64,000 nucleotides of DNA from Colwellia sp. 39_35_sub15_T18 (lineage in GTDB: Bacteria; Pseudomonadota; Gammaproteobacteria; Enterobacterales; Alteromonadaceae). The position numbers and the translations under genes were made by a program. The DNA lies in contig MAAE01000025.1 in NCBI GenBank assembly GCA_002162675.1, positions 62,001 to 126,000 of the forward strand. Reading direction: 5' to 3'. Numbering within the stretch: position 1 is the first letter of the stretch; each line of letters begins with the position of its first letter. The notes beneath the pieces are model-generated. The model saw only the letters and a program-made list of their open reading frames with translations. It searched no databases and had not been told where the DNA came from. Shown one piece after another: positions 1 to 64,000 of the stretch.

Positions 1-5
1 TTACC

Positions 6-737
6 TTGATGGGAAGCTTAATTTTACTGTTATTATTGCTGTCAACATTAACAATAAAGCCTCAGCATAGTTTCAATAAAAATAAACAAGCGCCAATAGC
101 TATTCGAGCAAAGCTCTTTGAGTCTCGTTTTGTTGTGTTCTTTATTGCGGGCATATTATTGCAAATAAGCTTTGGTCCTTATTATGGTTTTTTTGCTCTG
201 TTTTTACGTGATTTAAGCTACTCTGGTTTTGCTATTGGTTTATTAATATCGCTCGGCGTGGTCGCTGAAATCATGGTGTTTATTTATGCAGGCACTTTTT
301 TTAAAACGTTTACTTTAAAACAATTATTGGTTTTTAGCTTGGCGATTACGGCGTTGCGTTGGTACTTGGTGGCATTATTTGCAGACTCGGTGTGGGTATT
401 GTTATTAACACAAGTCATTCATGCGGCAAGCTTTGGGCTTTATCATAGTGCCAGCATGTTATTTATTAGTGAACACTTTAGCGCTTGTCAACAATCACGA
501 GGGCAGGCGATATACCTTGGCGGAGTGTATGGTCTGGGTGGTGCTGTAGGTGCTTATTTAGCAGGAATATTATGGCTTGATGGTCAAGGAGCAAAAACAA
601 CGTTTATTGTTGCCAGTTGCGCGGCTTTATTGGCTACTTTTTTGATGCTTTTCTTTAAGGAAAAAGCCTTTTTTGAAAAGCCTTGGCAGAAAAAAGCCCA
701 GTCAAAGATTGGGCAAAAAAGTACCATAAATAACTAA
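6..737 (+). CDS. MFS transporter (MFS_1-like / phenylpropionate-transporter-like), 5'-truncated by the window edge
   Basis: Multi-TM ORF open to the window start. Confidence 0.7.
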   Translation: MMGSLILLLLLLSTLTIKPQHSFNKNKQAPIAIRAKLFESRFVVFFIAGILLQISFGPYYGFFALFLRDLSYSGFAIGLLISLGVVAEIMVFIYAGTFFKTFTLKQLLVFSLAITALRWYLVALFADSVWVLLLTQVIHAASFGLYHSASMLFISEHFSACQQSRGQAIYLGGVYGLGGAVGAYLAGILWLDGQGAKTTFIVASCAALLATFLMLFFKEKAFFEKPWQKKAQSKIGQKSTINN

Positions 738-750
738 AATAAATAACAAT

Positions 751-793
751 AATTAGGCTAATTCTTTAAGGGGGAGGAATTAGCCTAAATTTT
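751..793. terminator. Bidirectional intrinsic terminator
   Basis: Inverted repeat TTAGGCTAATTC...GGAATTAGCCTAA followed by ATTTT, between convergent genes. Confidence 0.7.
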
Positions 794-798
794 AACAA

Positions 799-1269
799 TT
801 AACTTTCGCTAAGTAAGCTTTTGCCATTAATTGCTATCTTACGGGGTTTTAATGCTTCAGGAATTTCTCGTTGTAAATCCACATGCAGTAAACCATTTTC
901 CATAAAAGCACCAATGACTTTTACATGGTCGCCTAATTGAAATTTTCGTTCAAAATTGCGCTCGGCAATGCCTTGATGTAAAAATCTTCGACTGTTAGTT
1001 GTTTTATCGTCACTTGCTTTGTTAGCACCGATATTTTTAGTGCCAACAATAACTAAGCTGTTGTCTTTGGACTCAATATCAATATCTTCTTCACTAAAAC
1101 CTGCAACAGCCATGGTAATTCTGTATTGATCTTCAGCGAGTAATTCGACGTTATAAGGAGGATAAGACGATTGTTTATCGGCGCGCGATGCTTTGTCTAT
1201 TAAACCAGCTAAGTGGTCAAAACCGATGAATGAACGATATAAAGGGCTGAAATCTGTAGATGTACGCAT
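799..1269 (-). CDS. Hsp20/alpha-crystallin family small heat shock protein (IbpA-like)
   Basis: Protein contains YRITMAVAGFSEEDIDIE and GIAERNFERKFQLGDHVKV alpha-crystallin signatures. Confidence 0.9.
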   Translation of the reverse strand: MRTSTDFSPLYRSFIGFDHLAGLIDKASRADKQSSYPPYNVELLAEDQYRITMAVAGFSEEDIDIESKDNSLVIVGTKNIGANKASDDKTTNSRRFLHQGIAERNFERKFQLGDHVKVIGAFMENGLLHVDLQREIPEALKPRKIAINGKSLLSES

Positions 1270-1578
1270 AATAAAATATCCTAATAAATAGCAATAAAAA
1301 TATTATTAAAGCAATAAGTGGCTGTGGCTGTTGATTTCTATACTTTGCTACTTTTACCAATTAAATTGCCTAAAAGTGTTTTACATTGCTTGTATAGATA
1401 ACTCAGCCGTACTCATTGATAAAATAATGCTGCCTTTCTTGCCTAAAATAGGCGTTAACGAACAGGCAATGAGTTTAATGTAGTCCCTTACGGCGACTAC
1501 ATTATTAAAGATGGGGATAAGGAATTTTATTTCAATAAGAAATTGAAATTATTTTTTAACCGATTGAATTTATATGGT

Positions 1579-2259
1579 TTATTTTTTAGTTTCTGCTGAT
1601 GTAGCAACATCGTCTTTATTTTCATCTTGCACAACTAACACAGGAGCAATGTCTTTTATGGCAATCAATGCTTTTGAGTAGTCTGGGTGCTGTGAAATAT
1701 TGGCGACTAATTCTTTATATTTTACTTTTCCGTGTTCATCAATAATAAAAATAGCGCGAGTTAGCAAGCCCATATCTTTAATAATTAAACCATACTTTGC
1801 TCCAAAGTCTCGCCAAACAGAGTCAGATAATACTTTGATTTTATCAATATTTTCCACTTTACAAAAACGTTTTTGTGCAAAGGGCAGGTCATTACTGATA
1901 GTGAGAAGAGTGATGTTTTTAGCTAATTTTGCGCTTTCTTCATTAAAGCGTTTAGTTTGCAAAGAGCAAACACCCGTGTCTAAACTTGGCACAACCGAAA
2001 TTAACAGTGTTTGACCAGTGAAGTCAGTTAATTGCACTGGAGCAAAGTTTTTATCTACTACTTTAAAATTAGGTGCTTGTTCGCCAATATGAACCTGTGT
2101 GCCTAACAAGGTAACGTACTTATTATTAGCTTTTACTAAATTTTGCGTTTCAGTAAGCGAATTTTTTTGGTAAGCATTAGCTTGAAAACTATAGATAGAG
2201 ACACAATTGGTAAAAAATAATATAAATAAAAGTTTACTAAAGGTAGATAATTTCATCAT
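1579..2259 (-). CDS. tpx: Thiol peroxidase (Tpx, peroxiredoxin family) with N-terminal signal-like segment
   Basis: GEQAPNFKVVDKNF and SVVPSLDTGVCSLQTKRFNEE peroxidatic Cys motif. Confidence 0.85.
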   Translation of the reverse strand: MMKLSTFSKLLFILFFTNCVSIYSFQANAYQKNSLTETQNLVKANNKYVTLLGTQVHIGEQAPNFKVVDKNFAPVQLTDFTGQTLLISVVPSLDTGVCSLQTKRFNEESAKLAKNITLLTISNDLPFAQKRFCKVENIDKIKVLSDSVWRDFGAKYGLIIKDMGLLTRAIFIIDEHGKVKYKELVANISQHPDYSKALIAIKDIAPVLVVQDENKDDVATSAETKK

Positions 2260-2421
2260 TAATTGGAATAATTAGGTTACAATAATTGAGTTTACCGTTT
2301 TTCTTATTAACTTTCTATAAAGACTTTCTTCATTATTTGCTGTAAAGATAATGCTGAATAACCTATTGTTAATATTAACGAGTTTAACACTACATCATTT
2401 CTCCAAAGGTTATACTTTTTT

Positions 2422-3543
2422 ATGTCAACGAAATTACTTATTTGTGATGATTCAAATATGGCGCGTAAACAACTTGCGCGCTCATTACCAGACGGTTGGG
2501 ATGTTGATGTTAGTTTTGCGGCTAATGGTATTGAGGGTATAGAAGCAATAAAGGCGGGTAAAGGAGATGTGCTGCTACTTGATTTAAACATGCCAGAAAT
2601 GGATGGTTATCAAGTGCTGGAAGCTATTCTACAACAAGACTTACCCACCTTAACGATTGTTGTGTCTGGTGATATTCAACCTGAAGCCCATAAAAGAGTT
2701 ACTGGTTTGGGCGCTCTAGACTTCATTCAAAAACCGGTTAATAAAGAAAAACTCACTGAAGTACTGCTTTCTTATGGGGTTTTTACTAAAGATGAAAATA
2801 ACCTTGAAATTGACTTAAGTAATCAAAATGAACAGCCACAAGCAAGTGTACCGATAGTAAAAGAGCGAGTTCCTAAAAAAACAGAGAGAGCACCATTAAA
2901 AATATCACCAGTCAGTGTTTCTTCACCTGCTCCTACTTCTGAATTAACTCTTTCAGCTGATTTAAGAGATTGCTATCAAGAAATAGCCAATGTTGCCATG
3001 GGGCGGGCAGGTGATCTGTTAGCTCGCTTATTAAATGTTTTTGTCGAGCTTCCTATTCCTAATGTTAATTTTATTGAAGTTAGTGAATTAAGAATGGCCT
3101 TGAAAGATGTTGAAGCTAACGATAGTACTTCGGGTATTTGCCAAGGCTTTATTAGCGCGGGCATTTCAGGTGAAGCACTGCTGATTTTAAACGACTCAAG
3201 CTTTAAAGATGTCGCTTCACTAATGAATTATCAATATGAAGAAGATAAAGGCACTGAATTAGAGTTATTGATGGATCTTGCTAATGTTTTGATTGGAGCC
3301 TGTTTAAAAGGCGTGTCAGAACAGCTAGATATTGATTTTAGTCAAGGTCATCCTGTGGTTTTAGGTCAACATAGAAAAATCTCTGAATTAATAGCCAATA
3401 ATGCTGATAAGTGGAAAAAAACACTCGCCATAGAGATTAGTTATAGCATTGAAAACTATCCTATAAAATGTGATTTGCTGTTGCTGTTTACCGAACAATC
3501 AATGCACACACTTAACAATAAATTATCTTATTTGCTGGATTAG
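2422..3543 (+). CDS. Response regulator: REC domain plus CheC/CheX-like phosphatase domain
   Basis: REC motifs DDSNMARK, LLLDLNMPEMDGYQ, VSGDIQ; C-terminal EIANVAMGRAGDLLARLL CheC-like motif. Confidence 0.8.
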   Translation: MSTKLLICDDSNMARKQLARSLPDGWDVDVSFAANGIEGIEAIKAGKGDVLLLDLNMPEMDGYQVLEAILQQDLPTLTIVVSGDIQPEAHKRVTGLGALDFIQKPVNKEKLTEVLLSYGVFTKDENNLEIDLSNQNEQPQASVPIVKERVPKKTERAPLKISPVSVSSPAPTSELTLSADLRDCYQEIANVAMGRAGDLLARLLNVFVELPIPNVNFIEVSELRMALKDVEANDSTSGICQGFISAGISGEALLILNDSSFKDVASLMNYQYEEDKGTELELLMDLANVLIGACLKGVSEQLDIDFSQGHPVVLGQHRKISELIANNADKWKKTLAIEISYSIENYPIKCDLLLLFTEQSMHTLNNKLSYLLD

Positions 3544-3579
3544 CGCACTAACTGCTAAGCACTGAGTTAACATACGGGA

Positions 3580-4554
3580 TTGTCCATGTCGTTAGAAGCT
3601 TCACAATTAAATGAATTACACTGGTTGATGGAAATGTTGCATAACATTGACGTTGGCTTAGTCGTGTTAGATAAAAACTATAAAGTGCAAATATTCAATG
3701 GCTTTATGGAAAATCATAGCGGTTTGCTTCCTAGAGAAGTAAAAGATGAATCCATTTTTGATTTATTTGCTGAAATACCGCAAGACTGGTTTGAGCGAAA
3801 AGCTGAATCGGTTTTTTTACTTAAAAATAAAGCGTTTACTATTTGGGAGCAGCGACCTTATTTATTTAAGTTTGATAGTTATCGACCTGTTACGGGTAGT
3901 GCCGACTTTATGTATCAAAACACAACATTTATTCCCTTGCTTTCTTCTACCGGACTTGTAAGCCACTTATGTTTGCTAGTTTATGATGTCACTGATAATG
4001 CCGTGCATAAATTAAGTTTAGAAAAAGCTAACGAAGAACTTGCGATACTGAGCCAAACAGATGGTTTAACTAAACTGTTTAATCGCATTCACTGGGAAAG
4101 TTGCTTACAAGCTGAATATAAACGTTGGACGCGTAGTCAACACTCCAGCTCACTGGTTATGCTAGATATTGACCATTTTAAAAATGTTAACGATACTTAT
4201 GGGCACATGGTAGGGGATGAAGTGATCCGCCATCTTGCTGCTTTGATCCACGAGCTTGTTCGAGAAACTGATATTTCAGGGCGTTATGGTGGTGAAGAAT
4301 TTGTTATATTGCTGGCAGATACATCATTGAAAAACTCTTATATTTTCGCTGAACGCTTGCGTAAAGAAGTTGAGCAAGCGGTTGTTAAATATAATGATAT
4401 TGAGGTTAATTATACTATCAGTTTAGGGATAGCCGAAGTCGAGCCTTGTATTAAAAATTATGAAGCTTGGATTGAATGCGCGGATGCAGCCCTTTATCAT
4501 TCAAAAGAGAATGGTCGTAACAAGATTAGTTTGCACCCAAAACAGAGCAAGTAG
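3580..4554 (+). CDS. PAS-GGDEF diguanylate cyclase
   Basis: SGRYGGEEFVILL active site, PAS-like N-terminus. Confidence 0.9.
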   Translation: MSMSLEASQLNELHWLMEMLHNIDVGLVVLDKNYKVQIFNGFMENHSGLLPREVKDESIFDLFAEIPQDWFERKAESVFLLKNKAFTIWEQRPYLFKFDSYRPVTGSADFMYQNTTFIPLLSSTGLVSHLCLLVYDVTDNAVHKLSLEKANEELAILSQTDGLTKLFNRIHWESCLQAEYKRWTRSQHSSSLVMLDIDHFKNVNDTYGHMVGDEVIRHLAALIHELVRETDISGRYGGEEFVILLADTSLKNSYIFAERLRKEVEQAVVKYNDIEVNYTISLGIAEVEPCIKNYEAWIECADAALYHSKENGRNKISLHPKQSK

Positions 4555-4569
4555 ACGGTAGCCTAAAAT

Positions 4570-6147
4570 TTATTTACGCTTAAAAATATTAATGATCATG
4601 ATAGGCACTAAAATCATTAATAATAATATCAACCTTGGCCATTGGCTATAAGGTGTCTGCCCTACAACGAGAGGCACTTCTGTTTTCAAAACAGCCTCTT
4701 TAAATTGTGGAATGCGCGCTATAAAGTTTCCTTGGTGATCTACCACCCCAGTAATACCATTATTAGTAGCGCGAAGTAATGGTCTACCAAATTCAAGTGC
4801 TCGCATGCGCGCTATTTCCATGTGTTGATGTGGCCCATGAGAGCCACCAAACCAAGCATCATTACTCACCGTAAGTAGTAAATCAGTACTTTTAGTTAGG
4901 TTTGCAGCTAGCTGGTGCGGAAAGGCAATTTCAAAACAGAGTAAAGGCAATAAACTAAACTCTTTAGCAATTAAGTTCTGTTGTTGATAGTCGCCACGAC
5001 TAAAAGAAGACATGGGTAAATTAAATAAAGGGGCAATAGGGCGAAGCAGTTCTTGAAAAGGTACAAACTCACCAATAGGCAATAAATGGTGCTTTGAATA
5101 GCGATTACTGTGATTATAAAAATAACCCTGTTCATCATCTAAATGTTTTTTACCTAGCACTATTAAGCTATTAAAGTATTGTTTCGTTTCAAAATTGTAA
5201 TTAATTATACCAGTGATTATTGCGCTGTTATTTAACAAAGCAGAGCGGTTAACGCTAGTTAAATAGTCTTGTACAGCCGGCTCTATGGCTGGGATGGCTG
5301 ACTCGGGCCAGACAATGATATCGGCATCAAAGTTAACGCGGCTAAGATCTAAGTACTTAAGCATAGTAGGCCATTCTTGCTCGGGAGCCCATTTGATCGC
5401 TTGTTCAATGTTACCTTGTACTAAAGCAACCTTAACGGTTTTATTGGTAAGTTTAACCCAATTGCTTTGTGAAAAAAAAGTGCCTGTGCCAGTGATGAAT
5501 ATCAACAGGATAATAGGAAGGACGAAGGATGATACTTGACGGCGTTTTATCGCAACTATGATTTTAACCAAAAATATATTAATCAATAAAACCAATGCCG
5601 TGATGCCCACTTCACCTATTACGGGGGCGTAAACAGATAAAGGGCCGTCAATTTGACTATAGCCAAGTGATAACCAAGGGAAGCCTGTTAATACAACTGC
5701 ACGTAAATATTCAGCAAACAACCAAAATGAGGGTAGTAACCATAAATTAAGATTTTTGTCTTTTGAAAAACGTGCGGCTAAATAGGCAGAAAATGCAGGG
5801 AAAATAGCTAAATAAAGAGATAAAATTATCATTAAGCCAATTGAGACCACTAAGGGTAAACCACCAAATTGGTCAATACTAACATGCACCCAGCTTATAC
5901 CACTTGCGAACCAACCAAAGGCAAAAATTCCAACCAGTTTAGCGGCATATTTAGGTGCTCTGTTTTGGATTAGATAAAAGACAATACTGGGAATAAAAAG
6001 TGCTAAATACCAGAGCGAGAATGGTGCATAAGCAAATACTAAGCTTAACCCAGCAGCAAAGCATAACCAGTTTTTTTTATTGGTTAAGTTGTTTTTTAAT
6101 CGCTTAGCTAGCCGAAAAACCCGTGGTGATAAACGTGTTTTAGTCAC
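4570..6147 (-). CDS. lnt: Apolipoprotein N-acyltransferase
   Basis: Multi-TM N-terminus plus nitrilase domain (VWPESAIPA, LCFEIAFP, NDAWFGGSHGPHQH). Confidence 0.92.
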   Translation of the reverse strand: MTKTRLSPRVFRLAKRLKNNLTNKKNWLCFAAGLSLVFAYAPFSLWYLALFIPSIVFYLIQNRAPKYAAKLVGIFAFGWFASGISWVHVSIDQFGGLPLVVSIGLMIILSLYLAIFPAFSAYLAARFSKDKNLNLWLLPSFWLFAEYLRAVVLTGFPWLSLGYSQIDGPLSVYAPVIGEVGITALVLLINIFLVKIIVAIKRRQVSSFVLPIILLIFITGTGTFFSQSNWVKLTNKTVKVALVQGNIEQAIKWAPEQEWPTMLKYLDLSRVNFDADIIVWPESAIPAIEPAVQDYLTSVNRSALLNNSAIITGIINYNFETKQYFNSLIVLGKKHLDDEQGYFYNHSNRYSKHHLLPIGEFVPFQELLRPIAPLFNLPMSSFSRGDYQQQNLIAKEFSLLPLLCFEIAFPHQLAANLTKSTDLLLTVSNDAWFGGSHGPHQHMEIARMRALEFGRPLLRATNNGITGVVDHQGNFIARIPQFKEAVLKTEVPLVVGQTPYSQWPRLILLLMILVPIMIINIFKRK

Positions 6148-7018
6148 TCAATTTACCACGAACGTTATGCTTTTTATCCACTGTTACTTGTAACATTTGT
6201 AGACGTCTACTGTCAGCCGCTAACACTTTAAACTCAAAGTGTCCTAAGGAGACTTGCTCACCTTTTTTGGGCATATGATTTAGTTGCCCGATAATAATGC
6301 CGGCAATAGTATCAGCAGATTTTTCATTAAACTGACAATTAAAATATTCGTTAAAATCTTCAAGATCTGTTAAGGCGCGAACATTATAAACATTACCCGC
6401 AAGTAGTTTGATATCTTCTTCAATCTCATCGTCAGTTTCATCTTCAATTTCACCAACAATTTGCTCAAGGATATCTTCAATAGTGATAACGCCTGAAATA
6501 CCACCATATTCATCAGCGACAAGCGCCATGTGATATCGATTTGAGCGAAACTCTTTTAAAAGTGGTTCAACCTTTTTACTTTCAGGAACGATAATCGCAG
6601 GGCGAATAATATCTTTTAAACTAAATTCACCCGCTTCACTGCTAAAACCAAATGCCAGCAAGTCTTTTGCTAATAATATGCCATCGACATGATCTATATC
6701 TTCGTTGACAACAGGAAAACGGGAGTGACCAGATTCAAGAATAATGGGTAAAAACTCATTTAAATTATGATTACGATCGATAGTGACCATTTGTGAACGG
6801 GGGATCATAATATCGCGAACTTTCATTTCTGATACTTCGAGCACTCCTTCAATCATTAGTTTGGTTTCAGGATTGATCAATTCACGATTTTGAGCATCGG
6901 CTAAGACATTAACCAGCTCATCTTTATTTTTTGGCTCAGGGCTAAACCATTGAATAATGTTTTTCAATAATGACTTTTGTTTTGAGCCGTTGTTCGAGTG
7001 GGGGCTATCATCGCTCAT
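6140..7018 (-). CDS. corC: CorC/HlyC family CBS-domain protein
   Basis: KVRDIMIPRSQMVTID, GGISGVITIEDILEQIVGEIEDE. Confidence 0.9.
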   Translation of the reverse strand: MSDDSPHSNNGSKQKSLLKNIIQWFSPEPKNKDELVNVLADAQNRELINPETKLMIEGVLEVSEMKVRDIMIPRSQMVTIDRNHNLNEFLPIILESGHSRFPVVNEDIDHVDGILLAKDLLAFGFSSEAGEFSLKDIIRPAIIVPESKKVEPLLKEFRSNRYHMALVADEYGGISGVITIEDILEQIVGEIEDETDDEIEEDIKLLAGNVYNVRALTDLEDFNEYFNCQFNEKSADTIAGIIIGQLNHMPKKGEQVSLGHFEFKVLAADSRRLQMLQVTVDKKHNVRGKLSD

Positions 7019-7091
7019 AGAGCTTATTATCTTCCTTTAATTTGATTAAGTTAAGTTAAATATAATATTGTTTTTAACATAAAAAATAGCT

Positions 7092-7541
7092 TTAGTAAGG
7101 ATCAGCTATCGCTAATTTAGCTAAAATACTAATCTCTAATGCTTCCATTTCTTGTGCATCGCTATCGTTTATATGATCATATCCCAATAAATGCAAGCAA
7201 CCATGAATCACTATATGTGCCCAATGATCAAATAGGGCTTTGTTTTGGGCTTTTGCTTCTTGTTCAACAACATGGGCGCAAATAATTAAGTCGCCCAATA
7301 AATTAAGATCGATGCCATCAGGTACCTCAAAAGGAAATGATAAAACATTGGTAGGTTTATTGATATGACGATATTGATGGTTGAGTTGCTGGCTTTCATC
7401 CGTGTTTACCAAGCGAATTGTCAGTTCAAATATTTTACTAGTAACACTTTGCAAAGCTGCATCTGTCCAACATTGAAACTGTTCAAGTGAAGGAAGTTTT
7501 TTTTCATCACAAACAATTTGTAAGTCCAGCGTATTAACCAT
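7092..7541 (-). CDS. ybeY: Endoribonuclease/rRNA maturation factor YbeY
   Basis: VIHGCLHLLGYDH zinc motif; synteny with corC and phoH-like gene. Confidence 0.93.
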   Translation of the reverse strand: MVNTLDLQIVCDEKKLPSLEQFQCWTDAALQSVTSKIFELTIRLVNTDESQQLNHQYRHINKPTNVLSFPFEVPDGIDLNLLGDLIICAHVVEQEAKAQNKALFDHWAHIVIHGCLHLLGYDHINDSDAQEMEALEISILAKLAIADPY

Positions 7542-8641
7542 TATTTAGACTCATCATTGTTGTCATTTTGGGCTTTATTCTGATTGTTTACTTTTTGCTG
7601 TTTTTGTCGATTGATTTTTTGCTCATAAGCTTCATAAGCTTCGACTACCCGCCCAACAACAGGGTGGCGAACAACGTCTTTTGCCTGAAAAAAGTTAAAA
7701 CTTATGCCATCAATATTTTGTAAAACTTCAATGGCGTGTCGCAAACCCGAACGTTGGTGTTTAGGCAAGTCAACCTGAGTTATATCGCCAGTGATAACCG
7801 CACGAGAGTTAAAGCCAATACGGGTTAAAAACATTTTCATTTGCTCAACGGTAGTATTTTGACTCTCATCTAAAATAATAAATGCATCGTTTAGTGTTCT
7901 ACCACGCATGTAAGCTAATGGTGCAATTTCAATGACATTACGCTCTATCATTTTTTCAACACGTTCAAAACCAAGCATTTCAAACAGTGCATCGTAGAGA
8001 GGTCTTAAATAGGGATCTATTTTTTGAGATAAATCACCCGGTAGAAAACCCAATTTTTCGCCTGCTTCTACGGCGGGGCGAGTTAATAAAATTCGGCGAA
8101 CTTCTTGTCGCTCCAAGGCATCAACGGCACACGCAACGGCGAGATAAGTTTTACCTGTACCAGCAACACCAACACCAAAACTAATATCATGGGTTAAAAT
8201 ACTTTGCACATAATCTTGTTGGTTACCATTGCGAGGTTTCACCATACCGCGCTTAGTTTTAATGGTGACCATTTTGTCATAATTTGCTCCAAGCTCAGCT
8301 GCTTCTTTGCTTGTTGGCAAGTCTTGTTCAAGCACATTCGCTTCAACTATGGCAAGGTGTACCATTTCACCAGTGATCTGAGTACTTTGTCCTTTGACTG
8401 GAGCTGTCTCAATATAAAGATTCTTTAATAGCTTAATTACTGCTTGGCAATTTTTATCACTGCCCAGTATTTTAAATTGATTGCCACGGTAACTAATTTC
8501 AACACCTAAGCGACGCTCAATGGTTTTAAGGTTATCATCTATTGGCCCACATAAATTGGCTTGACGCTCATTATCAATAGGTGAAAGCGTTAATTGATGG
8601 TTTGCCTGCTTTAATATTTGCTGTTTAGTTGTTGCGCTCAA
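7541..8641 (-). CDS. ybeZ: PhoH-like ATPase (YbeZ)
   Basis: GVGVAGTGKTYLAVA Walker A, FIILDESQNTT Walker B. Confidence 0.93.
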   Translation of the reverse strand: MSATTKQQILKQANHQLTLSPIDNERQANLCGPIDDNLKTIERRLGVEISYRGNQFKILGSDKNCQAVIKLLKNLYIETAPVKGQSTQITGEMVHLAIVEANVLEQDLPTSKEAAELGANYDKMVTIKTKRGMVKPRNGNQQDYVQSILTHDISFGVGVAGTGKTYLAVACAVDALERQEVRRILLTRPAVEAGEKLGFLPGDLSQKIDPYLRPLYDALFEMLGFERVEKMIERNVIEIAPLAYMRGRTLNDAFIILDESQNTTVEQMKMFLTRIGFNSRAVITGDITQVDLPKHQRSGLRHAIEVLQNIDGISFNFFQAKDVVRHPVVGRVVEAYEAYEQKINRQKQQKVNNQNKAQNDNNDESK

Positions 8642-8666
8642 TGTGTTTTCCAGTCATTTTCAAAAG

Positions 8667-10118
8667 TTAAGGGGTATGTGTTCCTACGCCCAAATCATCC
8701 ACGTTACTGATGATTGATTTAGATGATTTATGGTGACTATTCGCTAATATGTCAGCAGGGGAGTGAGCAATACGCAATCCCATATCGCTTTCTTGGCGAA
8801 TTAGTTCACCACGTAAAGAGTTTGCATAAACATCGGTAATTTTTACATCAACAAATTGACCAATAACTGAATGTGGAGCGACAAAGTTAACGGTACGATT
8901 ATTTTCTGTTTTACCTCGTAATTCCATCGGGTTTTTCTTTGAAGGGCCTTCAACAAGAATACGTTGTTCAGTGTTGAGCATTTGTCTGGCAATGCGTAAC
9001 GCTTGTTGAGTAATTCTGTTTTGTAAAATTTGTAAGCGCTGTTTTTTCGTTTCATCGCTAATATCGTCAGGTAAATCAGCGGCAGGTGTTCCGGGGCGAG
9101 CGCTGTATATAAAACTAAAGCTTAAATCAAAATTCACCGCTTCAATTAAATTCATCGTGGCCATAAAATCGTCTTCGCTTTCACCAGGAAAACCAATGAT
9201 AAAATCAGATGACATGCTAAGCTCAGGGCGAACTTTTTTCAATTTACGAATTTGTGATTTGTACTCTAAGGCGGTATGGTTACGTTTCATTTGTGTTAAT
9301 ATTCTATCACTGCCGCTTTGTACGGGTAAGTGTAGATGGTTTACCAATTCAGGTACATCAGCGTAAGCCTCAATAATATCGTTAGTAAATTCCACGGGGT
9401 GTGATGTGGTGTAACGAATACGGTCTATACCATCAATCGTTGCAACCAAGCGTACTAAATCGGCAAAGCGACAAATACTGTCATCGTGCATTTCACCGCG
9501 ATAAGCATTAACATTTTGTCCAAGCAAATTAACTTCGCGTACACCTTGCTCGGCAAGTTGGGCTATTTCATAAAGCACATCGTCAAGAGGACGGCTAACT
9601 TCTTCACCACGGGTATAAGGTACGACACAAAAAGTACAATATTTGCTACAACCTTCCATGATCGATACAAAAGCACTGGGTCCATCGGCCGTCGGTTCAG
9701 GCAAACGGTCAAACTTTTCTATTTCAGGAAAACTTACATCAACTATAGGGTTACTGCTTTGATAAAGCTGGTTAAGCATCTCAGGTAAGCGATGTAAGGT
9801 TTGGGGACCAAAAACCATATCAACAAAAGGGGCGCGTTGACGAATGGCTTCGCCTTCTTGTGAAGCAACGCAGCCTCCAACACCAATGAGTAGATCTGGT
9901 TTATTGTTTTTTAAGTTTTTCCAACGACCAAGCTGATGAAAAACCTTTTCTTGCGCTTTTTCTCGGATAGAGCAAGTGTTAAGCAAAATAACATCAGCAC
10001 TTTCGGCCTCTTCGGCCAGCTCAAAACCATGAGTTGAGTCTAATAATTCAGCTATCTTTTGCGAGTCGTACTCGTTCATCTGACAGCCCCAAGTTTTGAT
10101 GTATAACTTCTTAGTCAT
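8667..10118 (-). CDS. miaB: tRNA-2-methylthio-N6-dimethylallyladenosine synthase
   Basis: [12 protein letters not shown]; radical [19 protein letters not shown]. Confidence 0.96.
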
Positions 10119-10251
10119 TTACTTCACTCTTTACGCGTTTTATTTACTGGTATGAAATCACTTACCGAACGACAAAGCTTACAGCCGCTTCGATACTCGA
10201 TAAATAAAAGGAGGCGTATTTTATATTAAATTACAGTGTATTTCGAGCTTA

Positions 10252-12999
10252 TTAATTGTTCTGCTCTAATGGCAGACTTAATATTAATTGGCTACCGTTA
10301 TCTTGTTCATGAAATGTGTTGATTGAGCCTTTATGTTTACTGGCTATTTGACGAATATAATACATAGAGATATCAAACTTTATTTTGCTATCAAAATGAA
10401 TGAAACCTTGCTCGTCATCATAAATATTTAGCCAAACTTTGTTTTTAAACACTTGTAGCAACACTTTAAAATTTCGACCACTGCCTTTTATTACCACACA
10501 AGTTATGGCTTCAAATATTATCCGGTAAAGATCGGCTTGTAATTCATAGTTAAGGCTGTTGTCTTGAACATTTAGTTGATAAGTTAAATTAACTTGATAC
10601 TTGTGCTGCAAGTAATTGACGAAAAATGGCAACGCGATAGATAAAGTTTTGCCATCCAATGTATTTGGCTCAGGTGATGCTTGATGATTACCTAAATCAT
10701 CAAGACATTGTGCTAACAATGGTTTACTTTGCTCTACTTCGTCTTGGTTTATTAAATCTTGTACTAGGGTTAATTTTCTTTTTACTTGCAAGCTTACTTT
10801 GCCGTAATTATTGATATCATTCTTTAAAACATCATGAATATAGGCAATTGATTTACTGCGTAAATAGAGTAACCAAACGATTAAACCAACCACACAAAAT
10901 AACAGCAGGGCATAAAACAAACGAATTTTTGGTGTCCAATACCAAGGGAAGGCAACATCAATCTCAGTGTAGGCTTTAAAATTGCTCCATTGACCTAAGC
11001 TATTAGTGGCCATTATTTCAATGTGATATTCACCTGATGCTAAGCCGGTTAATGTTAATTGGTTACCATTAATTTGGTTCCAAGTGCTATTGTTTAAACG
11101 ATAACGAAACTGTTTTGGTGCTCCCGGTCTAAAGTCTAAGCTTGCTAAGTCTAAAGTAATCACATCATTACCACTGGCTATTGACATGGTTTTATTGAGT
11201 AAATAAGACTGACCTGAAATAGTCGTTTTGCTAATGTAAACTTTAGGGTTAAATTGCACTTGTGGAGCTAAATCTAAAGACAAAATGCCACTGTAATGGG
11301 AAGCGTAAACAATATTTTTATGTAATATAGTACTGCCGACAAAGGAATACTGCTCGGTATTTTCTATCATACTGAGTTGATAATTTCTCGGGTTAAAGCG
11401 ATATAAACCAGGCCTTCCTGCCACCCAAACTTCATCATTGACAAGTATCATATGACTAAATCGGTTACCTTGACCAAATTGAGCCAGTAATACCCCTTGT
11501 TTATTAAAGGCATAAATACCATCACCTAACGTAGAAGCAAATATTTTATTATCTGCTTCGAGTAAAGAAATAACTTTACTTGAGCTAGGTAAAGTTAAAT
11601 TTTCAATGGCTTTACTTTCGTTGATGACAATGTCGATGCCTGCTGTTGTGGCTAACCAAGTCGCGTCATTATCAAGGGGTAAAATATCAATGATCTCAGC
11701 TGAACTTAATCCATGCTCTGGTGCTATATGATCAATAAGTGATTTATTTGTTAAATCATAAATATAGACACCATTATGGTTAGTACTAAAATAAAGTAAG
11801 TTATCTTTATATTCCATTTTTAAAATAAGCTTATCATTATCAGAAAATGTTAATTTAGCAGTCTGCTGAGTTTCAGGGTTAAAACGCCATAGTCCATCAA
11901 AGGTTGCTATATATAATATGCCATTGATAGTTTCAATATTCGTGATGCTTAACCCTTGTTTGCTAAACGCTTCATTTACGTGATTATTAAAGACAGGTGA
12001 ATTAAAGTTTTGTAAACCAGCACCATAACTGCCAATGATAATTTCATCATTATATAATGCTAATTCATTGGCATTAATACTGATATCAAACACTTTTGGA
12101 ATATTTTTAATGGTACTCTCAGTGAGTTGGTTAATACCTTGACTACTTGCTACCCAAAGTACACCCGAACTATCATGTAGAAAACTTCTTGCCCTGACGG
12201 GGTTGGTATCACCAAATTTATGGGGGAGTTGCTCTAATGTTTTTCCAGAAAACTTGCTAACTATGCCTTGGCTACTGATGGTAAAAAAATTATTACTGCT
12301 GTATTCTTTTGTGGCGGCATAAATTTTGTGTGGTGATTCTATTGTTGTTTTATTGCCCTGATGATCAAAATGATAAATGTGTGTTTTAGCTATTGCTATA
12401 ACGCCAGAAGAAAGAGCAACAGTTGCTAGAATAGGCTCTGCTAGTAGTTGCTTTAGTTTGTTCTTTGAATCCAAGTTGTTTAACTGGTACAGGCCTTTTT
12501 TACTTGCTACGTAAAGGTGCTTATTATTATGTACTAACGTACTTATTTTAATATTATCTTTAATGAGGGAGATTGTTTTGGTATCGATATGATAACGATA
12601 AAGCTTGTCAGGAGCGTTGATAAAATAGCTGCCTTGAAAGCTGACTACGTCATAATAACTTTTACGTTCTATATCGGTAAATATTTTATCTGCTTGCCCA
12701 GTTTCAGGGTTAAAACGCCATAAACCATCGGTTTCTGTGGCTAATAATAAATGTTTTCCATCAAGAGTAACATCATGCAGCCAGTTAAATGATAGTGGCC
12801 ATGATTGATTGTTTGATGAAAAGCTGATGATTTGCTTACCATCAAAACGAGTGAGGCCACGCTGTCCAGCAAACCAAATAAAGCCTTTATTATCTTGTAC
12901 TAGACTACTGACATTAGCCATAGTACTTATCGATGATGTGTTATTTGCTAGGGAAGAAAAGCTATTAAGAATAGAAAAGCATAAAATAAGTGGCAGCAT
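10252..12999 (-). CDS. Two-component-regulator beta-propeller sensor with Y_Y_Y domain, TM helix and degenerate histidine-kinase-like C-terminus
   Basis: Repeated propeller units; FRYRLNNSTWNQI...LASGEYHIEIMATNSLGQWS Y_Y_Y region; TM LFYALLLFCVVGLIVWLLYL. The ORF extends to 13152 but a start at MLPLILCF (about 12999) avoids overlap with the upstream gene. Confidence 0.75.
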   Translation of the reverse strand: MLPLILCFSILNSFSSLANNTSSISTMANVSSLVQDNKGFIWFAGQRGLTRFDGKQIISFSSNNQSWPLSFNWLHDVTLDGKHLLLATETDGLWRFNPETGQADKIFTDIERKSYYDVVSFQGSYFINAPDKLYRYHIDTKTISLIKDNIKISTLVHNNKHLYVASKKGLYQLNNLDSKNKLKQLLAEPILATVALSSGVIAIAKTHIYHFDHQGNKTTIESPHKIYAATKEYSSNNFFTISSQGIVSKFSGKTLEQLPHKFGDTNPVRARSFLHDSSGVLWVASSQGINQLTESTIKNIPKVFDISINANELALYNDEIIIGSYGAGLQNFNSPVFNNHVNEAFSKQGLSITNIETINGILYIATFDGLWRFNPETQQTAKLTFSDNDKLILKMEYKDNLLYFSTNHNGVYIYDLTNKSLIDHIAPEHGLSSAEIIDILPLDNDATWLATTAGIDIVINESKAIENLTLPSSSKVISLLEADNKIFASTLGDGIYAFNKQGVLLAQFGQGNRFSHMILVNDEVWVAGRPGLYRFNPRNYQLSMIENTEQYSFVGSTILHKNIVYASHYSGILSLDLAPQVQFNPKVYISKTTISGQSYLLNKTMSIASGNDVITLDLASLDFRPGAPKQFRYRLNNSTWNQINGNQLTLTGLASGEYHIEIMATNSLGQWSNFKAYTEIDVAFPWYWTPKIRLFYALLLFCVVGLIVWLLYLRSKSIAYIHDVLKNDINNYGKVSLQVKRKLTLVQDLINQDEVEQSKPLLAQCLDDLGNHQASPEPNTLDGKTLSIALPFFVNYLQHKYQVNLTYQLNVQDNSLNYELQADLYRIIFEAITCVVIKGSGRNFKVLLQVFKNKVWLNIYDDEQGFIHFDSKIKFDISMYYIRQIASKHKGSINTFHEQDNGSQLILSLPLEQNN

Positions 13000-13027
13000 A
13001 AACTGCCACAGTACTTTAATATCTTTA

Positions 13028-13477
13028 TTAAATGATACTTTGAAAGTTGGTTTCGGGATGATCTCTTTGACCACAAGCGACAAAAACTTGCGGTAGTTCA
13101 TCGTCTGATGAGGGCTTTTGTACCAAAAGGTAAGTAGGTTTTCGTGGATCATCTGGGTGCTCTTTTACTGCCCAAGCTTGTTTTATTTTATCAGCATATT
13201 GCTGCCCGTATTTTACTGCGAAGGCTGTAGTAAGTATTTCAACACCAAAGTCATCCATTACCATCATAGTATTGCCATGGTAGCCACTTGTACTATCAAA
13301 ATCTATATCTACCGTTAAAATTTTATTTGATGGCAGTACTAAATCAGCACGTAGTTTTGCAACAACGGCTCTATCTGGATGTGATTTTAAATTGGTTCTA
13401 TTAGGCTTCTCTGTTAAATCGTACACTAGTTTAATATCATCATGTAGTCTTAATTCTTCTTTTTTTGCTGCAGTCAT
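13028..13477 (-). CDS. Conserved hypothetical protein
   Basis: 149-aa ORF between annotated neighbours, well-formed start region. Confidence 0.6.
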   Translation of the reverse strand: MTAAKKEELRLHDDIKLVYDLTEKPNRTNLKSHPDRAVVAKLRADLVLPSNKILTVDIDFDSTSGYHGNTMMVMDDFGVEILTTAFAVKYGQQYADKIKQAWAVKEHPDDPRKPTYLLVQKPSSDDELPQVFVACGQRDHPETNFQSII

Positions 13478-13653
13478 AATCTTTCCTTTTTACCGTGTAA
13501 AGTGATTAAATATTGAAGTGCTTTTAAAACAAAGCTCTTTTAATATAGCGAATATTTTTTTTTAAACAAGCAAAAAATCAATTAATTGATAGGCTTACTT
13601 AATGTCGTTAGGTAGAATAATATTTTCATATAAAATGTGGTAACGATAAACGG

Positions 13654-14898
13654 ATGAGTGATTTTGATTGTGTTGTTATTGGTGGGGGAATGGTTGGTGC
13701 CGCTAGTGCCTTAGCCTTGGCAGAACAAGGCTTGAAAGTTGCGGTTATTGAGAAACATCAGCCTGATACCTTTGCCAATGAACAAGCATTAGACTTGAGA
13801 GTGTCGGCTATTTCATTATCGTCTCAATATTTACTTGAACAACTTGGTGCATGGTCGCAAGTAAAAGAATGGCGTGCCTGCCCTTATAAGCGTTTAGGTG
13901 TTTGGGAGCAGGAATATGCTTATACAGAGTTTAATGCTCAAGATATAGAGCAAAAACATTTAGGGCATATTGTCGAGAATCGCCTAATACAGCTTGCTTT
14001 ATGGCAACAAATTGCAGCGCATGACCGCGTAAGCCTTTTTTGTCCTGAAAGCTTAGTTAATTTAGAACAAGATAATGATAAGGTGACGTTAACGCTTTCA
14101 CAACATACTATTACTGCAAAATTAGTTATTGGCGCTGACGGGGCAAATTCACAGGTACGTAAGCTAGTTAATATCGGTATTACCGCATGGGATTATCAGC
14201 AATCAGCCATGTTGATTAATGTTGAAACGACACTTGGCCAGCAAGATATTACTTGGCAGCAGTTTTTTCCTACCGGACCTGTTGCCTTTTTGCCTCTGTC
14301 CAAACCGTTATCAAAACCTTTATCAAAGCAATCGCTTGCAAGTAAACAAGATGAACATAAAAAAAATGTTGGTTATGCTTCATTAGTTTGGTATCACCAG
14401 CGTGATGAAATTAAACGTTTATCATTATTATCAAATGCCCAGTTACAACAAGAAGTCTTAGCTCACTTCCCCAAACGATTAGGGGAAATTAAAGTGATTG
14501 ATAAGGCTGCTTTTCCGCTTACTCGTCGACATGCCAATAGTTATCAAAATAATAGAGTCTTGTTGCTTGGTGATGCCGCTCACACTATTAACCCGATGGC
14601 AGGTCAGGGTGTTAACTTAGGTTTTAAAGATGTTGTTGCTCTGCAAAATGTTATTGCTTCAGCAATCGCCGAGGGAAAATGTTGGCATAATATTGAGGTG
14701 TTAGCTCACTATGAAAAAATGAGACGTAAAGACAATTTATTAATGCAATCAACCATGGATGCTTTATATTTTAGCTTTAGCCACCCATCACCATTAGTAA
14801 AGTTATTACGAAATATAAGTTTGTTCGCGATTAATAAATTACCTGTTGTTAATAGTACCATCAAAAATAAAGCTTTGGCTTATGCCTGCGGTTTATAG
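13654..14898 (+). CDS. UbiH/UbiF/VisC family FAD-dependent monooxygenase
   Basis: VVIGGGMVGAASALALAEQG FAD motif; RVLLLGDAAHTINPMAGQGVNLGFKD. Confidence 0.92.
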   Translation: MSDFDCVVIGGGMVGAASALALAEQGLKVAVIEKHQPDTFANEQALDLRVSAISLSSQYLLEQLGAWSQVKEWRACPYKRLGVWEQEYAYTEFNAQDIEQKHLGHIVENRLIQLALWQQIAAHDRVSLFCPESLVNLEQDNDKVTLTLSQHTITAKLVIGADGANSQVRKLVNIGITAWDYQQSAMLINVETTLGQQDITWQQFFPTGPVAFLPLSKPLSKPLSKQSLASKQDEHKKNVGYASLVWYHQRDEIKRLSLLSNAQLQQEVLAHFPKRLGEIKVIDKAAFPLTRRHANSYQNNRVLLLGDAAHTINPMAGQGVNLGFKDVVALQNVIASAIAEGKCWHNIEVLAHYEKMRRKDNLLMQSTMDALYFSFSHPSPLVKLLRNISLFAINKLPVVNSTIKNKALAYACGL

Positions 14899-14991
14899 CC
14901 TAGGCATTATAATCTATACTTTATCGCCTATGCTTTATAGCTTATGCTTTATACCTTATAGATTACGCTAGTGGTTTAGGTATAGCTAGGC

Positions 14992-15471
14992 TTAATGATT
15001 GAGATAATATTTTGCTTGGCTAACATCTGCTCTAGCCGCATTTATAGCACACGCCATTTGCTGCTTTGGCAAACCTGCTTCCATGAAAACTGAACCAACA
15101 GGATAGAAGTGGTGCTCTCTAAAGTAGGCTACACGCTCTAAAGGGCTGTAGATATAAACTTCTGCTAATGCTAATTCTTCAGCAATGCGAAACAAGCCTT
15201 GCATAACTATTTTATCAATGGCTGCTTGTCGATATTCCATGACTACAGCTATACGGCTAATTTGACCAGAAGACGATATACGCCCTGTTGCAATGGGCTC
15301 TTGAGAATTGTCATCACACACTAGCATATGAAATGCAGTTCGGTCATTGACATCAAATTCTATTCTTTTCGGAATACGCCTTTCACAAACAAAAACTTTT
15401 TCACGAACATTTTTTAATAGTGGTGCTGCTTGTTGCCACACCACCCTAGATACACTGTAGGACATACTCAA
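14992..15471 (-). CDS. GNAT family N-acetyltransferase
   Basis: VFVCERRIPKRIEFDVND, ATGRISSSGQISRIAVVMEYR, FREHHFYPVG. Confidence 0.85.
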   Translation of the reverse strand: MSMSYSVSRVVWQQAAPLLKNVREKVFVCERRIPKRIEFDVNDRTAFHMLVCDDNSQEPIATGRISSSGQISRIAVVMEYRQAAIDKIVMQGLFRIAEELALAEVYIYSPLERVAYFREHHFYPVGSVFMEAGLPKQQMACAINAARADVSQAKYYLNH

Positions 15472-15743
15472 TAACCATTCTTTTTATGATTTAACGCAAC
15501 TGATATTAGCTAATTTAGTTAACATTACTTGACGTTAGTGAATGTTAACTTAGTCAAAAGGTAACACTATTAGATAAAAATTAGGTGAAACGATACTCAG
15601 AATAGTTATTGTTGTTGGGTGTGAAAATCGTAAACCTTACTTAAGCCTAGTTCATGTTTGGTTGTTTTTCAAACGATATAAACGTTTTTATTTATTATTA
15701 TACTCACTGCTATGATCGACTTGAATTTGATGAGTAATGAAAC

Positions 15744-15771
15744 AAAAAAAGAAGACCGAAGTCTTCTTTTT
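15744..15771 (-). terminator. Intrinsic terminator downstream of purB
   Basis: AAAAAGAAGAC-CGAA-GTCTTCTTTTT hairpin. Confidence 0.75.
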
Positions 15772-15799
15772 ACCAGTAACAAGTTAGCAATTATTCGAG

Positions 15800-17173
<1,374 letters not shown>

Positions 17174-17250
17174 TTATTCCTAGGTTGATTATTTTTTAAA
17201 AGTAATTCTAAAAGTAATATTGTTAAATTGTGTTGATTAAATTATGTTAG

Positions 17251-17889
17251 CTAAATTGTATTTAAGAGCTGTTTTGCGGTGTTTACTAATTTAGCTCTGC
17301 TAAATAAAACCGTTCTACGTTTACCGCCAACTTGGCGCCATAAAACGGCAGCTCTAATCCCCGCAAGTAGTAAGGCTCTTATTTTATGTTGATTTATCGT
17401 TTGTTTTAAAATACTTGGTTCGCCAGTTACTTGAATACGTGCACCAAGAGGGCTAATGATGTCACTATATATACTAGCAAAACTTGATACCAATGTTTCA
17501 CTGGCGATTGAGTAATGCTCAAGCTGCCTTTTACTGGCTTCAATGCGTTCACCAAGCTGGGTAAGTTGCTTAGGCTGTTTAATTAATCTTCGCTCTAAAT
17601 TGATCAAGCTAATAAGGTAGCGAGTAAATTCAGGGTCTTTAACTTTATTTTTCTTGGACGAATTATCACCTAAATGATCAATGAGTAATTGCAGGCCCCG
17701 TTTTATATTGACTAATTGACCACCATAAACGGCTAAAGTATTTTCTGGTGATGTTTCGATTATGCTCTGCAATAGCACTTCTAGATCGTGATTTTCTTGT
17801 TCTGCAAGAGAAAGCCCATGGCGAGAAATTTGTTGGACAAGATATGCTACTTGGCATATAGCGGCAAAAGTTATAGTTTGATCTTTCAT
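17251..17889 (-). CDS. hflD: HflD high-frequency lysogenization protein homolog
   Basis: IRALLLAGIRAAVLWRQVGGKRRTVLFSR; position between mnmA and purB. Confidence 0.93.
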   Translation of the reverse strand: MKDQTITFAAICQVAYLVQQISRHGLSLAEQENHDLEVLLQSIIETSPENTLAVYGGQLVNIKRGLQLLIDHLGDNSSKKNKVKDPEFTRYLISLINLERRLIKQPKQLTQLGERIEASKRQLEHYSIASETLVSSFASIYSDIISPLGARIQVTGEPSILKQTINQHKIRALLLAGIRAAVLWRQVGGKRRTVLFSRAKLVNTAKQLLNTI

Positions 17890-17935
17890 TTATGCTCTAA
17901 ACTGTTTTGTTGATTGTATAAGTTGCGATTGTTTT

Positions 17936-19129
17936 TTAACGGACAAGGGTATTTATAATACCACCGCCTAAGCAAACATCATCTTGATAAAAAACGACTG
18001 ATTGCCCGGGTGTTACAGAGCTTTGTGGTTCATCAAAATCTATTTGGTATTCGTTTATACTTGCTTGTGTATCTATTGGTGAAACAGTACAAGCGACATC
18101 TTGTTGTCGATAACGGGTTTTTACTGTGCACCTAATTGGCGTTGATAATTCTTGGCGATCAACCCAGTGCAACTGGTTAGCAATCAGACCTTTTGAAAAC
18201 AGGCGAGGGTGGTTATGCCCTTGACCGACAATGAGTACATTGCGCAATAAATCTTTTTCAACGACATACCATGGCTCTTCGCCAGCAGCAGCTAAACCAC
18301 CTATACGTAAGCCTTTTCGCTGACCTAAGGTGTGATACATTAATCCGTCATGATGACCCACTTTTACACCCTCAGCAGATTCTATAATGCCGGGTTGTGC
18401 GGGTAAATACTGGCCTAAAAAATCTTTAAATTTACGCTCTCCAATAAAGCATATACCTGTGCTGTCTTTTTTATTATGAGTAACTAAACCTGCTTGTTCA
18501 GCAATAGCACGTACTTCAGGTTTTTCAATATGGCCAACAGGAAATAAAGTATGAGCAAGCTGTTTTTCATCTAGCGTATAGAGAAAATAACTTTGATCTT
18601 TATTGTTATCTAAACCACGGATCATTTTCCAATGACCGTCTCTACTTTCTTTTTGTACATAATGGCCTGTGGCAATGTAATCTGCGCCGAGATCTTCACA
18701 GGCAAACTCTAAAAAGGCTTTAAATTTAATCTCTTTGTTACACATGATGTCTGGGTTTGGTGTACGACCCGCTTTATATTCTGCTAAGAAGTACTCAAAA
18801 ACATTATCCCAGTATTCAGTCGCGAAATTAATGGTATGCAATTTTATTGATAATTTGTCACAAATCGCTTGAGCATCTTTTAAGTCGGTGGCAGCAGCGC
18901 AATATTCATCGGTGTCATCTTCTTCCCAGTTTTTCATAAACAAACCTTCCACTTGGTAGCCTTGCTCTTTTAGTAAGTAAGCAGATACCGAGGAGTCGAC
19001 ACCACCTGACATGCCAACGATGACCTTCTTTTCTTGCGGAGAAGGGTCTTGTGGTAAAAAATGCGGTAAGGATTTTGATTGTGAATTTGAAGATGAGAGA
19101 GACATTTTAGTTATTGTGCTAATTAACAA
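17936..19129 (-). CDS. mnmA: tRNA-specific 2-thiouridylase
   Basis: [37 protein letters not shown]. Confidence 0.97.
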
Positions 19130-19183
19130 GGCGCAAAATTATACCATGCGCATTAGTTTGGTGAAATAGTGAGAAGAGATTAG

Positions 19184-19819
19184 TTATTTAATTATCTTAT
19201 AACAACCGTTGTCAATATTATCGATAGTCCATTGTCCTATGGCGTAGCGAATTAATCTCAAGGTTGGAAAGCCAATATTAGCCGTCATTCTACGTACCTG
19301 CCTATTTCGACCTTCAGTAATAATGATTTCAAGCCAAGTCGTGGGAATGCTAGCGCGCTCTCTAATAGAAGGCACTCTAGGCCAAACATTTGGCGTTGTT
19401 ATGATGCGGGTTTTAGCGGGTAGCGTCATACCATCTTTAAGCATAACGCCTTGCCTAAGCTTATCTAAATCATTTTTCTGTGGCCTACCTTCCACTTGAA
19501 CCCAATAAGTTTTTGCGGTTTTCTTTTTTGGATGGGCAATCTTATGTTGTAATTGACCGTCGTTAGTTAACAGTAGTAAACCTTCACTGTCTCTATCTAA
19601 TCTACCTGCAGCGTAGATGCCCTCTATCTGAATAAAGTCTTTTAATGTTTGACGGTTCTCTTGGTCAGTAAATTGGCATAAAACATCAAAAGGCTTATTG
19701 AAAAGCACTAATTTGCGATCTTCTATCGCTGGTCGTACCTTGGTACTCGTTCTTGTGCTACGTCTTATGCTACCGTTGTTATTGTTCATTACTGCCTTGG
19801 GTTTTTGTGGTAAAAGCAA
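19184..19819 (-). CDS. rluE: 23S rRNA pseudouridine synthase RluE-like (RsuA family)
   Basis: [30 protein letters not shown]. Confidence 0.88.
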
Positions 19820-19906
19820 TTAGTGCTTATACATAGCTATTTAACTATGCTATGAATTATTATAATATATCGCGCGATAAAATGAATGTTAAATAATAAC
19901 GGTTAA

Positions 19907-22216
<2,310 letters not shown>

Positions 22217-22248
22217 ATTTTTTAAATTAAAATAAGTAAAATGCGTTA

Positions 22249-22282
22249 AAGGGCTAAGTTACAACGCTTAGCTCTTCTTTTA
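22249..22282 (+). terminator. Terminator-like hairpin after monomeric IDH
   Basis: AGGGCTAAG-TTACAACG-CTTAGCTCT then TCTTTT. Confidence 0.5.
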
Positions 22283-22524
22283 ATGTGCTTTTGGGTATTA
22301 TTTATTCAGGTATTATTTAATAAGTTTATTTTCATTATCACCAATAAATGATTAGTGTAATTACTCTTTTTAATCTACCTTAGCCAAAAAAAGCTATATC
22401 TATTATTAGATTAAGTAAAATAAATCAATCTTTACTTTAATATCCATTGATTTATCGTATTGTTTCTTTTATAAAAATCATAAGCATTGTTCGATGCTTA
22501 GACTTCCAATTAGGAGTGCACTTT

Positions 22525-23775
22525 ATGACAAGTAAAATCTCAATCCCCAGTTCAGGTGGAAAAATCACAGTTTCAAATGGAAAGTTATTAGTTCCTAATA
22601 ACCCTATCATTCCCTTTATTGAAGGTGATGGTATTGGTATTGATGTGACTCCTCCTATGATCAAAGTAGTCAATGCCGCCGTTGAGAAAGCATATCAAGG
22701 CGTTAAAGAGATTGTCTGGATGGAAGTGTACGCAGGGGAAAAAGCAACACAAGTATATGACTCTGAAACTTGGCTACCTGATGAAACTTTAGCTATGTTT
22801 AAAGAATATAAGGTTGGTATCAAAGGACCATTAACAACACCGGTCGGTGGTGGTATGCGCTCCTTAAATGTGGCACTAAGACAAATACTCGATTTATATG
22901 TATGTCAGCGTCCAGTACAATGGTTTACTGGCGTGCCTAGCCCAGTTAAAAAACCTTGTGAAGTTGACATGGTTATTTTTCGAGAAAATACTGAAGATAT
23001 TTATGCAGGTATTGAATATAAAGCGGGTAGCGATGACGCTAAAAAACTCATTTCATTTTTATCAGAAGAAATGGGCGTGACTAAAATACGCTTTACTGAA
23101 GATTGTGGTATAGGGATTAAACCCGTATCAAAAGAAGGCACACAACGTTTAGTTCGACAAGCCATACAATATGCTGTTGATCATAATAGAGACTCTGTGA
23201 CGTTAGTACACAAAGGTAATATTATGAAGTTTACTGAAGGTGCCTTTAAAGATTGGGGTTATGAGTTAGCGTGTGAAGAATTTGGCGCTCAACTACTTGA
23301 TGGTGGTCCTTGGTGTAGTTTTAAAAACCCAAAAACAGGCAAAGAAATCATCATTAAAGATGTTATTGCTGATGCGATGTTGCAGCAAATATTACTGCGT
23401 CCAGCTGAATACAGTGTTATTGCCACGTTGAACCTAAATGGTGATTACTTATCTGATGCTTTAGCCGCGCAAGTGGGCGGTATCGGTATTGCGCCAGGTG
23501 CTAATTTAAATGATGATGTTGCTATTTTTGAAGCTACTCATGGTACAGCACCTAAGTATGCAGGTAAAAACAAAGTAAACCCAGGCTCTGTTATTTTATC
23601 CGCAGAGATGATGCTAAGACATATGGGCTGGACTGAGGCAGCTGATTTGCTTTTAAAAGGTATGTCGGGAGCCATTGGTGCTAAAACAGTCACCTATGAT
23701 TTCGAGCGTTTGATGGATGATGCAACGTTAGTGACTTGTTCGCAATTTGGCGACTGTATTATTGAGCACATGTAG
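22525..23775 (+). CDS. icd: Dimeric NADP-dependent isocitrate dehydrogenase (ICD-I type); start at ATG 22525 behind AGGAG rather than 22447
   Basis: [48 protein letters not shown]. Confidence 0.95.
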
Positions 23776-23828
23776 TTGTTAAAATATAAGTACTGAAGTG
23801 AATAAAAAATAGAAATAAAAAGTACAAA

Positions 23829-23862
23829 TAAAAAAACACAGCAAATAATGCTGTGTTTTTTT
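23829..23862. terminator. Intrinsic terminator after icd
   Basis: AAAAAACACAGCA-AATAA-TGCTGTGTTTTTTT. Confidence 0.85.
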
Positions 23863-23974
23863 ATGTCTAACTGCTCGTTTGTTTTAATATTTTAAAGCAA
23901 GGTTAGACATATAAACATTGATAAGCTTTATATTGATGCTTATAAATGAAACAGTGAAAACTATTATAAAGTGG

Positions 23975-24193
23975 TTAATCTATTTCAGAGTCTGATGGCT
24001 TTATACTTGCCGCATGGTGACCTTTAGGTCCATCATTTAACTCATAATTGACATCTTGCCCGGCTTTTAGGGTTCGATAACCATCCATTTCAATGGTTGA
24101 GTAGTGAGCAAATATATCTTCACCACCACTATCTGGACGAATAAAACCAAAACCCTTTGCATTATTAAACCATTTAACTGTACCGTGAGCCAT
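23975..24193 (-). CDS. cspD: Cold-shock domain protein (CspD-like)
   Basis: MAHGTVKWFNNAKGFGFIRPDSGGEDIFAHYS; divergent from clpS. Confidence 0.93.
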   Translation of the reverse strand: MAHGTVKWFNNAKGFGFIRPDSGGEDIFAHYSTIEMDGYRTLKAGQDVNYELNDGPKGHHAASIKPSDSEID

Positions 24194-24447
24194 ACATCTA
24201 CTTCCTTCTATATCCTTTAGTATTATAGCTGTGACTAGCTTATTTTATTTTGTTAATTTTAGTATTAGTAAAATAAATATATAATAGCTATTCACAATCA
24301 ACTACGCGGCTAAAAAATAGCCACTTATTGAATCGTAGATAAAATAATAAATTAGTCAAGTGATATTAGCGGAAATTTATCATTTTTTTAAGATTTATTG
24401 ATAAAAAAGTTACAGCAAAAATTAACGGTAGAGACTAAGATAAATAT

Positions 24448-24768
24448 ATGAGCAACTGGAAAGAGTTAATTGACAGTCAAGAGCTTGTCGAAGAAGATGT
24501 TAAAGAAAAAGTAGAAAAACCGCCTAAATATCATGTTTTTTTACTGAATGATGATTATACGCCAATGGACTTTGTTGTTGAGGTACTATGTCGTTTTTTT
24601 AATAAAACCTCTGAACAAGCTACCGACATTATGTTAACAATACACTATGAAGGCAAAGCGCTTTGTGGCACATTTACTGCGGACGTAGCAGAAACAAAAG
24701 TTGATCACGTGCTTCGATTTGCTTTAGATAATGAACATCCATTAAAATGTGTATTAGAGAAAGATTAA
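24448..24768 (+). CDS. clpS: ATP-dependent Clp protease adaptor ClpS
   Basis: [22 protein letters not shown]. Confidence 0.97.
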
Positions 24769-24824
24769 TAGATGTTAGATTTTAAAATAAAGAAAAGTTC
24801 GCAAGGATTTAATTTGGAGTACCT

Positions 24825-27086
24825 ATGCTTAACAAAGATTTAGAAATTTCGCTAAACTTAGCCTTTCGACAAGCAAAAGAGTCTCGTCATGAATTTATGA
24901 CCGTAGAACATTTGCTTTTAGCCCTTTTAGACAACCCCTCAGCAATCGAAGCATTAGGTGCCTGTGGTGCAGATCTCGCCAAACTCAAAAAAAGTTTATT
25001 AGATTTCATTCAAGAAACTACGCCAGTCATTCCTGTGGATGAAGGTGAGCGAGAAACTCAGCCAACGTTAGGCTTTCAACGAGTACTACAACGGGCTGTA
25101 TTTCATGTGCAATCTTCAGGTAAAAGTGAAGTTAACGGCTCTAATGTATTAGTCGCTATTTATAGTGAGCAAGAATCGCAAGCCGCTTATATATTGAAAA
25201 AAGCGGATATAACTCGTCTTGATATCGTTAATTATATTTCTCATGGTATCGCTAAAATAGATTCACCGAATGACGGTTCAGCAATTGAAGAAGGTGAGCG
25301 AGTTACAGAAGAAGAACCACGCACTATTGACAACTTCTCAGTAAACCTTAACGAAGAAGCGATTAAAGGTAATATTGATCCCTTAATAGGTCGAGACTCC
25401 GAATTAGAAAGAACTTTACAAGTATTAAGCCGTCGCCGTAAAAATAATCCTTTATTTGTTGGCGAAGCAGGCGTTGGTAAAACGGCCATTGCTGAAGGTT
25501 TAGCTAATCTTATCGTAAATAAGGAAGTGCCTGAGTTTTTAAGTGATGCGACTATTTATGCTTTAGACATGGGCGCTTTACTGGCCGGAACAAAATACCG
25601 AGGTGATTTTGAAAAGCGCTTTAAAGGCTTGTTGAAAGAACTTGAAGAAGACGCTAATGCAATATTATTCATTGATGAAATTCATACTATTATTGGCGCT
25701 GGTGCGGCTTCTGGCGGTATGCTAGATGCTTCTAACTTAATTAAACCACTATTGTCAGCTGGAAAGCTCCGTTGTCTGGGTTCTACCACCTATCAAGAAT
25801 ATCAAAGTATCTTCGAAAAAGATCGGGCGCTAGCAAGGCGTTTTCAAAAAATAGATATTGTTGAGCCTAGCGTGGAAGATACCACTAAAATTTTGCAAGG
25901 CTTAAAAGAAAAATATGAGTCTCATCATGGTATTCGATACACCAATGCAGCATTAAGAGCTGCGGCACAACTGTCGGCAAAATACATTAATGAAAGGTTT
26001 TTGCCTGATAAAGCTATTGACGTTATTGACGAGGCAGGAGCGAAACAACAATTAGTGGTTGCTTCTAAACGCAAAAAAACAATCAATAATACCGATATTG
26101 AGTCTATTGTCGCAAAAATGGCTCGCATCCCCGAAAAATCAGTGTCACTGACAGAAAAGGATAGCCTGAAAAATCTTGATCGTAACTTGAAATTAGTCGT
26201 TTTTGGTCAAGATACAGCGATTGAAGAATTAACGTCAGTGATCCGTTTATCGCGAGCTGGCTTAGGCAGTGATGAAAAACCCGTTGGCTCATTCTTATTT
26301 GCAGGCCCAACAGGGGTAGGTAAAACTGAAATCACCCAACAACTGGCTAAAATTTTAGGTGTTGAACTCTTACGTTATGACATGTCAGAGTATATGGAAA
26401 AACATGCAGTAAGCCGTTTGATTGGCGCACCTCCTGGGTATGTTGGTTATGAGCAAGGTGGTTTACTAACCGACGCGGTATTAAAGCATCCTCACTCTGT
26501 GGTATTGCTCGATGAAATAGAAAAAGCTCATGAAGATGTTTACAATATTTTGTTACAAGTTATGGATCATGGCACGTTAACTGATAATAACGGTCGTAAG
26601 GCTGATTTTAGAAATATTATTCTAGTGCTAACGACTAATGCTGGCGTACAAGAAACCGTGCGTCAATCTATTGGTTTTAAACAACAAGATCATAGCCTAG
26701 ATGCCCTAACGGAGATTAATAAAGTATTTTCTCCAGAATTTAGAAATCGCTTAGATAATATTGTCTGGTTTAATCATCTTGATAATGAAGTGATTCAGCA
26801 AGTTGTTGATAAATTTATTGTTGAACTACAAGTTAAACTTGACGAAAAAGGTGTCTCGCTAGAATTAACAAGAGAAGCTAAAAAATGGCTTGCAGAGCAC
26901 GGTTATGACAAAGCGATGGGAGCGCGGCCAATGTCTCGATTAATCCAAGAAAAATTGAAAAAAGAGCTCGCCAATTCATTACTCTTTGGTGAGTTAGTCA
27001 ACGGTGGTGTTGCAAAAGTTGGTGTGAAAAAAGATCAATTAGTGATTAGTTATGAAAATAAAAAAGAACTTATGACAGAGAAGTAA
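24825..27086 (+). CDS. clpA: ATP-dependent Clp protease ATP-binding subunit ClpA
   Basis: Two AAA modules (GEAGVGKTAIAEG; GPTGVGKTEITQQ), Clp_N domain. Confidence 0.98.
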   Translation: MLNKDLEISLNLAFRQAKESRHEFMTVEHLLLALLDNPSAIEALGACGADLAKLKKSLLDFIQETTPVIPVDEGERETQPTLGFQRVLQRAVFHVQSSGKSEVNGSNVLVAIYSEQESQAAYILKKADITRLDIVNYISHGIAKIDSPNDGSAIEEGERVTEEEPRTIDNFSVNLNEEAIKGNIDPLIGRDSELERTLQVLSRRRKNNPLFVGEAGVGKTAIAEGLANLIVNKEVPEFLSDATIYALDMGALLAGTKYRGDFEKRFKGLLKELEEDANAILFIDEIHTIIGAGAASGGMLDASNLIKPLLSAGKLRCLGSTTYQEYQSIFEKDRALARRFQKIDIVEPSVEDTTKILQGLKEKYESHHGIRYTNAALRAAAQLSAKYINERFLPDKAIDVIDEAGAKQQLVVASKRKKTINNTDIESIVAKMARIPEKSVSLTEKDSLKNLDRNLKLVVFGQDTAIEELTSVIRLSRAGLGSDEKPVGSFLFAGPTGVGKTEITQQLAKILGVELLRYDMSEYMEKHAVSRLIGAPPGYVGYEQGGLLTDAVLKHPHSVVLLDEIEKAHEDVYNILLQVMDHGTLTDNNGRKADFRNIILVLTTNAGVQETVRQSIGFKQQDHSLDALTEINKVFSPEFRNRLDNIVWFNHLDNEVIQQVVDKFIVELQVKLDEKGVSLELTREAKKWLAEHGYDKAMGARPMSRLIQEKLKKELANSLLFGELVNGGVAKVGVKKDQLVISYENKKELMTEK

Positions 27087-27140
27087 TAAATTCACTTGGC
27101 TTACTTAGAAAGTGCTAGAAAGTGCTAGAAAGTGATTATT

Positions 27141-27180
27141 AAAAAAGGTCTTAGCTTTAGTTGAAGCTAAGACCTTTTTT
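27141..27180. terminator. Bidirectional intrinsic terminator between clpA and azlD
   Basis: AAAAAAGGTCTTAGCTT-TAGTTG-AAGCTAAGACCTTTTTT. Confidence 0.9.
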
Positions 27181-27191
27181 GTATTCATAGA

Positions 27192-27515
27192 TTAATAATA
27201 AATTAACTGCAAAGCTACGAATACCGCAATGCTGATTATTACCACCAATAGCGTACTTTTAAGTTTAAGGCTTAAAGCAATAGTTATTAAACCCGCTATC
27301 AGAAATGGACTGTCCAAAAAAGATTTTTCAATGTGTTGGTAACTTAAAAAAACAATGGGCACCCACATTGCTGTCAATACTGAAGGTGCTGTATAAGCTA
27401 AAGCTCTTTTCGTTTTTACGCCAAGGGTAAAAGGTAGTTTTTTAGCGAAAAACAGATAGCGACAAGTGAATGTTATGCATGTCATACCTAGTAATGCCAG
27501 CCAATAATTATTCAT
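27192..27515 (-). CDS. azlD: AzlD family branched-chain amino acid transport protein (start at MNNYW)
   Basis: Small multi-TM ORF overlapping the azlC stop. Confidence 0.85.
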   Translation of the reverse strand: MNNYWLALLGMTCITFTCRYLFFAKKLPFTLGVKTKRALAYTAPSVLTAMWVPIVFLSYQHIEKSFLDSPFLIAGLITIALSLKLKSTLLVVIISIAVFVALQLIYY

Positions 27516-28242
27516 GCTCTTCATCCTTACTTGCAGTAAAAAAGCCAGTTGCCATGCCAATGAAAGTGGCAATAATTAATGCATGCTCATTATTCATAAG
27601 TGAAAGAATCAACACACTGATACCACTTGCTAGCACAGACATTAAGACTGAAAAACTATTAATAGAGGGAATAACAATGGCGATAAAAGTGGCGGCGATG
27701 GCAAATTCAAGCCCTAAGCTTTCAATGTTTGGAATGAATTGCCCAGCAGTGATGCCAATAAAGGTAGCGGCATTCCATACTAAATAAAAGACAATACCAG
27801 CACTGATCGCATATAAATGACTAAACGATTTGTATTTTTCGAGATAAGCACAGGTAACAGCAAACATTTCATCTGTTAAGAAAAAGGCCGTGCAACAGCG
27901 AGTGGTGAATGAACTCTGTCGAACATGCTCCCTAAATACGGCTGAGTAAAGTAAATGTCTCGAGCTAATAACAAAGGTAGAAGAAAATATTGATGATAGA
28001 GCGCCTGCTCCCCCCATAAGTGTTAAGCTTGCAAGTTGTGCTGCACCTGCAAATACGAGTAAAGACATAAGCTGAGCTTGAATGGGTGATAAACCTATTT
28101 TTATAGCAAGCGAGCCACATAAAATTCCCCATGGGATGACAGCGATTGCTAATGGTAATATATCAGCAGTCGCTTGATAGATGAGTTGTTGCTTATTACC
28201 ATGATGAGTTGTATTTTTAGAAGTATCTAGACTGCCTAACAT
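27508..28242 (-). CDS. azlC: AzlC family ABC-independent amino acid exporter subunit
   Basis: ILPLAIAVIPWGILCGSLAIKIGLSP; paired with AzlD. Confidence 0.9.
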   Translation of the reverse strand: MLGSLDTSKNTTHHGNKQQLIYQATADILPLAIAVIPWGILCGSLAIKIGLSPIQAQLMSLLVFAGAAQLASLTLMGGAGALSSIFSSTFVISSRHLLYSAVFREHVRQSSFTTRCCTAFFLTDEMFAVTCAYLEKYKSFSHLYAISAGIVFYLVWNAATFIGITAGQFIPNIESLGLEFAIAATFIAIVIPSINSFSVLMSVLASGISVLILSLMNNEHALIIATFIGMATGFFTASKDEEHE

Positions 28243-28283
28243 AATTTCATTCCCCGTTAATTTGTTAGTAGTTTATGATTTTG

Positions 28284-29126
28284 TCAGGTGTTTTTCTTGT
28301 ACATAATTGCTTGTTTTTGAAAGCGGCTGGGGGTTGTTCCCAGTGCTCTTTTAAAGTGATGAGTAAAGTGACTCTGATCGTGAAAGCCACAATCAATAGC
28401 AACTTGGCTTGGCTTAATCGCTAATTTTAAAAGTGTTTTAGCTTTTTTTAATCTAGCCTGTATTTGATAACCGTGCGGTGTTAAATCGAAATGCCTTTTA
28501 AATTGTCTAATAAAGTGAAATTGGCTTAACCCCGCTATTGTTGCTAACTGCGCTAATGAAATATCTTCTTCGGGGTAGCTGTCTAAAAATTCTTTAGCTA
28601 ACAATAGTTTATGTTTGCTTCCTGAAATATCTTTTGGAATGTTAGCGGTACTAGAATGACGCAAAGTCAAATTAATCAAAGTAGCATAAAATAAAGTTTC
28701 CATTAAAAGCTTGGAACTATTAACTTCTATTTGAGCAAATATTAACCTGAGCTGCTGCGCTAGTTGCGGGTCTTCTATAACCGATGAACGGAAATAGGGA
28801 GTGATGTCTTTTCCGTTATATAAATCAGTACTTATTTGATTGAAATGCTCAGGCGTGGGATACATAGCTCTATATCCCCAACCGTCAGGTGTAGCTGATT
28901 CACCAGTGTGAACATCGTCAGCATTAACCAAAATGATACTGTTTTTACCTGCGATATGGGAGTCACCGCTTCGATAAAATCGTTGCGCTCCATATTCAAT
29001 AACGCCAATGGTGTAGCCTTCGTGCACATGCTTAGAGAAGGTTTGTTTTGTATAGTTTGCATTAACAACTTCAATGCCATTGAAGGCATTCGCTATTTCA
29101 AAATTAGCCTTTTCTTCTTGTTTCAT
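28284..29126 (-). CDS. AraC family transcriptional regulator
   Basis: C-terminal double HTH LAQLATIAGLSQFHFIRQFKRHFDLTPHGYQIQARLKKAKTLL. Confidence 0.93.
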   Translation of the reverse strand: MKQEEKANFEIANAFNGIEVVNANYTKQTFSKHVHEGYTIGVIEYGAQRFYRSGDSHIAGKNSIILVNADDVHTGESATPDGWGYRAMYPTPEHFNQISTDLYNGKDITPYFRSSVIEDPQLAQQLRLIFAQIEVNSSKLLMETLFYATLINLTLRHSSTANIPKDISGSKHKLLLAKEFLDSYPEEDISLAQLATIAGLSQFHFIRQFKRHFDLTPHGYQIQARLKKAKTLLKLAIKPSQVAIDCGFHDQSHFTHHFKRALGTTPSRFQKQAIMYKKNT

Positions 29127-29376
29127 ATTTTAATATCTATTGGATTAATGTATTTGGCAGTTTTTGTATAAAATTGCTCATTTCACCCGAGCTGATTGGA
29201 TATTTTCTATATTTATAACATAAAAATGAAAGCTAGTACTGAGAAAGGTAATTATGCTGGGTAGTATATCAATTGATTTTCGTTAAATTCGTTGAGGTTA
29301 TTGTTTAAAAATCACTTAACTGATATTTTTAACTTAAGTTAAAACGAACAGATTCAAACATATAAGGCAATAGTTC

Positions 29377-30168
29377 ATGAAATTGAAAGTGCAATTTATT
29401 AATGCTTTTACGAATACTTTATTTAAAGGCAACTCTGCTGCGGTCATTATTATTGACGACTGGCTCAGTGATGATGTTATGCAATTAATCGCAACTGAAA
29501 ATAATTTGTCAGAGACGGCTTTTGTCAAGCCGATTGGCAAACAAAAGTATGAAATTAGATGGTTTTCACCGATAACAGAAATTGATTTTTGTGGTCATGC
29601 AACACTTGCCGCGTCGTATGTGATCTTTGCTAACAATAAATCAACAACGATGATAACTTTTTCAACGAAAGCGGTAGGCGAGCTATCAGTGATTGAGGAA
29701 GAGAATGGCTATATTCAAATGAGCTTTCCAAAGCGCTTGCCTAATAAGCTAGCAATAATACCTGAAGTACTTAAAAATGGTTTATCAATAGAGCCAGTAG
29801 AGGTTCTATTAAGTGAGCAAGCTTACTTTGTTGTTTATAACTCAGAGTGTGATGTAAAAAATGTTATTCAAAATAATGAATTATTAAAACAGCTTGCCCC
29901 TTATGATGTCGTTGTTACTGCTCAATCTGAACAGTATGATTTTATCTCTCGATACTTTTGGCCTGCGAATGGTGGCGACGAAGATCCAGTAACGGGCTCT
30001 ATTCATGCTGGGTTAGCGCCATATTGGGCTAATAAGTTAAATAAAACCGAACTCCTCGCTTTTCAAGCTTCTAAGCGGGGTGGCAAGCTAAAATGCAAAG
30101 TTGAGAATGAAAGAGTGATTATTTCAGGTGCAGCTGTTCAGTATTTGGAAGGTATAGTAACAGTTTAG
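29377..30168 (+). CDS. PhzF family isomerase/epimerase
   Basis: VNAFTNTLFKGNSAAVIIID-like N-terminus, SRYFWPANGGDEDPVTGSIHAGLAPYW. Confidence 0.92.
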   Translation: MKLKVQFINAFTNTLFKGNSAAVIIIDDWLSDDVMQLIATENNLSETAFVKPIGKQKYEIRWFSPITEIDFCGHATLAASYVIFANNKSTTMITFSTKAVGELSVIEEENGYIQMSFPKRLPNKLAIIPEVLKNGLSIEPVEVLLSEQAYFVVYNSECDVKNVIQNNELLKQLAPYDVVVTAQSEQYDFISRYFWPANGGDEDPVTGSIHAGLAPYWANKLNKTELLAFQASKRGGKLKCKVENERVIISGAAVQYLEGIVTV

Positions 30169-30193
30169 AGCTACTGATATCACTGATAAAGAA

Positions 30194-30227
30194 CACAATC
30201 CATCACTCTACCAACTAACACTTGGGG
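30194..30227 (-). pseudogene. tRNA-Asn-like 5'-half remnant
   Basis: Reverse complement CCCCAAGTGTTAGTTGGTAGAGTGATGGATTGTG resembles a D-arm/anticodon-stem half. Confidence 0.45.
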
Positions 30228-30291
30228 AATAGACTTTTTTAAGGCAAAAAAAAACTGCAATAAGTAGGTTTCAAATCTTACCTAAGTAATG

Positions 30292-30400
30292 TGGCTCCCA
30301 GCTTTTTATAAGAAAATGGGCTCGAACCAGTGACACATGCATTTACTTAAGGTAAGTAGTTAAAGAGTACAGTCCATCGCTCTACCAACTGACAATTGGG
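30292..30400 (-). pseudogene. Degenerate tRNA-Asn-like sequence with apparent insertions in anticodon and T regions
   Basis: Reverse complement CCCAATTGTCAGTTGGTAGAGCGATGGACTGT...ATGTGTCACTGGTTCGAGCCC...CTGGGAGCCA. Confidence 0.5.
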
Positions 30401-30420
30401 AATAAGTATTTTTAGACAAT

Positions 30421-30453
30421 AAAAAAGGCCATGATTTCTCGTAGCCTTTTTTA
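30421..30453. terminator. Terminator-like hairpin
   Basis: AAAAAAGGC...GCCTTTTTT. Confidence 0.6.
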
Positions 30454-30460
30454 TTTTATG

Positions 30461-30476
30461 TGGCTCCCAGCTTTTT
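30461..30476 (-). pseudogene. tRNA-Asn-like 3'-end remnant abutting the putative prophage left end
   Basis: TGGCTCCCAGCTTTTT identical to 30292-30307. Confidence 0.45.
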
Positions 30477-30486
30477 GTAACCAGTC

Positions 30487-30656
30487 ATTAAGAATGAGAA
30501 ATACCGAGATAATCTAAAAATTGGCGGAAATTTGTGGGAAGGCTTTATTTAAAGGGTTTTAAAGATAAATTTAGGAAGGTTTTAAAAATTGTTTTAAAAT
30601 GAGAAATTAAAGACGATTTAAAGGGCTAGGGGTTTAAATCGCTTAAAATGGGAAAC
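30487..30656. repeat. Three direct repeats at the phage left end (30487-30502, 30592-30607, 30641-30656), candidate transposase-binding sites
   Basis: ATTAAGAATGAGAAAT / TTTTAAAATGAGAAAT / GCTTAAAATGGGAAAC. Confidence 0.6.
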
Positions 30657-30989
30657 TTAGCAATAAGCTTTTCCTAATTCTACCCAGTTACCTGACTTTA
30701 CTTTTACCACGTCAATAATCTGAACAGTTTTATTTTTAGCTATACCATGCTCACGAAGTACCTCGCACACATACATAGCATAGCCTTTTTGGTTAGTTCC
30801 ATTATCAATCACACCAACTTTGAATAACTTCCCAGTAGCCCATAATGCATCTAATGCTTTTGCTTCACTGCTGCTTTTAAAGTGTTGTTTAACAGCTTTA
30901 TATGCGCCTACTGTCGTGTCTATCTTGTCACCACAGCCAGCGAGTGCTAGAACTAAAATTAAGTAAATTACTTTCTTGTACATAAACAT
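30657..30989 (-). CDS. Small phage-encoded lipoprotein of unknown function
   Basis: LILVLALAGCGDK lipobox; AAGGA upstream of ATG 30989. Confidence 0.75.
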   Translation of the reverse strand: MFMYKKVIYLILVLALAGCGDKIDTTVGAYKAVKQHFKSSSEAKALDALWATGKLFKVGVIDNGTNQKGYAMYVCEVLREHGIAKNKTVQIIDVVKVKSGNWVELGKAYC

Positions 30990-30999
30990 ATCCTTGTTA

Positions 31000-31764
31000 T
31001 TAGTATAAATCTTTACCAATCCAAACAACTTTACCAATGATGGCTAGTTGCTCTAGTTCGTTTTCTTTTACTATTTGCTCGTCATACTCTTTGTTATCGC
31101 TGATTAAGCATACAGAGCCGTCAAAGCGTTTTTGTAGGCGTTTGGCGTAGAGTTCTTGGCCAAAACGTAGTACGTAGATAGAACCGTCTTTTAATTGAGT
31201 GTCAGATAAGTCTACTAATATGCTGTTGCCGTTATGGATGGTTGGCTCCATCGAGTCGCCGTGAGCGAATACAACGGCTAGGTCTTTAGCGTTAAGTTTT
31301 CTAAACCTTAGCCACTTGCTACGAAAAGCTAGCTGACGCTTAATTTCTGCATCACCATTCAATGCGCCATGGCCTGTGCTTACAGATACATGATAGCCAG
31401 GTATAAGCACATACTCTTCATTAAATTCAGCTACGTCAACGATGGCACAGCCGTAAGAATTATCAGATTTATCAGCAGGACTAACATCTCCAGACACACC
31501 TTTAATAAGCCAATTGAAGTTTACTTTAGCCTCCATAGCTATTTTCTCAACAACACTTAGTTTTGGATCTTCACCTTTTAGAATTCTGCGTAAAGTACCT
31601 TCAGATACATCAATTCTTGACGCAAAAGCTCGTATGCTGTCAGGTTTTATTGCCTGTTCTACTCTACTCGCTAGAGATCCGTTTCTATTATTAAGTAAGG
31701 GATCACAGATCCCTTTCTTATCATCCCGATCCGTTGTATTACTTTTTTCTTTTAAATCAGTCAT
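31000..31764 (-). CDS. Phage repressor: HTH plus S24/LexA-like peptidase domain
   Basis: IDVSEGTLRRILKGEDPKLS HTH; VFAHGDSMEPTIHNGNSILVDLSD S24 motif. Confidence 0.92.
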   Translation of the reverse strand: MTDLKEKSNTTDRDDKKGICDPLLNNRNGSLASRVEQAIKPDSIRAFASRIDVSEGTLRRILKGEDPKLSVVEKIAMEAKVNFNWLIKGVSGDVSPADKSDNSYGCAIVDVAEFNEEYVLIPGYHVSVSTGHGALNGDAEIKRQLAFRSKWLRFRKLNAKDLAVVFAHGDSMEPTIHNGNSILVDLSDTQLKDGSIYVLRFGQELYAKRLQKRFDGSVCLISDNKEYDEQIVKENELEQLAIIGKVVWIGKDLY

Positions 31765-31843
31765 TTGTTTGTTTTCTTATTCGTGGTGCGTAAAAAACGA
31801 AACGGATCGCGTAATATATATTGCAATGCGCAAGAAACGGATC
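31676..31843. repeat. Cluster of AACGGATC motifs (31676-31683 -, 31728-31735 -, 31801-31808 +, 31836-31843 +) plus palindrome AAGGGATCACAGATCCCTT (31697-31715)
   Basis: Direct sequence reading. Confidence 0.6.
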
Positions 31844-31909
31844 TAATATGTTCCATAAGTTACGCAATGCGTAATTTATTAAATGCGACAAAACTTACGC
31901 ATTGCGAAC
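31821..31909. promoter_or_regulatory. Repressor/Ner operator candidates: TTGCAATGCGCAA (31821-31833), TTACGCAATGCGTAA (31860-31874), TTACGCATTGCGAAC (31895-31909)
   Basis: Repeated dyads in the divergent repressor/ner intergenic region. Confidence 0.65.
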
Positions 31910-31938
31910 ATTTAAGATAATAACATGAGTTTATATTT

Positions 31939-32166
31939 ATGCAGATAGAAAAAGCAAATCATATACATGCAGCACTCCTTGCTCAGGGCATGAGTTGCAG
32001 GTCTTGGGCTATTTCTAATGGTTATAAGCCAAGAACTGTACAGAAGTATGTGCAGTGGTTTGCCCCTGAAACAGGGCGAAAGCCAAAGCGTAAGTTAGCT
32101 ATAGAAATATTAACAAAGCTATCAGAAACAATTGGTTTTGATTTAATAGGAGTAAAACATGGCTAA
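31939..32166 (+). CDS. Ner-like / HTH early regulator
   Basis: 75-aa ORF divergent from the repressor, directly upstream of MuA; SCRSWAISNGYKPRTVQKYVQWF HTH-like. Confidence 0.7.
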   Translation: MQIEKANHIHAALLAQGMSCRSWAISNGYKPRTVQKYVQWFAPETGRKPKRKLAIEILTKLSETIGFDLIGVKHG

Positions 32167-34441
32167 GGATTGGTTCACAGCATTAGAAATTTCTGACTTA
32201 CCAGGGACACCAAATAACGCTAGAAATATTCGCTTGAAAGCAGCGAAAGAAAGTTGGCAAAAAAGGAAGTGTTCTGTTGGTAAAGGTCATGAATACCACA
32301 TCAATTCTTTACCACAAGCTACGCAGCAATTTTTAGCCAAGCAAGCGGCTCAAACGTTAGTTGAAACTAATACCGCACCAGTATTATCAGCGCGACAGCT
32401 GGCGGCAGAGTTAACACGTCAAGCTGTTGTTGATAAAGAGCAAAAACAAGCGGTAAAAGTGCAGGGTGCTATAGATTTTAATTGTTTACCTAAAAAGTCA
32501 CAAACAAGAGCTGAAGCTAAGCTACTGATCATGAAAGCTTATGAGGTTTATATCGTGCCACACAAATCTGTTGGTAAAGAAGTTGATGGCTTACACCAGT
32601 TTTTAACTGAATATAAAGCTCGTTCGCTTGAATTGCCGCAGTGGATTTATAGCGCGGTTAAAACTATTTCAAAGAACTTTAAGTACCGTTGGAAAAATCA
32701 TCTTGATAACGGAGGCTTGTCTGCCTTAGCAGGAAACTACACGAGCACTCGTGGTAAATCAGTTATTAACCAACAAGACGAAGTTGAGCAATTTTTAATG
32801 GGTTTTTTATGCAAAATGCCTCATCTAGCTAGTAAGCCTAAAGCCATTCACCAGTCGTTAGTAGTAATGCAGCAAACCGATTATCCGTACTGGGAAATTC
32901 CTTCAATAAGCAGCGTGCAACGTTGGGTAAATAGTTGGGTAAGAAAGCATAGCGCTGAATTTGCCTTCGTCACTAACCCTGATGCTTATAACAGTAGTCA
33001 TAGACCTTTATATGGTACTGCTTATATGCACCAACGCCTTGCAGCACCCAATGATATTTGGGAGTTCGATTCAACCCCTGCCGATGTCATGCTTAAAGAT
33101 GGCCGTCATAGCATTATTGCCGTTATTGATGTTTTTACTCGTCGCGTTAAATTATGGGTAGCGAAAACATCAAACAGCGAGGGTATTTGTTTACTACTGC
33201 GCAAAACCATACTTGATTGGGGCATGCTCAATGAAGATGGCTTAGCGGTTACTGATAATGGTAGTGATTATGTTAGTAAGCGTGTTGGTGCTTTGTTTGA
33301 CATGCTTGAAAATAATCAGCACAGAACTAAAGCCTATTCAGGTTGGGAAAAGCCCTTTGTTGAACGTTTTTTCAGAACGTTAAGCCACTCTATTGTTGAA
33401 AAACTACCTAGTTATATTGGTCACAATGTTTCAGACAGAAAACAAATTGAAGCAGCAAAAAGCTTTGCTGAGCGTATTAGTAAAAAAGAAACTCGTGATG
33501 ATAAAAAAGTTGAGGAGTTAAAGCTTACCAGTACTGAACTACAGCAATTCTTTGATGAATGGATGGAGTATAACTATCACCACAGCGTACATAGCGAGTT
33601 AGGTGATACGCCTTTTAATATCTATCAGCAATCTGCATATCAACCACGCATGATAACTAACCCAGATGCACTCAACTTACTGCTTAACTTTATTGGTGAA
33701 GCAACGGTTATACGCGGCATTGTTAAAGCCGGTAGCGTGAAATATACCGCCCCTGAATTGATGGAAGCCGTATGGGATCGCAAAAAAGTACGAGTATTTA
33801 TTGATCCAAGTGATGTTGGCCGCGCGGTTTTATATCCACTTGATGCTATTGGTGAAGATACCAGTTGGATAGAGGCCGTTAACCAAGAGCTAATTGGCAA
33901 CGAGATCAGTCCACAAGCCTTTGCTGAACGTCGTAAAGCTGAACGTAAAGTACTGAGTAAATTTCGAAAATCCGCAAAAGAATATGCTGAAATATTTGGT
34001 ATTGATGATATTCACGCCAAAGAATTGGCCTACCACAAAGCCCAGAACAGCAGCTTAGCGGCATTTCCTAAACCTAGTTTACCTAATGAAAATGGCATGT
34101 TGTCAGCACTTGATGATTACAAACCTATTTCAGCCATAGGCGATGACAATGATAAACCTAATTATAGCGAAGCTGAGCTTACTGCTATTGCTGCAAGACG
34201 TGAACAGCGTAGCCGACAGCAAGCAATGACGGCTGAAAATAACGCCAAATTGACTCGCTCAGAATTAGAAATTGCCTGGGAACATGCCCGTAAATCAGTG
34301 CATACAGCATTAACGGAAAAAGAAAATAAATGGTTTAAAGATTATTTGCGTAGCCATGTCATGGCAGCGAGAAGAATTAACAAATTTTTAGAAGAAGCAC
34401 GCCACCAAACAGACTCGAACCTAACTGGTGACGCGCTTTAA
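32159..34441 (+). CDS. Mu-type transposase A (DDE, rve core)
   Basis: N-terminal Mu DNA-binding domain, core NDIWEFDSTPADVML...GLAVTDNGSDYVS...EKPFVERFFRTLSHS. Confidence 0.95.
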   Translation: MAKDWFTALEISDLPGTPNNARNIRLKAAKESWQKRKCSVGKGHEYHINSLPQATQQFLAKQAAQTLVETNTAPVLSARQLAAELTRQAVVDKEQKQAVKVQGAIDFNCLPKKSQTRAEAKLLIMKAYEVYIVPHKSVGKEVDGLHQFLTEYKARSLELPQWIYSAVKTISKNFKYRWKNHLDNGGLSALAGNYTSTRGKSVINQQDEVEQFLMGFLCKMPHLASKPKAIHQSLVVMQQTDYPYWEIPSISSVQRWVNSWVRKHSAEFAFVTNPDAYNSSHRPLYGTAYMHQRLAAPNDIWEFDSTPADVMLKDGRHSIIAVIDVFTRRVKLWVAKTSNSEGICLLLRKTILDWGMLNEDGLAVTDNGSDYVSKRVGALFDMLENNQHRTKAYSGWEKPFVERFFRTLSHSIVEKLPSYIGHNVSDRKQIEAAKSFAERISKKETRDDKKVEELKLTSTELQQFFDEWMEYNYHHSVHSELGDTPFNIYQQSAYQPRMITNPDALNLLLNFIGEATVIRGIVKAGSVKYTAPELMEAVWDRKKVRVFIDPSDVGRAVLYPLDAIGEDTSWIEAVNQELIGNEISPQAFAERRKAERKVLSKFRKSAKEYAEIFGIDDIHAKELAYHKAQNSSLAAFPKPSLPNENGMLSALDDYKPISAIGDDNDKPNYSEAELTAIAARREQRSRQQAMTAENNAKLTRSELEIAWEHARKSVHTALTEKENKWFKDYLRSHVMAARRINKFLEEARHQTDSNLTGDAL

Positions 34442-34486
34442 CTAGAGTAAACGCCCGAAAGGGCAATCACACTAAGGATAATACCT

Positions 34487-35206
34487 ATGAAATTGAAAAC
34501 TGTCGAAGTAAAAAACGTTTTACGCTGTGAAGAGTTGTTTGACAACTTAAATAGCCGTAGTGCAATTGTTGAAGGCATAGGCCTTGTACATGGTCCGAGT
34601 GGCTTTGGTAAAACAACCACCATGACCTGGTTATTCAACCAAGATCATGTAGATGCTATCTATGTTCGCTGCCGTGCGACTGATACCCCGTCATCATTAT
34701 TAACCAAAATTGCCTTTGAAATGGGGCTTGAGCCTAAATACCCGTTAGGCCGTATGGTTGACGATATTGTTGAACGTATGCGTTACAAAGAATTGTCATT
34801 GTTTATTGATGAAGTTGATTACGTGATTGGCTCTACTCGTATTATGGAGTCACTACGCGATATTTACGACTTAACCCAACAGCCAGTACTACTTATAGGT
34901 ATGGATCAAATTGCACGCCGCATAAGCCATCGTAAACAACTATTTAATCGTATTAGTGAATGGATTGAATTTAAACCGGCTGATTTGGAAGACGTTGCAC
35001 TATTTGCCGATGAGCTGTTAGAAAATGAAATTCGCTTATCAGAAGACTTACTTGACGCTATACAGAGTAAAGCTAATGGTGAAGTTCGCCGTATTTTATC
35101 TGCTTTAGAGAAAATAGAGCGTAAAGCCATTGCTGCAGACCGAGACAAAATTTCATTAGATGATGTAGATATTCGTGAAATATTCCTTGATAGCCGCCGC
35201 CGCTAA
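34487..35206 (+). CDS. MuB-like AAA ATPase, DNA transposition protein
   Basis: GLVHGPSGFGKTTTMTWL Walker A, ELSLFIDEVDYV Walker B. Confidence 0.93.
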   Translation: MKLKTVEVKNVLRCEELFDNLNSRSAIVEGIGLVHGPSGFGKTTTMTWLFNQDHVDAIYVRCRATDTPSSLLTKIAFEMGLEPKYPLGRMVDDIVERMRYKELSLFIDEVDYVIGSTRIMESLRDIYDLTQQPVLLIGMDQIARRISHRKQLFNRISEWIEFKPADLEDVALFADELLENEIRLSEDLLDAIQSKANGEVRRILSALEKIERKAIAADRDKISLDDVDIREIFLDSRRR

Positions 35207-35243
35207 ACTCCACTAAAACAAGTATTAAAAGAAGTAATTAAAA

Positions 35244-35837
35244 GTGAAAACAAACAATAAAAATCAAGTATGTCAAAGGATTTGGCAGTACATGCTTGCA
35301 AAGGATTGTTTAGTTAGCAGCCTTGAAGTTGCTAAAGAGCTAAAAATATCAGTTAACCATTGTCGCAATGTACTAAATGGTTTTGTTCAACAAAAATGTG
35401 CAGTAAAGCAAAAAGTAGGTCGTATTTATCACTTTGCCGTTATTGCTGCATCAAAACCAATACTAACAGCAGGTAGAAGTACTGTTTCAAAACGTCAATA
35501 CAAGAAAACAGGCCGTCAAAAAATTTGGAACAGCTTAAAAATTCAACGAGTTGTTTCTGTTGCGGATCTAGTTTGCCTTGCTGCTGTTACAGAGGCAAAT
35601 GCAAGTTTGTACCTTCGTAAATTAGTTAACTCAAGCTATGTACGCGTTAAGTATGCCGTCAATACAGCCTTACCTAATTGTGAAGTTAAGGGGAGAGCCA
35701 GTACTTATCAATTACTAAGAGATACTGGGCGTTTATGTCCGATAGTTCGCAAAGATGGTTGTTGGGATCAAAACGAACAGCAACTTTATCCATTCAATGG
35801 AACGAATAAGGAAAATCATCATGATCAAGTGGCTTGA
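35244..35837 (+). CDS. Phage early protein with two winged-HTH-like segments
   Basis: RIWQYMLAKDCLVSSLEVAKELKISVNHCRNVLNGFV and KIWNSLKIQRVVSVADLVCLAAVTEANASLYLRKLV. Confidence 0.55.
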   Translation: MKTNNKNQVCQRIWQYMLAKDCLVSSLEVAKELKISVNHCRNVLNGFVQQKCAVKQKVGRIYHFAVIAASKPILTAGRSTVSKRQYKKTGRQKIWNSLKIQRVVSVADLVCLAAVTEANASLYLRKLVNSSYVRVKYAVNTALPNCEVKGRASTYQLLRDTGRLCPIVRKDGCWDQNEQQLYPFNGTNKENHHDQVA

Positions 35838-36360
35838 AGTACTTCGTCAACAGGTAGCTGAAAGCGGACAACCTAAGGTTGCCAAAATGCTTGGTGTATC
35901 CACTGCCTGTATATCTCAGGTAGTTAATGAAAAATATCCAGGAGATATGCAACGTATTGAAAAGTTAGTTGAAGGGGCATTTTTACAACGGTGTGTTAAT
36001 TGCCCTGTGTTAGGTGAATTAGCTTTGCATGAGTGTATGCAGCATCAAGCACGTAAAGGAATTTCAAGTAATCCTCTTTATATGCAGTTGTATAAGTCCT
36101 GCCGTAGTGGCTGTCCACATAGCAGTTTAACTGAACGATTAAAGCGTCCAGTGAACATTGCTTTTGATGCTACTAGAACGGTTAAAAGCTATGACTATCA
36201 AAGTGCAGTTCGCCGGTTAACACGACAAGCTGATGGCGCCAATAGCTTTGCTACAGCTCAGCACTTAAACGAGCTACTCATCAGTGAATTAGAAGTGCTA
36301 GGTATTAAATACAACCGCTTAATTAAAGGTATTGGTAAAAAGGAAAATAATAATGATTAA
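35821..36360 (+). CDS. HTH (Cro/XRE-like) phage protein with cysteine-rich middle region
   Basis: QPKVAKMLGVSTACISQVVNEKYPGD; start ATG 35821 overlaps the previous ORF. Confidence 0.65.
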   Translation: MIKWLEVLRQQVAESGQPKVAKMLGVSTACISQVVNEKYPGDMQRIEKLVEGAFLQRCVNCPVLGELALHECMQHQARKGISSNPLYMQLYKSCRSGCPHSSLTERLKRPVNIAFDATRTVKSYDYQSAVRRLTRQADGANSFATAQHLNELLISELEVLGIKYNRLIKGIGKKENNND

Positions 36361-36622
36361 AAGCAGGCAACAACATAATAAACAAAACAACTTGATCATT
36401 AAACAGATGAACAAGGCACAACGTGCGATTAGCGATTTAATCAGCAAAGGCATCACGGTATTAAACGTAGAAATGGCACGCCAAAAGCCACGTATTGAAA
36501 TACAAGCACCGCGTAGTGAGTTACCTAGTGAAACCTTAGTTATTCGTGGCACTAAAAACGGCATACGAGAAGACATTAATTTTAGCACCCTAAATGGCTG
36601 CATCATCTTTTGGAAAATATAG
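36353..36622 (+). CDS. Phage hypothetical protein
   Basis: ORF in a tightly packed early operon. Confidence 0.55.
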   Translation: MIKSRQQHNKQNNLIIKQMNKAQRAISDLISKGITVLNVEMARQKPRIEIQAPRSELPSETLVIRGTKNGIREDINFSTLNGCIIFWKI

Positions 36623-37278
36623 GAATGATAGAAATGACAGAACAAGCAGTAAAAAACACAGCACTAACAGCAACACAAGTGCCAGCAGGCTATCGTACTA
36701 ATGCCGCAGGCCACTTGGTGCCTGAATCAAAAATTGATGCCATTGATCTGCTTCGTGACGAATTGGTGAAAGAGTTAACCGCTGAGGCACAAGCTATCGC
36801 CAAGCAGCTGCAAGAGTTCAAGGTAAAAGCTTTGATGCGCATTCAAGACTTTATTGACTTAAGCGCGCAAACCTATGGCCAACAAATCGGTGGTAAAAAA
36901 GGTAATGCCAGCCTAGTTAGCTTTGATGGCAACCAAATGCTCAAACGTAGCATAAACGAAAATATAACCTTTGATGAGCGCTTAATTGTTGCCAAATCGT
37001 TAATTGATAATTGTATTCATGAATGGACACAAGGCGGCAATGACAACATTAAAGCCTTGATTGAGCATGCTTTTCAAACCGATAAAGAGGGCAATATTTC
37101 AGTTACCCGTATTTTAGGTTTACGTCGACTAGATATTGAAGACGAACAGTGGTTAAAAGCTATGGAGGCCATTGCTGATTCAATCTCAATTACTGGCTCT
37201 AAAACCTATCTGCGCTTATATCAACGTAATGCTAAAGATGCCATGGAGCAAATTAGTTTAGACATTGCTAACGCATAA
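36610..37278 (+). CDS. DUF3164 family phage protein
   Basis: VPAGYRTNAAGHLVPESKIDAIDLLRDELV...YGQQIGGKKGNASLVSFDG. Confidence 0.85.
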   Translation: MENIGMIEMTEQAVKNTALTATQVPAGYRTNAAGHLVPESKIDAIDLLRDELVKELTAEAQAIAKQLQEFKVKALMRIQDFIDLSAQTYGQQIGGKKGNASLVSFDGNQMLKRSINENITFDERLIVAKSLIDNCIHEWTQGGNDNIKALIEHAFQTDKEGNISVTRILGLRRLDIEDEQWLKAMEAIADSISITGSKTYLRLYQRNAKDAMEQISLDIANA

Positions 37279-37311
37279 GGCGCGATTACTATTTAGTAAC
37301 AGGAGTGAGTT

Positions 37312-37533
37312 ATGAAACACGGTTTAGAAATTATTGAAGAGATTGGCGCGGCTACTAAAGCTCAAGAAAAGCACGGCACGGTAATGTGTGAGGATGCCAC
37401 GTTTGAAGAGGGCGTAATAGCCGCCTTGCTTTGGGTAATAGGTAGTGAAGGCCAAACAAGCTTAATGGTGGAATGTCTTGAAGAGTTTGAGCAAGCCAAT
37501 GGCTTTGAAAATGCAAAAGAGGTAGCAGCATGA
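37312..37533 (+). CDS. Phage hypothetical protein
   Basis: ORF with ATG overlap to the next gene. Confidence 0.55.
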   Translation: MKHGLEIIEEIGAATKAQEKHGTVMCEDATFEEGVIAALLWVIGSEGQTSLMVECLEEFEQANGFENAKEVAA

Positions 37534-37736
37534 GTTTAGTTGAATTTGGTGAAAAATTTCCTATTGGCACTAAGGTGAAATACTTCCCTCTTGCTACCAA
37601 TAGTTACTTTGAAGAAAGTGAAATAGCATCAGAGCCCTGGCTACTTGGGCATGGTGAAGTTGTTGTGAAATTGAAAGGAAAGTCAGGCTGTTATGGCACT
37701 GAGCATATTGAATTAAATGAAGAGGTAGCAGCATGA
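37530..37736 (+). CDS. Phage hypothetical protein
   Basis: ATGA-coupled ORF. Confidence 0.5.
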   Translation: MSLVEFGEKFPIGTKVKYFPLATNSYFEESEIASEPWLLGHGEVVVKLKGKSGCYGTEHIELNEEVAA

Positions 37737-37900
37737 GTCAACCAAGCCATGAGCAAAAGCAAGCTATTACTATGATGTTTGCTAAAAAAATGCAACATAA
37801 AGCAACGCAAGACAGGTCAGATATGGCGGCAGTATCAAGGCGCAGGCGTATTGAAGCATTAGAAGAGCAAAAGCGCTTTGATGCTGAGTTTGCCTTGTGA
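37733..37900 (+). CDS. Small phage protein (55 aa, MSQPSHEQKQ...DAEFAL)
   Basis: ATGA overlap with the previous ORF; absent from the supplied track because of length. Confidence 0.5.
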   Translation: MSQPSHEQKQAITMMFAKKMQHKATQDRSDMAAVSRRRRIEALEEQKRFDAEFAL

Positions 37901-37946
37901 TTTACCTTAACTAAGCGAAACCCTGTTTCATTACAGGGTCTACCCA

Positions 37947-38132
37947 ATGTGGTTATTGGGTACTGATGAGCAGCCTTTGAGAGAAATATTGATGGATATT
38001 ATTCAAGAATTACAAATAGCAGAAGTTATTAAACAATTAACCGATGACGGTATTAGCCATGGTGAGATACGTGTGCTTATTGAAGATCACATTGAATGGG
38101 TTTTGTCATCAATAGGTAATAAAAATGCGTAA
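37947..38132 (+). CDS. Phage hypothetical protein
   Basis: Small ORF overlapping the gemA start. Confidence 0.4.
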   Translation: MWLLGTDEQPLREILMDIIQELQIAEVIKQLTDDGISHGEIRVLIEDHIEWVLSSIGNKNA

Positions 38133-38796
38133 CCGATTAATACAGCTAGTTCATGTAGCCAAGCGAGAGCTTAACCTTGATGAAGACATTTACCGTAGCA
38201 TTTTAAACAATGTTACAGGCAAAAGCAGTTGCGCCAAAATGAGCATTAAAGAGCTTGAGCAAGTACTTGAACACTTTAAAAGTGTCGGCTTTACTGTGAA
38301 GAAAAAGCAAGTGAAAAAGAAAAGTAGCACTAACAAGCGAACAGCACCAAAGCTTAACCGTAGCGTATCACCAGAAAGTGGCAAAATTCGCGCTATTTGG
38401 ATAACCATGCACCAACAAGGCTTTGTGCGTGATGGCTCAGAGCAAGCCCTTGATAATTATATTAGCAGAATGCTTAACCGAAAAACGTTAGGTAAAAACA
38501 TCAGCTTTCATTGTCAGTTTTTAAACGGGCAACAAGCTTACAAGGTATTAGAAATCATTAAGAACTGGCACAAACGCGAGTTAATAAAGTGTCTTGATGA
38601 AAAATGGCAAGCGCTGCGTCTTCATAAACGCTTTACCTCATTAAGTCATTGTACTGCTTTGCTTTCAGGTAAAGCACCTAAACAAGAAAGTTATCAAAAC
38701 CTTTGTTTTATTTTTGATGAAGCTACAGGACAATGTGCTCCTGCATTGTCTAATCAGTCACATCCATGTGACGTAGGAGTAAGTAAAGAATTATGA
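38125..38796 (+). CDS. GemA/gp16-like regulatory protein (DUF1018)
   Basis: LIQLVHVAKRELNLDEDIYRSILNNVTGKSSCAKMSIKELEQVLEHFKSVGF. Confidence 0.88.
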   Translation: MRNRLIQLVHVAKRELNLDEDIYRSILNNVTGKSSCAKMSIKELEQVLEHFKSVGFTVKKKQVKKKSSTNKRTAPKLNRSVSPESGKIRAIWITMHQQGFVRDGSEQALDNYISRMLNRKTLGKNISFHCQFLNGQQAYKVLEIIKNWHKRELIKCLDEKWQALRLHKRFTSLSHCTALLSGKAPKQESYQNLCFIFDEATGQCAPALSNQSHPCDVGVSKEL

Positions 38797-39326
38797 AATT
38801 AGGCAGATGTCCAACGTGTCACGCCGCTGTTCACGTTGATGCCATGGTTCAGGATGAAGCAGGTAGAGAATTAATGGCCACACTGGCTAAATTGAATAGT
38901 AAAACGGGCAGTAGTGTTTTGCAATATGTAGGTTTATTTCGCCCAGCTAAAAGTGATTTAAACAATGGCCGAGCGTTAAAGTTACTTACCGAAGCATTAG
39001 AGTTAACCCCTAATTTACAATTACTTTCGGCTGGTTGTGATGCAACTGTGCGCAATATTCATGGTAAACGTAGCTCTTCACAAGGAACGGGCGAAACCGT
39101 TAAACCGTTAACCAATCACAACTACTTAAAACAAGTTTTAACAGGGCTTAAAGAGCAGTTTAATCACCCCGTTAACGGCATGAAAAGTGGTGCTAAAAAA
39201 GCAACTGATATGGGTAATGCTCAAGTCAAACATTACCACACGTTAAGTGATGTTGAGAATGAGCGTCTTCGCCAGGAACAATTAGCCAAGTTTAAAGTAA
39301 GTAAAAGAGCAGGAGAAAGCGCATGA
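38793..39326 (+). CDS. Phage hypothetical protein with N-terminal CxxC
   Basis: MKLGRCPTCHAAVHVDAMVQDEAGRELM. Confidence 0.6.
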   Translation: MKLGRCPTCHAAVHVDAMVQDEAGRELMATLAKLNSKTGSSVLQYVGLFRPAKSDLNNGRALKLLTEALELTPNLQLLSAGCDATVRNIHGKRSSSQGTGETVKPLTNHNYLKQVLTGLKEQFNHPVNGMKSGAKKATDMGNAQVKHYHTLSDVENERLRQEQLAKFKVSKRAGESA

Positions 39327-39742
39327 GCCAGCAAGAATCGTTAACCCTTGATTTAGGAAGTGATGACAACCTCAATGATTTATTAGCGCATAGCGACAGC
39401 TTGGCCAATGATGACCTCGCATGGCCTAAAATGTTAGCTGACTTAATTACCGTTAATGTTGCCGAACTAAAAGATGATGGCTTTGAACATAACGAAGCAT
39501 GGCGTATTGCCAAACGTTTGATCATACGTCAATCACACTTCTTAGGTGGTGGCATGGTCTATTTACCACGTAACGACAAACTTAAAAAAGCCTTGCGTGA
39601 TGCCAATTTGTACCATGATTTTAATGGCCATAACCACAGGGCGTTAATGAAAAAATATGATCTTACTCAGCAATCGGTTTATCAGATATGTGCAGAGCAA
39701 CGTCAGTTGTTCATTGATAAGAGGCAGGGGAAGTTGTTTTGA
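39323..39742 (+). CDS. Mor/C family transcription activator
   Basis: YLPRNDKLKKALRDANLYHDFNGHNHRALMKKYDLTQQSVYQICAEQR. Confidence 0.88.
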   Translation: MSQQESLTLDLGSDDNLNDLLAHSDSLANDDLAWPKMLADLITVNVAELKDDGFEHNEAWRIAKRLIIRQSHFLGGGMVYLPRNDKLKKALRDANLYHDFNGHNHRALMKKYDLTQQSVYQICAEQRQLFIDKRQGKLF

Positions 39743-39942
39743 TTCACTCTTGGATAAAAGTTGTTGATGAATTACCAAATGAAAGCTGCGAAGTATTAGC
39801 ATTTTTTAATACTCTAGGGTGCCAAGCTAAAGCAATTGTTTGGTATTCATCAGTGAAGCAAGAGTTCTTGTCATTAGAATGTGATGAAAAGTTAAGTATA
39901 CCAACGCATTGGATGTACTCACCAAATGAACCTAATCGCTAA
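39739..39942 (+). CDS. DUF551-like small protein
   Basis: HSWIKVVDELPNESCEVLAFF...PTHWMYSP. Confidence 0.6.
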   Translation: MIHSWIKVVDELPNESCEVLAFFNTLGCQAKAIVWYSSVKQEFLSLECDEKLSIPTHWMYSPNEPNR

Positions 39943-39994
39943 ATAATGGGCGTGACAGTCACGCAAAAAAAACGATAACTAACAAGGTGTCACG

Positions 39995-40351
39995 ATGAAA
40001 AAAGAACAGGCAGAAGCTGAGAAAGCAAGAATACGAGAACAAGCACGTTTACGCAAGCAAAAACAACGGGCTAAAAAGGCTGAGCTAGTGGTGAAAACCT
40101 TGGAAGTAAACGCCAGTGCTACCGAGCAACAGCAACTTAATGAGCAAGCTATAACGCGAGGCTTTGATAGTATCAGTGAATATTTAATGACACTGATGCG
40201 TATTGATGGTGATCGCATTGAACATGATCAAGCAGCTATTGGTACTTGCAATAGTTGTAAATTGCCATTACCACAAGGCTGTAACGCTGTTTTTAAAGGG
40301 CAGTTTGATTGTAGTTATATTCATGGCTTGCCGTTGATGAGTGTTAAGTAG
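39995..40351 (+). CDS. Phage hypothetical protein, basic coiled-coil N-terminus
   Basis: ORF start behind AAGGTGT. Confidence 0.5.
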   Translation: MKKEQAEAEKARIREQARLRKQKQRAKKAELVVKTLEVNASATEQQQLNEQAITRGFDSISEYLMTLMRIDGDRIEHDQAAIGTCNSCKLPLPQGCNAVFKGQFDCSYIHGLPLMSVK

Positions 40352-40425
40352 CTGTTATTATCCTCAGTGTTCACACCTTGAATCGTATGTAAATCACCCA
40401 AATCCCACTTAAATCCCACATTAAG

Positions 40426-40454
40426 TTGAATTGAAAAACGTTAATGTTTAATAT
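40426..40454 (+). promoter_or_regulatory. Sigma70-like promoter of the three-gene cassette
   Basis: TTGAAT-N17-TAATAT. Confidence 0.5.
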
Positions 40455-40543
40455 TCGCTTATCAAATATATGTAAACAAATCCTAAACACTTACTTTTAA
40501 GTAGGTGTTTCATTTTGAATTGTTCAAGGAGTTAATTATTTCA

Positions 40544-41044
40544 ATGGAAGCCTCAAATAAAATTCAGGGAATATTGCCGCCAGTGTTCATGGAAAAAGTA
40601 AGAAATGGACAAATTAAAGGTATGCCTACAGAATTACGAGACAATTTATTAAATGGGAAAATTAAAGGCTTACCACCAGAAATAATAGAAGCTTTCGAAG
40701 CTGGTACAGTTAATCAAGGGATCCCTCCTGAAGTTTTGGAAAAAATGGGTAATGGTCAAATGAAGCCAGGCATACAGCACAGAAGAGCTTCAAAGTATTC
40801 TGTTGAGTCGGTAACTGGTGCTGTATGCCACCAATTGAATGATAATAGGCTTGAATTATCATTTTACGCAGATCGCCCTGTTTGTGAATTTGAACTTCTT
40901 CCAGCCCTAGGAGAAAAAGGTGGTGAAATACATAGCGTTCCAACAAAAGAACATGTTACTGCTATAAACGTTTCATTAGATGATTTGAAAAATATACATG
41001 AAATGCTTTCAACTGTAATTGATAGAATGGAGCAAAGTAAATAA
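40544..41044 (+). CDS. Unknown protein with four ~16-aa GxPPE...NGxIK repeats
   Basis: ATG 40544 preceded by AAGGAG; repeats GILPPVFMEKVRNGQIK/GMPTELRDNLLNGKIK/GLPPEIIEAFEAGTVNQ/GIPPEVLEKMGNGQMK. Confidence 0.65.
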   Translation: MEASNKIQGILPPVFMEKVRNGQIKGMPTELRDNLLNGKIKGLPPEIIEAFEAGTVNQGIPPEVLEKMGNGQMKPGIQHRRASKYSVESVTGAVCHQLNDNRLELSFYADRPVCEFELLPALGEKGGEIHSVPTKEHVTAINVSLDDLKNIHEMLSTVIDRMEQSK

Positions 41045-41616
41045 TGCAAAGCATTGTTTCTACAAGCACCAAAGAATACGCTAATGATACTTCAATGGAT
41101 AATACTTTGATTTCATTAAGTTCAACTTCAATATCGTCTATTGCTTCAGTTAGTTCTATTTCAGTTGGGTCAGGAGTGACTTCTAGGACAATCTCATCTG
41201 TTGGTTCTGCAGGGATAATGGGAGCTGCATTGGCTGCATTCATTGCAGTTAATCCAGCCTTACCCCTTAAATTTAATGAACTAATATCTTTAGATTCATC
41301 TATAATGAGTGAAGCAAAGGAAAAAGATTCTTTTGTAGATAATATGCTACAAGTTAAAAGTACAAATGTGCTTGAGACTACTACTCTGACAGAGAGAGTT
41401 GCGATGGAAAATGATTTAGTCAAAAAAGAAAAGATATTAAAGCTAGGGGTTAATATTTCTTCGCTTGGCTGCATTCTTTTAGTTGGGGCTGCCGTATCAG
41501 GCATTCTTCCTGCTCTTACATGGATACCTGGGGCATTTTCAGCAGCAGGAGTCTTACTTTCTTGTGGCATTCAATTAAATAAAGTGGATGAAAAACGCAA
41601 AGGGTTGAGCACATAA
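41044..41616 (+). CDS. Unknown Ser-rich membrane protein, about two hydrophobic segments
   Basis: AGIMGAALAAFIAVNPALPL and LGCILLVGAAVSGILPALTWIPGAFSAAGVLLSCGIQL. Confidence 0.6.
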   Translation: MQSIVSTSTKEYANDTSMDNTLISLSSTSISSIASVSSISVGSGVTSRTISSVGSAGIMGAALAAFIAVNPALPLKFNELISLDSSIMSEAKEKDSFVDNMLQVKSTNVLETTTLTERVAMENDLVKKEKILKLGVNISSLGCILLVGAAVSGILPALTWIPGAFSAAGVLLSCGIQLNKVDEKRKGLST

Positions 41617-41617
41617 A

Positions 41618-41893
41618 ATGGCTTTTTTAGAACCATTGTTAAATTTTTTTCCTAATTTAGTTAAATCATTAACAAAAGCATTTCCAAAAAGTGATAATCA
41701 TAAGCTTAATATGATTTTTGATATATTGGGCTTTGTTGTCTTGATTGTTCTTGCGGGTATGTGGTTTGATAAAATGCCTAAAGTTACATTCGAGCAATCA
41801 AGCCAAATAGCGGAACTTTTAGCATATCCTTTTGTCTTTTGGTTTGTCTTTTCTTTGATTTGTTATTTAACGACATTATTTAAATCAAAATAG
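41618..41893 (+). CDS. Small membrane protein, two predicted TM helices
   Basis: MIFDILGFVVLIVLAGMWF and YPFVFWFVFSLICYLTTLF. Confidence 0.6.
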   Translation: MAFLEPLLNFFPNLVKSLTKAFPKSDNHKLNMIFDILGFVVLIVLAGMWFDKMPKVTFEQSSQIAELLAYPFVFWFVFSLICYLTTLFKSK

Positions 41894-41902
41894 TTATTCA
41901 AT

Positions 41903-41927
41903 AAAAAGCCTTTAGTTAGGCTTTTTT
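41903..41927 (+). terminator. Intrinsic terminator closing the cassette
   Basis: AAAAAGCCT-TTAGTT-AGGCTTTTTT. Confidence 0.85.
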
Positions 41928-41992
41928 ATTGCCTTAAATTTATCAAATAAGTTAAATTCGTTATTAGACTATCCATTTAAAATAGATTCAGA

Positions 41993-42049
41993 AGCATTAA
42001 TGCTGTTGAATCTCACCTAACTTAACCATGCCGCCATACTGGCGGCATG
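41993..42049 (+). promoter_or_regulatory. 57-bp late-control element, copy 1, ending on the endolysin ATG; 10-bp inverted repeat 42027-42049
   Basis: AGCATTAA-N7-GAATCTCA-N11-CATGCCGCCA-TAC-TGGCGGCATG. Confidence 0.75.
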
Positions 42050-42613
42050 AAACAAAATAACCTACCACATAAAATATTACTCGTTGATGATTCGCTACCA
42101 CCGGTAGCGAGTCAGGCCATTCTACGCATCCTTGAAGAAGAAAAAGGTTACGTTAATAACCCTAATGATAAAGGTCTTGAAACCAAGTATGGTATCACTA
42201 AACGCTGGTATCCAACCCTTGATATTAAAAACCTCACCTCAGTAAAAGCTTCGAAAATTTATTATCGTGATTATTGGTGTTTCAATAAGTGCGATAAGTT
42301 GCCGCAAGATATTGCCTTAACGCTTTTTGATAGTGCCGTAAACCAAGGGGGGAACTTCGCCCGTAAAGCTTTGCAACAAACTTTAAACGTTAAAGCAGAC
42401 GGTATTATTGGCAGTAAAACTATTGCGGCTGCCTTTGCTGCTCCTAGCCTTATTTTAATTACACAATTTACCCGATTGCGTTGCCAGCAATATACTAATT
42501 TAGTTCAAGCTGATATTAGCCAAGTTGAATTTATTGAAGGTTGGGTTGATCGCGCCTTAGATATTCTCCTTGAATGCCAGATAATTGCCGTATTTGGTGG
42601 TGATGCCCCATGA
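42047..42613 (+). CDS. Endolysin, glycosyl hydrolase 108 plus PG-binding domain
   Basis: ILRILEEEKGYVNNPNDKGLETKYGITKRWYP...LFDSAVNQGGNFARKALQQTL. Confidence 0.92.
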   Translation: MKQNNLPHKILLVDDSLPPVASQAILRILEEEKGYVNNPNDKGLETKYGITKRWYPTLDIKNLTSVKASKIYYRDYWCFNKCDKLPQDIALTLFDSAVNQGGNFARKALQQTLNVKADGIIGSKTIAAAFAAPSLILITQFTRLRCQQYTNLVQADISQVEFIEGWVDRALDILLECQIIAVFGGDAP

Positions 42614-42879
42614 CTCACGCCTTTAATTCAATCAAAGCCCGTAAACGATACTTTGAAGGTCGCCAAGCACGACTGCGCAAAGAAGTATTTAGCCGTTTGC
42701 AAGATTTACCTATTAATTACAGCTGTGTTTATCTTCGCCCTGAACATGCACGGCAGTACCGTCGTGGTTGGGATAGTGTCACGGCAATAGATATTGATGT
42801 AGCCGTTAAAAAAGTAAAAGCAGGTCAAGCCAAGTTACTACCTGAAACGCCACGCGTCCTTGGAGTGAATCATGCCTAG
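42610..42879 (+). CDS. Phage hypothetical protein
   Basis: ATGA-coupled ORF. Confidence 0.55.
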   Translation: MTHAFNSIKARKRYFEGRQARLRKEVFSRLQDLPINYSCVYLRPEHARQYRRGWDSVTAIDIDVAVKKVKAGQAKLLPETPRVLGVNHA

Positions 42880-43291
42880 CAATAAAACGAGAAAACATAA
42901 AAAGTCGCCTTATTTTATTGGCCGAGTACTCACGCACTGGTTGGCGCTAGAGTCTCGAAAAATGTTACTAGAAGAATCGTTTTCTTTTGTAGATGGCAAA
43001 GGTATTAAGTGGACAGCTCCTGCTGGCTCTATTATTGATGGTGCCAGTATTCCTCGCATTTTTTGGTACTGCATTGGCTCGCCATTTAACGGTCATTACC
43101 GCCGTGCCAGCGTGATACATGATGTTTATTGTGTCACTAAATCACGCCCTCACAAGCAAGTACACCGTATGTTTTATGACGCTATACGCGCTGATGGCGT
43201 AAGAAAAAGTAAAGCAAAAGCTATGTATATCGCTTTGAAAATTGGCGCACCTCGTTGGAAAAATTACCAAGAAAAAAGGAAAGGAATATGA
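42872..43291 (+). CDS. DUF1353 family protein
   Basis: APAGSIIDGASIPRIFWYCIGSPFNGHYRRASVIHDVYC. Confidence 0.9.
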   Translation: MPSNKTRKHKKSPYFIGRVLTHWLALESRKMLLEESFSFVDGKGIKWTAPAGSIIDGASIPRIFWYCIGSPFNGHYRRASVIHDVYCVTKSRPHKQVHRMFYDAIRADGVRKSKAKAMYIALKIGAPRWKNYQEKRKGI

Positions 43292-43506
43292 AAAAGATAA
43301 CTTTAATGGTGTTAGTTGCACTCACTACTGCTTGCTCAAGCTATGAATTTGGCGATGTTTCACGTGTTTATTGTGCTACTACAAGCACTGAACTTCGAGC
43401 CCAAATTAAAGTCACGCTAAAAGAAAACGGGGTAAGTATTGGCGTTGATTACTGTGCCAGTGCTGGCTTAGTTGATGCCATTTTAATTAAAAGCCCTAAG
43501 GAATAA
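43288..43506 (+). CDS. Small lipoprotein in the lysis region
   Basis: MKKITLMVLVALTTACSSYEF lipobox; ATG 43288 behind AAGGAA. Confidence 0.65.
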   Translation: MKKITLMVLVALTTACSSYEFGDVSRVYCATTSTELRAQIKVTLKENGVSIGVDYCASAGLVDAILIKSPKE

Positions 43507-43508
43507 CC

Positions 43509-43739
43509 ATGACTGACGTAGTAGATAAAGCTTGTGAACTTGAACAAAAACAGCGTGAACAAGCATTAGCTGCGGCTAGAGTGACAATAGAAAAGCCTAA
43601 GGAATTACATGGTCATCGTTATTGCCTTGACTGTGATCTTGAGCTAGATACAAATCGCTTAATTGCTAACCCAAAAGCAGTGCGTTGTGTTGATTGTCAA
43701 ACCTTGCTTGAGCATAAAAATAAGAGGTTTTATCCATGA
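43509..43739 (+). CDS. TraR/DksA-type C4 zinc finger protein
   Basis: HRYCLDCDLELDTNRLIANPKAVRCVDCQTLLEHK. Confidence 0.85.
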   Translation: MTDVVDKACELEQKQREQALAAARVTIEKPKELHGHRYCLDCDLELDTNRLIANPKAVRCVDCQTLLEHKNKRFYP

Positions 43740-44038
43740 TTAATTGGTTGCTGAAGTATTACCCTTTGGTATTTTTAGTGTTTAACGGTGTGTTTTGGCT
43801 AATTGTTTATGTATTGCATAAAACCTATGCCAAGCGTGAATCAGTAGACAATTTAGAAAAAGAGGTGCTACTGATTAAAACCAACATTAATAACCTGCCT
43901 GATAAAGATTTAGTGCATAAGTTAGAGCTGCGTATTGAAGAATTAAGCGGTGACATTAAGCGAATAGAACCAGGGCTTATCTCTGTTAAAAATTTATCTG
44001 ACATGTTGTTAGAAAACGAGTTGAAAAGTAAAGGCTAA
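43736..44038 (+). CDS. DUF2730-like membrane protein
   Basis: N-terminal TM plus coiled coil; position as in Mu-like phages. Confidence 0.7.
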   Translation: MINWLLKYYPLVFLVFNGVFWLIVYVLHKTYAKRESVDNLEKEVLLIKTNINNLPDKDLVHKLELRIEELSGDIKRIEPGLISVKNLSDMLLENELKSKG

Positions 44039-44050
44039 AAGGAAAAAACA

Positions 44051-44344
44051 ATGGCGATAGACAAAGTAATGAGCGAACACCAACGACTATCAATTTTATT
44101 AGCTCTTGGCGCAATGAATGGTTACCAAACTAATGATTCAATGCTGCAAAGTGCTTGTGCGGCTTATGGTCATACCATGAGCAATGACCGAGTGTTAAGT
44201 CATTTAGCCTGGTTAAAAGAACAAGGTTTAGTGTCATTAGAAAGCAATGGCGCCTACACCATGGCAACTTTATCAGGTCGTGGCCAAGATGTAAGCAACG
44301 GTATGGCTACTTGCCCAGGTGTTAAAAAACCGAGGGCTAAGTAA
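44051..44344 (+). CDS. VpaChn25_0724-like (winged HTH) phage protein
   Basis: HQRLSILLALGAMNGYQTNDSMLQSACAAYGHTMSNDRVLSHLAWLKEQGLV. Confidence 0.7.
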   Translation: MAIDKVMSEHQRLSILLALGAMNGYQTNDSMLQSACAAYGHTMSNDRVLSHLAWLKEQGLVSLESNGAYTMATLSGRGQDVSNGMATCPGVKKPRAK

Positions 44345-44622
44345 TGGCTAAAATTAAAGCTTTTACTGCAGGTGAAAAACGAGTTTTTCACAAGTTAGCT
44401 TTAGCAATGATTGCTGCAGAAATAGAAAGCCAAGTAATTAAACCTGCGACTGAAAAGGAAACGGGTAAGCCATATCAGTCAAAAGGCGGTTATTTAGATA
44501 TTTATTTAAAGAGTGATCCAACAGTTAAGCGTGTTTGGAATGCTTTTCAAAAAGAAGTTCAAAAGGTTCGTAGTGACTATTTAAAATATGCGGAGGCAGA
44601 GAAAGCTAATGAAGGAACGTAA
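44344..44622 (+). CDS. Phage hypothetical protein
   Basis: Packed ORF. Confidence 0.5.
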   Translation: MAKIKAFTAGEKRVFHKLALAMIAAEIESQVIKPATEKETGKPYQSKGGYLDIYLKSDPTVKRVWNAFQKEVQKVRSDYLKYAEAEKANEGT

Positions 44623-45181
44623 AACACGCGGAAAACCCTCAAAAGTTAACCAGCTGCCCGATGCGATTAAAAGCAAACTTGATCAACTGCTTCGAGATGG
44701 TCGATTAACGCAAACAGCCATCCTCAACAAAATCAATAAAATGATTGAAGAGGCTGAGCTTGCACAAGACGAGCAGCTGAGTAAATCAGGGTTAAATCGT
44801 TACTCAAGTAAAATGCAAGAAATAGGCTCACGTATCGCTCAAGCACGTGCAGTGTCTGAGCAATGGGTTGCTAAGTTAGGCGACAAGCCAAGTGGCGATG
44901 TCAGTAAAATATTGATTGAAATGGTACGGACTTTAGCGTTTGACAGCGTATTAGATGCCTCTAATTCAGACCAACCAGTACATCCTAAATTTATCAAAGA
45001 CCTTGCTATAGGTATTGAAAAACTAGAGAAAGCAGCAACAGAATCAACTAAACGTGAGAAAGAAATTCGTAAGGCGTTTGCTGAAGAAGCGGCGGCACTG
45101 GTGGAAGATGCAGTGGTGCAAGCAGGCTTAACCAGTGATGGTGCTAATGCCATTAAACGTGAAATTTTAGGTATTGTCTAA
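44588..45181 (+). CDS. DUF3486 / Mu gp27-like small terminase
   Basis: RGKPSKVNQLPDAIKSKLDQLLRDGRLTQTAILNKIN. Confidence 0.88.
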   Translation: MRRQRKLMKERKTRGKPSKVNQLPDAIKSKLDQLLRDGRLTQTAILNKINKMIEEAELAQDEQLSKSGLNRYSSKMQEIGSRIAQARAVSEQWVAKLGDKPSGDVSKILIEMVRTLAFDSVLDASNSDQPVHPKFIKDLAIGIEKLEKAATESTKREKEIRKAFAEEAAALVEDAVVQAGLTSDGANAIKREILGIV

Positions 45182-46794
45182 TGACTAACATGACGTCTGA
45201 TTTTAGAAAAACTAAACTAGCAGTTGAAATGGGAGACTATACACCATTTGACGAAAATGAATTATTACTCGGTTATCAAAAACGCTGGATAGCCGACGAA
45301 TCACCGTTAAAGATAGCCGAAAAATCTCGTCGTACTGGGTTAACTTGGGCTGAGGCTGCCGATGCGGTATTAGCTGCCAGTAAAACTAAAGCTGCCCACG
45401 GTACTAATCACTTTTATGTTGGCTCAAACAAAGAGATGGCGCGCGAGTTTATTGACGCGGCCGCTATGTGGGCGAAAGCCTTTGATAAAGCTGCAGGTGA
45501 TATTAAAGAAGATATATTCATTGATTCAGGGCAAGACGGTAAAGAAATTCTCACCTTTGCCATTCACTTTGCCAGTGGTTTTAAAATTCAAGCTTTAAGC
45601 TCAAACCCGTCAAATCTTCGTGGTATGCAAGGTAACGTCACCATTGATGAAGCTGCTTTTCATGACCGACTAGCTGAAGTACTCAAAGCAGCCTTGGCGC
45701 TTACCATGTGGGGTGCAAAAGTACGTTTAATATCAACTCACAATGGCACCGACAACTTATTCAATAACATTATTCAAGATAGCCGTGCAGGTAAAAAACG
45801 TTACTCAGTACATCGTATTACCTTAGATGATGCTTGTAACGAAGGTTTGTATCAACGTATTTGCCAAATTAAAGGTGATACTTGGAGTCGTGAAAAAGAG
45901 CAAGCATGGAAAGATGGTTTACTCGGTGATACAGCAACAGAAGACGATGCCTTAGAAGAATACTTTTGTGTGCCTAAGCAAGGCGGTGGTGTTTATATCA
46001 AGCGCGTTCTGGTTGATGAGGCCATGAAATCTGATATTCCTATTTTACGTTTTACTGCAGACAAAGATTTTTTAACGTGGTCAGTACGGCATAAACAAAT
46101 GCAAATTAAAGAATGGCAAGAGTCATTAAATCCGCATTTAATCGCCCTTAAAAAAGACTTAAATCATGCTTTCGGTGAAGATTTTGCCCGTAAAGGGGAT
46201 TTATCAGTATTTGTGCCATTACAAATAAATAAAGACTTAAGCAAACGTGTGCCGTTCTTACTGGAAATGAGCAACCTCACTTACGATGCCCAAAAAGAGT
46301 TGTTGTTTTATTTATGTGATCGACTACCTAGATTACAAGGTTTAGCCTTTGATGCTACGGGTAATGGTGGTTATTTAGCTGAGGCAGCTGCAGAGCATTA
46401 TGGCTGTGAAATGGTTGAGCAAGTCATGCTAACCGATAAATGGTACATGGAATGGATGCCTAAGCTTAAAGCTGAGTTTGAAGACTTCAATTTAGAAATT
46501 CCTCGTCACCAAGATGTGCAAGATGATCTTAACCAAATTCAAACCATTCGTGGTATTCCAAAAATAGACAAAGGCAGTACTAAAGGCAGTGATGGTCGTC
46601 AACGCCATGGTGATACCGCTGTAGGCTTAGCTATGGCCATTCGTGCCAGTTGGATGGATGGTGGGGTAATTGAATATACAGAGTTATCTCAAAAAGCGGG
46701 TACTTGGCACCAAAGCGAAAAAACCTTAAAAGATTACATGCGATCTGATCACAGTGGCGACAACCAACAGAATTATGACCAAGGAGCTTATTAA
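45181..46794 (+). CDS. Terminase large subunit (Mu gp28-like)
   Basis: LLLGYQKRWIADESPLKIAEKSRRTGLTWAEA; GLAFDATGNGGYLAEAAAEHYG. Confidence 0.92.
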   Translation: MTNMTSDFRKTKLAVEMGDYTPFDENELLLGYQKRWIADESPLKIAEKSRRTGLTWAEAADAVLAASKTKAAHGTNHFYVGSNKEMAREFIDAAAMWAKAFDKAAGDIKEDIFIDSGQDGKEILTFAIHFASGFKIQALSSNPSNLRGMQGNVTIDEAAFHDRLAEVLKAALALTMWGAKVRLISTHNGTDNLFNNIIQDSRAGKKRYSVHRITLDDACNEGLYQRICQIKGDTWSREKEQAWKDGLLGDTATEDDALEEYFCVPKQGGGVYIKRVLVDEAMKSDIPILRFTADKDFLTWSVRHKQMQIKEWQESLNPHLIALKKDLNHAFGEDFARKGDLSVFVPLQINKDLSKRVPFLLEMSNLTYDAQKELLFYLCDRLPRLQGLAFDATGNGGYLAEAAAEHYGCEMVEQVMLTDKWYMEWMPKLKAEFEDFNLEIPRHQDVQDDLNQIQTIRGIPKIDKGSTKGSDGRQRHGDTAVGLAMAIRASWMDGGVIEYTELSQKAGTWHQSEKTLKDYMRSDHSGDNQQNYDQGAY

Positions 46795-46796
46795 CT

Positions 46797-48419
46797 ATGG
46801 CTAACAACACGGCTAACCCCATTCAAACCGATAGCAACGGCAATAAGTTCCGCATTAAATATTTAAAAGAGCAGCAAACTGATGATGCCAAACTTGGCCA
46901 TTTACGCAACCATTACAGTGACCACCCAAGCAGAGCATTAACACCACAAAAACTAGCCGATATTCTAATAGGTGCAGAACAGGGTAATATTATTGCCCAG
47001 TGTGAACTAGCTGAAGACATGGAAGAAAAAGACGGTCATGTATTTGCTGAACTGCAAAAGCGCCGCCGTGCTTTGTTGGGTGTCGATTGGAAAATAGTGC
47101 CGCCGCGCAATGCCAGTGCAAGCGAGGTTAAAGACGCTGAAATGCTGCAAGAGCTATTCGAAGATATGACCTTTTTAGATGATGTCATCTTTGACATGTC
47201 TGATGCTATTTTAAAGGGGTTTTCTAATCAAGAGATCACTTGGCAACAGCAAAGTGTAGGTGCAAGCAAAGTGTGGCTACCATCTAATATTGAGTTTAAA
47301 GATCCCAGTTGGTTTATGACTCACCCAGCGCAAGAGTTAGGACAAAACCGCAATGAACTACGCCTGCGCGATAACAGCGCTGATGGTGAAGCATTACAGC
47401 CCTTTGGTTGGATCTCTCATTGTCATAAAACTAAATCAGGTTACTTAGCCCGCTCAGGCTTAACGCGTGTACTGGCTTGGCCGTATCTATTTAAAAATTA
47501 TAGTGTCCGTGATTTAGCCGAATTTTTAGAGATTTATGGTTTACCGCTTCGCCTTGGTAAATACCCAACAGGTGCTAGCCCAGAAGAAAAAAACACCTTA
47601 CTTAATGCCGTAATGAGTATTGGCCACAATGCAGGTGGCATTATTCCTAAAGGTATGGAAATAGATTTTCAAGAAGCAGCCAAAGGTACACAGCAGCCGT
47701 TTGAATATATGGTTAGTTTGATGGAAAAAACTATCTCTAAAGCTATTCTTGGCGGCACACTTACCAGCCAAGCAGACGGTAAAAGCTCAACCAATGCCTT
47801 GGGTAATGTACATAACGAAGTTCGCCAGGAACTGCGCGATAGTGACCTAAAACAAATTGCCAATACCTTAACGCGTGATCTCGTTTTTCCCATGTATTAC
47901 TTAAACGGCAAAAGTTATCAGCACCCACAACGGTGCCCGAAGTTTGAATTTGACATCACCGAAGCGGAAGACTTAAAAGCGTTCGCGGATTCTTTACCTG
48001 CGTTAGTTGATGTTGGTTTTAAAATCCCACTGAACTGGGCACAAGAAAAGGTACAAATACCTTTACCCAAAGATAACGAAACTGTTTTAGCTAAAGGTCA
48101 GTTAGTGGAAGAAATTGACGAAAGAAGCACACAAACAAAACTAAAAGCTATTCGCAAAATAGCGGCGCTTAAAGCTAAATCAGTAGCGCCTGAACAATTA
48201 GACAGCTTCACCAAGCAACTTACCAATGAAATGTCATCTGTTCTTCAAGGTTTTACAGGTGAAGTGCAGCAGCTGGTGGAGCAAGCTGAGTCATTAGAAG
48301 ATCTGCAATTATTACTAGCAGATTTAGATTTAGACGTAAATGAAGCAAACGAAGTGATGCAGCAAGCTTTTGTGGCCGCAGAGCTTGGCGGTCGTTTTGA
48401 TGTAAATGAAGGCGAATAA
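46797..48419 (+). CDS. Portal protein, DUF935 / Mu gp29-like
   Basis: FAELQKRRRALLGVDWKIVPP; GFSNQEITW; GGTLTSQADGKSSTNALGNVHNEVR. Confidence 0.93.
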   Translation: MANNTANPIQTDSNGNKFRIKYLKEQQTDDAKLGHLRNHYSDHPSRALTPQKLADILIGAEQGNIIAQCELAEDMEEKDGHVFAELQKRRRALLGVDWKIVPPRNASASEVKDAEMLQELFEDMTFLDDVIFDMSDAILKGFSNQEITWQQQSVGASKVWLPSNIEFKDPSWFMTHPAQELGQNRNELRLRDNSADGEALQPFGWISHCHKTKSGYLARSGLTRVLAWPYLFKNYSVRDLAEFLEIYGLPLRLGKYPTGASPEEKNTLLNAVMSIGHNAGGIIPKGMEIDFQEAAKGTQQPFEYMVSLMEKTISKAILGGTLTSQADGKSSTNALGNVHNEVRQELRDSDLKQIANTLTRDLVFPMYYLNGKSYQHPQRCPKFEFDITEAEDLKAFADSLPALVDVGFKIPLNWAQEKVQIPLPKDNETVLAKGQLVEEIDERSTQTKLKAIRKIAALKAKSVAPEQLDSFTKQLTNEMSSVLQGFTGEVQQLVEQAESLEDLQLLLADLDLDVNEANEVMQQAFVAAELGGRFDVNEGE

Positions 48420-48421
48420 TT

Positions 48422-48559
48422 ATGCTAGCCAAATTCATTAAACGATATAAGCGTTGGCATAATCGTTATCAGTTTAATAGGCTAACTATTATTGACCAAA
48501 AGTTATTTAAATTTCTTGAGCTTGATCCTGATTCACTTATCAAAAGAGGTGAGTTATGA
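48422..48559 (+). CDS. Small phage protein (45 aa)
   Basis: MLAKFIKRYKRWHNRYQFNR...IKRGEL; ATGA overlap with the MuF gene. Confidence 0.45.
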   Translation: MLAKFIKRYKRWHNRYQFNRLTIIDQKLFKFLELDPDSLIKRGEL

Positions 48560-49968
48560 CAGCCCGTTATGGCTCTTTACCCTTTAAAGAGGCGATAAGT
48601 TTTTTTCAAAATAAGTTAAACATACCGTCAGAACGTTGGGTTGATGTTTGGCGTGATGGCCATAACAGCGGCTTTATGGTCGCTGGTGCATTGAAAGATG
48701 ATTTGCTTAACGATTTTCGAAGAGCGGTTGATAGTGCGATAGCAGAAGGCAAAAGTATTGGTTGGTTTAAAAAAGAATTTAAAACCATTGTCGCTAAGCA
48801 CGGCTGGAGCCATACAGGTGAAGCCAATTGGCGTGCTAAAGTGATTTACGATACCAATATGAGACAAAGTTATAATGCTGGCCGGTATGAGCAGCTGCAG
48901 CACTTTGACTTTTGGGAGTATCAACATGGCGACAGCGTGCACCCAAGAGCAATGCACTTATCCTGGCACGGAACTGTTTTACCCAAAGAACATGACTTTT
49001 GGCAAACACACTTTCCACAAAATGGTTGGGGCTGTAAGTGTAAAGTGCGAGGCCGAACAGCTAAACAATTAGAGCGCCAAGGTAATAAAGTAAAGCTACC
49101 ACCTAAGACTGAAATTACCGAGTGGACAGATAAAGCCACAGGCAAAGTACATAAAATACCGAAAGGTATTGATCCAGGTTTTGATTATGCCCCGCGAAAA
49201 GTCGTAGTTAAGCAACAGCAACAAAAGCTTAGTGTTGAAAAAGCTAAGCCATTTGAACCACCAGAACGTATAGCCCCAACAGCATTTAGTACGGTAAAAG
49301 GTGCTGATGTTCATAGTTTAAATAGTAAATTAGCTGAATTTAAAACCGCTAAGCCTCAGTTTGACTTACTTGGTAAATTTTTAACAAAACACGAGGTTAA
49401 AACGTTATTTGTTAAAGCAAGTGAAATGACACCTCGCAGTAAAGCATCAAGGAAAATTAATGATGCGGTTATGGCTTATTTGCCTGACGCAGTTAAAAAG
49501 TATGGTCACAATAATTATACTTATCGCGCTAAAAGAGGCGCTATGCCTAACGGCTGGACGGCAGCAGAGCTTAATCATATAACTGTAAAGCTTGAGAGTA
49601 ACGCCAATTTTAACAAAGTAAATGTGAGTGAACTGATTAACGTAGTAGAGCTTGCTATACTTCAAGGTAAAGGCAATATTCCTCGTACATTATCTTCGAT
49701 AATTAGACACTGGGGAGATAGCGGTAATCATGGTGGTGCTATTATTACTTGGTTACATGAGCTTGGTCACCAAGTACATTTTAAAGCAGGTAGTCCTAAG
49801 CCACCTATGAACCGCAATATTAGTTTAACGCGGTACGGAAGTGATTTAGATGTTGAGTGGCATGCAGAGCACTTTGCTGCTTGGATGTTAAATAGAGAAG
49901 CGCTTGCTCGGTGGAATAATAACATTGCCGTGTATTTTGATAATTTGATGAAGAAGGCTTTACAATGA
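48556..49968 (+). CDS. MuF/gpF-like head morphogenesis protein with C-terminal zincin-like metallopeptidase domain
   Basis: MuF: YDTNMRQSYNAGRYEQ...HFPQNGWGCKCKVRGRTAKQL; C-terminus WLHELGHQVHF...EWHAEHFAAWML. Confidence 0.85.
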   Translation: MTARYGSLPFKEAISFFQNKLNIPSERWVDVWRDGHNSGFMVAGALKDDLLNDFRRAVDSAIAEGKSIGWFKKEFKTIVAKHGWSHTGEANWRAKVIYDTNMRQSYNAGRYEQLQHFDFWEYQHGDSVHPRAMHLSWHGTVLPKEHDFWQTHFPQNGWGCKCKVRGRTAKQLERQGNKVKLPPKTEITEWTDKATGKVHKIPKGIDPGFDYAPRKVVVKQQQQKLSVEKAKPFEPPERIAPTAFSTVKGADVHSLNSKLAEFKTAKPQFDLLGKFLTKHEVKTLFVKASEMTPRSKASRKINDAVMAYLPDAVKKYGHNNYTYRAKRGAMPNGWTAAELNHITVKLESNANFNKVNVSELINVVELAILQGKGNIPRTLSSIIRHWGDSGNHGGAIITWLHELGHQVHFKAGSPKPPMNRNISLTRYGSDLDVEWHAEHFAAWMLNREALARWNNNIAVYFDNLMKKALQ

Positions 49969-50225
49969 GTTCGCTTGATAAAATGCTAAACAAAATGAAA
50001 ACAGATCCTATTAACCATAGCGTACCTTTACCTTTGGTTGATGAGGCTTTTGTTGTTATTAGCAGCATAGGTCTAACTTTTACTGAAAAGAAAATTCGCA
50101 TTGAACGACTAGAGCAACAAGCAAAAGGTTACGAGCTAACCTGTTTTTCTGATGTTCATGAATCATTAATAGTTACCTCTAGCATAGATGAGTTATCAGC
50201 ATTAAATGATTCAGAGCAAGACTAA
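49965..50225 (+). CDS. Small unknown protein directly after the MuF fusion
   Basis: 86-aa ATGA-coupled ORF. Confidence 0.6.
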   Translation: MSSLDKMLNKMKTDPINHSVPLPLVDEAFVVISSIGLTFTEKKIRIERLEQQAKGYELTCFSDVHESLIVTSSIDELSALNDSEQD

Positions 50226-50665
50226 TGGCAGGTTCATTCGTTAGCGTTGATGTTCGTGGCCAAAAACAAATAAGCCAGGCATTAAACCGTTTATTAAAGC
50301 AAGGTAGTGATCTTGAACCTGCCTTTAGGGACATTGGCGAGTATTTACTTGAGTCAACCCAACAGCGTTTTATTGATCAACAAGCACCAGACGGTGAACC
50401 ATGGGAGCCGTTATCACCTCGCACCCTTAAAAAGAAAAAGCGCCAAGACAGAGTACTCACCGAAACAGGCACGTTAGCAGATACACTTAATTATCAATTA
50501 GGCGCTAATCAATTAACGTTTGGTTCAAACCTTGAGTATGCATCAACCCATCAGTTTGGACGTGAAGCTGACGGCATACCTGCACGACCATTTTTAGGTG
50601 TTGCCCCATTTGAACGAATAGAAATACTCGATATTTTACGTGATCATTTAATTGATGGTATTTAA
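50225..50665 (+). CDS. Phage virion morphogenesis protein (Mu gpG-like)
   Basis: AFRDIGEYLLESTQQRFIDQQAPDGEPWEPLSPRTL...READGIPARPFLGV. Confidence 0.92.
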   Translation: MAGSFVSVDVRGQKQISQALNRLLKQGSDLEPAFRDIGEYLLESTQQRFIDQQAPDGEPWEPLSPRTLKKKKRQDRVLTETGTLADTLNYQLGANQLTFGSNLEYASTHQFGREADGIPARPFLGVAPFERIEILDILRDHLIDGI

Positions 50666-50849
50666 TGCTACTCAATGATTTAACTCAAAGCCCTGTAAGC
50701 GATTTTATCGCCTTAAGTTGTAAATCTGGTATATTGCCCTAAGAAATTTAAACAAATTCAACTGAGAGGTTTTTAAACGGGTGTTAAATGGGTGTGTTGA
50801 TTGAATATAACTACCTAGAGATTACCCCTTAAGAAAACAACTTGAATTT

Positions 50850-50906
50850 AGCATTAACCCCCCTGAATCTCAGCAATTAACCTCATAACGTCATACTGGC
50901 GTTATG
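50850..50906 (+). promoter_or_regulatory. 57-bp late-control element, copy 2, ending on the gene-I ATG; inverted repeat 50884-50906
   Basis: AGCATTAA-N7-GAATCTCA-N11-CATAACGTCA-TAC-TGGCGTTATG. Confidence 0.75.
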
Positions 50907-52130
50907 AAAATACTTCTAGCACAAAAAGCAACCAAAAAATCACTTAGCCAAGACATAGGTCTTGCCGTTCTAACCAAGCAAGCTGCAACAAATGTGGCTG
51001 TGCTCACGTTTGGTGGTTGCGCTATTGCCTCACTATCTAGTAAAGGCGAAAGTAACCGCGTACAAATTTTACCTGATGGTTATTTTGTGCCAACCGATGG
51101 CCGTGAAGTCGATGTAGAAGGTGGGCAGTGGTTGATGGATGCACAAGCATTCGCCTCTTTAACAGCAAATATTTCCCTACGTAAAAACGACTTTATGTTT
51201 GATTACGAACATCAAACACTTTACACCGAACAAAATGGCAAGCCTGCTCCCGCTGCTGGTTGGTTTAAAAAATTAGACTATGTGCCAGGTGAAGGGTTGT
51301 TTGCTGTCAATGTCGATTGGACGCCAACAGCCACTAAACATATTAGCGATAAAGAATATCGTTATACCTCTGCTGTTTTTTCTTATGACCTTAAAACAGG
51401 TCGCCCCATTGAATTAATGCACGTTGCATTAACCAACGAGCCAGCACTTGATGGCATGAAAGCTATTGCGGCTTTAAAAACAAAAAATCACTTAACTGGC
51501 AAATCTGCCCCCTCAACTGGAGATATCCCAATGAATGAAGCCTTAAAACTCATGCTTGATTTGTTAGGCGTTGCACATACCGATGATGATTTATCGAATG
51601 TGGCGGCGTTAACTGCAATTCAAGATAAAGCCAAGGTGGCCATTGCTGCGCTTAAGAGTAAAGCAGATCAAGCAGGTCAACTTGAAAAAGATTTAAATAC
51701 TGCACAAACATCGGTTACCGCGCTAAAAGCTACTGCAGCGAACACTAATGGTGCTGTTGATTTAGCTAAATTTGTCCCTGTTGAAACCTATAACGCGCTA
51801 GCTACTAATTTTGCCGCTTTAAAAGCAGGGAGTGATAGCAACTCGGTTGAGCAGTTACTAAAAGACAACACTGACAAAGTGTTTGAATCTGAAATTGGCT
51901 ACTTAACGGATTTTGGCAAACAGCAAGGTTTTGCCGCATTAAAAACCATGGTTGATGCTCGCCCTGTGATTGCGGCCTTAAAAACCACCCAAACAAAAGG
52001 CAAAGAAAAGCCTGGTGAAACTAACACAGGCATAGCGGCACTTACCGCTGAGCAAAAATACACCGCTGATCAACTTGGTCTTAGTCATAAAGATTTTCTA
52101 GCAACACTTAATAATAAGGAAACTAAATAA
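50904..52130 (+). CDS. Mu gpI-like protease/scaffold
   Basis: FDYEHQTLYTEQNGKPAPAAGWFKKLDY...MHVALTNEPALDGMKAIAAL. Confidence 0.9.
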   Translation: MKILLAQKATKKSLSQDIGLAVLTKQAATNVAVLTFGGCAIASLSSKGESNRVQILPDGYFVPTDGREVDVEGGQWLMDAQAFASLTANISLRKNDFMFDYEHQTLYTEQNGKPAPAAGWFKKLDYVPGEGLFAVNVDWTPTATKHISDKEYRYTSAVFSYDLKTGRPIELMHVALTNEPALDGMKAIAALKTKNHLTGKSAPSTGDIPMNEALKLMLDLLGVAHTDDDLSNVAALTAIQDKAKVAIAALKSKADQAGQLEKDLNTAQTSVTALKATAANTNGAVDLAKFVPVETYNALATNFAALKAGSDSNSVEQLLKDNTDKVFESEIGYLTDFGKQQGFAALKTMVDARPVIAALKTTQTKGKEKPGETNTGIAALTAEQKYTADQLGLSHKDFLATLNNKETK

Positions 52131-53038
52131 TGGCGATTGTTACTCCCGCATTAATTACCGCGCTTTTTACTGGCTACAACGCCAACTTTGAAGCGGGTAA
52201 ATCAGAAGCCCAACCGCAATTTAGTAAAATTGCTTCGGTTATTAAATCAACCACTGCTAGTAATACTTATGGTTGGTTGGGTAAATTTCCAAGCTTAGCT
52301 AAATGGATTGGCGATCGTAATATTCAGTCAATGAAAGCTCATGGTTACACCATTATTAATGAAGACTATGAATCAACCGTGGGTGTTGATCGTAACGACA
52401 TTGAAGATGACAACCTTGGTATTTACGCGCCAATCTTCAAAGAAATGGGGCGTGCGGCGGCTATTCATCCTGATGAAGAGTGCTTTTCATTACTCAGTGC
52501 AGGTTTTACTACTGACTGTTATGACGGTCAATTTTTCTTTGATACCGATCACCCCGTAAATCCAGAAGCTGATGGCTCAGGTGTTGATGTCTCAGTGGCC
52601 AATGTGGAGATTGATGGTGGTTATGCCGGCGAACCTTGGTTTTTACTCGATACCAGTAAAGCCATTAAGCCTATTATATTTCAAGAGCGCAAAATGCCAG
52701 CCTTAATCAGTATGACTAAAACTGACGATGAAGCGGTATTTATGAGCAAGCAATTCCGTTATGGCGTTGATTGTCGTGATAAAGCTGGTTATGGCTTTTG
52801 GCAAATGGCCTTTGCTAACAAGCGTGAACTTAACGCAGATAATTTATGGGACACCATTGCCGCTATGCGTGCTTTTACCGCTGATGGTGGTCGTAAATTA
52901 GCGATTAAACCTACTTTGTTAGTCGTACCACCAAGCTTAGAAAAGCTAGCCACGCGTCTAATGGAACGTGAGTTAGATGCCAACAGCTCCAACGAATTAA
53001 AAGGTCGCTTAGAAATATTGGTTGCTGACTATTTATAA
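52130..53038 (+). CDS. Mu gpT-like major capsid protein
   Basis: TALFTGYNANFEAGKSEA...SNTYGWLGKFPSLAKWIGDRNIQ. Confidence 0.95.
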   Translation: MAIVTPALITALFTGYNANFEAGKSEAQPQFSKIASVIKSTTASNTYGWLGKFPSLAKWIGDRNIQSMKAHGYTIINEDYESTVGVDRNDIEDDNLGIYAPIFKEMGRAAAIHPDEECFSLLSAGFTTDCYDGQFFFDTDHPVNPEADGSGVDVSVANVEIDGGYAGEPWFLLDTSKAIKPIIFQERKMPALISMTKTDDEAVFMSKQFRYGVDCRDKAGYGFWQMAFANKRELNADNLWDTIAAMRAFTADGGRKLAIKPTLLVVPPSLEKLATRLMERELDANSSNELKGRLEILVADYL

Positions 53039-53059
53039 CGTAAACAGCTAACTCCCTTT

Positions 53060-53098
53060 GGCTAGCCATGTATTACACAGGCATGGTTAGTCCTTTTT
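53060..53098 (+). terminator. Terminator/attenuator after the major capsid gene
   Basis: GGCTAGCCATG-N10/11-CATGGTTAGTC-CTTTTT. Confidence 0.6.
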
Positions 53099-53128
53099 AT
53101 TCATTCCAAATTTTGGAGTAAACATGAA

Positions 53129-53632
53129 ATGGCTAAAACTAAGCTTAAATATAAAGTATCTCTTATTGCCGCTGTCATTATTAGTGCAATGCACACAGGC
53201 TATCGCCGTGCAGGTATTGCGTTTGATAAAGGTGACAACACCGTTGAAATTGATGAATTGCAACTGGCGCAAATCGAACAAGATAGCAACCTATTGGTAC
53301 AATCAACTGAGTCTATTGAACCAAATACGGATCACTCAACGCAAGGGAACTTGGATGCAGATGGTTTGGGCATGTCTGTAAATTCAAAAGATGAAATTCA
53401 TTTAGATAATGCCATTTTTGATGGCGCACCACCTGAATTAATTCATTTTGTTATTACTTTGCATTTGTTACACCAAGAAACACCATTAGCTAAAGCTCCA
53501 AAGTGTGACGAACTCGAATGTGAGTTTGTTGATGAAGATAACAACACTAAAATGGTGAAACCATCAGCAGCACAGCGCGATGCTGCGTGGGTTTGGTATC
53601 AAGATAACATTATTAATCACGTGCCAGGTTAA
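53129..53632 (+). CDS. HI1506-like / gp35-like phage protein
   Basis: AAVIISAMHTGYRRAGIAFDKGDNTVEI. Confidence 0.65.
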   Translation: MAKTKLKYKVSLIAAVIISAMHTGYRRAGIAFDKGDNTVEIDELQLAQIEQDSNLLVQSTESIEPNTDHSTQGNLDADGLGMSVNSKDEIHLDNAIFDGAPPELIHFVITLHLLHQETPLAKAPKCDELECEFVDEDNNTKMVKPSAAQRDAAWVWYQDNIINHVPG

Positions 53633-53637
53633 TCATT

Positions 53638-54060
53638 ATGCCTTATTGCACTAAACAAGACTTGATAGACCGCTTTGGTGAGGACGAGTTAATTGATTTA
53701 ACTGACCGTGACAACATGAGTGTTATTGACGAAACCGTACTTGACCAAGCTATTGCAGATGGCAGTGCTGAAATGGACGGTTACCTAGGTGGTCGTTATC
53801 AATTACCACTAGTAACCGTACCGCCAGTACTTAAAGCGCTTTGTTGCAATATTGCCCGTTACAAGTTGTACGACGAGCAAGCCAGTGAGCAAGTAACCAA
53901 ACGTTACGACAGTGCTATTAAATTTTTATTTAGTGTTTCTAAAGGTGAAATTAGCTTAGGTGTTGATGGTTCAGGGGCAAAAGCGACCAGTACAGATTTA
54001 GCCGACATTCAAAGCGCTGGTAGTATTTTTGCTCGAAATGTTAGTAAGGGTTTTATTTAG
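53638..54060 (+). CDS. DUF1320 (Mu gp36-like)
   Basis: MPYCTKQDLIDRFGEDELIDLTDRD...LGGRYQLPL. Confidence 0.9.
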   Translation: MPYCTKQDLIDRFGEDELIDLTDRDNMSVIDETVLDQAIADGSAEMDGYLGGRYQLPLVTVPPVLKALCCNIARYKLYDEQASEQVTKRYDSAIKFLFSVSKGEISLGVDGSGAKATSTDLADIQSAGSIFARNVSKGFI

Positions 54061-54507
54061 ATGTTTACTGCCGTTAAGCAACGTGTAGAGCAGATTGATA
54101 ATGCGCAAGGACAGCGTGTATTTGATCAAGTTAAGTCAGCGTTAAATATGGCCGCACTTAAAGGTAAAAGTATACCTAAATCCTATTGTGCTTATGTCGT
54201 CCCTGTAAGTGATTTACCTAGAAGTTTAGCTGATGATTTAGCTGGCTCCGTTGAAGAAATCACATCAACTGTTGCTGTAGTTATCGGTATTCAAAGCCGT
54301 AATGATCCAACAGGAGAAAAAGGAAATGAACTATTACAAGAAACATTAAGCCAAGTGCGTAAAAGTTTGCTGGCTTACTCACCAAAAGCAGGTTATCGCG
54401 GTTTTAAGCTAGCAGGTGGTAATTTGCTTAATATGGCTGATAACGGTATTTGGTGGTTAGAAAAATTTTCAACAACTTACTATTTGGAGTCAACTTATGA
54501 CAACTAA
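54061..54507 (+). CDS. Tail terminator/completion-like protein (gp37-like)
   Basis: Position and size. Confidence 0.65.
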   Translation: MFTAVKQRVEQIDNAQGQRVFDQVKSALNMAALKGKSIPKSYCAYVVPVSDLPRSLADDLAGSVEEITSTVAVVIGIQSRNDPTGEKGNELLQETLSQVRKSLLAYSPKAGYRGFKLAGGNLLNMADNGIWWLEKFSTTYYLESTYDN

Positions 54508-54691
54508 CAAAAAAGATATCCCAGCAAACAGTGCTGTTGCTAAATCGGCTTCAGTTGAACAAGTGCTAAATAAGCATGATAAATCAGCTGTTGAAGCGGC
54601 TAAAACCAACACTAAAAACGATGGCTCGCACATTGCTAAGCAACGCCAAAAGCTTATTGATAATGCTAACGCTGCTAAGGAGACTAAATAA
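54497..54691 (+). CDS. Small phage hypothetical protein
   Basis: Overlapping packed ORF. Confidence 0.5.
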   Translation: MTTNKKDIPANSAVAKSASVEQVLNKHDKSAVEAAKTNTKNDGSHIAKQRQKLIDNANAAKETK

Positions 54692-55620
54692 TGCCTATTT
54701 TACTTGCTGAATACGTTTTTGCTGCCAAAGTTGAAGCAACTTACGGTACTGATGCTACGCCAAATACCACCTTAAATGCCATGCGCGTTAAAGCAAATAT
54801 TGACGTAGCCAAGGTGGACACTGAAGAAATGGATTACGATTCAGGCCGCAGTGGCGCAAAAGGCACTATAGAAAAAACTCGTCGTGTTGAAGGCTCACTT
54901 GATTCTTATATGGCAGGCTCTGGTACTGCAATTGTACCTCCCGCTATTACCCCGCTATTAAAAGCTGCAGGGTTAAGTGTAACGGCAGCAGCTGATCATG
55001 TAGCAATTGCTTTAGCTGATTTGAAAAATTTAGACTCAATCACCGGAAAATTCTTTCGCGGCTTAACCAGTCAAACCCATGTAGGTGCGCGTATGAATTG
55101 GGAAATTGAACTTAGCCTGGACGCTTTACCTAAAATTAAATTCCCTAGCTATATGGCGCTTTATGCCCCACAAGTGGTTGAAGGTGGTGCACCTAATGTT
55201 GATTTGTCAGCGTTTAAAAACCCTAAACCTTTAACGCCAGTTAACTTTGTTAAAACCGATGTGTTTGGCTATTCCGCTTCTATTTCTAAAGTCATGATCA
55301 AAGGCAATAACGAGGTGATTTATAGCCCAGAGTCACAATCAATTGAGATTATTGACCGTAAAGTCACTATTGATATTGAACTACAAGAGCCAAGCCCAGA
55401 CGTGAAAGATTTTTATGAATTAATTGGCTCCTATGGCGTTATTGATATTCAAAAAGGTGTTGATGTTGTAGATGAAGGTCATATTTTTGAAGCGCTAGCT
55501 TCTAATGCCCAACTCGCCAATGTTACCAGCAGCGAACGTAACAAAATTAGCTACCTTAATTGTTCGTTTGTTTGTGTGCCAACTGCTGCAAATAACGAAA
55601 TAGCGATGAAAACCCGTTAA
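54691..55620 (+). CDS. Phage tail tube / major tail protein
   Basis: Position; YVFAAKVEATYGTDATPN...; no sheath-like gene precedes it. Confidence 0.75.
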   Translation: MPILLAEYVFAAKVEATYGTDATPNTTLNAMRVKANIDVAKVDTEEMDYDSGRSGAKGTIEKTRRVEGSLDSYMAGSGTAIVPPAITPLLKAAGLSVTAAADHVAIALADLKNLDSITGKFFRGLTSQTHVGARMNWEIELSLDALPKIKFPSYMALYAPQVVEGGAPNVDLSAFKNPKPLTPVNFVKTDVFGYSASISKVMIKGNNEVIYSPESQSIEIIDRKVTIDIELQEPSPDVKDFYELIGSYGVIDIQKGVDVVDEGHIFEALASNAQLANVTSSERNKISYLNCSFVCVPTAANNEIAMKTR

Positions 55621-55708
55621 CCGCTTTTATCACTAATTAAACGGGGGTGCACGCCCCTTTACTTATAAATAGTCACCAAAGTAAACCAACCCCAATAGGA
55701 AGAACATT

Positions 55709-56185
55709 ATGCAATTTCAAGTTGAAGCATTAAAAGAAGGTCGTTTTAAGAAGCCCGTAGAAATTTCAGTACCTAGTGAAGAGATGAACAATGCAGGTAA
55801 AACAATTTATCACAAAGCGCACTTTGTTGCTGAATACATCAATGTGGATGATAAAGAAAGAGAAGCTAATCAAAAGCAGTTACAAGAGATAAGCGATAAA
55901 GCTGAAGCACTGCCCGATGATGCTAGTTTTGAAGACCGTCAAAAACTGACTAAAGCAGTTAAAACGCTAAAAAATAGTTTTATTCAAAAGTATCTGGTTG
56001 GTATTGAAAAACATAAAAAACATCCATTTCCATTTTTGAGCGGTAAGGAAGAGTTTAAAGATATCCCAATTTTACTTGATATTCGCTTATTTCAAGAAGC
56101 TGTTTCTGATGCTTATGAAGATGAAATTAACAAAAATCAAAATGAAAAATTATCGAAAGTACTGTCGGGAAACTTAAAGCGGTAG
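55709..56185 (+). CDS. Tail assembly chaperone, G-type (0 frame)
   Basis: ORF between tail tube and tape measure ending just after GGGAAAC. Confidence 0.75.
   Translation: MQFQVEALKEGRFKKPVEISVPSEEMNNAGKTIYHKAHFVAEYINVDDKEREANQKQLQEISDKAEALPDDASFEDRQKLTKAVKTLKNSFIQKYLVGIEKHKKHPFPFLSGKEEFKDIPILLDIRLFQEAVSDAYEDEINKNQNEKLSKVLSGNLKR
56167..56173 (+). promoter_or_regulatory. Programmed -1 frameshift slippery heptamer G GGA AAC
   Basis: In phase with the 55709 ORF (TCG GGA AAC); -1 frame continues into ORF 56230-56601. Confidence 0.75.
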
Positions 56186-56601
56186 CCCAATATTACGCCA
56201 GTCTTTCTTTTGTTGGGAAAACAGATGAATTGACCGGCGATTTATTGGGGGAAACCCTCAGAGACATGCAAGTCTGTGATGAGGAAATAAAGGAAGTATT
56301 AGCTGCACAGGAGGCGAACGGAAGCAATGTCGTTGAAAGTGCAAGCAAGATGCCTGAAGTACAGCCGGGTAATCTTGCCATCGTAGAGTTGTTCTTTGCG
56401 GTTGGAAAGTATTGGGAACGTGCAGGCATGGATGCCACCCGACTTTGTTTAGATCCATTAAAAGTTGAAGCACGGGCATCAAAACTACGTTGGTACAAAA
56501 ACCTTGACGATGAAGCAATAGAGCTGATTTGGCAAGGATTAGACATTATGGAAAGCGCCTGTTTAACCACTTGGTCGGAGCATAAAAAGAATAATGAGTG
56601 A
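56173..56601 (+). CDS. Tail assembly chaperone T-extension, expressed as G-T fusion by -1 frameshift
   Basis: -1 frame open from the slippery site; no ATG near its start, only TTG at 56230. Confidence 0.75.
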   Translation, partial: LKAVAQYYASLSFVGKTDELTGDLLGETLRDMQVCDEEIKEVLAAQEANGSNVVESASKMPEVQPGNLAIVELFFAVGKYWERAGMDATRLCLDPLKVEARASKLRWYKNLDDEAIELIWQGLDIMESACLTTWSEHKKNNE

Positions 56602-59600
56602 TTTAAAACTAGCGATAAAGCTTACTACTGACGGCGGCAAAATTGTTGTAAAAGATTTACAGCAAATTGACGATGCTGCAGATAAAGTGAATCACTCATT
56701 AACCGGCACAGGTAAAAGCGGCCGTGTTGCTGGTCAAGGCTTAAATCAAGCCAGTGGCGGTGCAGATGTACTAACGGGTTCGTTAAAGTCTATGCTTGCA
56801 CAAGCCGCAGGTGTTATTGCCCTTGGTTTTGGTATAGACAAAATTGCTTCTGGTATGTACGACGGTATTGATGCCTTTCAAGGCTACCGTGGCCAATTAA
56901 AAACCATCACTGGTGACTTTGACTCTGCCAGTGTTGAACTTGACCGACTTATTAACCTTTCAAAAGAAACGCCATTTACCCTAGCACAATCAGTTGAAGG
57001 CTTTAGCAAGCTTACTCACTTAGGTTTAGACCCGTCTAAACAATCTATGATCAGCTATGGCAACACTGCAGCGGCCATGGGTAAAGATTTAATGCAAATG
57101 ATTGAAGCGGTAGCCGATGCTAGCGTTGGCGAGTTTGAACGCTTAAAAGAATTTGGTATTAAAGCCAGTTCTCAAGGTGAAAACGTTCGTTTTACCTTTC
57201 AAAATGTTAGTACCACCATTAAAAAAGATGCGGCTAGCATTCAGCAATATTTAATTGATTTAGGTAACAATAAGTTTGGTGACGCAATGGGCGACCAAAT
57301 GGGTCGCTTAAGTGCTAAATCAAGCAACTTACAAACCTCTATCGCACAACTTTATAATGAAATGGGTAACTTAGGTGCTGCAGACAGTATTGGTAATTCT
57401 ATTGATGGTATTGCTTCACTTATTGATGAAATAACCAAAAACTTACCTGAAGTTTTAGAAAACATTACCACGCTTTTTGAAGTAATGGCCGTTGTTGTTG
57501 GTGCTAAATTATTACCTGCCTACACAAGCCTTGTTGCCAATGGCATTAAAACCTACATAGCCAGTAATATTGCAGCAAGCGTAAGTACCAATGCTATGGG
57601 GCAAGTTATTAGCCGTACTACCGTGAAAATGAATTTAATGGCTGCGGCAGGCCGTGCGGCTAAAGGTTCGTTAGCGCTAATTGGTGGCCCTATTGGTGTT
57701 GCTGTGTTAGCAGGCTATGCATTGTATGAACTAAATGACGCAATGGGTGAAACCAGAACAGGTGCAGAACAGCTTGAAGAGACTTTAGGAAAAACCAGAA
57801 AAGCCATTGAAGACATGACACGTGCTGAGCAGCTATCAACACAGGCTGCTTACAAAAAGCTTATCAATGAAAAGAAAGCGGCTATTGATGAATTAAAAGC
57901 CCTGGCAAAAGAACAAGCACAACAAGCTAATAATACTAACGGTAAAAATTCATCAACCGCGTCTGGTGTTCAGTTATGGGGAACTAGCGAACAAGCAAAA
58001 ACAGCGACTAAAGAACTTGAAGCGTTAAAAAATTCATTGTCAGATGTTGAAGGTGCTTTGTTTGATGCGGGCATGGCTGGCATTCAATGGAATAAAGTTA
58101 TTGTAAAAGGTGTTGATTTAGCCAAAGCAAAAGCTGAAGCCGCTAAAAAGTCAGCTAATAACGAAAAAATTAAATTAACCACTAACCAAAAACTGATCGC
58201 ATCGCTTAAACAGCAGTTAAAAATAAGCAAACTAACTGGCATAGAGAAGCTGGAAGAAATCAACCTAAGCAAACTTTCAAGTGAAATTAAAGACGGTGAA
58301 ATAGCTAAGGTAAAAGAGCTTACTGCCGCATTATATGAACAGTCACAAATAGCAGAGCAAAAACAAGATGACAGTGATTATTATCAGTCAGTCATCGATG
58401 GCGCTAATGATATTAGCGAAAGTTGGAACGCTGCTGGTAACGTTATTGTTAACACTTTTGGCACAATCGGTGAGCAATTAGACAAGCTTGCCCAACAACA
58501 AGAAAGTTACGCCAATAAACAAAGAAAACTTGCTGCAGACAAAGTTAAATATGCCGATGATCCTAAAAAATTAGGTGAAATATCCAAGGCTGAAAACGCC
58601 CTCGCTAAACAAAAAGACCGAAACGCGATAAGTGAAATAAGCTCTTATCGTGCTATTACTGATTCTGCCGCCAGTATGTTTAGTGAAAACTCTAAAGGCC
58701 GCAAAGCCATGCAAGCCGCTAGTGATGTTTTTACTGCAATAGAATTAGCAAATTCAGCATTACGAGTTGGTAGTTATGCTATCGAGGCGGTTACCGCCGC
58801 ATTCGCAGCACCATGGCCTATCGGCTTCGCCAGTGGTGCTGCCATGATAGCCATTATGGCAGGCTTAGGTGTTGCTGTTTCTGGTGGCTCAGGCTCTGCG
58901 CCAGAAAGTGCAGAGCAACGTCAACAAACCCAAGGCACCGGCACAGTACTTGGCAGTGATGATAAATCAGCCTCTATTTTAAACAGCTACGAACGCATTG
59001 AAGAGTTAGAACTCGATCAATACGCAGAGCTGCGTGAAATGAATGCTAGCTTGAATGATTTGAATAACAACATTACGAATTTGGTTGCTAATTTAGTCAG
59101 TAATTTTGGCCGCTTTGATGAAGCCAGTTACGGCGGCCAATTAGGCAACCAAAGCACAACTTCTAAGTTTGAAGAGTTGTTGATTGGTGGCGGTATTGGG
59201 CAAGTTTTAAAATCATTAGATCCAACGGGCATAGTAGGCAAAATTTTTAGCAGTTTTTCTAGTAAAAAGAAATCACTGGTTGACTCGGGCATCAGTATTG
59301 TCGCGCAAACTTTCGGCGATGTTATCGATACCGGGCTTTTACAAGCCCAAGCTTATTTTGATATAAAAACTAAGAAAAAGAAATTTTGGGGCATATCATC
59401 ATCAACCAGTTATAACACCGAATACCAAAGTATCGGCTCACAACTTGAGCATGAAATGGCGCTGATTTTTGGCGACATTGGTAACTCAATTAATCAAGCG
59501 GTTGACGTGCTTGACTTAGATGTTTCTAAAAGCCTAGATGATTTTGTTATTGATTTGCCTAAAATAAGTTTTAAAGATTTAAGCGGTGATGAGATTCAAG

Positions 59601-61588
59601 CGGAACTTGAAGCCATGTTCTCTAGTCAGTCTGACTTAATGGCCACTTACTTAGTACCAGGACTACAAGACTTTCAACAAGTCGGAGAGGGTTTATACGA
59701 AACACTTATTCGCCTTGCGCAAGAGCAAGCTGTTTTCAACTCAGTGCTTGAAATCACCGGCAACACCTTGGCCGATGTTGACGCTAACCAAACAATTGAG
59801 GCTACTCAGGCCATTATTGGCTTTGCTGGCTCAATTGAAGCGTTGCAAAGCGCAGCAAGCACGTATTTCAATGAATTTTATAGCGAAGCTGAGCAGTTTG
59901 ATTATTTACAAAAACAGCTTAATGAACAGTTTGCAGCATTAGGTCTTAGCGTGCCAGCAACACGCGATGGCTTCAAAACACTGATTAGTGTATTAGACCC
60001 GCTAAACGAAGCTGACCAACGTTTATATGCTCAATTATTATTATTATCAGGACAATCTGCTGAATATTACGATGCCCTTGAAAACCAAGGCACGGCTATT
60101 GACGACACGCTTGAAAAAGAAAATGAACTAGCGGCAGCAAGACAAGCCTTTGTTGAAGACATTCAAGGTCAGCTTGAGCGACTTGATATGTCGCCCTTGC
60201 AAATTAAACTGGATGATTTACAAAAAACATTTTTAGACTCGTTTGAAGACGCCCAGCAGTTGGGTGCAGAAACCGCATTATTAGAGCAACTGTATGCTAA
60301 CCGTCGTCAAACCATTGTTGAAGATGCATTAGAAAATGTGAATGCCGTACATCAACGTTCAATGGACACATTAACCCGTGACCATGAAGAAGTAGTCAAT
60401 GATTTAGTAAACAATAACACTCGTTTAGTGTCAGCGTTTAGCGCATTGAATGCCAGTATTGCCAATAGTATTTTATCTATTAGACGCCAAGGCAGTAACT
60501 GGTCTGAAAGTAACTATCAAACAACTCAAATCAGTGACTTGTCATCGTTACTTGGCGAAGGCTCAGTTGAAGAGCAAATTAGTAACATTGACAGCTTACA
60601 GCAAGCTTATGTTAATAAGTATAACGCAGAGCTTCAAGGGCTTAATGCCAGCCGTGATGCAGCACAAAGCGCTTATGATAATCAGCTAAATCAAATTGAA
60701 AACAGATACCAAGCCGAGCTAGAAGTATACAACGGCATGCGCTCTGCACTTGATTCGCTAAAAGATGCGGTAGATAACTTATTACTCAGTGATTTATCAA
60801 CGCTGACTAATGAGCAAAAATTAGCAGAGTCTAAATCGCAATATCAAACCACTTTAGCCAGAGCTAAAACGGGCGATGTTGATGCTATTTCTAGTCTCGG
60901 TAATGTTCATAGAAACTACTTGTCTGAAGCTCAAAACATGTATTCCAGCAGTGATGCCTTTCAAAATATTTTTGATAAATCATTTGCTGAAGTTTCTGCC
61001 ATTTCAGCTAAAAACATTCATTCACCAAGTAAGCAACGCGCACCTTCAGTACCTGCGGCTATTACTCGCCACAACGTTAAAGTGCAAGAGTTGCAAACCT
61101 CCACCGTTGAAAGCCTCCAAGAACTACACGAATTAAGTAAAGCGCTAGAAGCTGAGAACCAAACCGCGTTTGATATTGCCATGAGTGATTTAACGCTTCA
61201 GCTTGACACTAACAAAACACTGTTAATAGCAGAACTAAGTGCCAATACCCTTGAAATTAATACCCAAGCTGCCGCTGACGCACAAACTCTAAATGAAGCC
61301 ATGCAAAGACAATTAGAAGCTAGGGCCCAACAAAACGCTGCAGTACAGCAAAACAACGAAAAACAAACCGATGCCACCAATAAAATGAGAGAGCAAGTAG
61401 TCGCAGAGTTACGTTCGGTTAAAGCTGAGCTTAACGCGCAAACTAAAAAGCAGAATCAACAAATTTTACAAGCGCAGCAACAAGCAGCTGATGCTCAAAA
61501 AAGAGCAGAAAAGTTAGCACGTCAATTGAAAGAACAAGCCACAATTATTGAGAACCAAAGCGATGCATTTATGCGAGCACTACCATAA
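56594..61588 (+). CDS. Tail tape measure protein (1664 aa)
   Basis: Large, helical; YRGQLKTITGDFDSASVELDRLINLSKETPFTLAQSVEGFSKL tape-measure N-terminal motif. Confidence 0.92.
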   Translation: MSDLKLAIKLTTDGGKIVVKDLQQIDDAADKVNHSLTGTGKSGRVAGQGLNQASGGADVLTGSLKSMLAQAAGVIALGFGIDKIASGMYDGIDAFQGYRGQLKTITGDFDSASVELDRLINLSKETPFTLAQSVEGFSKLTHLGLDPSKQSMISYGNTAAAMGKDLMQMIEAVADASVGEFERLKEFGIKASSQGENVRFTFQNVSTTIKKDAASIQQYLIDLGNNKFGDAMGDQMGRLSAKSSNLQTSIAQLYNEMGNLGAADSIGNSIDGIASLIDEITKNLPEVLENITTLFEVMAVVVGAKLLPAYTSLVANGIKTYIASNIAASVSTNAMGQVISRTTVKMNLMAAAGRAAKGSLALIGGPIGVAVLAGYALYELNDAMGETRTGAEQLEETLGKTRKAIEDMTRAEQLSTQAAYKKLINEKKAAIDELKALAKEQAQQANNTNGKNSSTASGVQLWGTSEQAKTATKELEALKNSLSDVEGALFDAGMAGIQWNKVIVKGVDLAKAKAEAAKKSANNEKIKLTTNQKLIASLKQQLKISKLTGIEKLEEINLSKLSSEIKDGEIAKVKELTAALYEQSQIAEQKQDDSDYYQSVIDGANDISESWNAAGNVIVNTFGTIGEQLDKLAQQQESYANKQRKLAADKVKYADDPKKLGEISKAENALAKQKDRNAISEISSYRAITDSAASMFSENSKGRKAMQAASDVFTAIELANSALRVGSYAIEAVTAAFAAPWPIGFASGAAMIAIMAGLGVAVSGGSGSAPESAEQRQQTQGTGTVLGSDDKSASILNSYERIEELELDQYAELREMNASLNDLNNNITNLVANLVSNFGRFDEASYGGQLGNQSTTSKFEELLIGGGIGQVLKSLDPTGIVGKIFSSFSSKKKSLVDSGISIVAQTFGDVIDTGLLQAQAYFDIKTKKKKFWGISSSTSYNTEYQSIGSQLEHEMALIFGDIGNSINQAVDVLDLDVSKSLDDFVIDLPKISFKDLSGDEIQAELEAMFSSQSDLMATYLVPGLQDFQQVGEGLYETLIRLAQEQAVFNSVLEITGNTLADVDANQTIEATQAIIGFAGSIEALQSAASTYFNEFYSEAEQFDYLQKQLNEQFAALGLSVPATRDGFKTLISVLDPLNEADQRLYAQLLLLSGQSAEYYDALENQGTAIDDTLEKENELAAARQAFVEDIQGQLERLDMSPLQIKLDDLQKTFLDSFEDAQQLGAETALLEQLYANRRQTIVEDALENVNAVHQRSMDTLTRDHEEVVNDLVNNNTRLVSAFSALNASIANSILSIRRQGSNWSESNYQTTQISDLSSLLGEGSVEEQISNIDSLQQAYVNKYNAELQGLNASRDAAQSAYDNQLNQIENRYQAELEVYNGMRSALDSLKDAVDNLLLSDLSTLTNEQKLAESKSQYQTTLARAKTGDVDAISSLGNVHRNYLSEAQNMYSSSDAFQNIFDKSFAEVSAISAKNIHSPSKQRAPSVPAAITRHNVKVQELQTSTVESLQELHELSKALEAENQTAFDIAMSDLTLQLDTNKTLLIAELSANTLEINTQAAADAQTLNEAMQRQLEARAQQNAAVQQNNEKQTDATNKMREQVVAELRSVKAELNAQTKKQNQQILQAQQQAADAQKRAEKLARQLKEQATIIENQSDAFMRALP

Positions 61589-63006
61589 TGACTATTCAAG
61601 AGTGGCTAGAATCGCCATCAAAGCAACGCACCTTACTCGCTAAAGTTGAGTACTTAAATAACGGCGCTCAAACTGCTTACTTATCAACAGCGCCTTTTGT
61701 CAGCTTGCCTGACGATTTACCGGCTAACATTGCTTTTGATGATTTTATTTTAGAATCTCCAACTTTTTCAAAAAGTATGGCCATTTTCTCGAATGGTTCA
61801 ACCGCGAGTCGAAGTGCGTTAACGTTATTTGCAGATGAAAGCTTAACGCCACTATTTTTGGGTAATGTGTTCAAGCGTCAAGTAACTTATTTACTCGGTG
61901 ATGAAGAGTGGCGACTCAGTGATTTTGTGGTGATAGCCAAGCAACTCGCTGAACGAGTTACCGCCCGTAATGATGAATATAGTATTGAATTACGCGACCC
62001 GTCTTTGAAGTTAGATAAAGTCATTGATACAGGCACATTTGCGACGGGAGTAAATGCAGGAAAATCAAAGCCTATCTGTATCGGTGAAGTGTTTAACATT
62101 GAACCGATGCTTGAAGATGCAGCCACGCATAAATATTGTGTTAACTACATTAGTGTTGAAGATGTAGTTGAGGTGCGCGATAACGGCCTCGCGATTAGCA
62201 TCAACAAAAACAATGCCGACGGCAGCTTTACTTTAAATCAAGCGCCTGTTGGTCGCATAACGTGCGACGTTAAAGGGGCAAAACCAGCCACACATATACA
62301 GTACCCGGGTGACGTTATTACCTGGCTATTAACCACCTTTGTAGGTGAAACGGTTGACAATATTGCTGACCTTTCAGCGTTACCACTCTACAAAGTTGGT
62401 ATTTATCAGCGCGAGCCACGCACAGTACGCACGGTTATCGACACAATTTGTAAGTCAATTATCGGTTATCACATGTACGCGCGTAACGGTCAGTTTGTCG
62501 CTAAGATCATGCCTGCAATCACGGGTATTCCTGCGCATGCACTAACGCTAGATGATATTGTTGAAGATGGCGTAAGTGTTAGAAAAACCATTGAGCCTGC
62601 ATCGCAAGTAACCATTAATTACAAGCAAAACCATACTCCGCAAAATGACGGTTTAGCCGGTGGCGTAAGTGCAGAAAATAGAGAGCTATTTAGCCAACAA
62701 TATCAAACGAAAACAGTAGTCAATAACTTGGTTGACTACCCCGATGCCTCGCCAATAACGCGCAATACTTGTTTAGTTGATGAAGTTGATGCGGGTGCGG
62801 TTGCAGCTAAATTAGCAGGCATGTACAGCGTCAAGCGCATTATTCATAAGGTTCACGGCCTAGCCGCGCCCTTTTTGTTTGATTTAGGCGGTGAAGTTAT
62901 ATTTTACTATTGGGATTTCAGCTTAAGCGCAGGCCGTAATGCGATTATTATTGGTTTAGAAGACAACCCCGTTGATGGTGAAGTAACCGTTGAGCTTTGG
63001 AGCTAA
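61588..63006 (+). CDS. Phage tail protein downstream of tape measure
   Basis: Position; MTIQEWLESPSKQRTLLAKVEYLNNG. Confidence 0.65.
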   Translation: MTIQEWLESPSKQRTLLAKVEYLNNGAQTAYLSTAPFVSLPDDLPANIAFDDFILESPTFSKSMAIFSNGSTASRSALTLFADESLTPLFLGNVFKRQVTYLLGDEEWRLSDFVVIAKQLAERVTARNDEYSIELRDPSLKLDKVIDTGTFATGVNAGKSKPICIGEVFNIEPMLEDAATHKYCVNYISVEDVVEVRDNGLAISINKNNADGSFTLNQAPVGRITCDVKGAKPATHIQYPGDVITWLLTTFVGETVDNIADLSALPLYKVGIYQREPRTVRTVIDTICKSIIGYHMYARNGQFVAKIMPAITGIPAHALTLDDIVEDGVSVRKTIEPASQVTINYKQNHTPQNDGLAGGVSAENRELFSQQYQTKTVVNNLVDYPDASPITRNTCLVDEVDAGAVAAKLAGMYSVKRIIHKVHGLAAPFLFDLGGEVIFYYWDFSLSAGRNAIIIGLEDNPVDGEVTVELWS

Positions 63007-63009
63007 AGC

Positions 63010-63852
63010 ATGGCTATAACTAAAAATGTGAGAATGCTGATGGTGAATGATGCTGACACAGCAGCACTAAGTCTAGCAACAGGCTCAGAAGTGGCAACGC
63101 TACCGTTAACTAATGTGCAATTACCGAGTAATTCACGCACGTTTCGCTCGCTAGATATTGCGCAAGTGCAAATAGTAATGACCTGGCAAAACCCCGTTTT
63201 ATTATCAGGCGTTGCGCTTAACCGCATCAATGTCAGCGACGGCGCCACGTGGCGCGTTGAGGTGTTTAGTGATGTTGCTATGACAACATTAATTCATGAC
63301 TCGTTAGTGCTGCAAGCTGTTCAGCAAAAAAACCTAGGTGAATTAGAATTTCTCATTGATCCGTTAGTTTCTGCTGTTGTCAGTATGAAGATTACCGCCT
63401 GTGATTATTGGTTCGAGAGTGGCATAGCACAAGCCGTTCGTATCACAATTATTGATGTAAACAACGCCAATGGCTTTATTGATATTGGGCGTATTTTCGC
63501 AGGCCGAGCACTACAGCCCAAAATCAATTTTAGTTATGGCCATAAATCAGGCTGGATAAGTCAAACTGAAAAAAGAAGAACAGCAGGCGGCAGTGTTCAC
63601 GCTAAGAAAAAAGCCAGACCCCGCAAATTGTCATTTTCGCTTAAATACCTCGATGAATTGGACAGACCTCATTTTTACAACGCTATCCAACGTGTAGGTG
63701 ATGACACCACTTGGTACATTTCCATGTTCCCTGGCGTTGGCGGTCAAAAAGAGCGTCAATATGCCATGTCGTGCATGTTTGAAATCTTACCTGAAATTGA
63801 TGGTGCATTTTATAATAATTTTAAAGCAGACTTTACAATAAGAGAGGCATAA
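63010..63852 (+). CDS. Phage tail-associated protein
   Basis: Position in tail operon; carbohydrate-binding-like beta pattern. Confidence 0.6.
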   Translation: MAITKNVRMLMVNDADTAALSLATGSEVATLPLTNVQLPSNSRTFRSLDIAQVQIVMTWQNPVLLSGVALNRINVSDGATWRVEVFSDVAMTTLIHDSLVLQAVQQKNLGELEFLIDPLVSAVVSMKITACDYWFESGIAQAVRITIIDVNNANGFIDIGRIFAGRALQPKINFSYGHKSGWISQTEKRRTAGGSVHAKKKARPRKLSFSLKYLDELDRPHFYNAIQRVGDDTTWYISMFPGVGGQKERQYAMSCMFEILPEIDGAFYNNFKADFTIREA

Positions 63853-64000
63853 TGGCTGAACAATTCCCCTTAATTGAGTGGCAATTTAGTGCTGAAGATT
63901 ACGGCACTCATAGCGGTAACTATCTACAAAAACTAAAAGATTTAGTGACTGAATACAACGGTGTTCTTACTGCTGTTAACGCGCAACTAGTAGCAGCTGA
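63852..64000 (+). CDS. Phage tail protein, truncated by the window end
   Basis: ATG overlaps the previous stop; MAEQFPLIEWQFSAEDYGTHSGNYLQKLK open to window end. Confidence 0.6.
   Translation, partial: MAEQFPLIEWQFSAEDYGTHSGNYLQKLKDLVTEYNGVLTAVNAQLVAA

Follow-up and report, generated by a model that had tools for sequence, protein, structure and literature searches.

The cassette lies in the window (the whole 64-kb stretch of DNA analysed) in a slot bordered on the left by the gene for a Mor-family activator (39323-39742; PF08765, 4.4e-27), with a phrog_536 regulator (39995-40351; 85-91% identical in the related loci L107 and L112) as its immediate left flank, and on the right by the gene for a GH108 endolysin (42047-42613; PF05838 4.8e-22, phrog_315 7.9e-46), all on the plus strand; the position, between Mor-region early genes and the lysis block, that the original prediction had given it. 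Three genes, also on the plus strand, occupy the slot between 40544 and 41893, their coordinates and junctions confirmed as first described: orf1 (40544-41044), orf2 (41044-41616) and orf3 (41618-41893). The three look translationally coupled, since orf1 and orf2 overlap by a single base (TAATG) and orf2 and orf3 are separated by a gap of the same size. With a G+C content of 35%, against about 40% in the flanks, the genes also show the deviant base composition expected of a moron; some 6% of same-size windows are lower.

Predicted properties of the products agree with the earlier description of one soluble repeat protein and two membrane proteins. The first, orf1 (166 aa), has zero hydrophobic segments and begins with four repeats of 16-17 residues each (consensus GxPPExxxxxxxNGxIK; GILPPVFMEKVRNGQIK / GMPTELRDNLLNGKIK / GLPPEIIEAFEAGTVNQ / GIPPEVLEKMGNGQMK), followed by a C-terminal beta/helix region. 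The second, orf2 (190 aa), is a membrane protein with two to three TM-like segments, located near residues 49-75 and 131-178, and is Ser-rich as had been noted, with Ser/Thr making up 47% of its first 55 residues. The third, orf3, is only 91 aa in length, with two TM helices (about 30-48 and 65-85) and basic N- and C-termini. Structure prediction, proposed at the outset as a check, was carried out for orf1 and orf2, and both single-sequence AlphaFold models are of low confidence (pLDDT 52 and 48, respectively) and too poor for fold searches. The orf1 model, poor overall, gives every repeat one short helix (residues 13-20, 29-36, 45-53 and 62-69; local pLDDT about 60-80), with a beta-beta-beta-alpha arrangement in the C-terminal region.

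None of the three proteins had been recognised as a Mu-like core function, and our searches bear this out. For orf1-3 we found no credible relative in Pfam, PHROGs, NCBIfam or PADLOC, including any PADLOC or PHROG defence match, nor any match to a host pathway; the same was true of phage and plasmid records (tblastn) and of IMG/VR, save for a single contig, 3300029317_000052, which is 100% identical over more than 12 kb and represents the sole other copy of the cassette in the collections searched. No credible relative of orf1 or orf2 was present among PDB sequences or GTDB contigs, or of the proteins looked for in sampled whole genomes (orf1 and orf2 in those of relatives, orf1 and orf3 in those of the class). 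Weak matches to orf1 in L148 and to orf2 in L005 and L006 were rejected, as they run opposite to, or out of frame with, longer ORFs.

Upstream of orf1, the promoter of the original prediction, TTGAAT-N17-TAATAT, is indeed present at 40426-40454, with a putative -35 element (TTGAAT, 40426-40431) and a putative -10 element (TAATAT, 40449-40454; 4/6 consensus, a chance-level match by itself). Taken together the hexamers match 8/12 consensus positions, a type of site that occurs about 9 times per kb per strand here. Promoter-like sites in the region are no commoner than in shuffled sequence (18 observed, 17.3 expected). The -35 hexamer, however, forms the end of a longer leader block, AAATCCCACTTAAATCCCACATTAAGTTGAAT (40400-40431, plus strand), that aligns over 34 nt at 91% identity with the leader preceding the unrelated cassette of L107 (E 5e-5); from shuffles of the 64-kb window, 0 matches to it are expected. 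In L107 the block reads AAATCCCACCTAAATCCCGCATTAAAGTTGAATT, and is followed by TATACT at 18-nt spacing. In the set of loci compared for it, the block was confined to two phages, that of the window and L107/L017. The putative promoter is thereby lifted above chance through conservation, its -35 block being common to a phage with unrelated genes downstream.

Between this putative promoter and the ribosome-binding site of orf1 there is an 11-bp, attenuator- or terminator-like hairpin (40485-40510, plus strand; -11.2 kcal/mol, z -3.4)—a feature absent from the original description. L107 carries a homologous stem (AACACCTAC...GTAGGTGTT) that is longer and has a T-rich tail (AACACCTAC...GTAGGTGTTTTTGTTTTT; -17.8 kcal/mol, z -4.2); the leader shared by the two phages (~82% identical) consists of AAATCCCACYTAAATCCC...TTGAAT plus hairpin. 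Any transcript starting from the promoter at 40426-40454 must pass the hairpin, and the picture of a self-contained cassette with its own promoter is therefore plausible rather than established: the leader shared with L107 speaks for it, the chance-level hexamers and the hairpin against. The hairpin may act in attenuation, end transcription arriving from upstream or stabilise the 5' end, and its presence makes expression of the cassette uncertain.

Neither element of the leader serves as a general marker of the slot. Other exact matches to the leader motif in viral contigs are about as numerous as expected by chance, and a near-match in G021 lies outside any phage slot; a hairpin of terminator type ahead of the first cargo gene was seen in the window, L107, L112 and L113 and in none of the other ten slots scanned, using a strict scanner that itself missed the hairpin of L107. 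Two short reading frames were also observed in leaders of relatives: a possible leader peptide with a good SD sequence (MFTIHGWGDG; L112:2238-2320), situated before an attenuator-like hairpin, and another (MEHLLF; L107:3328-3378) overlapping the left arm of the hairpin. Either may be due to chance; if real, they could provide translation-coupled attenuation of cargo expression.

At its other end the cassette is closed by an intrinsic, bidirectional A/T-tract terminator (41903-41927, plus strand; -12.1 kcal/mol, z about -3, with 1/200 shuffles as good), in keeping with the strong terminator described at this point. Pairing between its T-run and its A-run hid it from a simple terminator scanner. 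Part of the element, AGGCTTTTTTATTGCC, is conserved at the same place in L107, and the cassette can thus be said to have a terminator of its own, as morons do.

Beyond the terminator, most of nine relatives have a dyad upstream of the endolysin ATG, TACTAAC-N4-GTTAATA (TTTACTAAC-N4-GTTAATA; columns 10-29 of alignment A5), of which the window lineage has a variant at about 41995-42012; we infer a Mor/C-type late promoter here, the dyad being a candidate Mor/C activator site. The right border of the slot itself is formed by a hairpin, CATGCCGCC-ATACT-GGCGGCATG (42027-42049, plus strand; -18.8 kcal/mol, z -6.2), that has the endolysin start codon inside it. In the same 13-sequence alignment (A5: window, L112, L107, L016, L013, L113, L015, L115, L114, L108, L131, L132 and L133), 98.5% of pair cells are paired and two pairs have changed on both sides. 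No obvious Shine-Dalgarno sequence accompanies the ATG in this conserved hairpin, and the arrangement has the look of a switch controlling translation of the lysis enzyme. By eye, other hairpins can be seen directly before the endolysin ATG in L135, L136, L138, L157 and L159.

A comparison of the junction across related Mu-like prophages, proposed in the original prediction, shows that close relatives carry other genes there. Both flanks are shared at the DNA level with L112 and L107/L017 only. L112 is 95.1% identical to the window on the left (38343-40368) and 98.7% on the right (42613-49288), and by these values is the same phage species on either side of the slot; its endolysin region is 66% identical to that of the window and, in place of the cassette, it has a single gene for a 288-aa DUF4760 membrane protein (1e-18). 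L107 (genome G025; the same phage as IMG/VR contig L017) has flanks about 82% identical, between which lie two unrelated genes, encoding proteins of 89 aa and 123 aa (the latter with one TM segment), as well as an extra 50-aa TM-like ORF nearer the left flank. The leader and terminator on either side match those around the cassette in the window, and are thus common borders enclosing different genes. The three genes of the window were found in none of the relatives compared, so that what had been set against a moron—all three genes in every relative, with a role in lysis or structure—did not occur. On this comparison the slot is hypervariable.

Of five features considered typical of morons, three are found here: insertion between genes that are adjacent in related phages (and replacement in close relatives), base composition and a terminator. 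The cassette is very probably exchangeable accessory cargo. Its description as a moron-type module, filling a hypervariable slot that has the Mor-region regulators of a Mu-like prophage on one side and the endolysin on the other, is well supported by presence or absence at the junction, replacement in a near-identical phage, AT-richness and the shared leader and terminator. The simple claim to an own promoter is weakened by the hairpin.

What such cargo may do is suggested by the occupants of equivalent positions in other Mu-like relatives. Several of these have Mor or C at the left flank; L013, L108, L015 and L131-L133 have instead a repressor-like gene plus early region, and for them strict correspondence with the window is limited to the right border. 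L108 (genome G026, of the same genus; 2973-5215) encodes an NA37-family protein (4e-49) with similarity to the antiphage protein DS1_1 (NF053868, 2.8e-11) alongside a membrane protein similar to DS1_2 (NF053869, 1.5e-7); a DS-1-like antiphage pair inside a Mu-like prophage, directly 5' of the endolysin. L113 has a Trypco2-like protein (6e-4), a PIN_8 protein (5e-63) and a weakly SLATT-like protein with two TM segments (5e-4), and L131 a weakly SLATT-like protein and one of 138 aa; the DS-1 and SLATT scores fall under curated cut-offs. L136 encodes three proteins: ImmA/IrrE (capP-like, 5e-18), SocA/Panacea (9e-21; NCBIfam SocA 5e-34) and one with two TM-like segments. In L138 a PDC-S42 protein (a PADLOC candidate, 1.8e-35; its NCBIfam name is 'putative phage structural') is accompanied by two small membrane proteins, a layout—one soluble plus two membrane proteins—equal to that of the cassette in the window.

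Further genes fill the slot in other relatives. L013 has genes for a 304-aa protein and a 4-TM protein, L115 three genes, two of which were scanned and gave no Pfam match, and L015 a lipoprotein. L132 (5848-8553) encodes a 901-aa, sensor-kinase-like Reg_prop/HATPase protein and L133 (about 4828-7755) a similar-looking one of 975 aa; each is preceded by a similar-looking small exported protein, and together they make odd phage cargo. Between Mor and the lysozyme (or the unnamed gene in its place), Shewanella phage MuM16-2 and Vibrio phage 1.028.O each encode just one protein, which has a signal peptide; in the mitomycin-inducible Shewanella phage MuM16-1, the stretch from C to the lysozyme holds a gene for a ClpP-like protease and others besides. 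In the head-gene region of MuM16-1 (L158:13047-14289) we also see an inserted regulator and RNA-directed DNA polymerase, a second cargo site that possibly carries a defence reverse transcriptase.

The cassette thus sits where related phages carry DS-1-like, PIN_8/SLATT-like, Panacea and PDC-S42 genes, and by location its most likely job, held at about even odds, is to shield the host cell against competing phages, by membrane-acting superinfection exclusion or abortive infection. The candidate role offered by the original prediction hence gains from the company the cassette keeps, and loses from the lack of any defence-family match for orf1-3. Several slot occupants, moreover, are not obviously defensive (L132/L133, L015, the Shewanella and Vibrio records, the ClpP-like protease), and the leader hairpin could block lysogenic expression, which would also count against defence. 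The low-confidence structure models, the structural name of PDC-S42 in NCBIfam and the sub-threshold DS-1 and SLATT scores weigh on the same side. The fuller proposal, of an undescribed three-gene, membrane-acting antiphage system (a helical-repeat sensor with two membrane effectors) in a defence hotspot at the junction 5' of the endolysin, with its cassettes exchanged inside a common attenuator-like leader and a common terminator, is more tentative and we hold it to be doubtful.

The same neighbouring slots might be read as evidence that the cassette acts on the cell envelope as cargo for lysogenic conversion or host fitness of some other kind, with no specific antiphage purpose, given that signal-peptide proteins or lipoproteins without defence annotation occur at equivalent positions (L015, L157, L159 and L158). 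We think this rather unlikely, as the annotated cargo of neighbouring slots is rich in defence and conflict-system domains and orf1-3 gave no host pathway match.

A part in lysis, with orf3 and/or orf2 acting as holin or antiholin, is improbable, even though orf3 resembles a class-II holin in its size, its two TM helices and its basic termini, and is encoded some 154 bp ahead of the endolysin, fitting the description of a holin as a small membrane protein (1-4 TM segments) from a gene close to that enzyme's. In L107, L015, L108 and L133 a gene for a GTA-type, holin-like protein of ~184 aa, with three TM-like segments, is present 3' of the endolysin; it is absent from the window phage, where a DUF1353 gene and a small lipoprotein replace it (42872-43506). 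The DUF4760 protein in the slot of L112 is likewise a membrane protein, so that a function shared across the slot is possible. Phage Mu, on the other hand, lacks a holin and has a DUF2730 releasin instead (PMC9239132), and a DUF2730 gene is present here also (43736-44038). L112 retains the window's downstream lysis block (98.7%) while lacking orf1-3; the three genes are not kept with it. Between orf3 and the endolysin lie both the terminator and the likely late promoter, and orf1-3 should not, in consequence, ride on the late transcript.

Membrane proteins are unusual among anti-CRISPRs, and two of the three cassette proteins are of this kind. It is correspondingly improbable that orf1-3 are anti-defence or lytic-phase accessory genes, expressed lytically against host immunity in the manner of anti-CRISPR genes, although the cassette, being 3' of the Mor operon, could be read from it, and anti-CRISPR genes are found in a low-GC variable region (RGP G) of P. 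aeruginosa Mu-like phages (PMC4378225).

The cassette is exchanged as a unit between the leader (promoter block plus hairpin) and the terminator. Returning to defence or exclusion, a working model would have orf1, the soluble repeat protein, as sensor or regulator and the small membrane proteins orf2 and orf3 as effector; upon infection by another phage, the effector would alter or depolarise the inner membrane, or block DNA entry. Expression in the lysogen, the defence function and the split of roles among the three proteins are parts of the model that we infer. RexA/RexB of phage lambda is a prophage-encoded combination of soluble and membrane protein. The cassette shares this logic, proposed for exclusion, with the Rex pair (which is mentioned in PMC4378225), but sequence similarity is not detected and there are two membrane partners as opposed to one. 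The DS-1-type pair (NF053868/NF053869) offers a similar combination of soluble and membrane protein, at the equivalent slot of L108; orf1-3, however, match neither model, and the L108 pair is itself below the family cut-offs.

Among known arrangements, the closest kinds are morons, the regions of genomic plasticity of Pseudomonas Mu-like phages (PMC4378225) and the defence hotspots of P2-like prophages (PMC9519451). Like the morons of lambdoid and HK97-like phages (PMC4378225), the cassette is placed between two conserved genes, deviates in composition, is flanked by a (putative) promoter and a terminator, and is missing from close relatives; it differs in having three coupled genes, not one, and a hairpin between the putative promoter and the first gene. 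The P. aeruginosa regions likewise hold variable, low-GC accessory genes at fixed positions, some of them engaged in phage-host conflict; accessory ORFs there are mostly of 34-100 codons, and the authors recognised no common flanking sequences (PMC4378225), whereas here leader and terminator are common to two cassettes. The P2-like hotspots, too, have genes (there, defence genes) swapped at one set place in the prophage with core genes on either side (PMC9519451), but belong to another phage type and lie at another position, and a defence role for the cassette is only a candidate one. In a literature search that was not exhaustive, no paper came up in which the junction preceding a Mu-like endolysin is described as a defence hotspot.

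The slot provides a searchable address, directly 5' of the Mu-like endolysin, at which phage-conflict cargo may be predicted among unknown genes, and the three ORFan proteins of the window become candidates that can be tested as a new exclusion system. That one leader and one terminator frame different cassettes suggests modular exchange of defence genes by transposable phages; and, should the junction prove to be a hotspot for antiphage systems such as the one proposed here, the leader would control whichever cargo is installed.

Follow-up and report, generated by a model that had tools for sequence, protein, structure and literature searches.

A duplicated start-codon dyad at lys and gene I of a Mu-like prophage, read as a probable hairpin-nested late promoter of the Mor/C type

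The window (the whole 64,000-nucleotide stretch of DNA that was analysed) carries, on its forward strand, the endolysin gene lys (42047..42613), a homologue of gene I, the head maturation protease gene (50904..52130), and a Mor/C-family late activator (39323..39742) that is presumed to act on both of the elements described here. Domain and PHROG matches bear out the identities proposed in the initial annotation, i.e. a GH108 endolysin, a Mu-like I protease and a Mor-family activator (Pfam Mor, 4e-27; PHROG late transcriptional activator). The activator is closer to Mu C (37% identity) than to Mu Mor (32%), and the phage thus encodes the Mor/C-family protein that a Mor/C promoter calls for.

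A 57-bp element occurs twice in the window, at 41993-42049 and 50850-50906. Both copies share AGCATTAA-N7-GAATCTCA-N11 followed by a 10-3-10 dyad that ends with the ATG of lys (42047) or of gene I (50904); re-reading of the sequence agreed with the coordinates, spacing and dyad first reported. In copy 1 the dyad (42027..42049, + strand) has the arms CATGCCGCCA (5' arm, 42027-42036) and TGGCGGCATG (3' arm, 42040-42049, including the ATG), with the loop at 42037-42039. In copy 2 (50884..50906, + strand) the arms are CATAACGTCA (50884-50893) and TGGCGTTATG (50897-50906, again including the ATG), with the loop at 50894-50896. The arms do contain the two compensatory stem pairs and the one G.U-type change claimed for them: the copies differ in a compensatory way at two pairs, and the copy 2 stem has one U.G wobble. 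An in-frame TAA lies inside the 5' arm at gene I and just 5' of it at lys, so a translation start further upstream is impossible at either gene and the start codon is no annotation guess.

The duplicated element is real and far beyond chance. The two copies are the sole exact matches to its 23-bp motif in the window, where about one match would be expected even allowing 3 mismatches, and also the sole exact matches in the 4.0-Mb genome. A covariance-model search of the window, as had been proposed, scored high only at the two copies (78 and 76 bits; next 18). Further copies had been predicted both in related phages and at other late operons: the former were found (below), while the genome motif search and window covariance scan supported no further late operon bearing the element in this prophage, where it was found at lys and I only.

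The upstream block is better read as ATTAA-N6-TGAAT, an imperfect 5-6-5 inverted repeat with one mismatch between half-sites (ATTAA versus ATTCA). It is present as ATTAA-TGCTGT-TGAAT in copy 1 (41996..42011, + strand) and ATTAA-CCCCCC-TGAAT in copy 2 (50853..50868, + strand), and is conserved in 12 aligned elements. Taking the A of the ATG as +1, with nothing fitted, this block spans -51 to -36 and is centred at -43.5; layout and centre both match the published Mor site on the Mor-activated middle promoter Pm of Mu, a 5-6-5 inverted repeat centred at -43.5 (PMC4390567). At the dyad centre lies CATACT, a -10-type hexamer at -12 to -7, six bases 5' of the ATG (42035..42040 and 50892..50897, both + strand). 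The earlier reading had overlooked this hexamer, and hence missed the predicted start at the A of the ATG. Counting against a promoter, CATACT is a weak -10, there is no -35, and the two half-sites of the upstream block are not a perfect match. A sigma-70 scan called no promoter at the element, as expected of an activator-dependent promoter lacking a -35.

The position of the hexamer was surveyed at 87 non-redundant I and lys starts taken from the order, the class, viral contigs and phage records, a scope limited to sampled genomes. An nAnnnT hexamer stands exactly six bases before the ATG at 43 of them (other spacers, 1 to 10), and in 23 of 48 clusters at 60% identity, against a background of 7.3% (P ~4e-14). 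Within these 23 leaderless-type clusters the A at -11 and the T at -7 follow from the search pattern itself, and the informative features are the spacing, the pyrimidine at -1 (23/23) and the Shine-Dalgarno sequence, which is absent from all 23 of these clusters of I/lys starts. A -10 some six or seven bases before a start codon that has no Shine-Dalgarno is the layout expected of a leaderless mRNA. By this layout, the sequence CAGAGT-GGCGCC-ATG predicts a leaderless gene I in Fc02.

An independent test of the start position used gene I positions -64 to -26 as a query and took the best match elsewhere in the same locus, ignoring genes. A standout match was obtained in 19 phages, and nAnnnT recurs at the same offset in 13 of these (P ~3e-11); the candidate hexamer is off by one or two bases in L188 and L207, and the match in L195 is a chance one inside gene I. 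Most of the matched sites fall where the lysis operon begins, 8-11 kb upstream of gene I. Three kinds of structure follow the matches: an ATG hairpin with leaderless layout in L032, L190 and L196; a hairpin that covers an SD-like sequence in L174 and L199; and, in L194, L184 and L164, a terminator whose T-run comes just before the ATG. By eye, all or most of the 5' arm precedes the predicted start. Shewanella MuM16-1 and Pseudoalteromonas HS6 carry, again by eye, CCCGAAAC-type sites 20 bp before nAnnnT at both late operons, the hexamers being CATCAT, GACAAT, CACAAT and CATACT.

The dyad behaves as an RNA hairpin by several measures. The predicted RNA folds of the two copies, at -18.8 kcal/mol (z -5.9) and -13.5 kcal/mol (z -4.4), far exceed those of shuffled sequences in stability. 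For 23 leaderless-type representatives folded from -26 to +6, mean z was -3.4, versus 0.05 at 150 other gene starts of the same loci (P 6e-12), and folding across the start of 13 second promoters, matched by the gene I query, gave a mean z of -4.3, versus -0.2 at random positions. Stem scores of at least 20 were found at 39 of 87 focal starts and 31 of 911 control starts, where at least three of the top-scoring controls are themselves, by position, first genes of late operons. These z-scores with controls replaced a count of base pairs crossing the predicted start, which gave no signal at leaderless hairpins (114 versus 156 expected) because such hairpins lie almost wholly upstream of +1. Among 18 same-register dyads, both partners change in 6 of 10 pairs, and covariation scores 0.47, compared with 0.18 for shuffles and 0.04-0.13 with the partners slid; this set was picked for inner pairing, so the percentage paired is not independent evidence, and many sequences share ancestry. 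Stem pairs 4-10 include 8 G.U against 1 A.C (several of the 8 sharing ancestry), as expected if the sense RNA pairs, unlike a strand-symmetric DNA site. Rfam had no match for the element. An intrinsic terminator was considered for the dyad of the window and rejected, since A-rich coding sequence lies 3' of it and no terminator was called.

About 10 related Mu-like phages carry the element at lys and I, its spacing unchanged. Among 2.9 million viral contigs, AGCATTAA-N7-GAATCTCA was found in 10 stretches, with the same-spaced dyad ending in ATG in all except L024; bearers of the element include Colwellia psychrerythraea ND2E (L031), L032, L033, L035/L123, L028 and L030. A family-wide covariance search gave strong matches in two further genome entries, two in each; one of these, G798, is probably the genome of L033, as their gene I starts are identical. 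L230 and L231 have the full element and are known from the element alone (short pieces, or no long frame called). Covariance matches in family genomes that scored under 28 bits were left out of the count as a group; among those read, L232 proved to be a lys homologue carrying the full layout, and L236 is a hairpin without the terminal ATG. The more distant L043 and L045 keep the lys hairpin and ATG, with TTTACTAAC(T/A)CAGGTTAATAC as the upstream site instead, and the upstream site and hairpin are therefore separable parts. Counting against a hairpin-nested promoter, L208 and L149 keep the -10 spacing with a slight or missing hairpin, and gene I of Vibrio ZX4290 has neither the -10 spacing nor the hairpin.

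The initial annotation had posed a choice between an activator site and a start-codon hairpin. The evidence favours both, each in its own half of the element: the comparisons support an upstream half with the architecture and position of an activator site and a dyad that would form an RNA hairpin at the AUG. Sequence comparison establishes the element, its conservation and covariation, the position of the -10 and the fixed spacing of the activator-type site; from these we infer activator binding, the start site, leaderless translation and a translational block. Each copy is thereby read, as the probable case, as a Mor/C-activated late promoter nested in a start-codon RNA hairpin, giving a leaderless late mRNA while read-through is blocked. 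The 39323-39742 activator would bind ATTAA-N6-TGAAT (-51 to -36), a site that would stand in for the -35 box. With the -10 in mid-dyad, six bases before the ATG, transcription would begin at the A of the ATG (predicted starts 42047 and 50904), yielding leaderless lys and I mRNAs that lack the hairpin. RNA entering from upstream would hold both arms, fold and hide the AUG; endolysin and protease should not be made from such read-through RNA, because the hairpin hides the AUG and there is no Shine-Dalgarno. In the late mRNA, without the 5' arm, the start codon would be free.

The symmetry of the dyad, which spans -20 to +3, and the near-invariance of its core CGCCATACTGGCG among the closest relatives would also suit a DNA operator, at which a repressor dimer lying across the -10 and the start silences lys and I in the lysogen, with no functional RNA hairpin. 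We consider this unlikely: stem sequences vary widely across phages while pairing is kept, departures are mostly G.U, which pairs in the sense RNA only, and in relatives this place is taken by terminators or by hairpins that mask an SD. Nor does the core have another exact copy in the genome, e.g. at early promoters, and a dispersed operator was rejected on that ground. The hairpin might instead have no part in controlling translation and arise only from what the -10 and discriminator demand of the sequence; the promoter and leaderless start would then still hold. The 3' arm is often GGCGGC even at weak hairpins (L208, L212), which suggests a discriminator constraint in itself, yet no promoter role demands complementarity of the 5' arm, which tracks every change in the 3' arm, and the relatives whose versions are terminators or mask an SD suggest that incoming RNA is what is controlled; such an origin seems rather improbable. 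It is more doubtful still that transcription starts further upstream, so that the hairpin sits in the leader of the late mRNA and keeps the AUG covered until unfolded by an RNA-binding factor. A covered AUG with no Shine-Dalgarno would fit, but the -10-like hexamer exactly six bases before the ATG in 23/48 clusters and the activator site at -43.5 from the ATG would go unexplained.

Beyond the window, the hairpin-nested promoter may be general, a proposal we favour with less assurance than the reading of the two copies: across Mu-like phages the two main late promoters would each lie within a hairpin that removes itself, the promoter's own start dropping the 5' arm, while upstream RNA would be blocked because its AUG or its Shine-Dalgarno is masked or because it meets a terminator. 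Many of these phages, the one in this window among them, would have the start at the AUG itself, with the lysis and head operons opening with leaderless genes in Gammaproteobacteria. If true, this would explain how endolysin and head protease stay silent in a prophage under leaking upstream transcription, a single element controlling both transcription and translation. Leaderless genes in Gammaproteobacteria are usually considered rare and weak; the model predicts leaderless translation of strongly expressed late genes there, and would make directly testable whether phage infection favours leaderless initiation. The rule of nAnnnT, six bases, ATG and hairpin would also find late promoters and correct start codons in Mu-like phages. 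We found no description of leaderless or hairpin-nested late promoters in Mu-like phages in the open-access literature; coming from such papers alone, this absence says little about novelty. The control logic would be that of T4 gene e, here with a predicted leaderless start and a Mor/C-type promoter.

In T4, hairpins at gene e (lysozyme), soc, 49 and I-TevI block translation, and transcripts from the late promoters lack the 5' part of these hairpins (PMC3014915, PMC2988022). As at gene e, read-through RNA here would hide the start of a lysis gene, and late transcripts would begin within the hairpin, without the 5' arm; fold and covariation predict the stable hairpin that would hide the start in upstream-started RNA, and, judged by the predicted -10, the late promoter would yield a transcript that starts past the 5' arm. 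Unlike the element, T4 uses its own late sigma factor and retains a leader with a Shine-Dalgarno, whereas the element combines a Mor/C-type promoter with a start predicted at the AUG, has no Shine-Dalgarno, and comes as a matched pair, one copy at lys and one at I.

The C-activated late promoters Plys and PI of Mu (PMC4461284) serve the same two genes, with the same activator family, an activator site in place of a -35, and a weak -10. They differ from the element in their leaders and ribosome-binding sites, in a start codon outside the hairpin, and in the sequence of the activator site. That the layout is unlike that of Mu, as first noted, is upheld by the Mu record AF083977, in which lys and I are each preceded by a short leader and an annotated ribosome-binding site. 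Mu PI has a CTGCTCA-N10-TGAGCAG stem, with the SD after the hairpin; in our reading of an oligonucleotide design that extends 20 nt beyond the start, PI transcription starts at about the end of the first arm (PMC4461284). Mu may be a relaxed case of the hairpin-nested promoter. Pm, unlike the element, drives the middle operon, and no start-codon hairpin has been reported for it.

The cI mRNA of lambda, made from PRM, is leaderless and encodes a repressor expressed at a low level. The late mRNAs here are likewise predicted to begin at the AUG with no Shine-Dalgarno; unlike cI, the element serves late genes for lysis and the head, and its promoter is fused with a hairpin.

The activator-type site of copy 1, the 57-bp element at lys, lies within a larger near-palindrome, GATTCAGAAGCATTAATGCTGTTGAATC (window 41987-42014), which also yields a reverse-strand match in the motif search of the window; copy 2, at gene I, is without such a near-palindrome around its site. 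Within the first codons of lys there is a second strong RNA hairpin, TTCGCTACC-ACC-GGTAGCGA (window 42086-42113), which the predicted leaderless lys mRNA would carry.

Between the Mor/C-family activator gene and lys, an ORF at 39995-40351 has a match in PHROG 536, a family of transcriptional regulators with no assigned role. The same interval contains a consecutive trio of ORFs (40505-41044, 41044-41616 and 41618-41893) in which no ORF matched Pfam or PHROG; this trio is possibly cargo. Among the related Mu-like phage loci, L167 has another sequence that closely matches the activator-type site, TACTAACCCGCGTTTATGC; it lies approximately 1.1 kb upstream of gene I and may be a third late promoter, serving cargo between G and I. 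In Shewanella phage MuM16-1, the G-like gene is separated from the gene I promoter by cargo (L205 10567-13840) that includes an RNA-directed DNA polymerase, so positioned that the interval may be a cargo slot.

The spacer GGCGGC is frequent at positions -6 to -1 among the 23 leaderless-type starts (cluster representatives of I and lys starts with nAnnnT six bases before the ATG). It is present even at loci with a weak hairpin (L208 and L212), a feature for which the hairpin alone is an insufficient explanation. In Pasteurella phage Pmp9 (L207), gene I is annotated as starting at TTG 11482, probably wrongly, since the ATG at 11536 has the context CATTAT-GGCGGT-ATG. In four other relatives (L136, L140, L146 and L187), inspection by eye found an SD-like sequence before gene I masked by hairpins whose loop contains a -10-like hexamer; these closely resemble the nested hairpin of the T4 gene e type.
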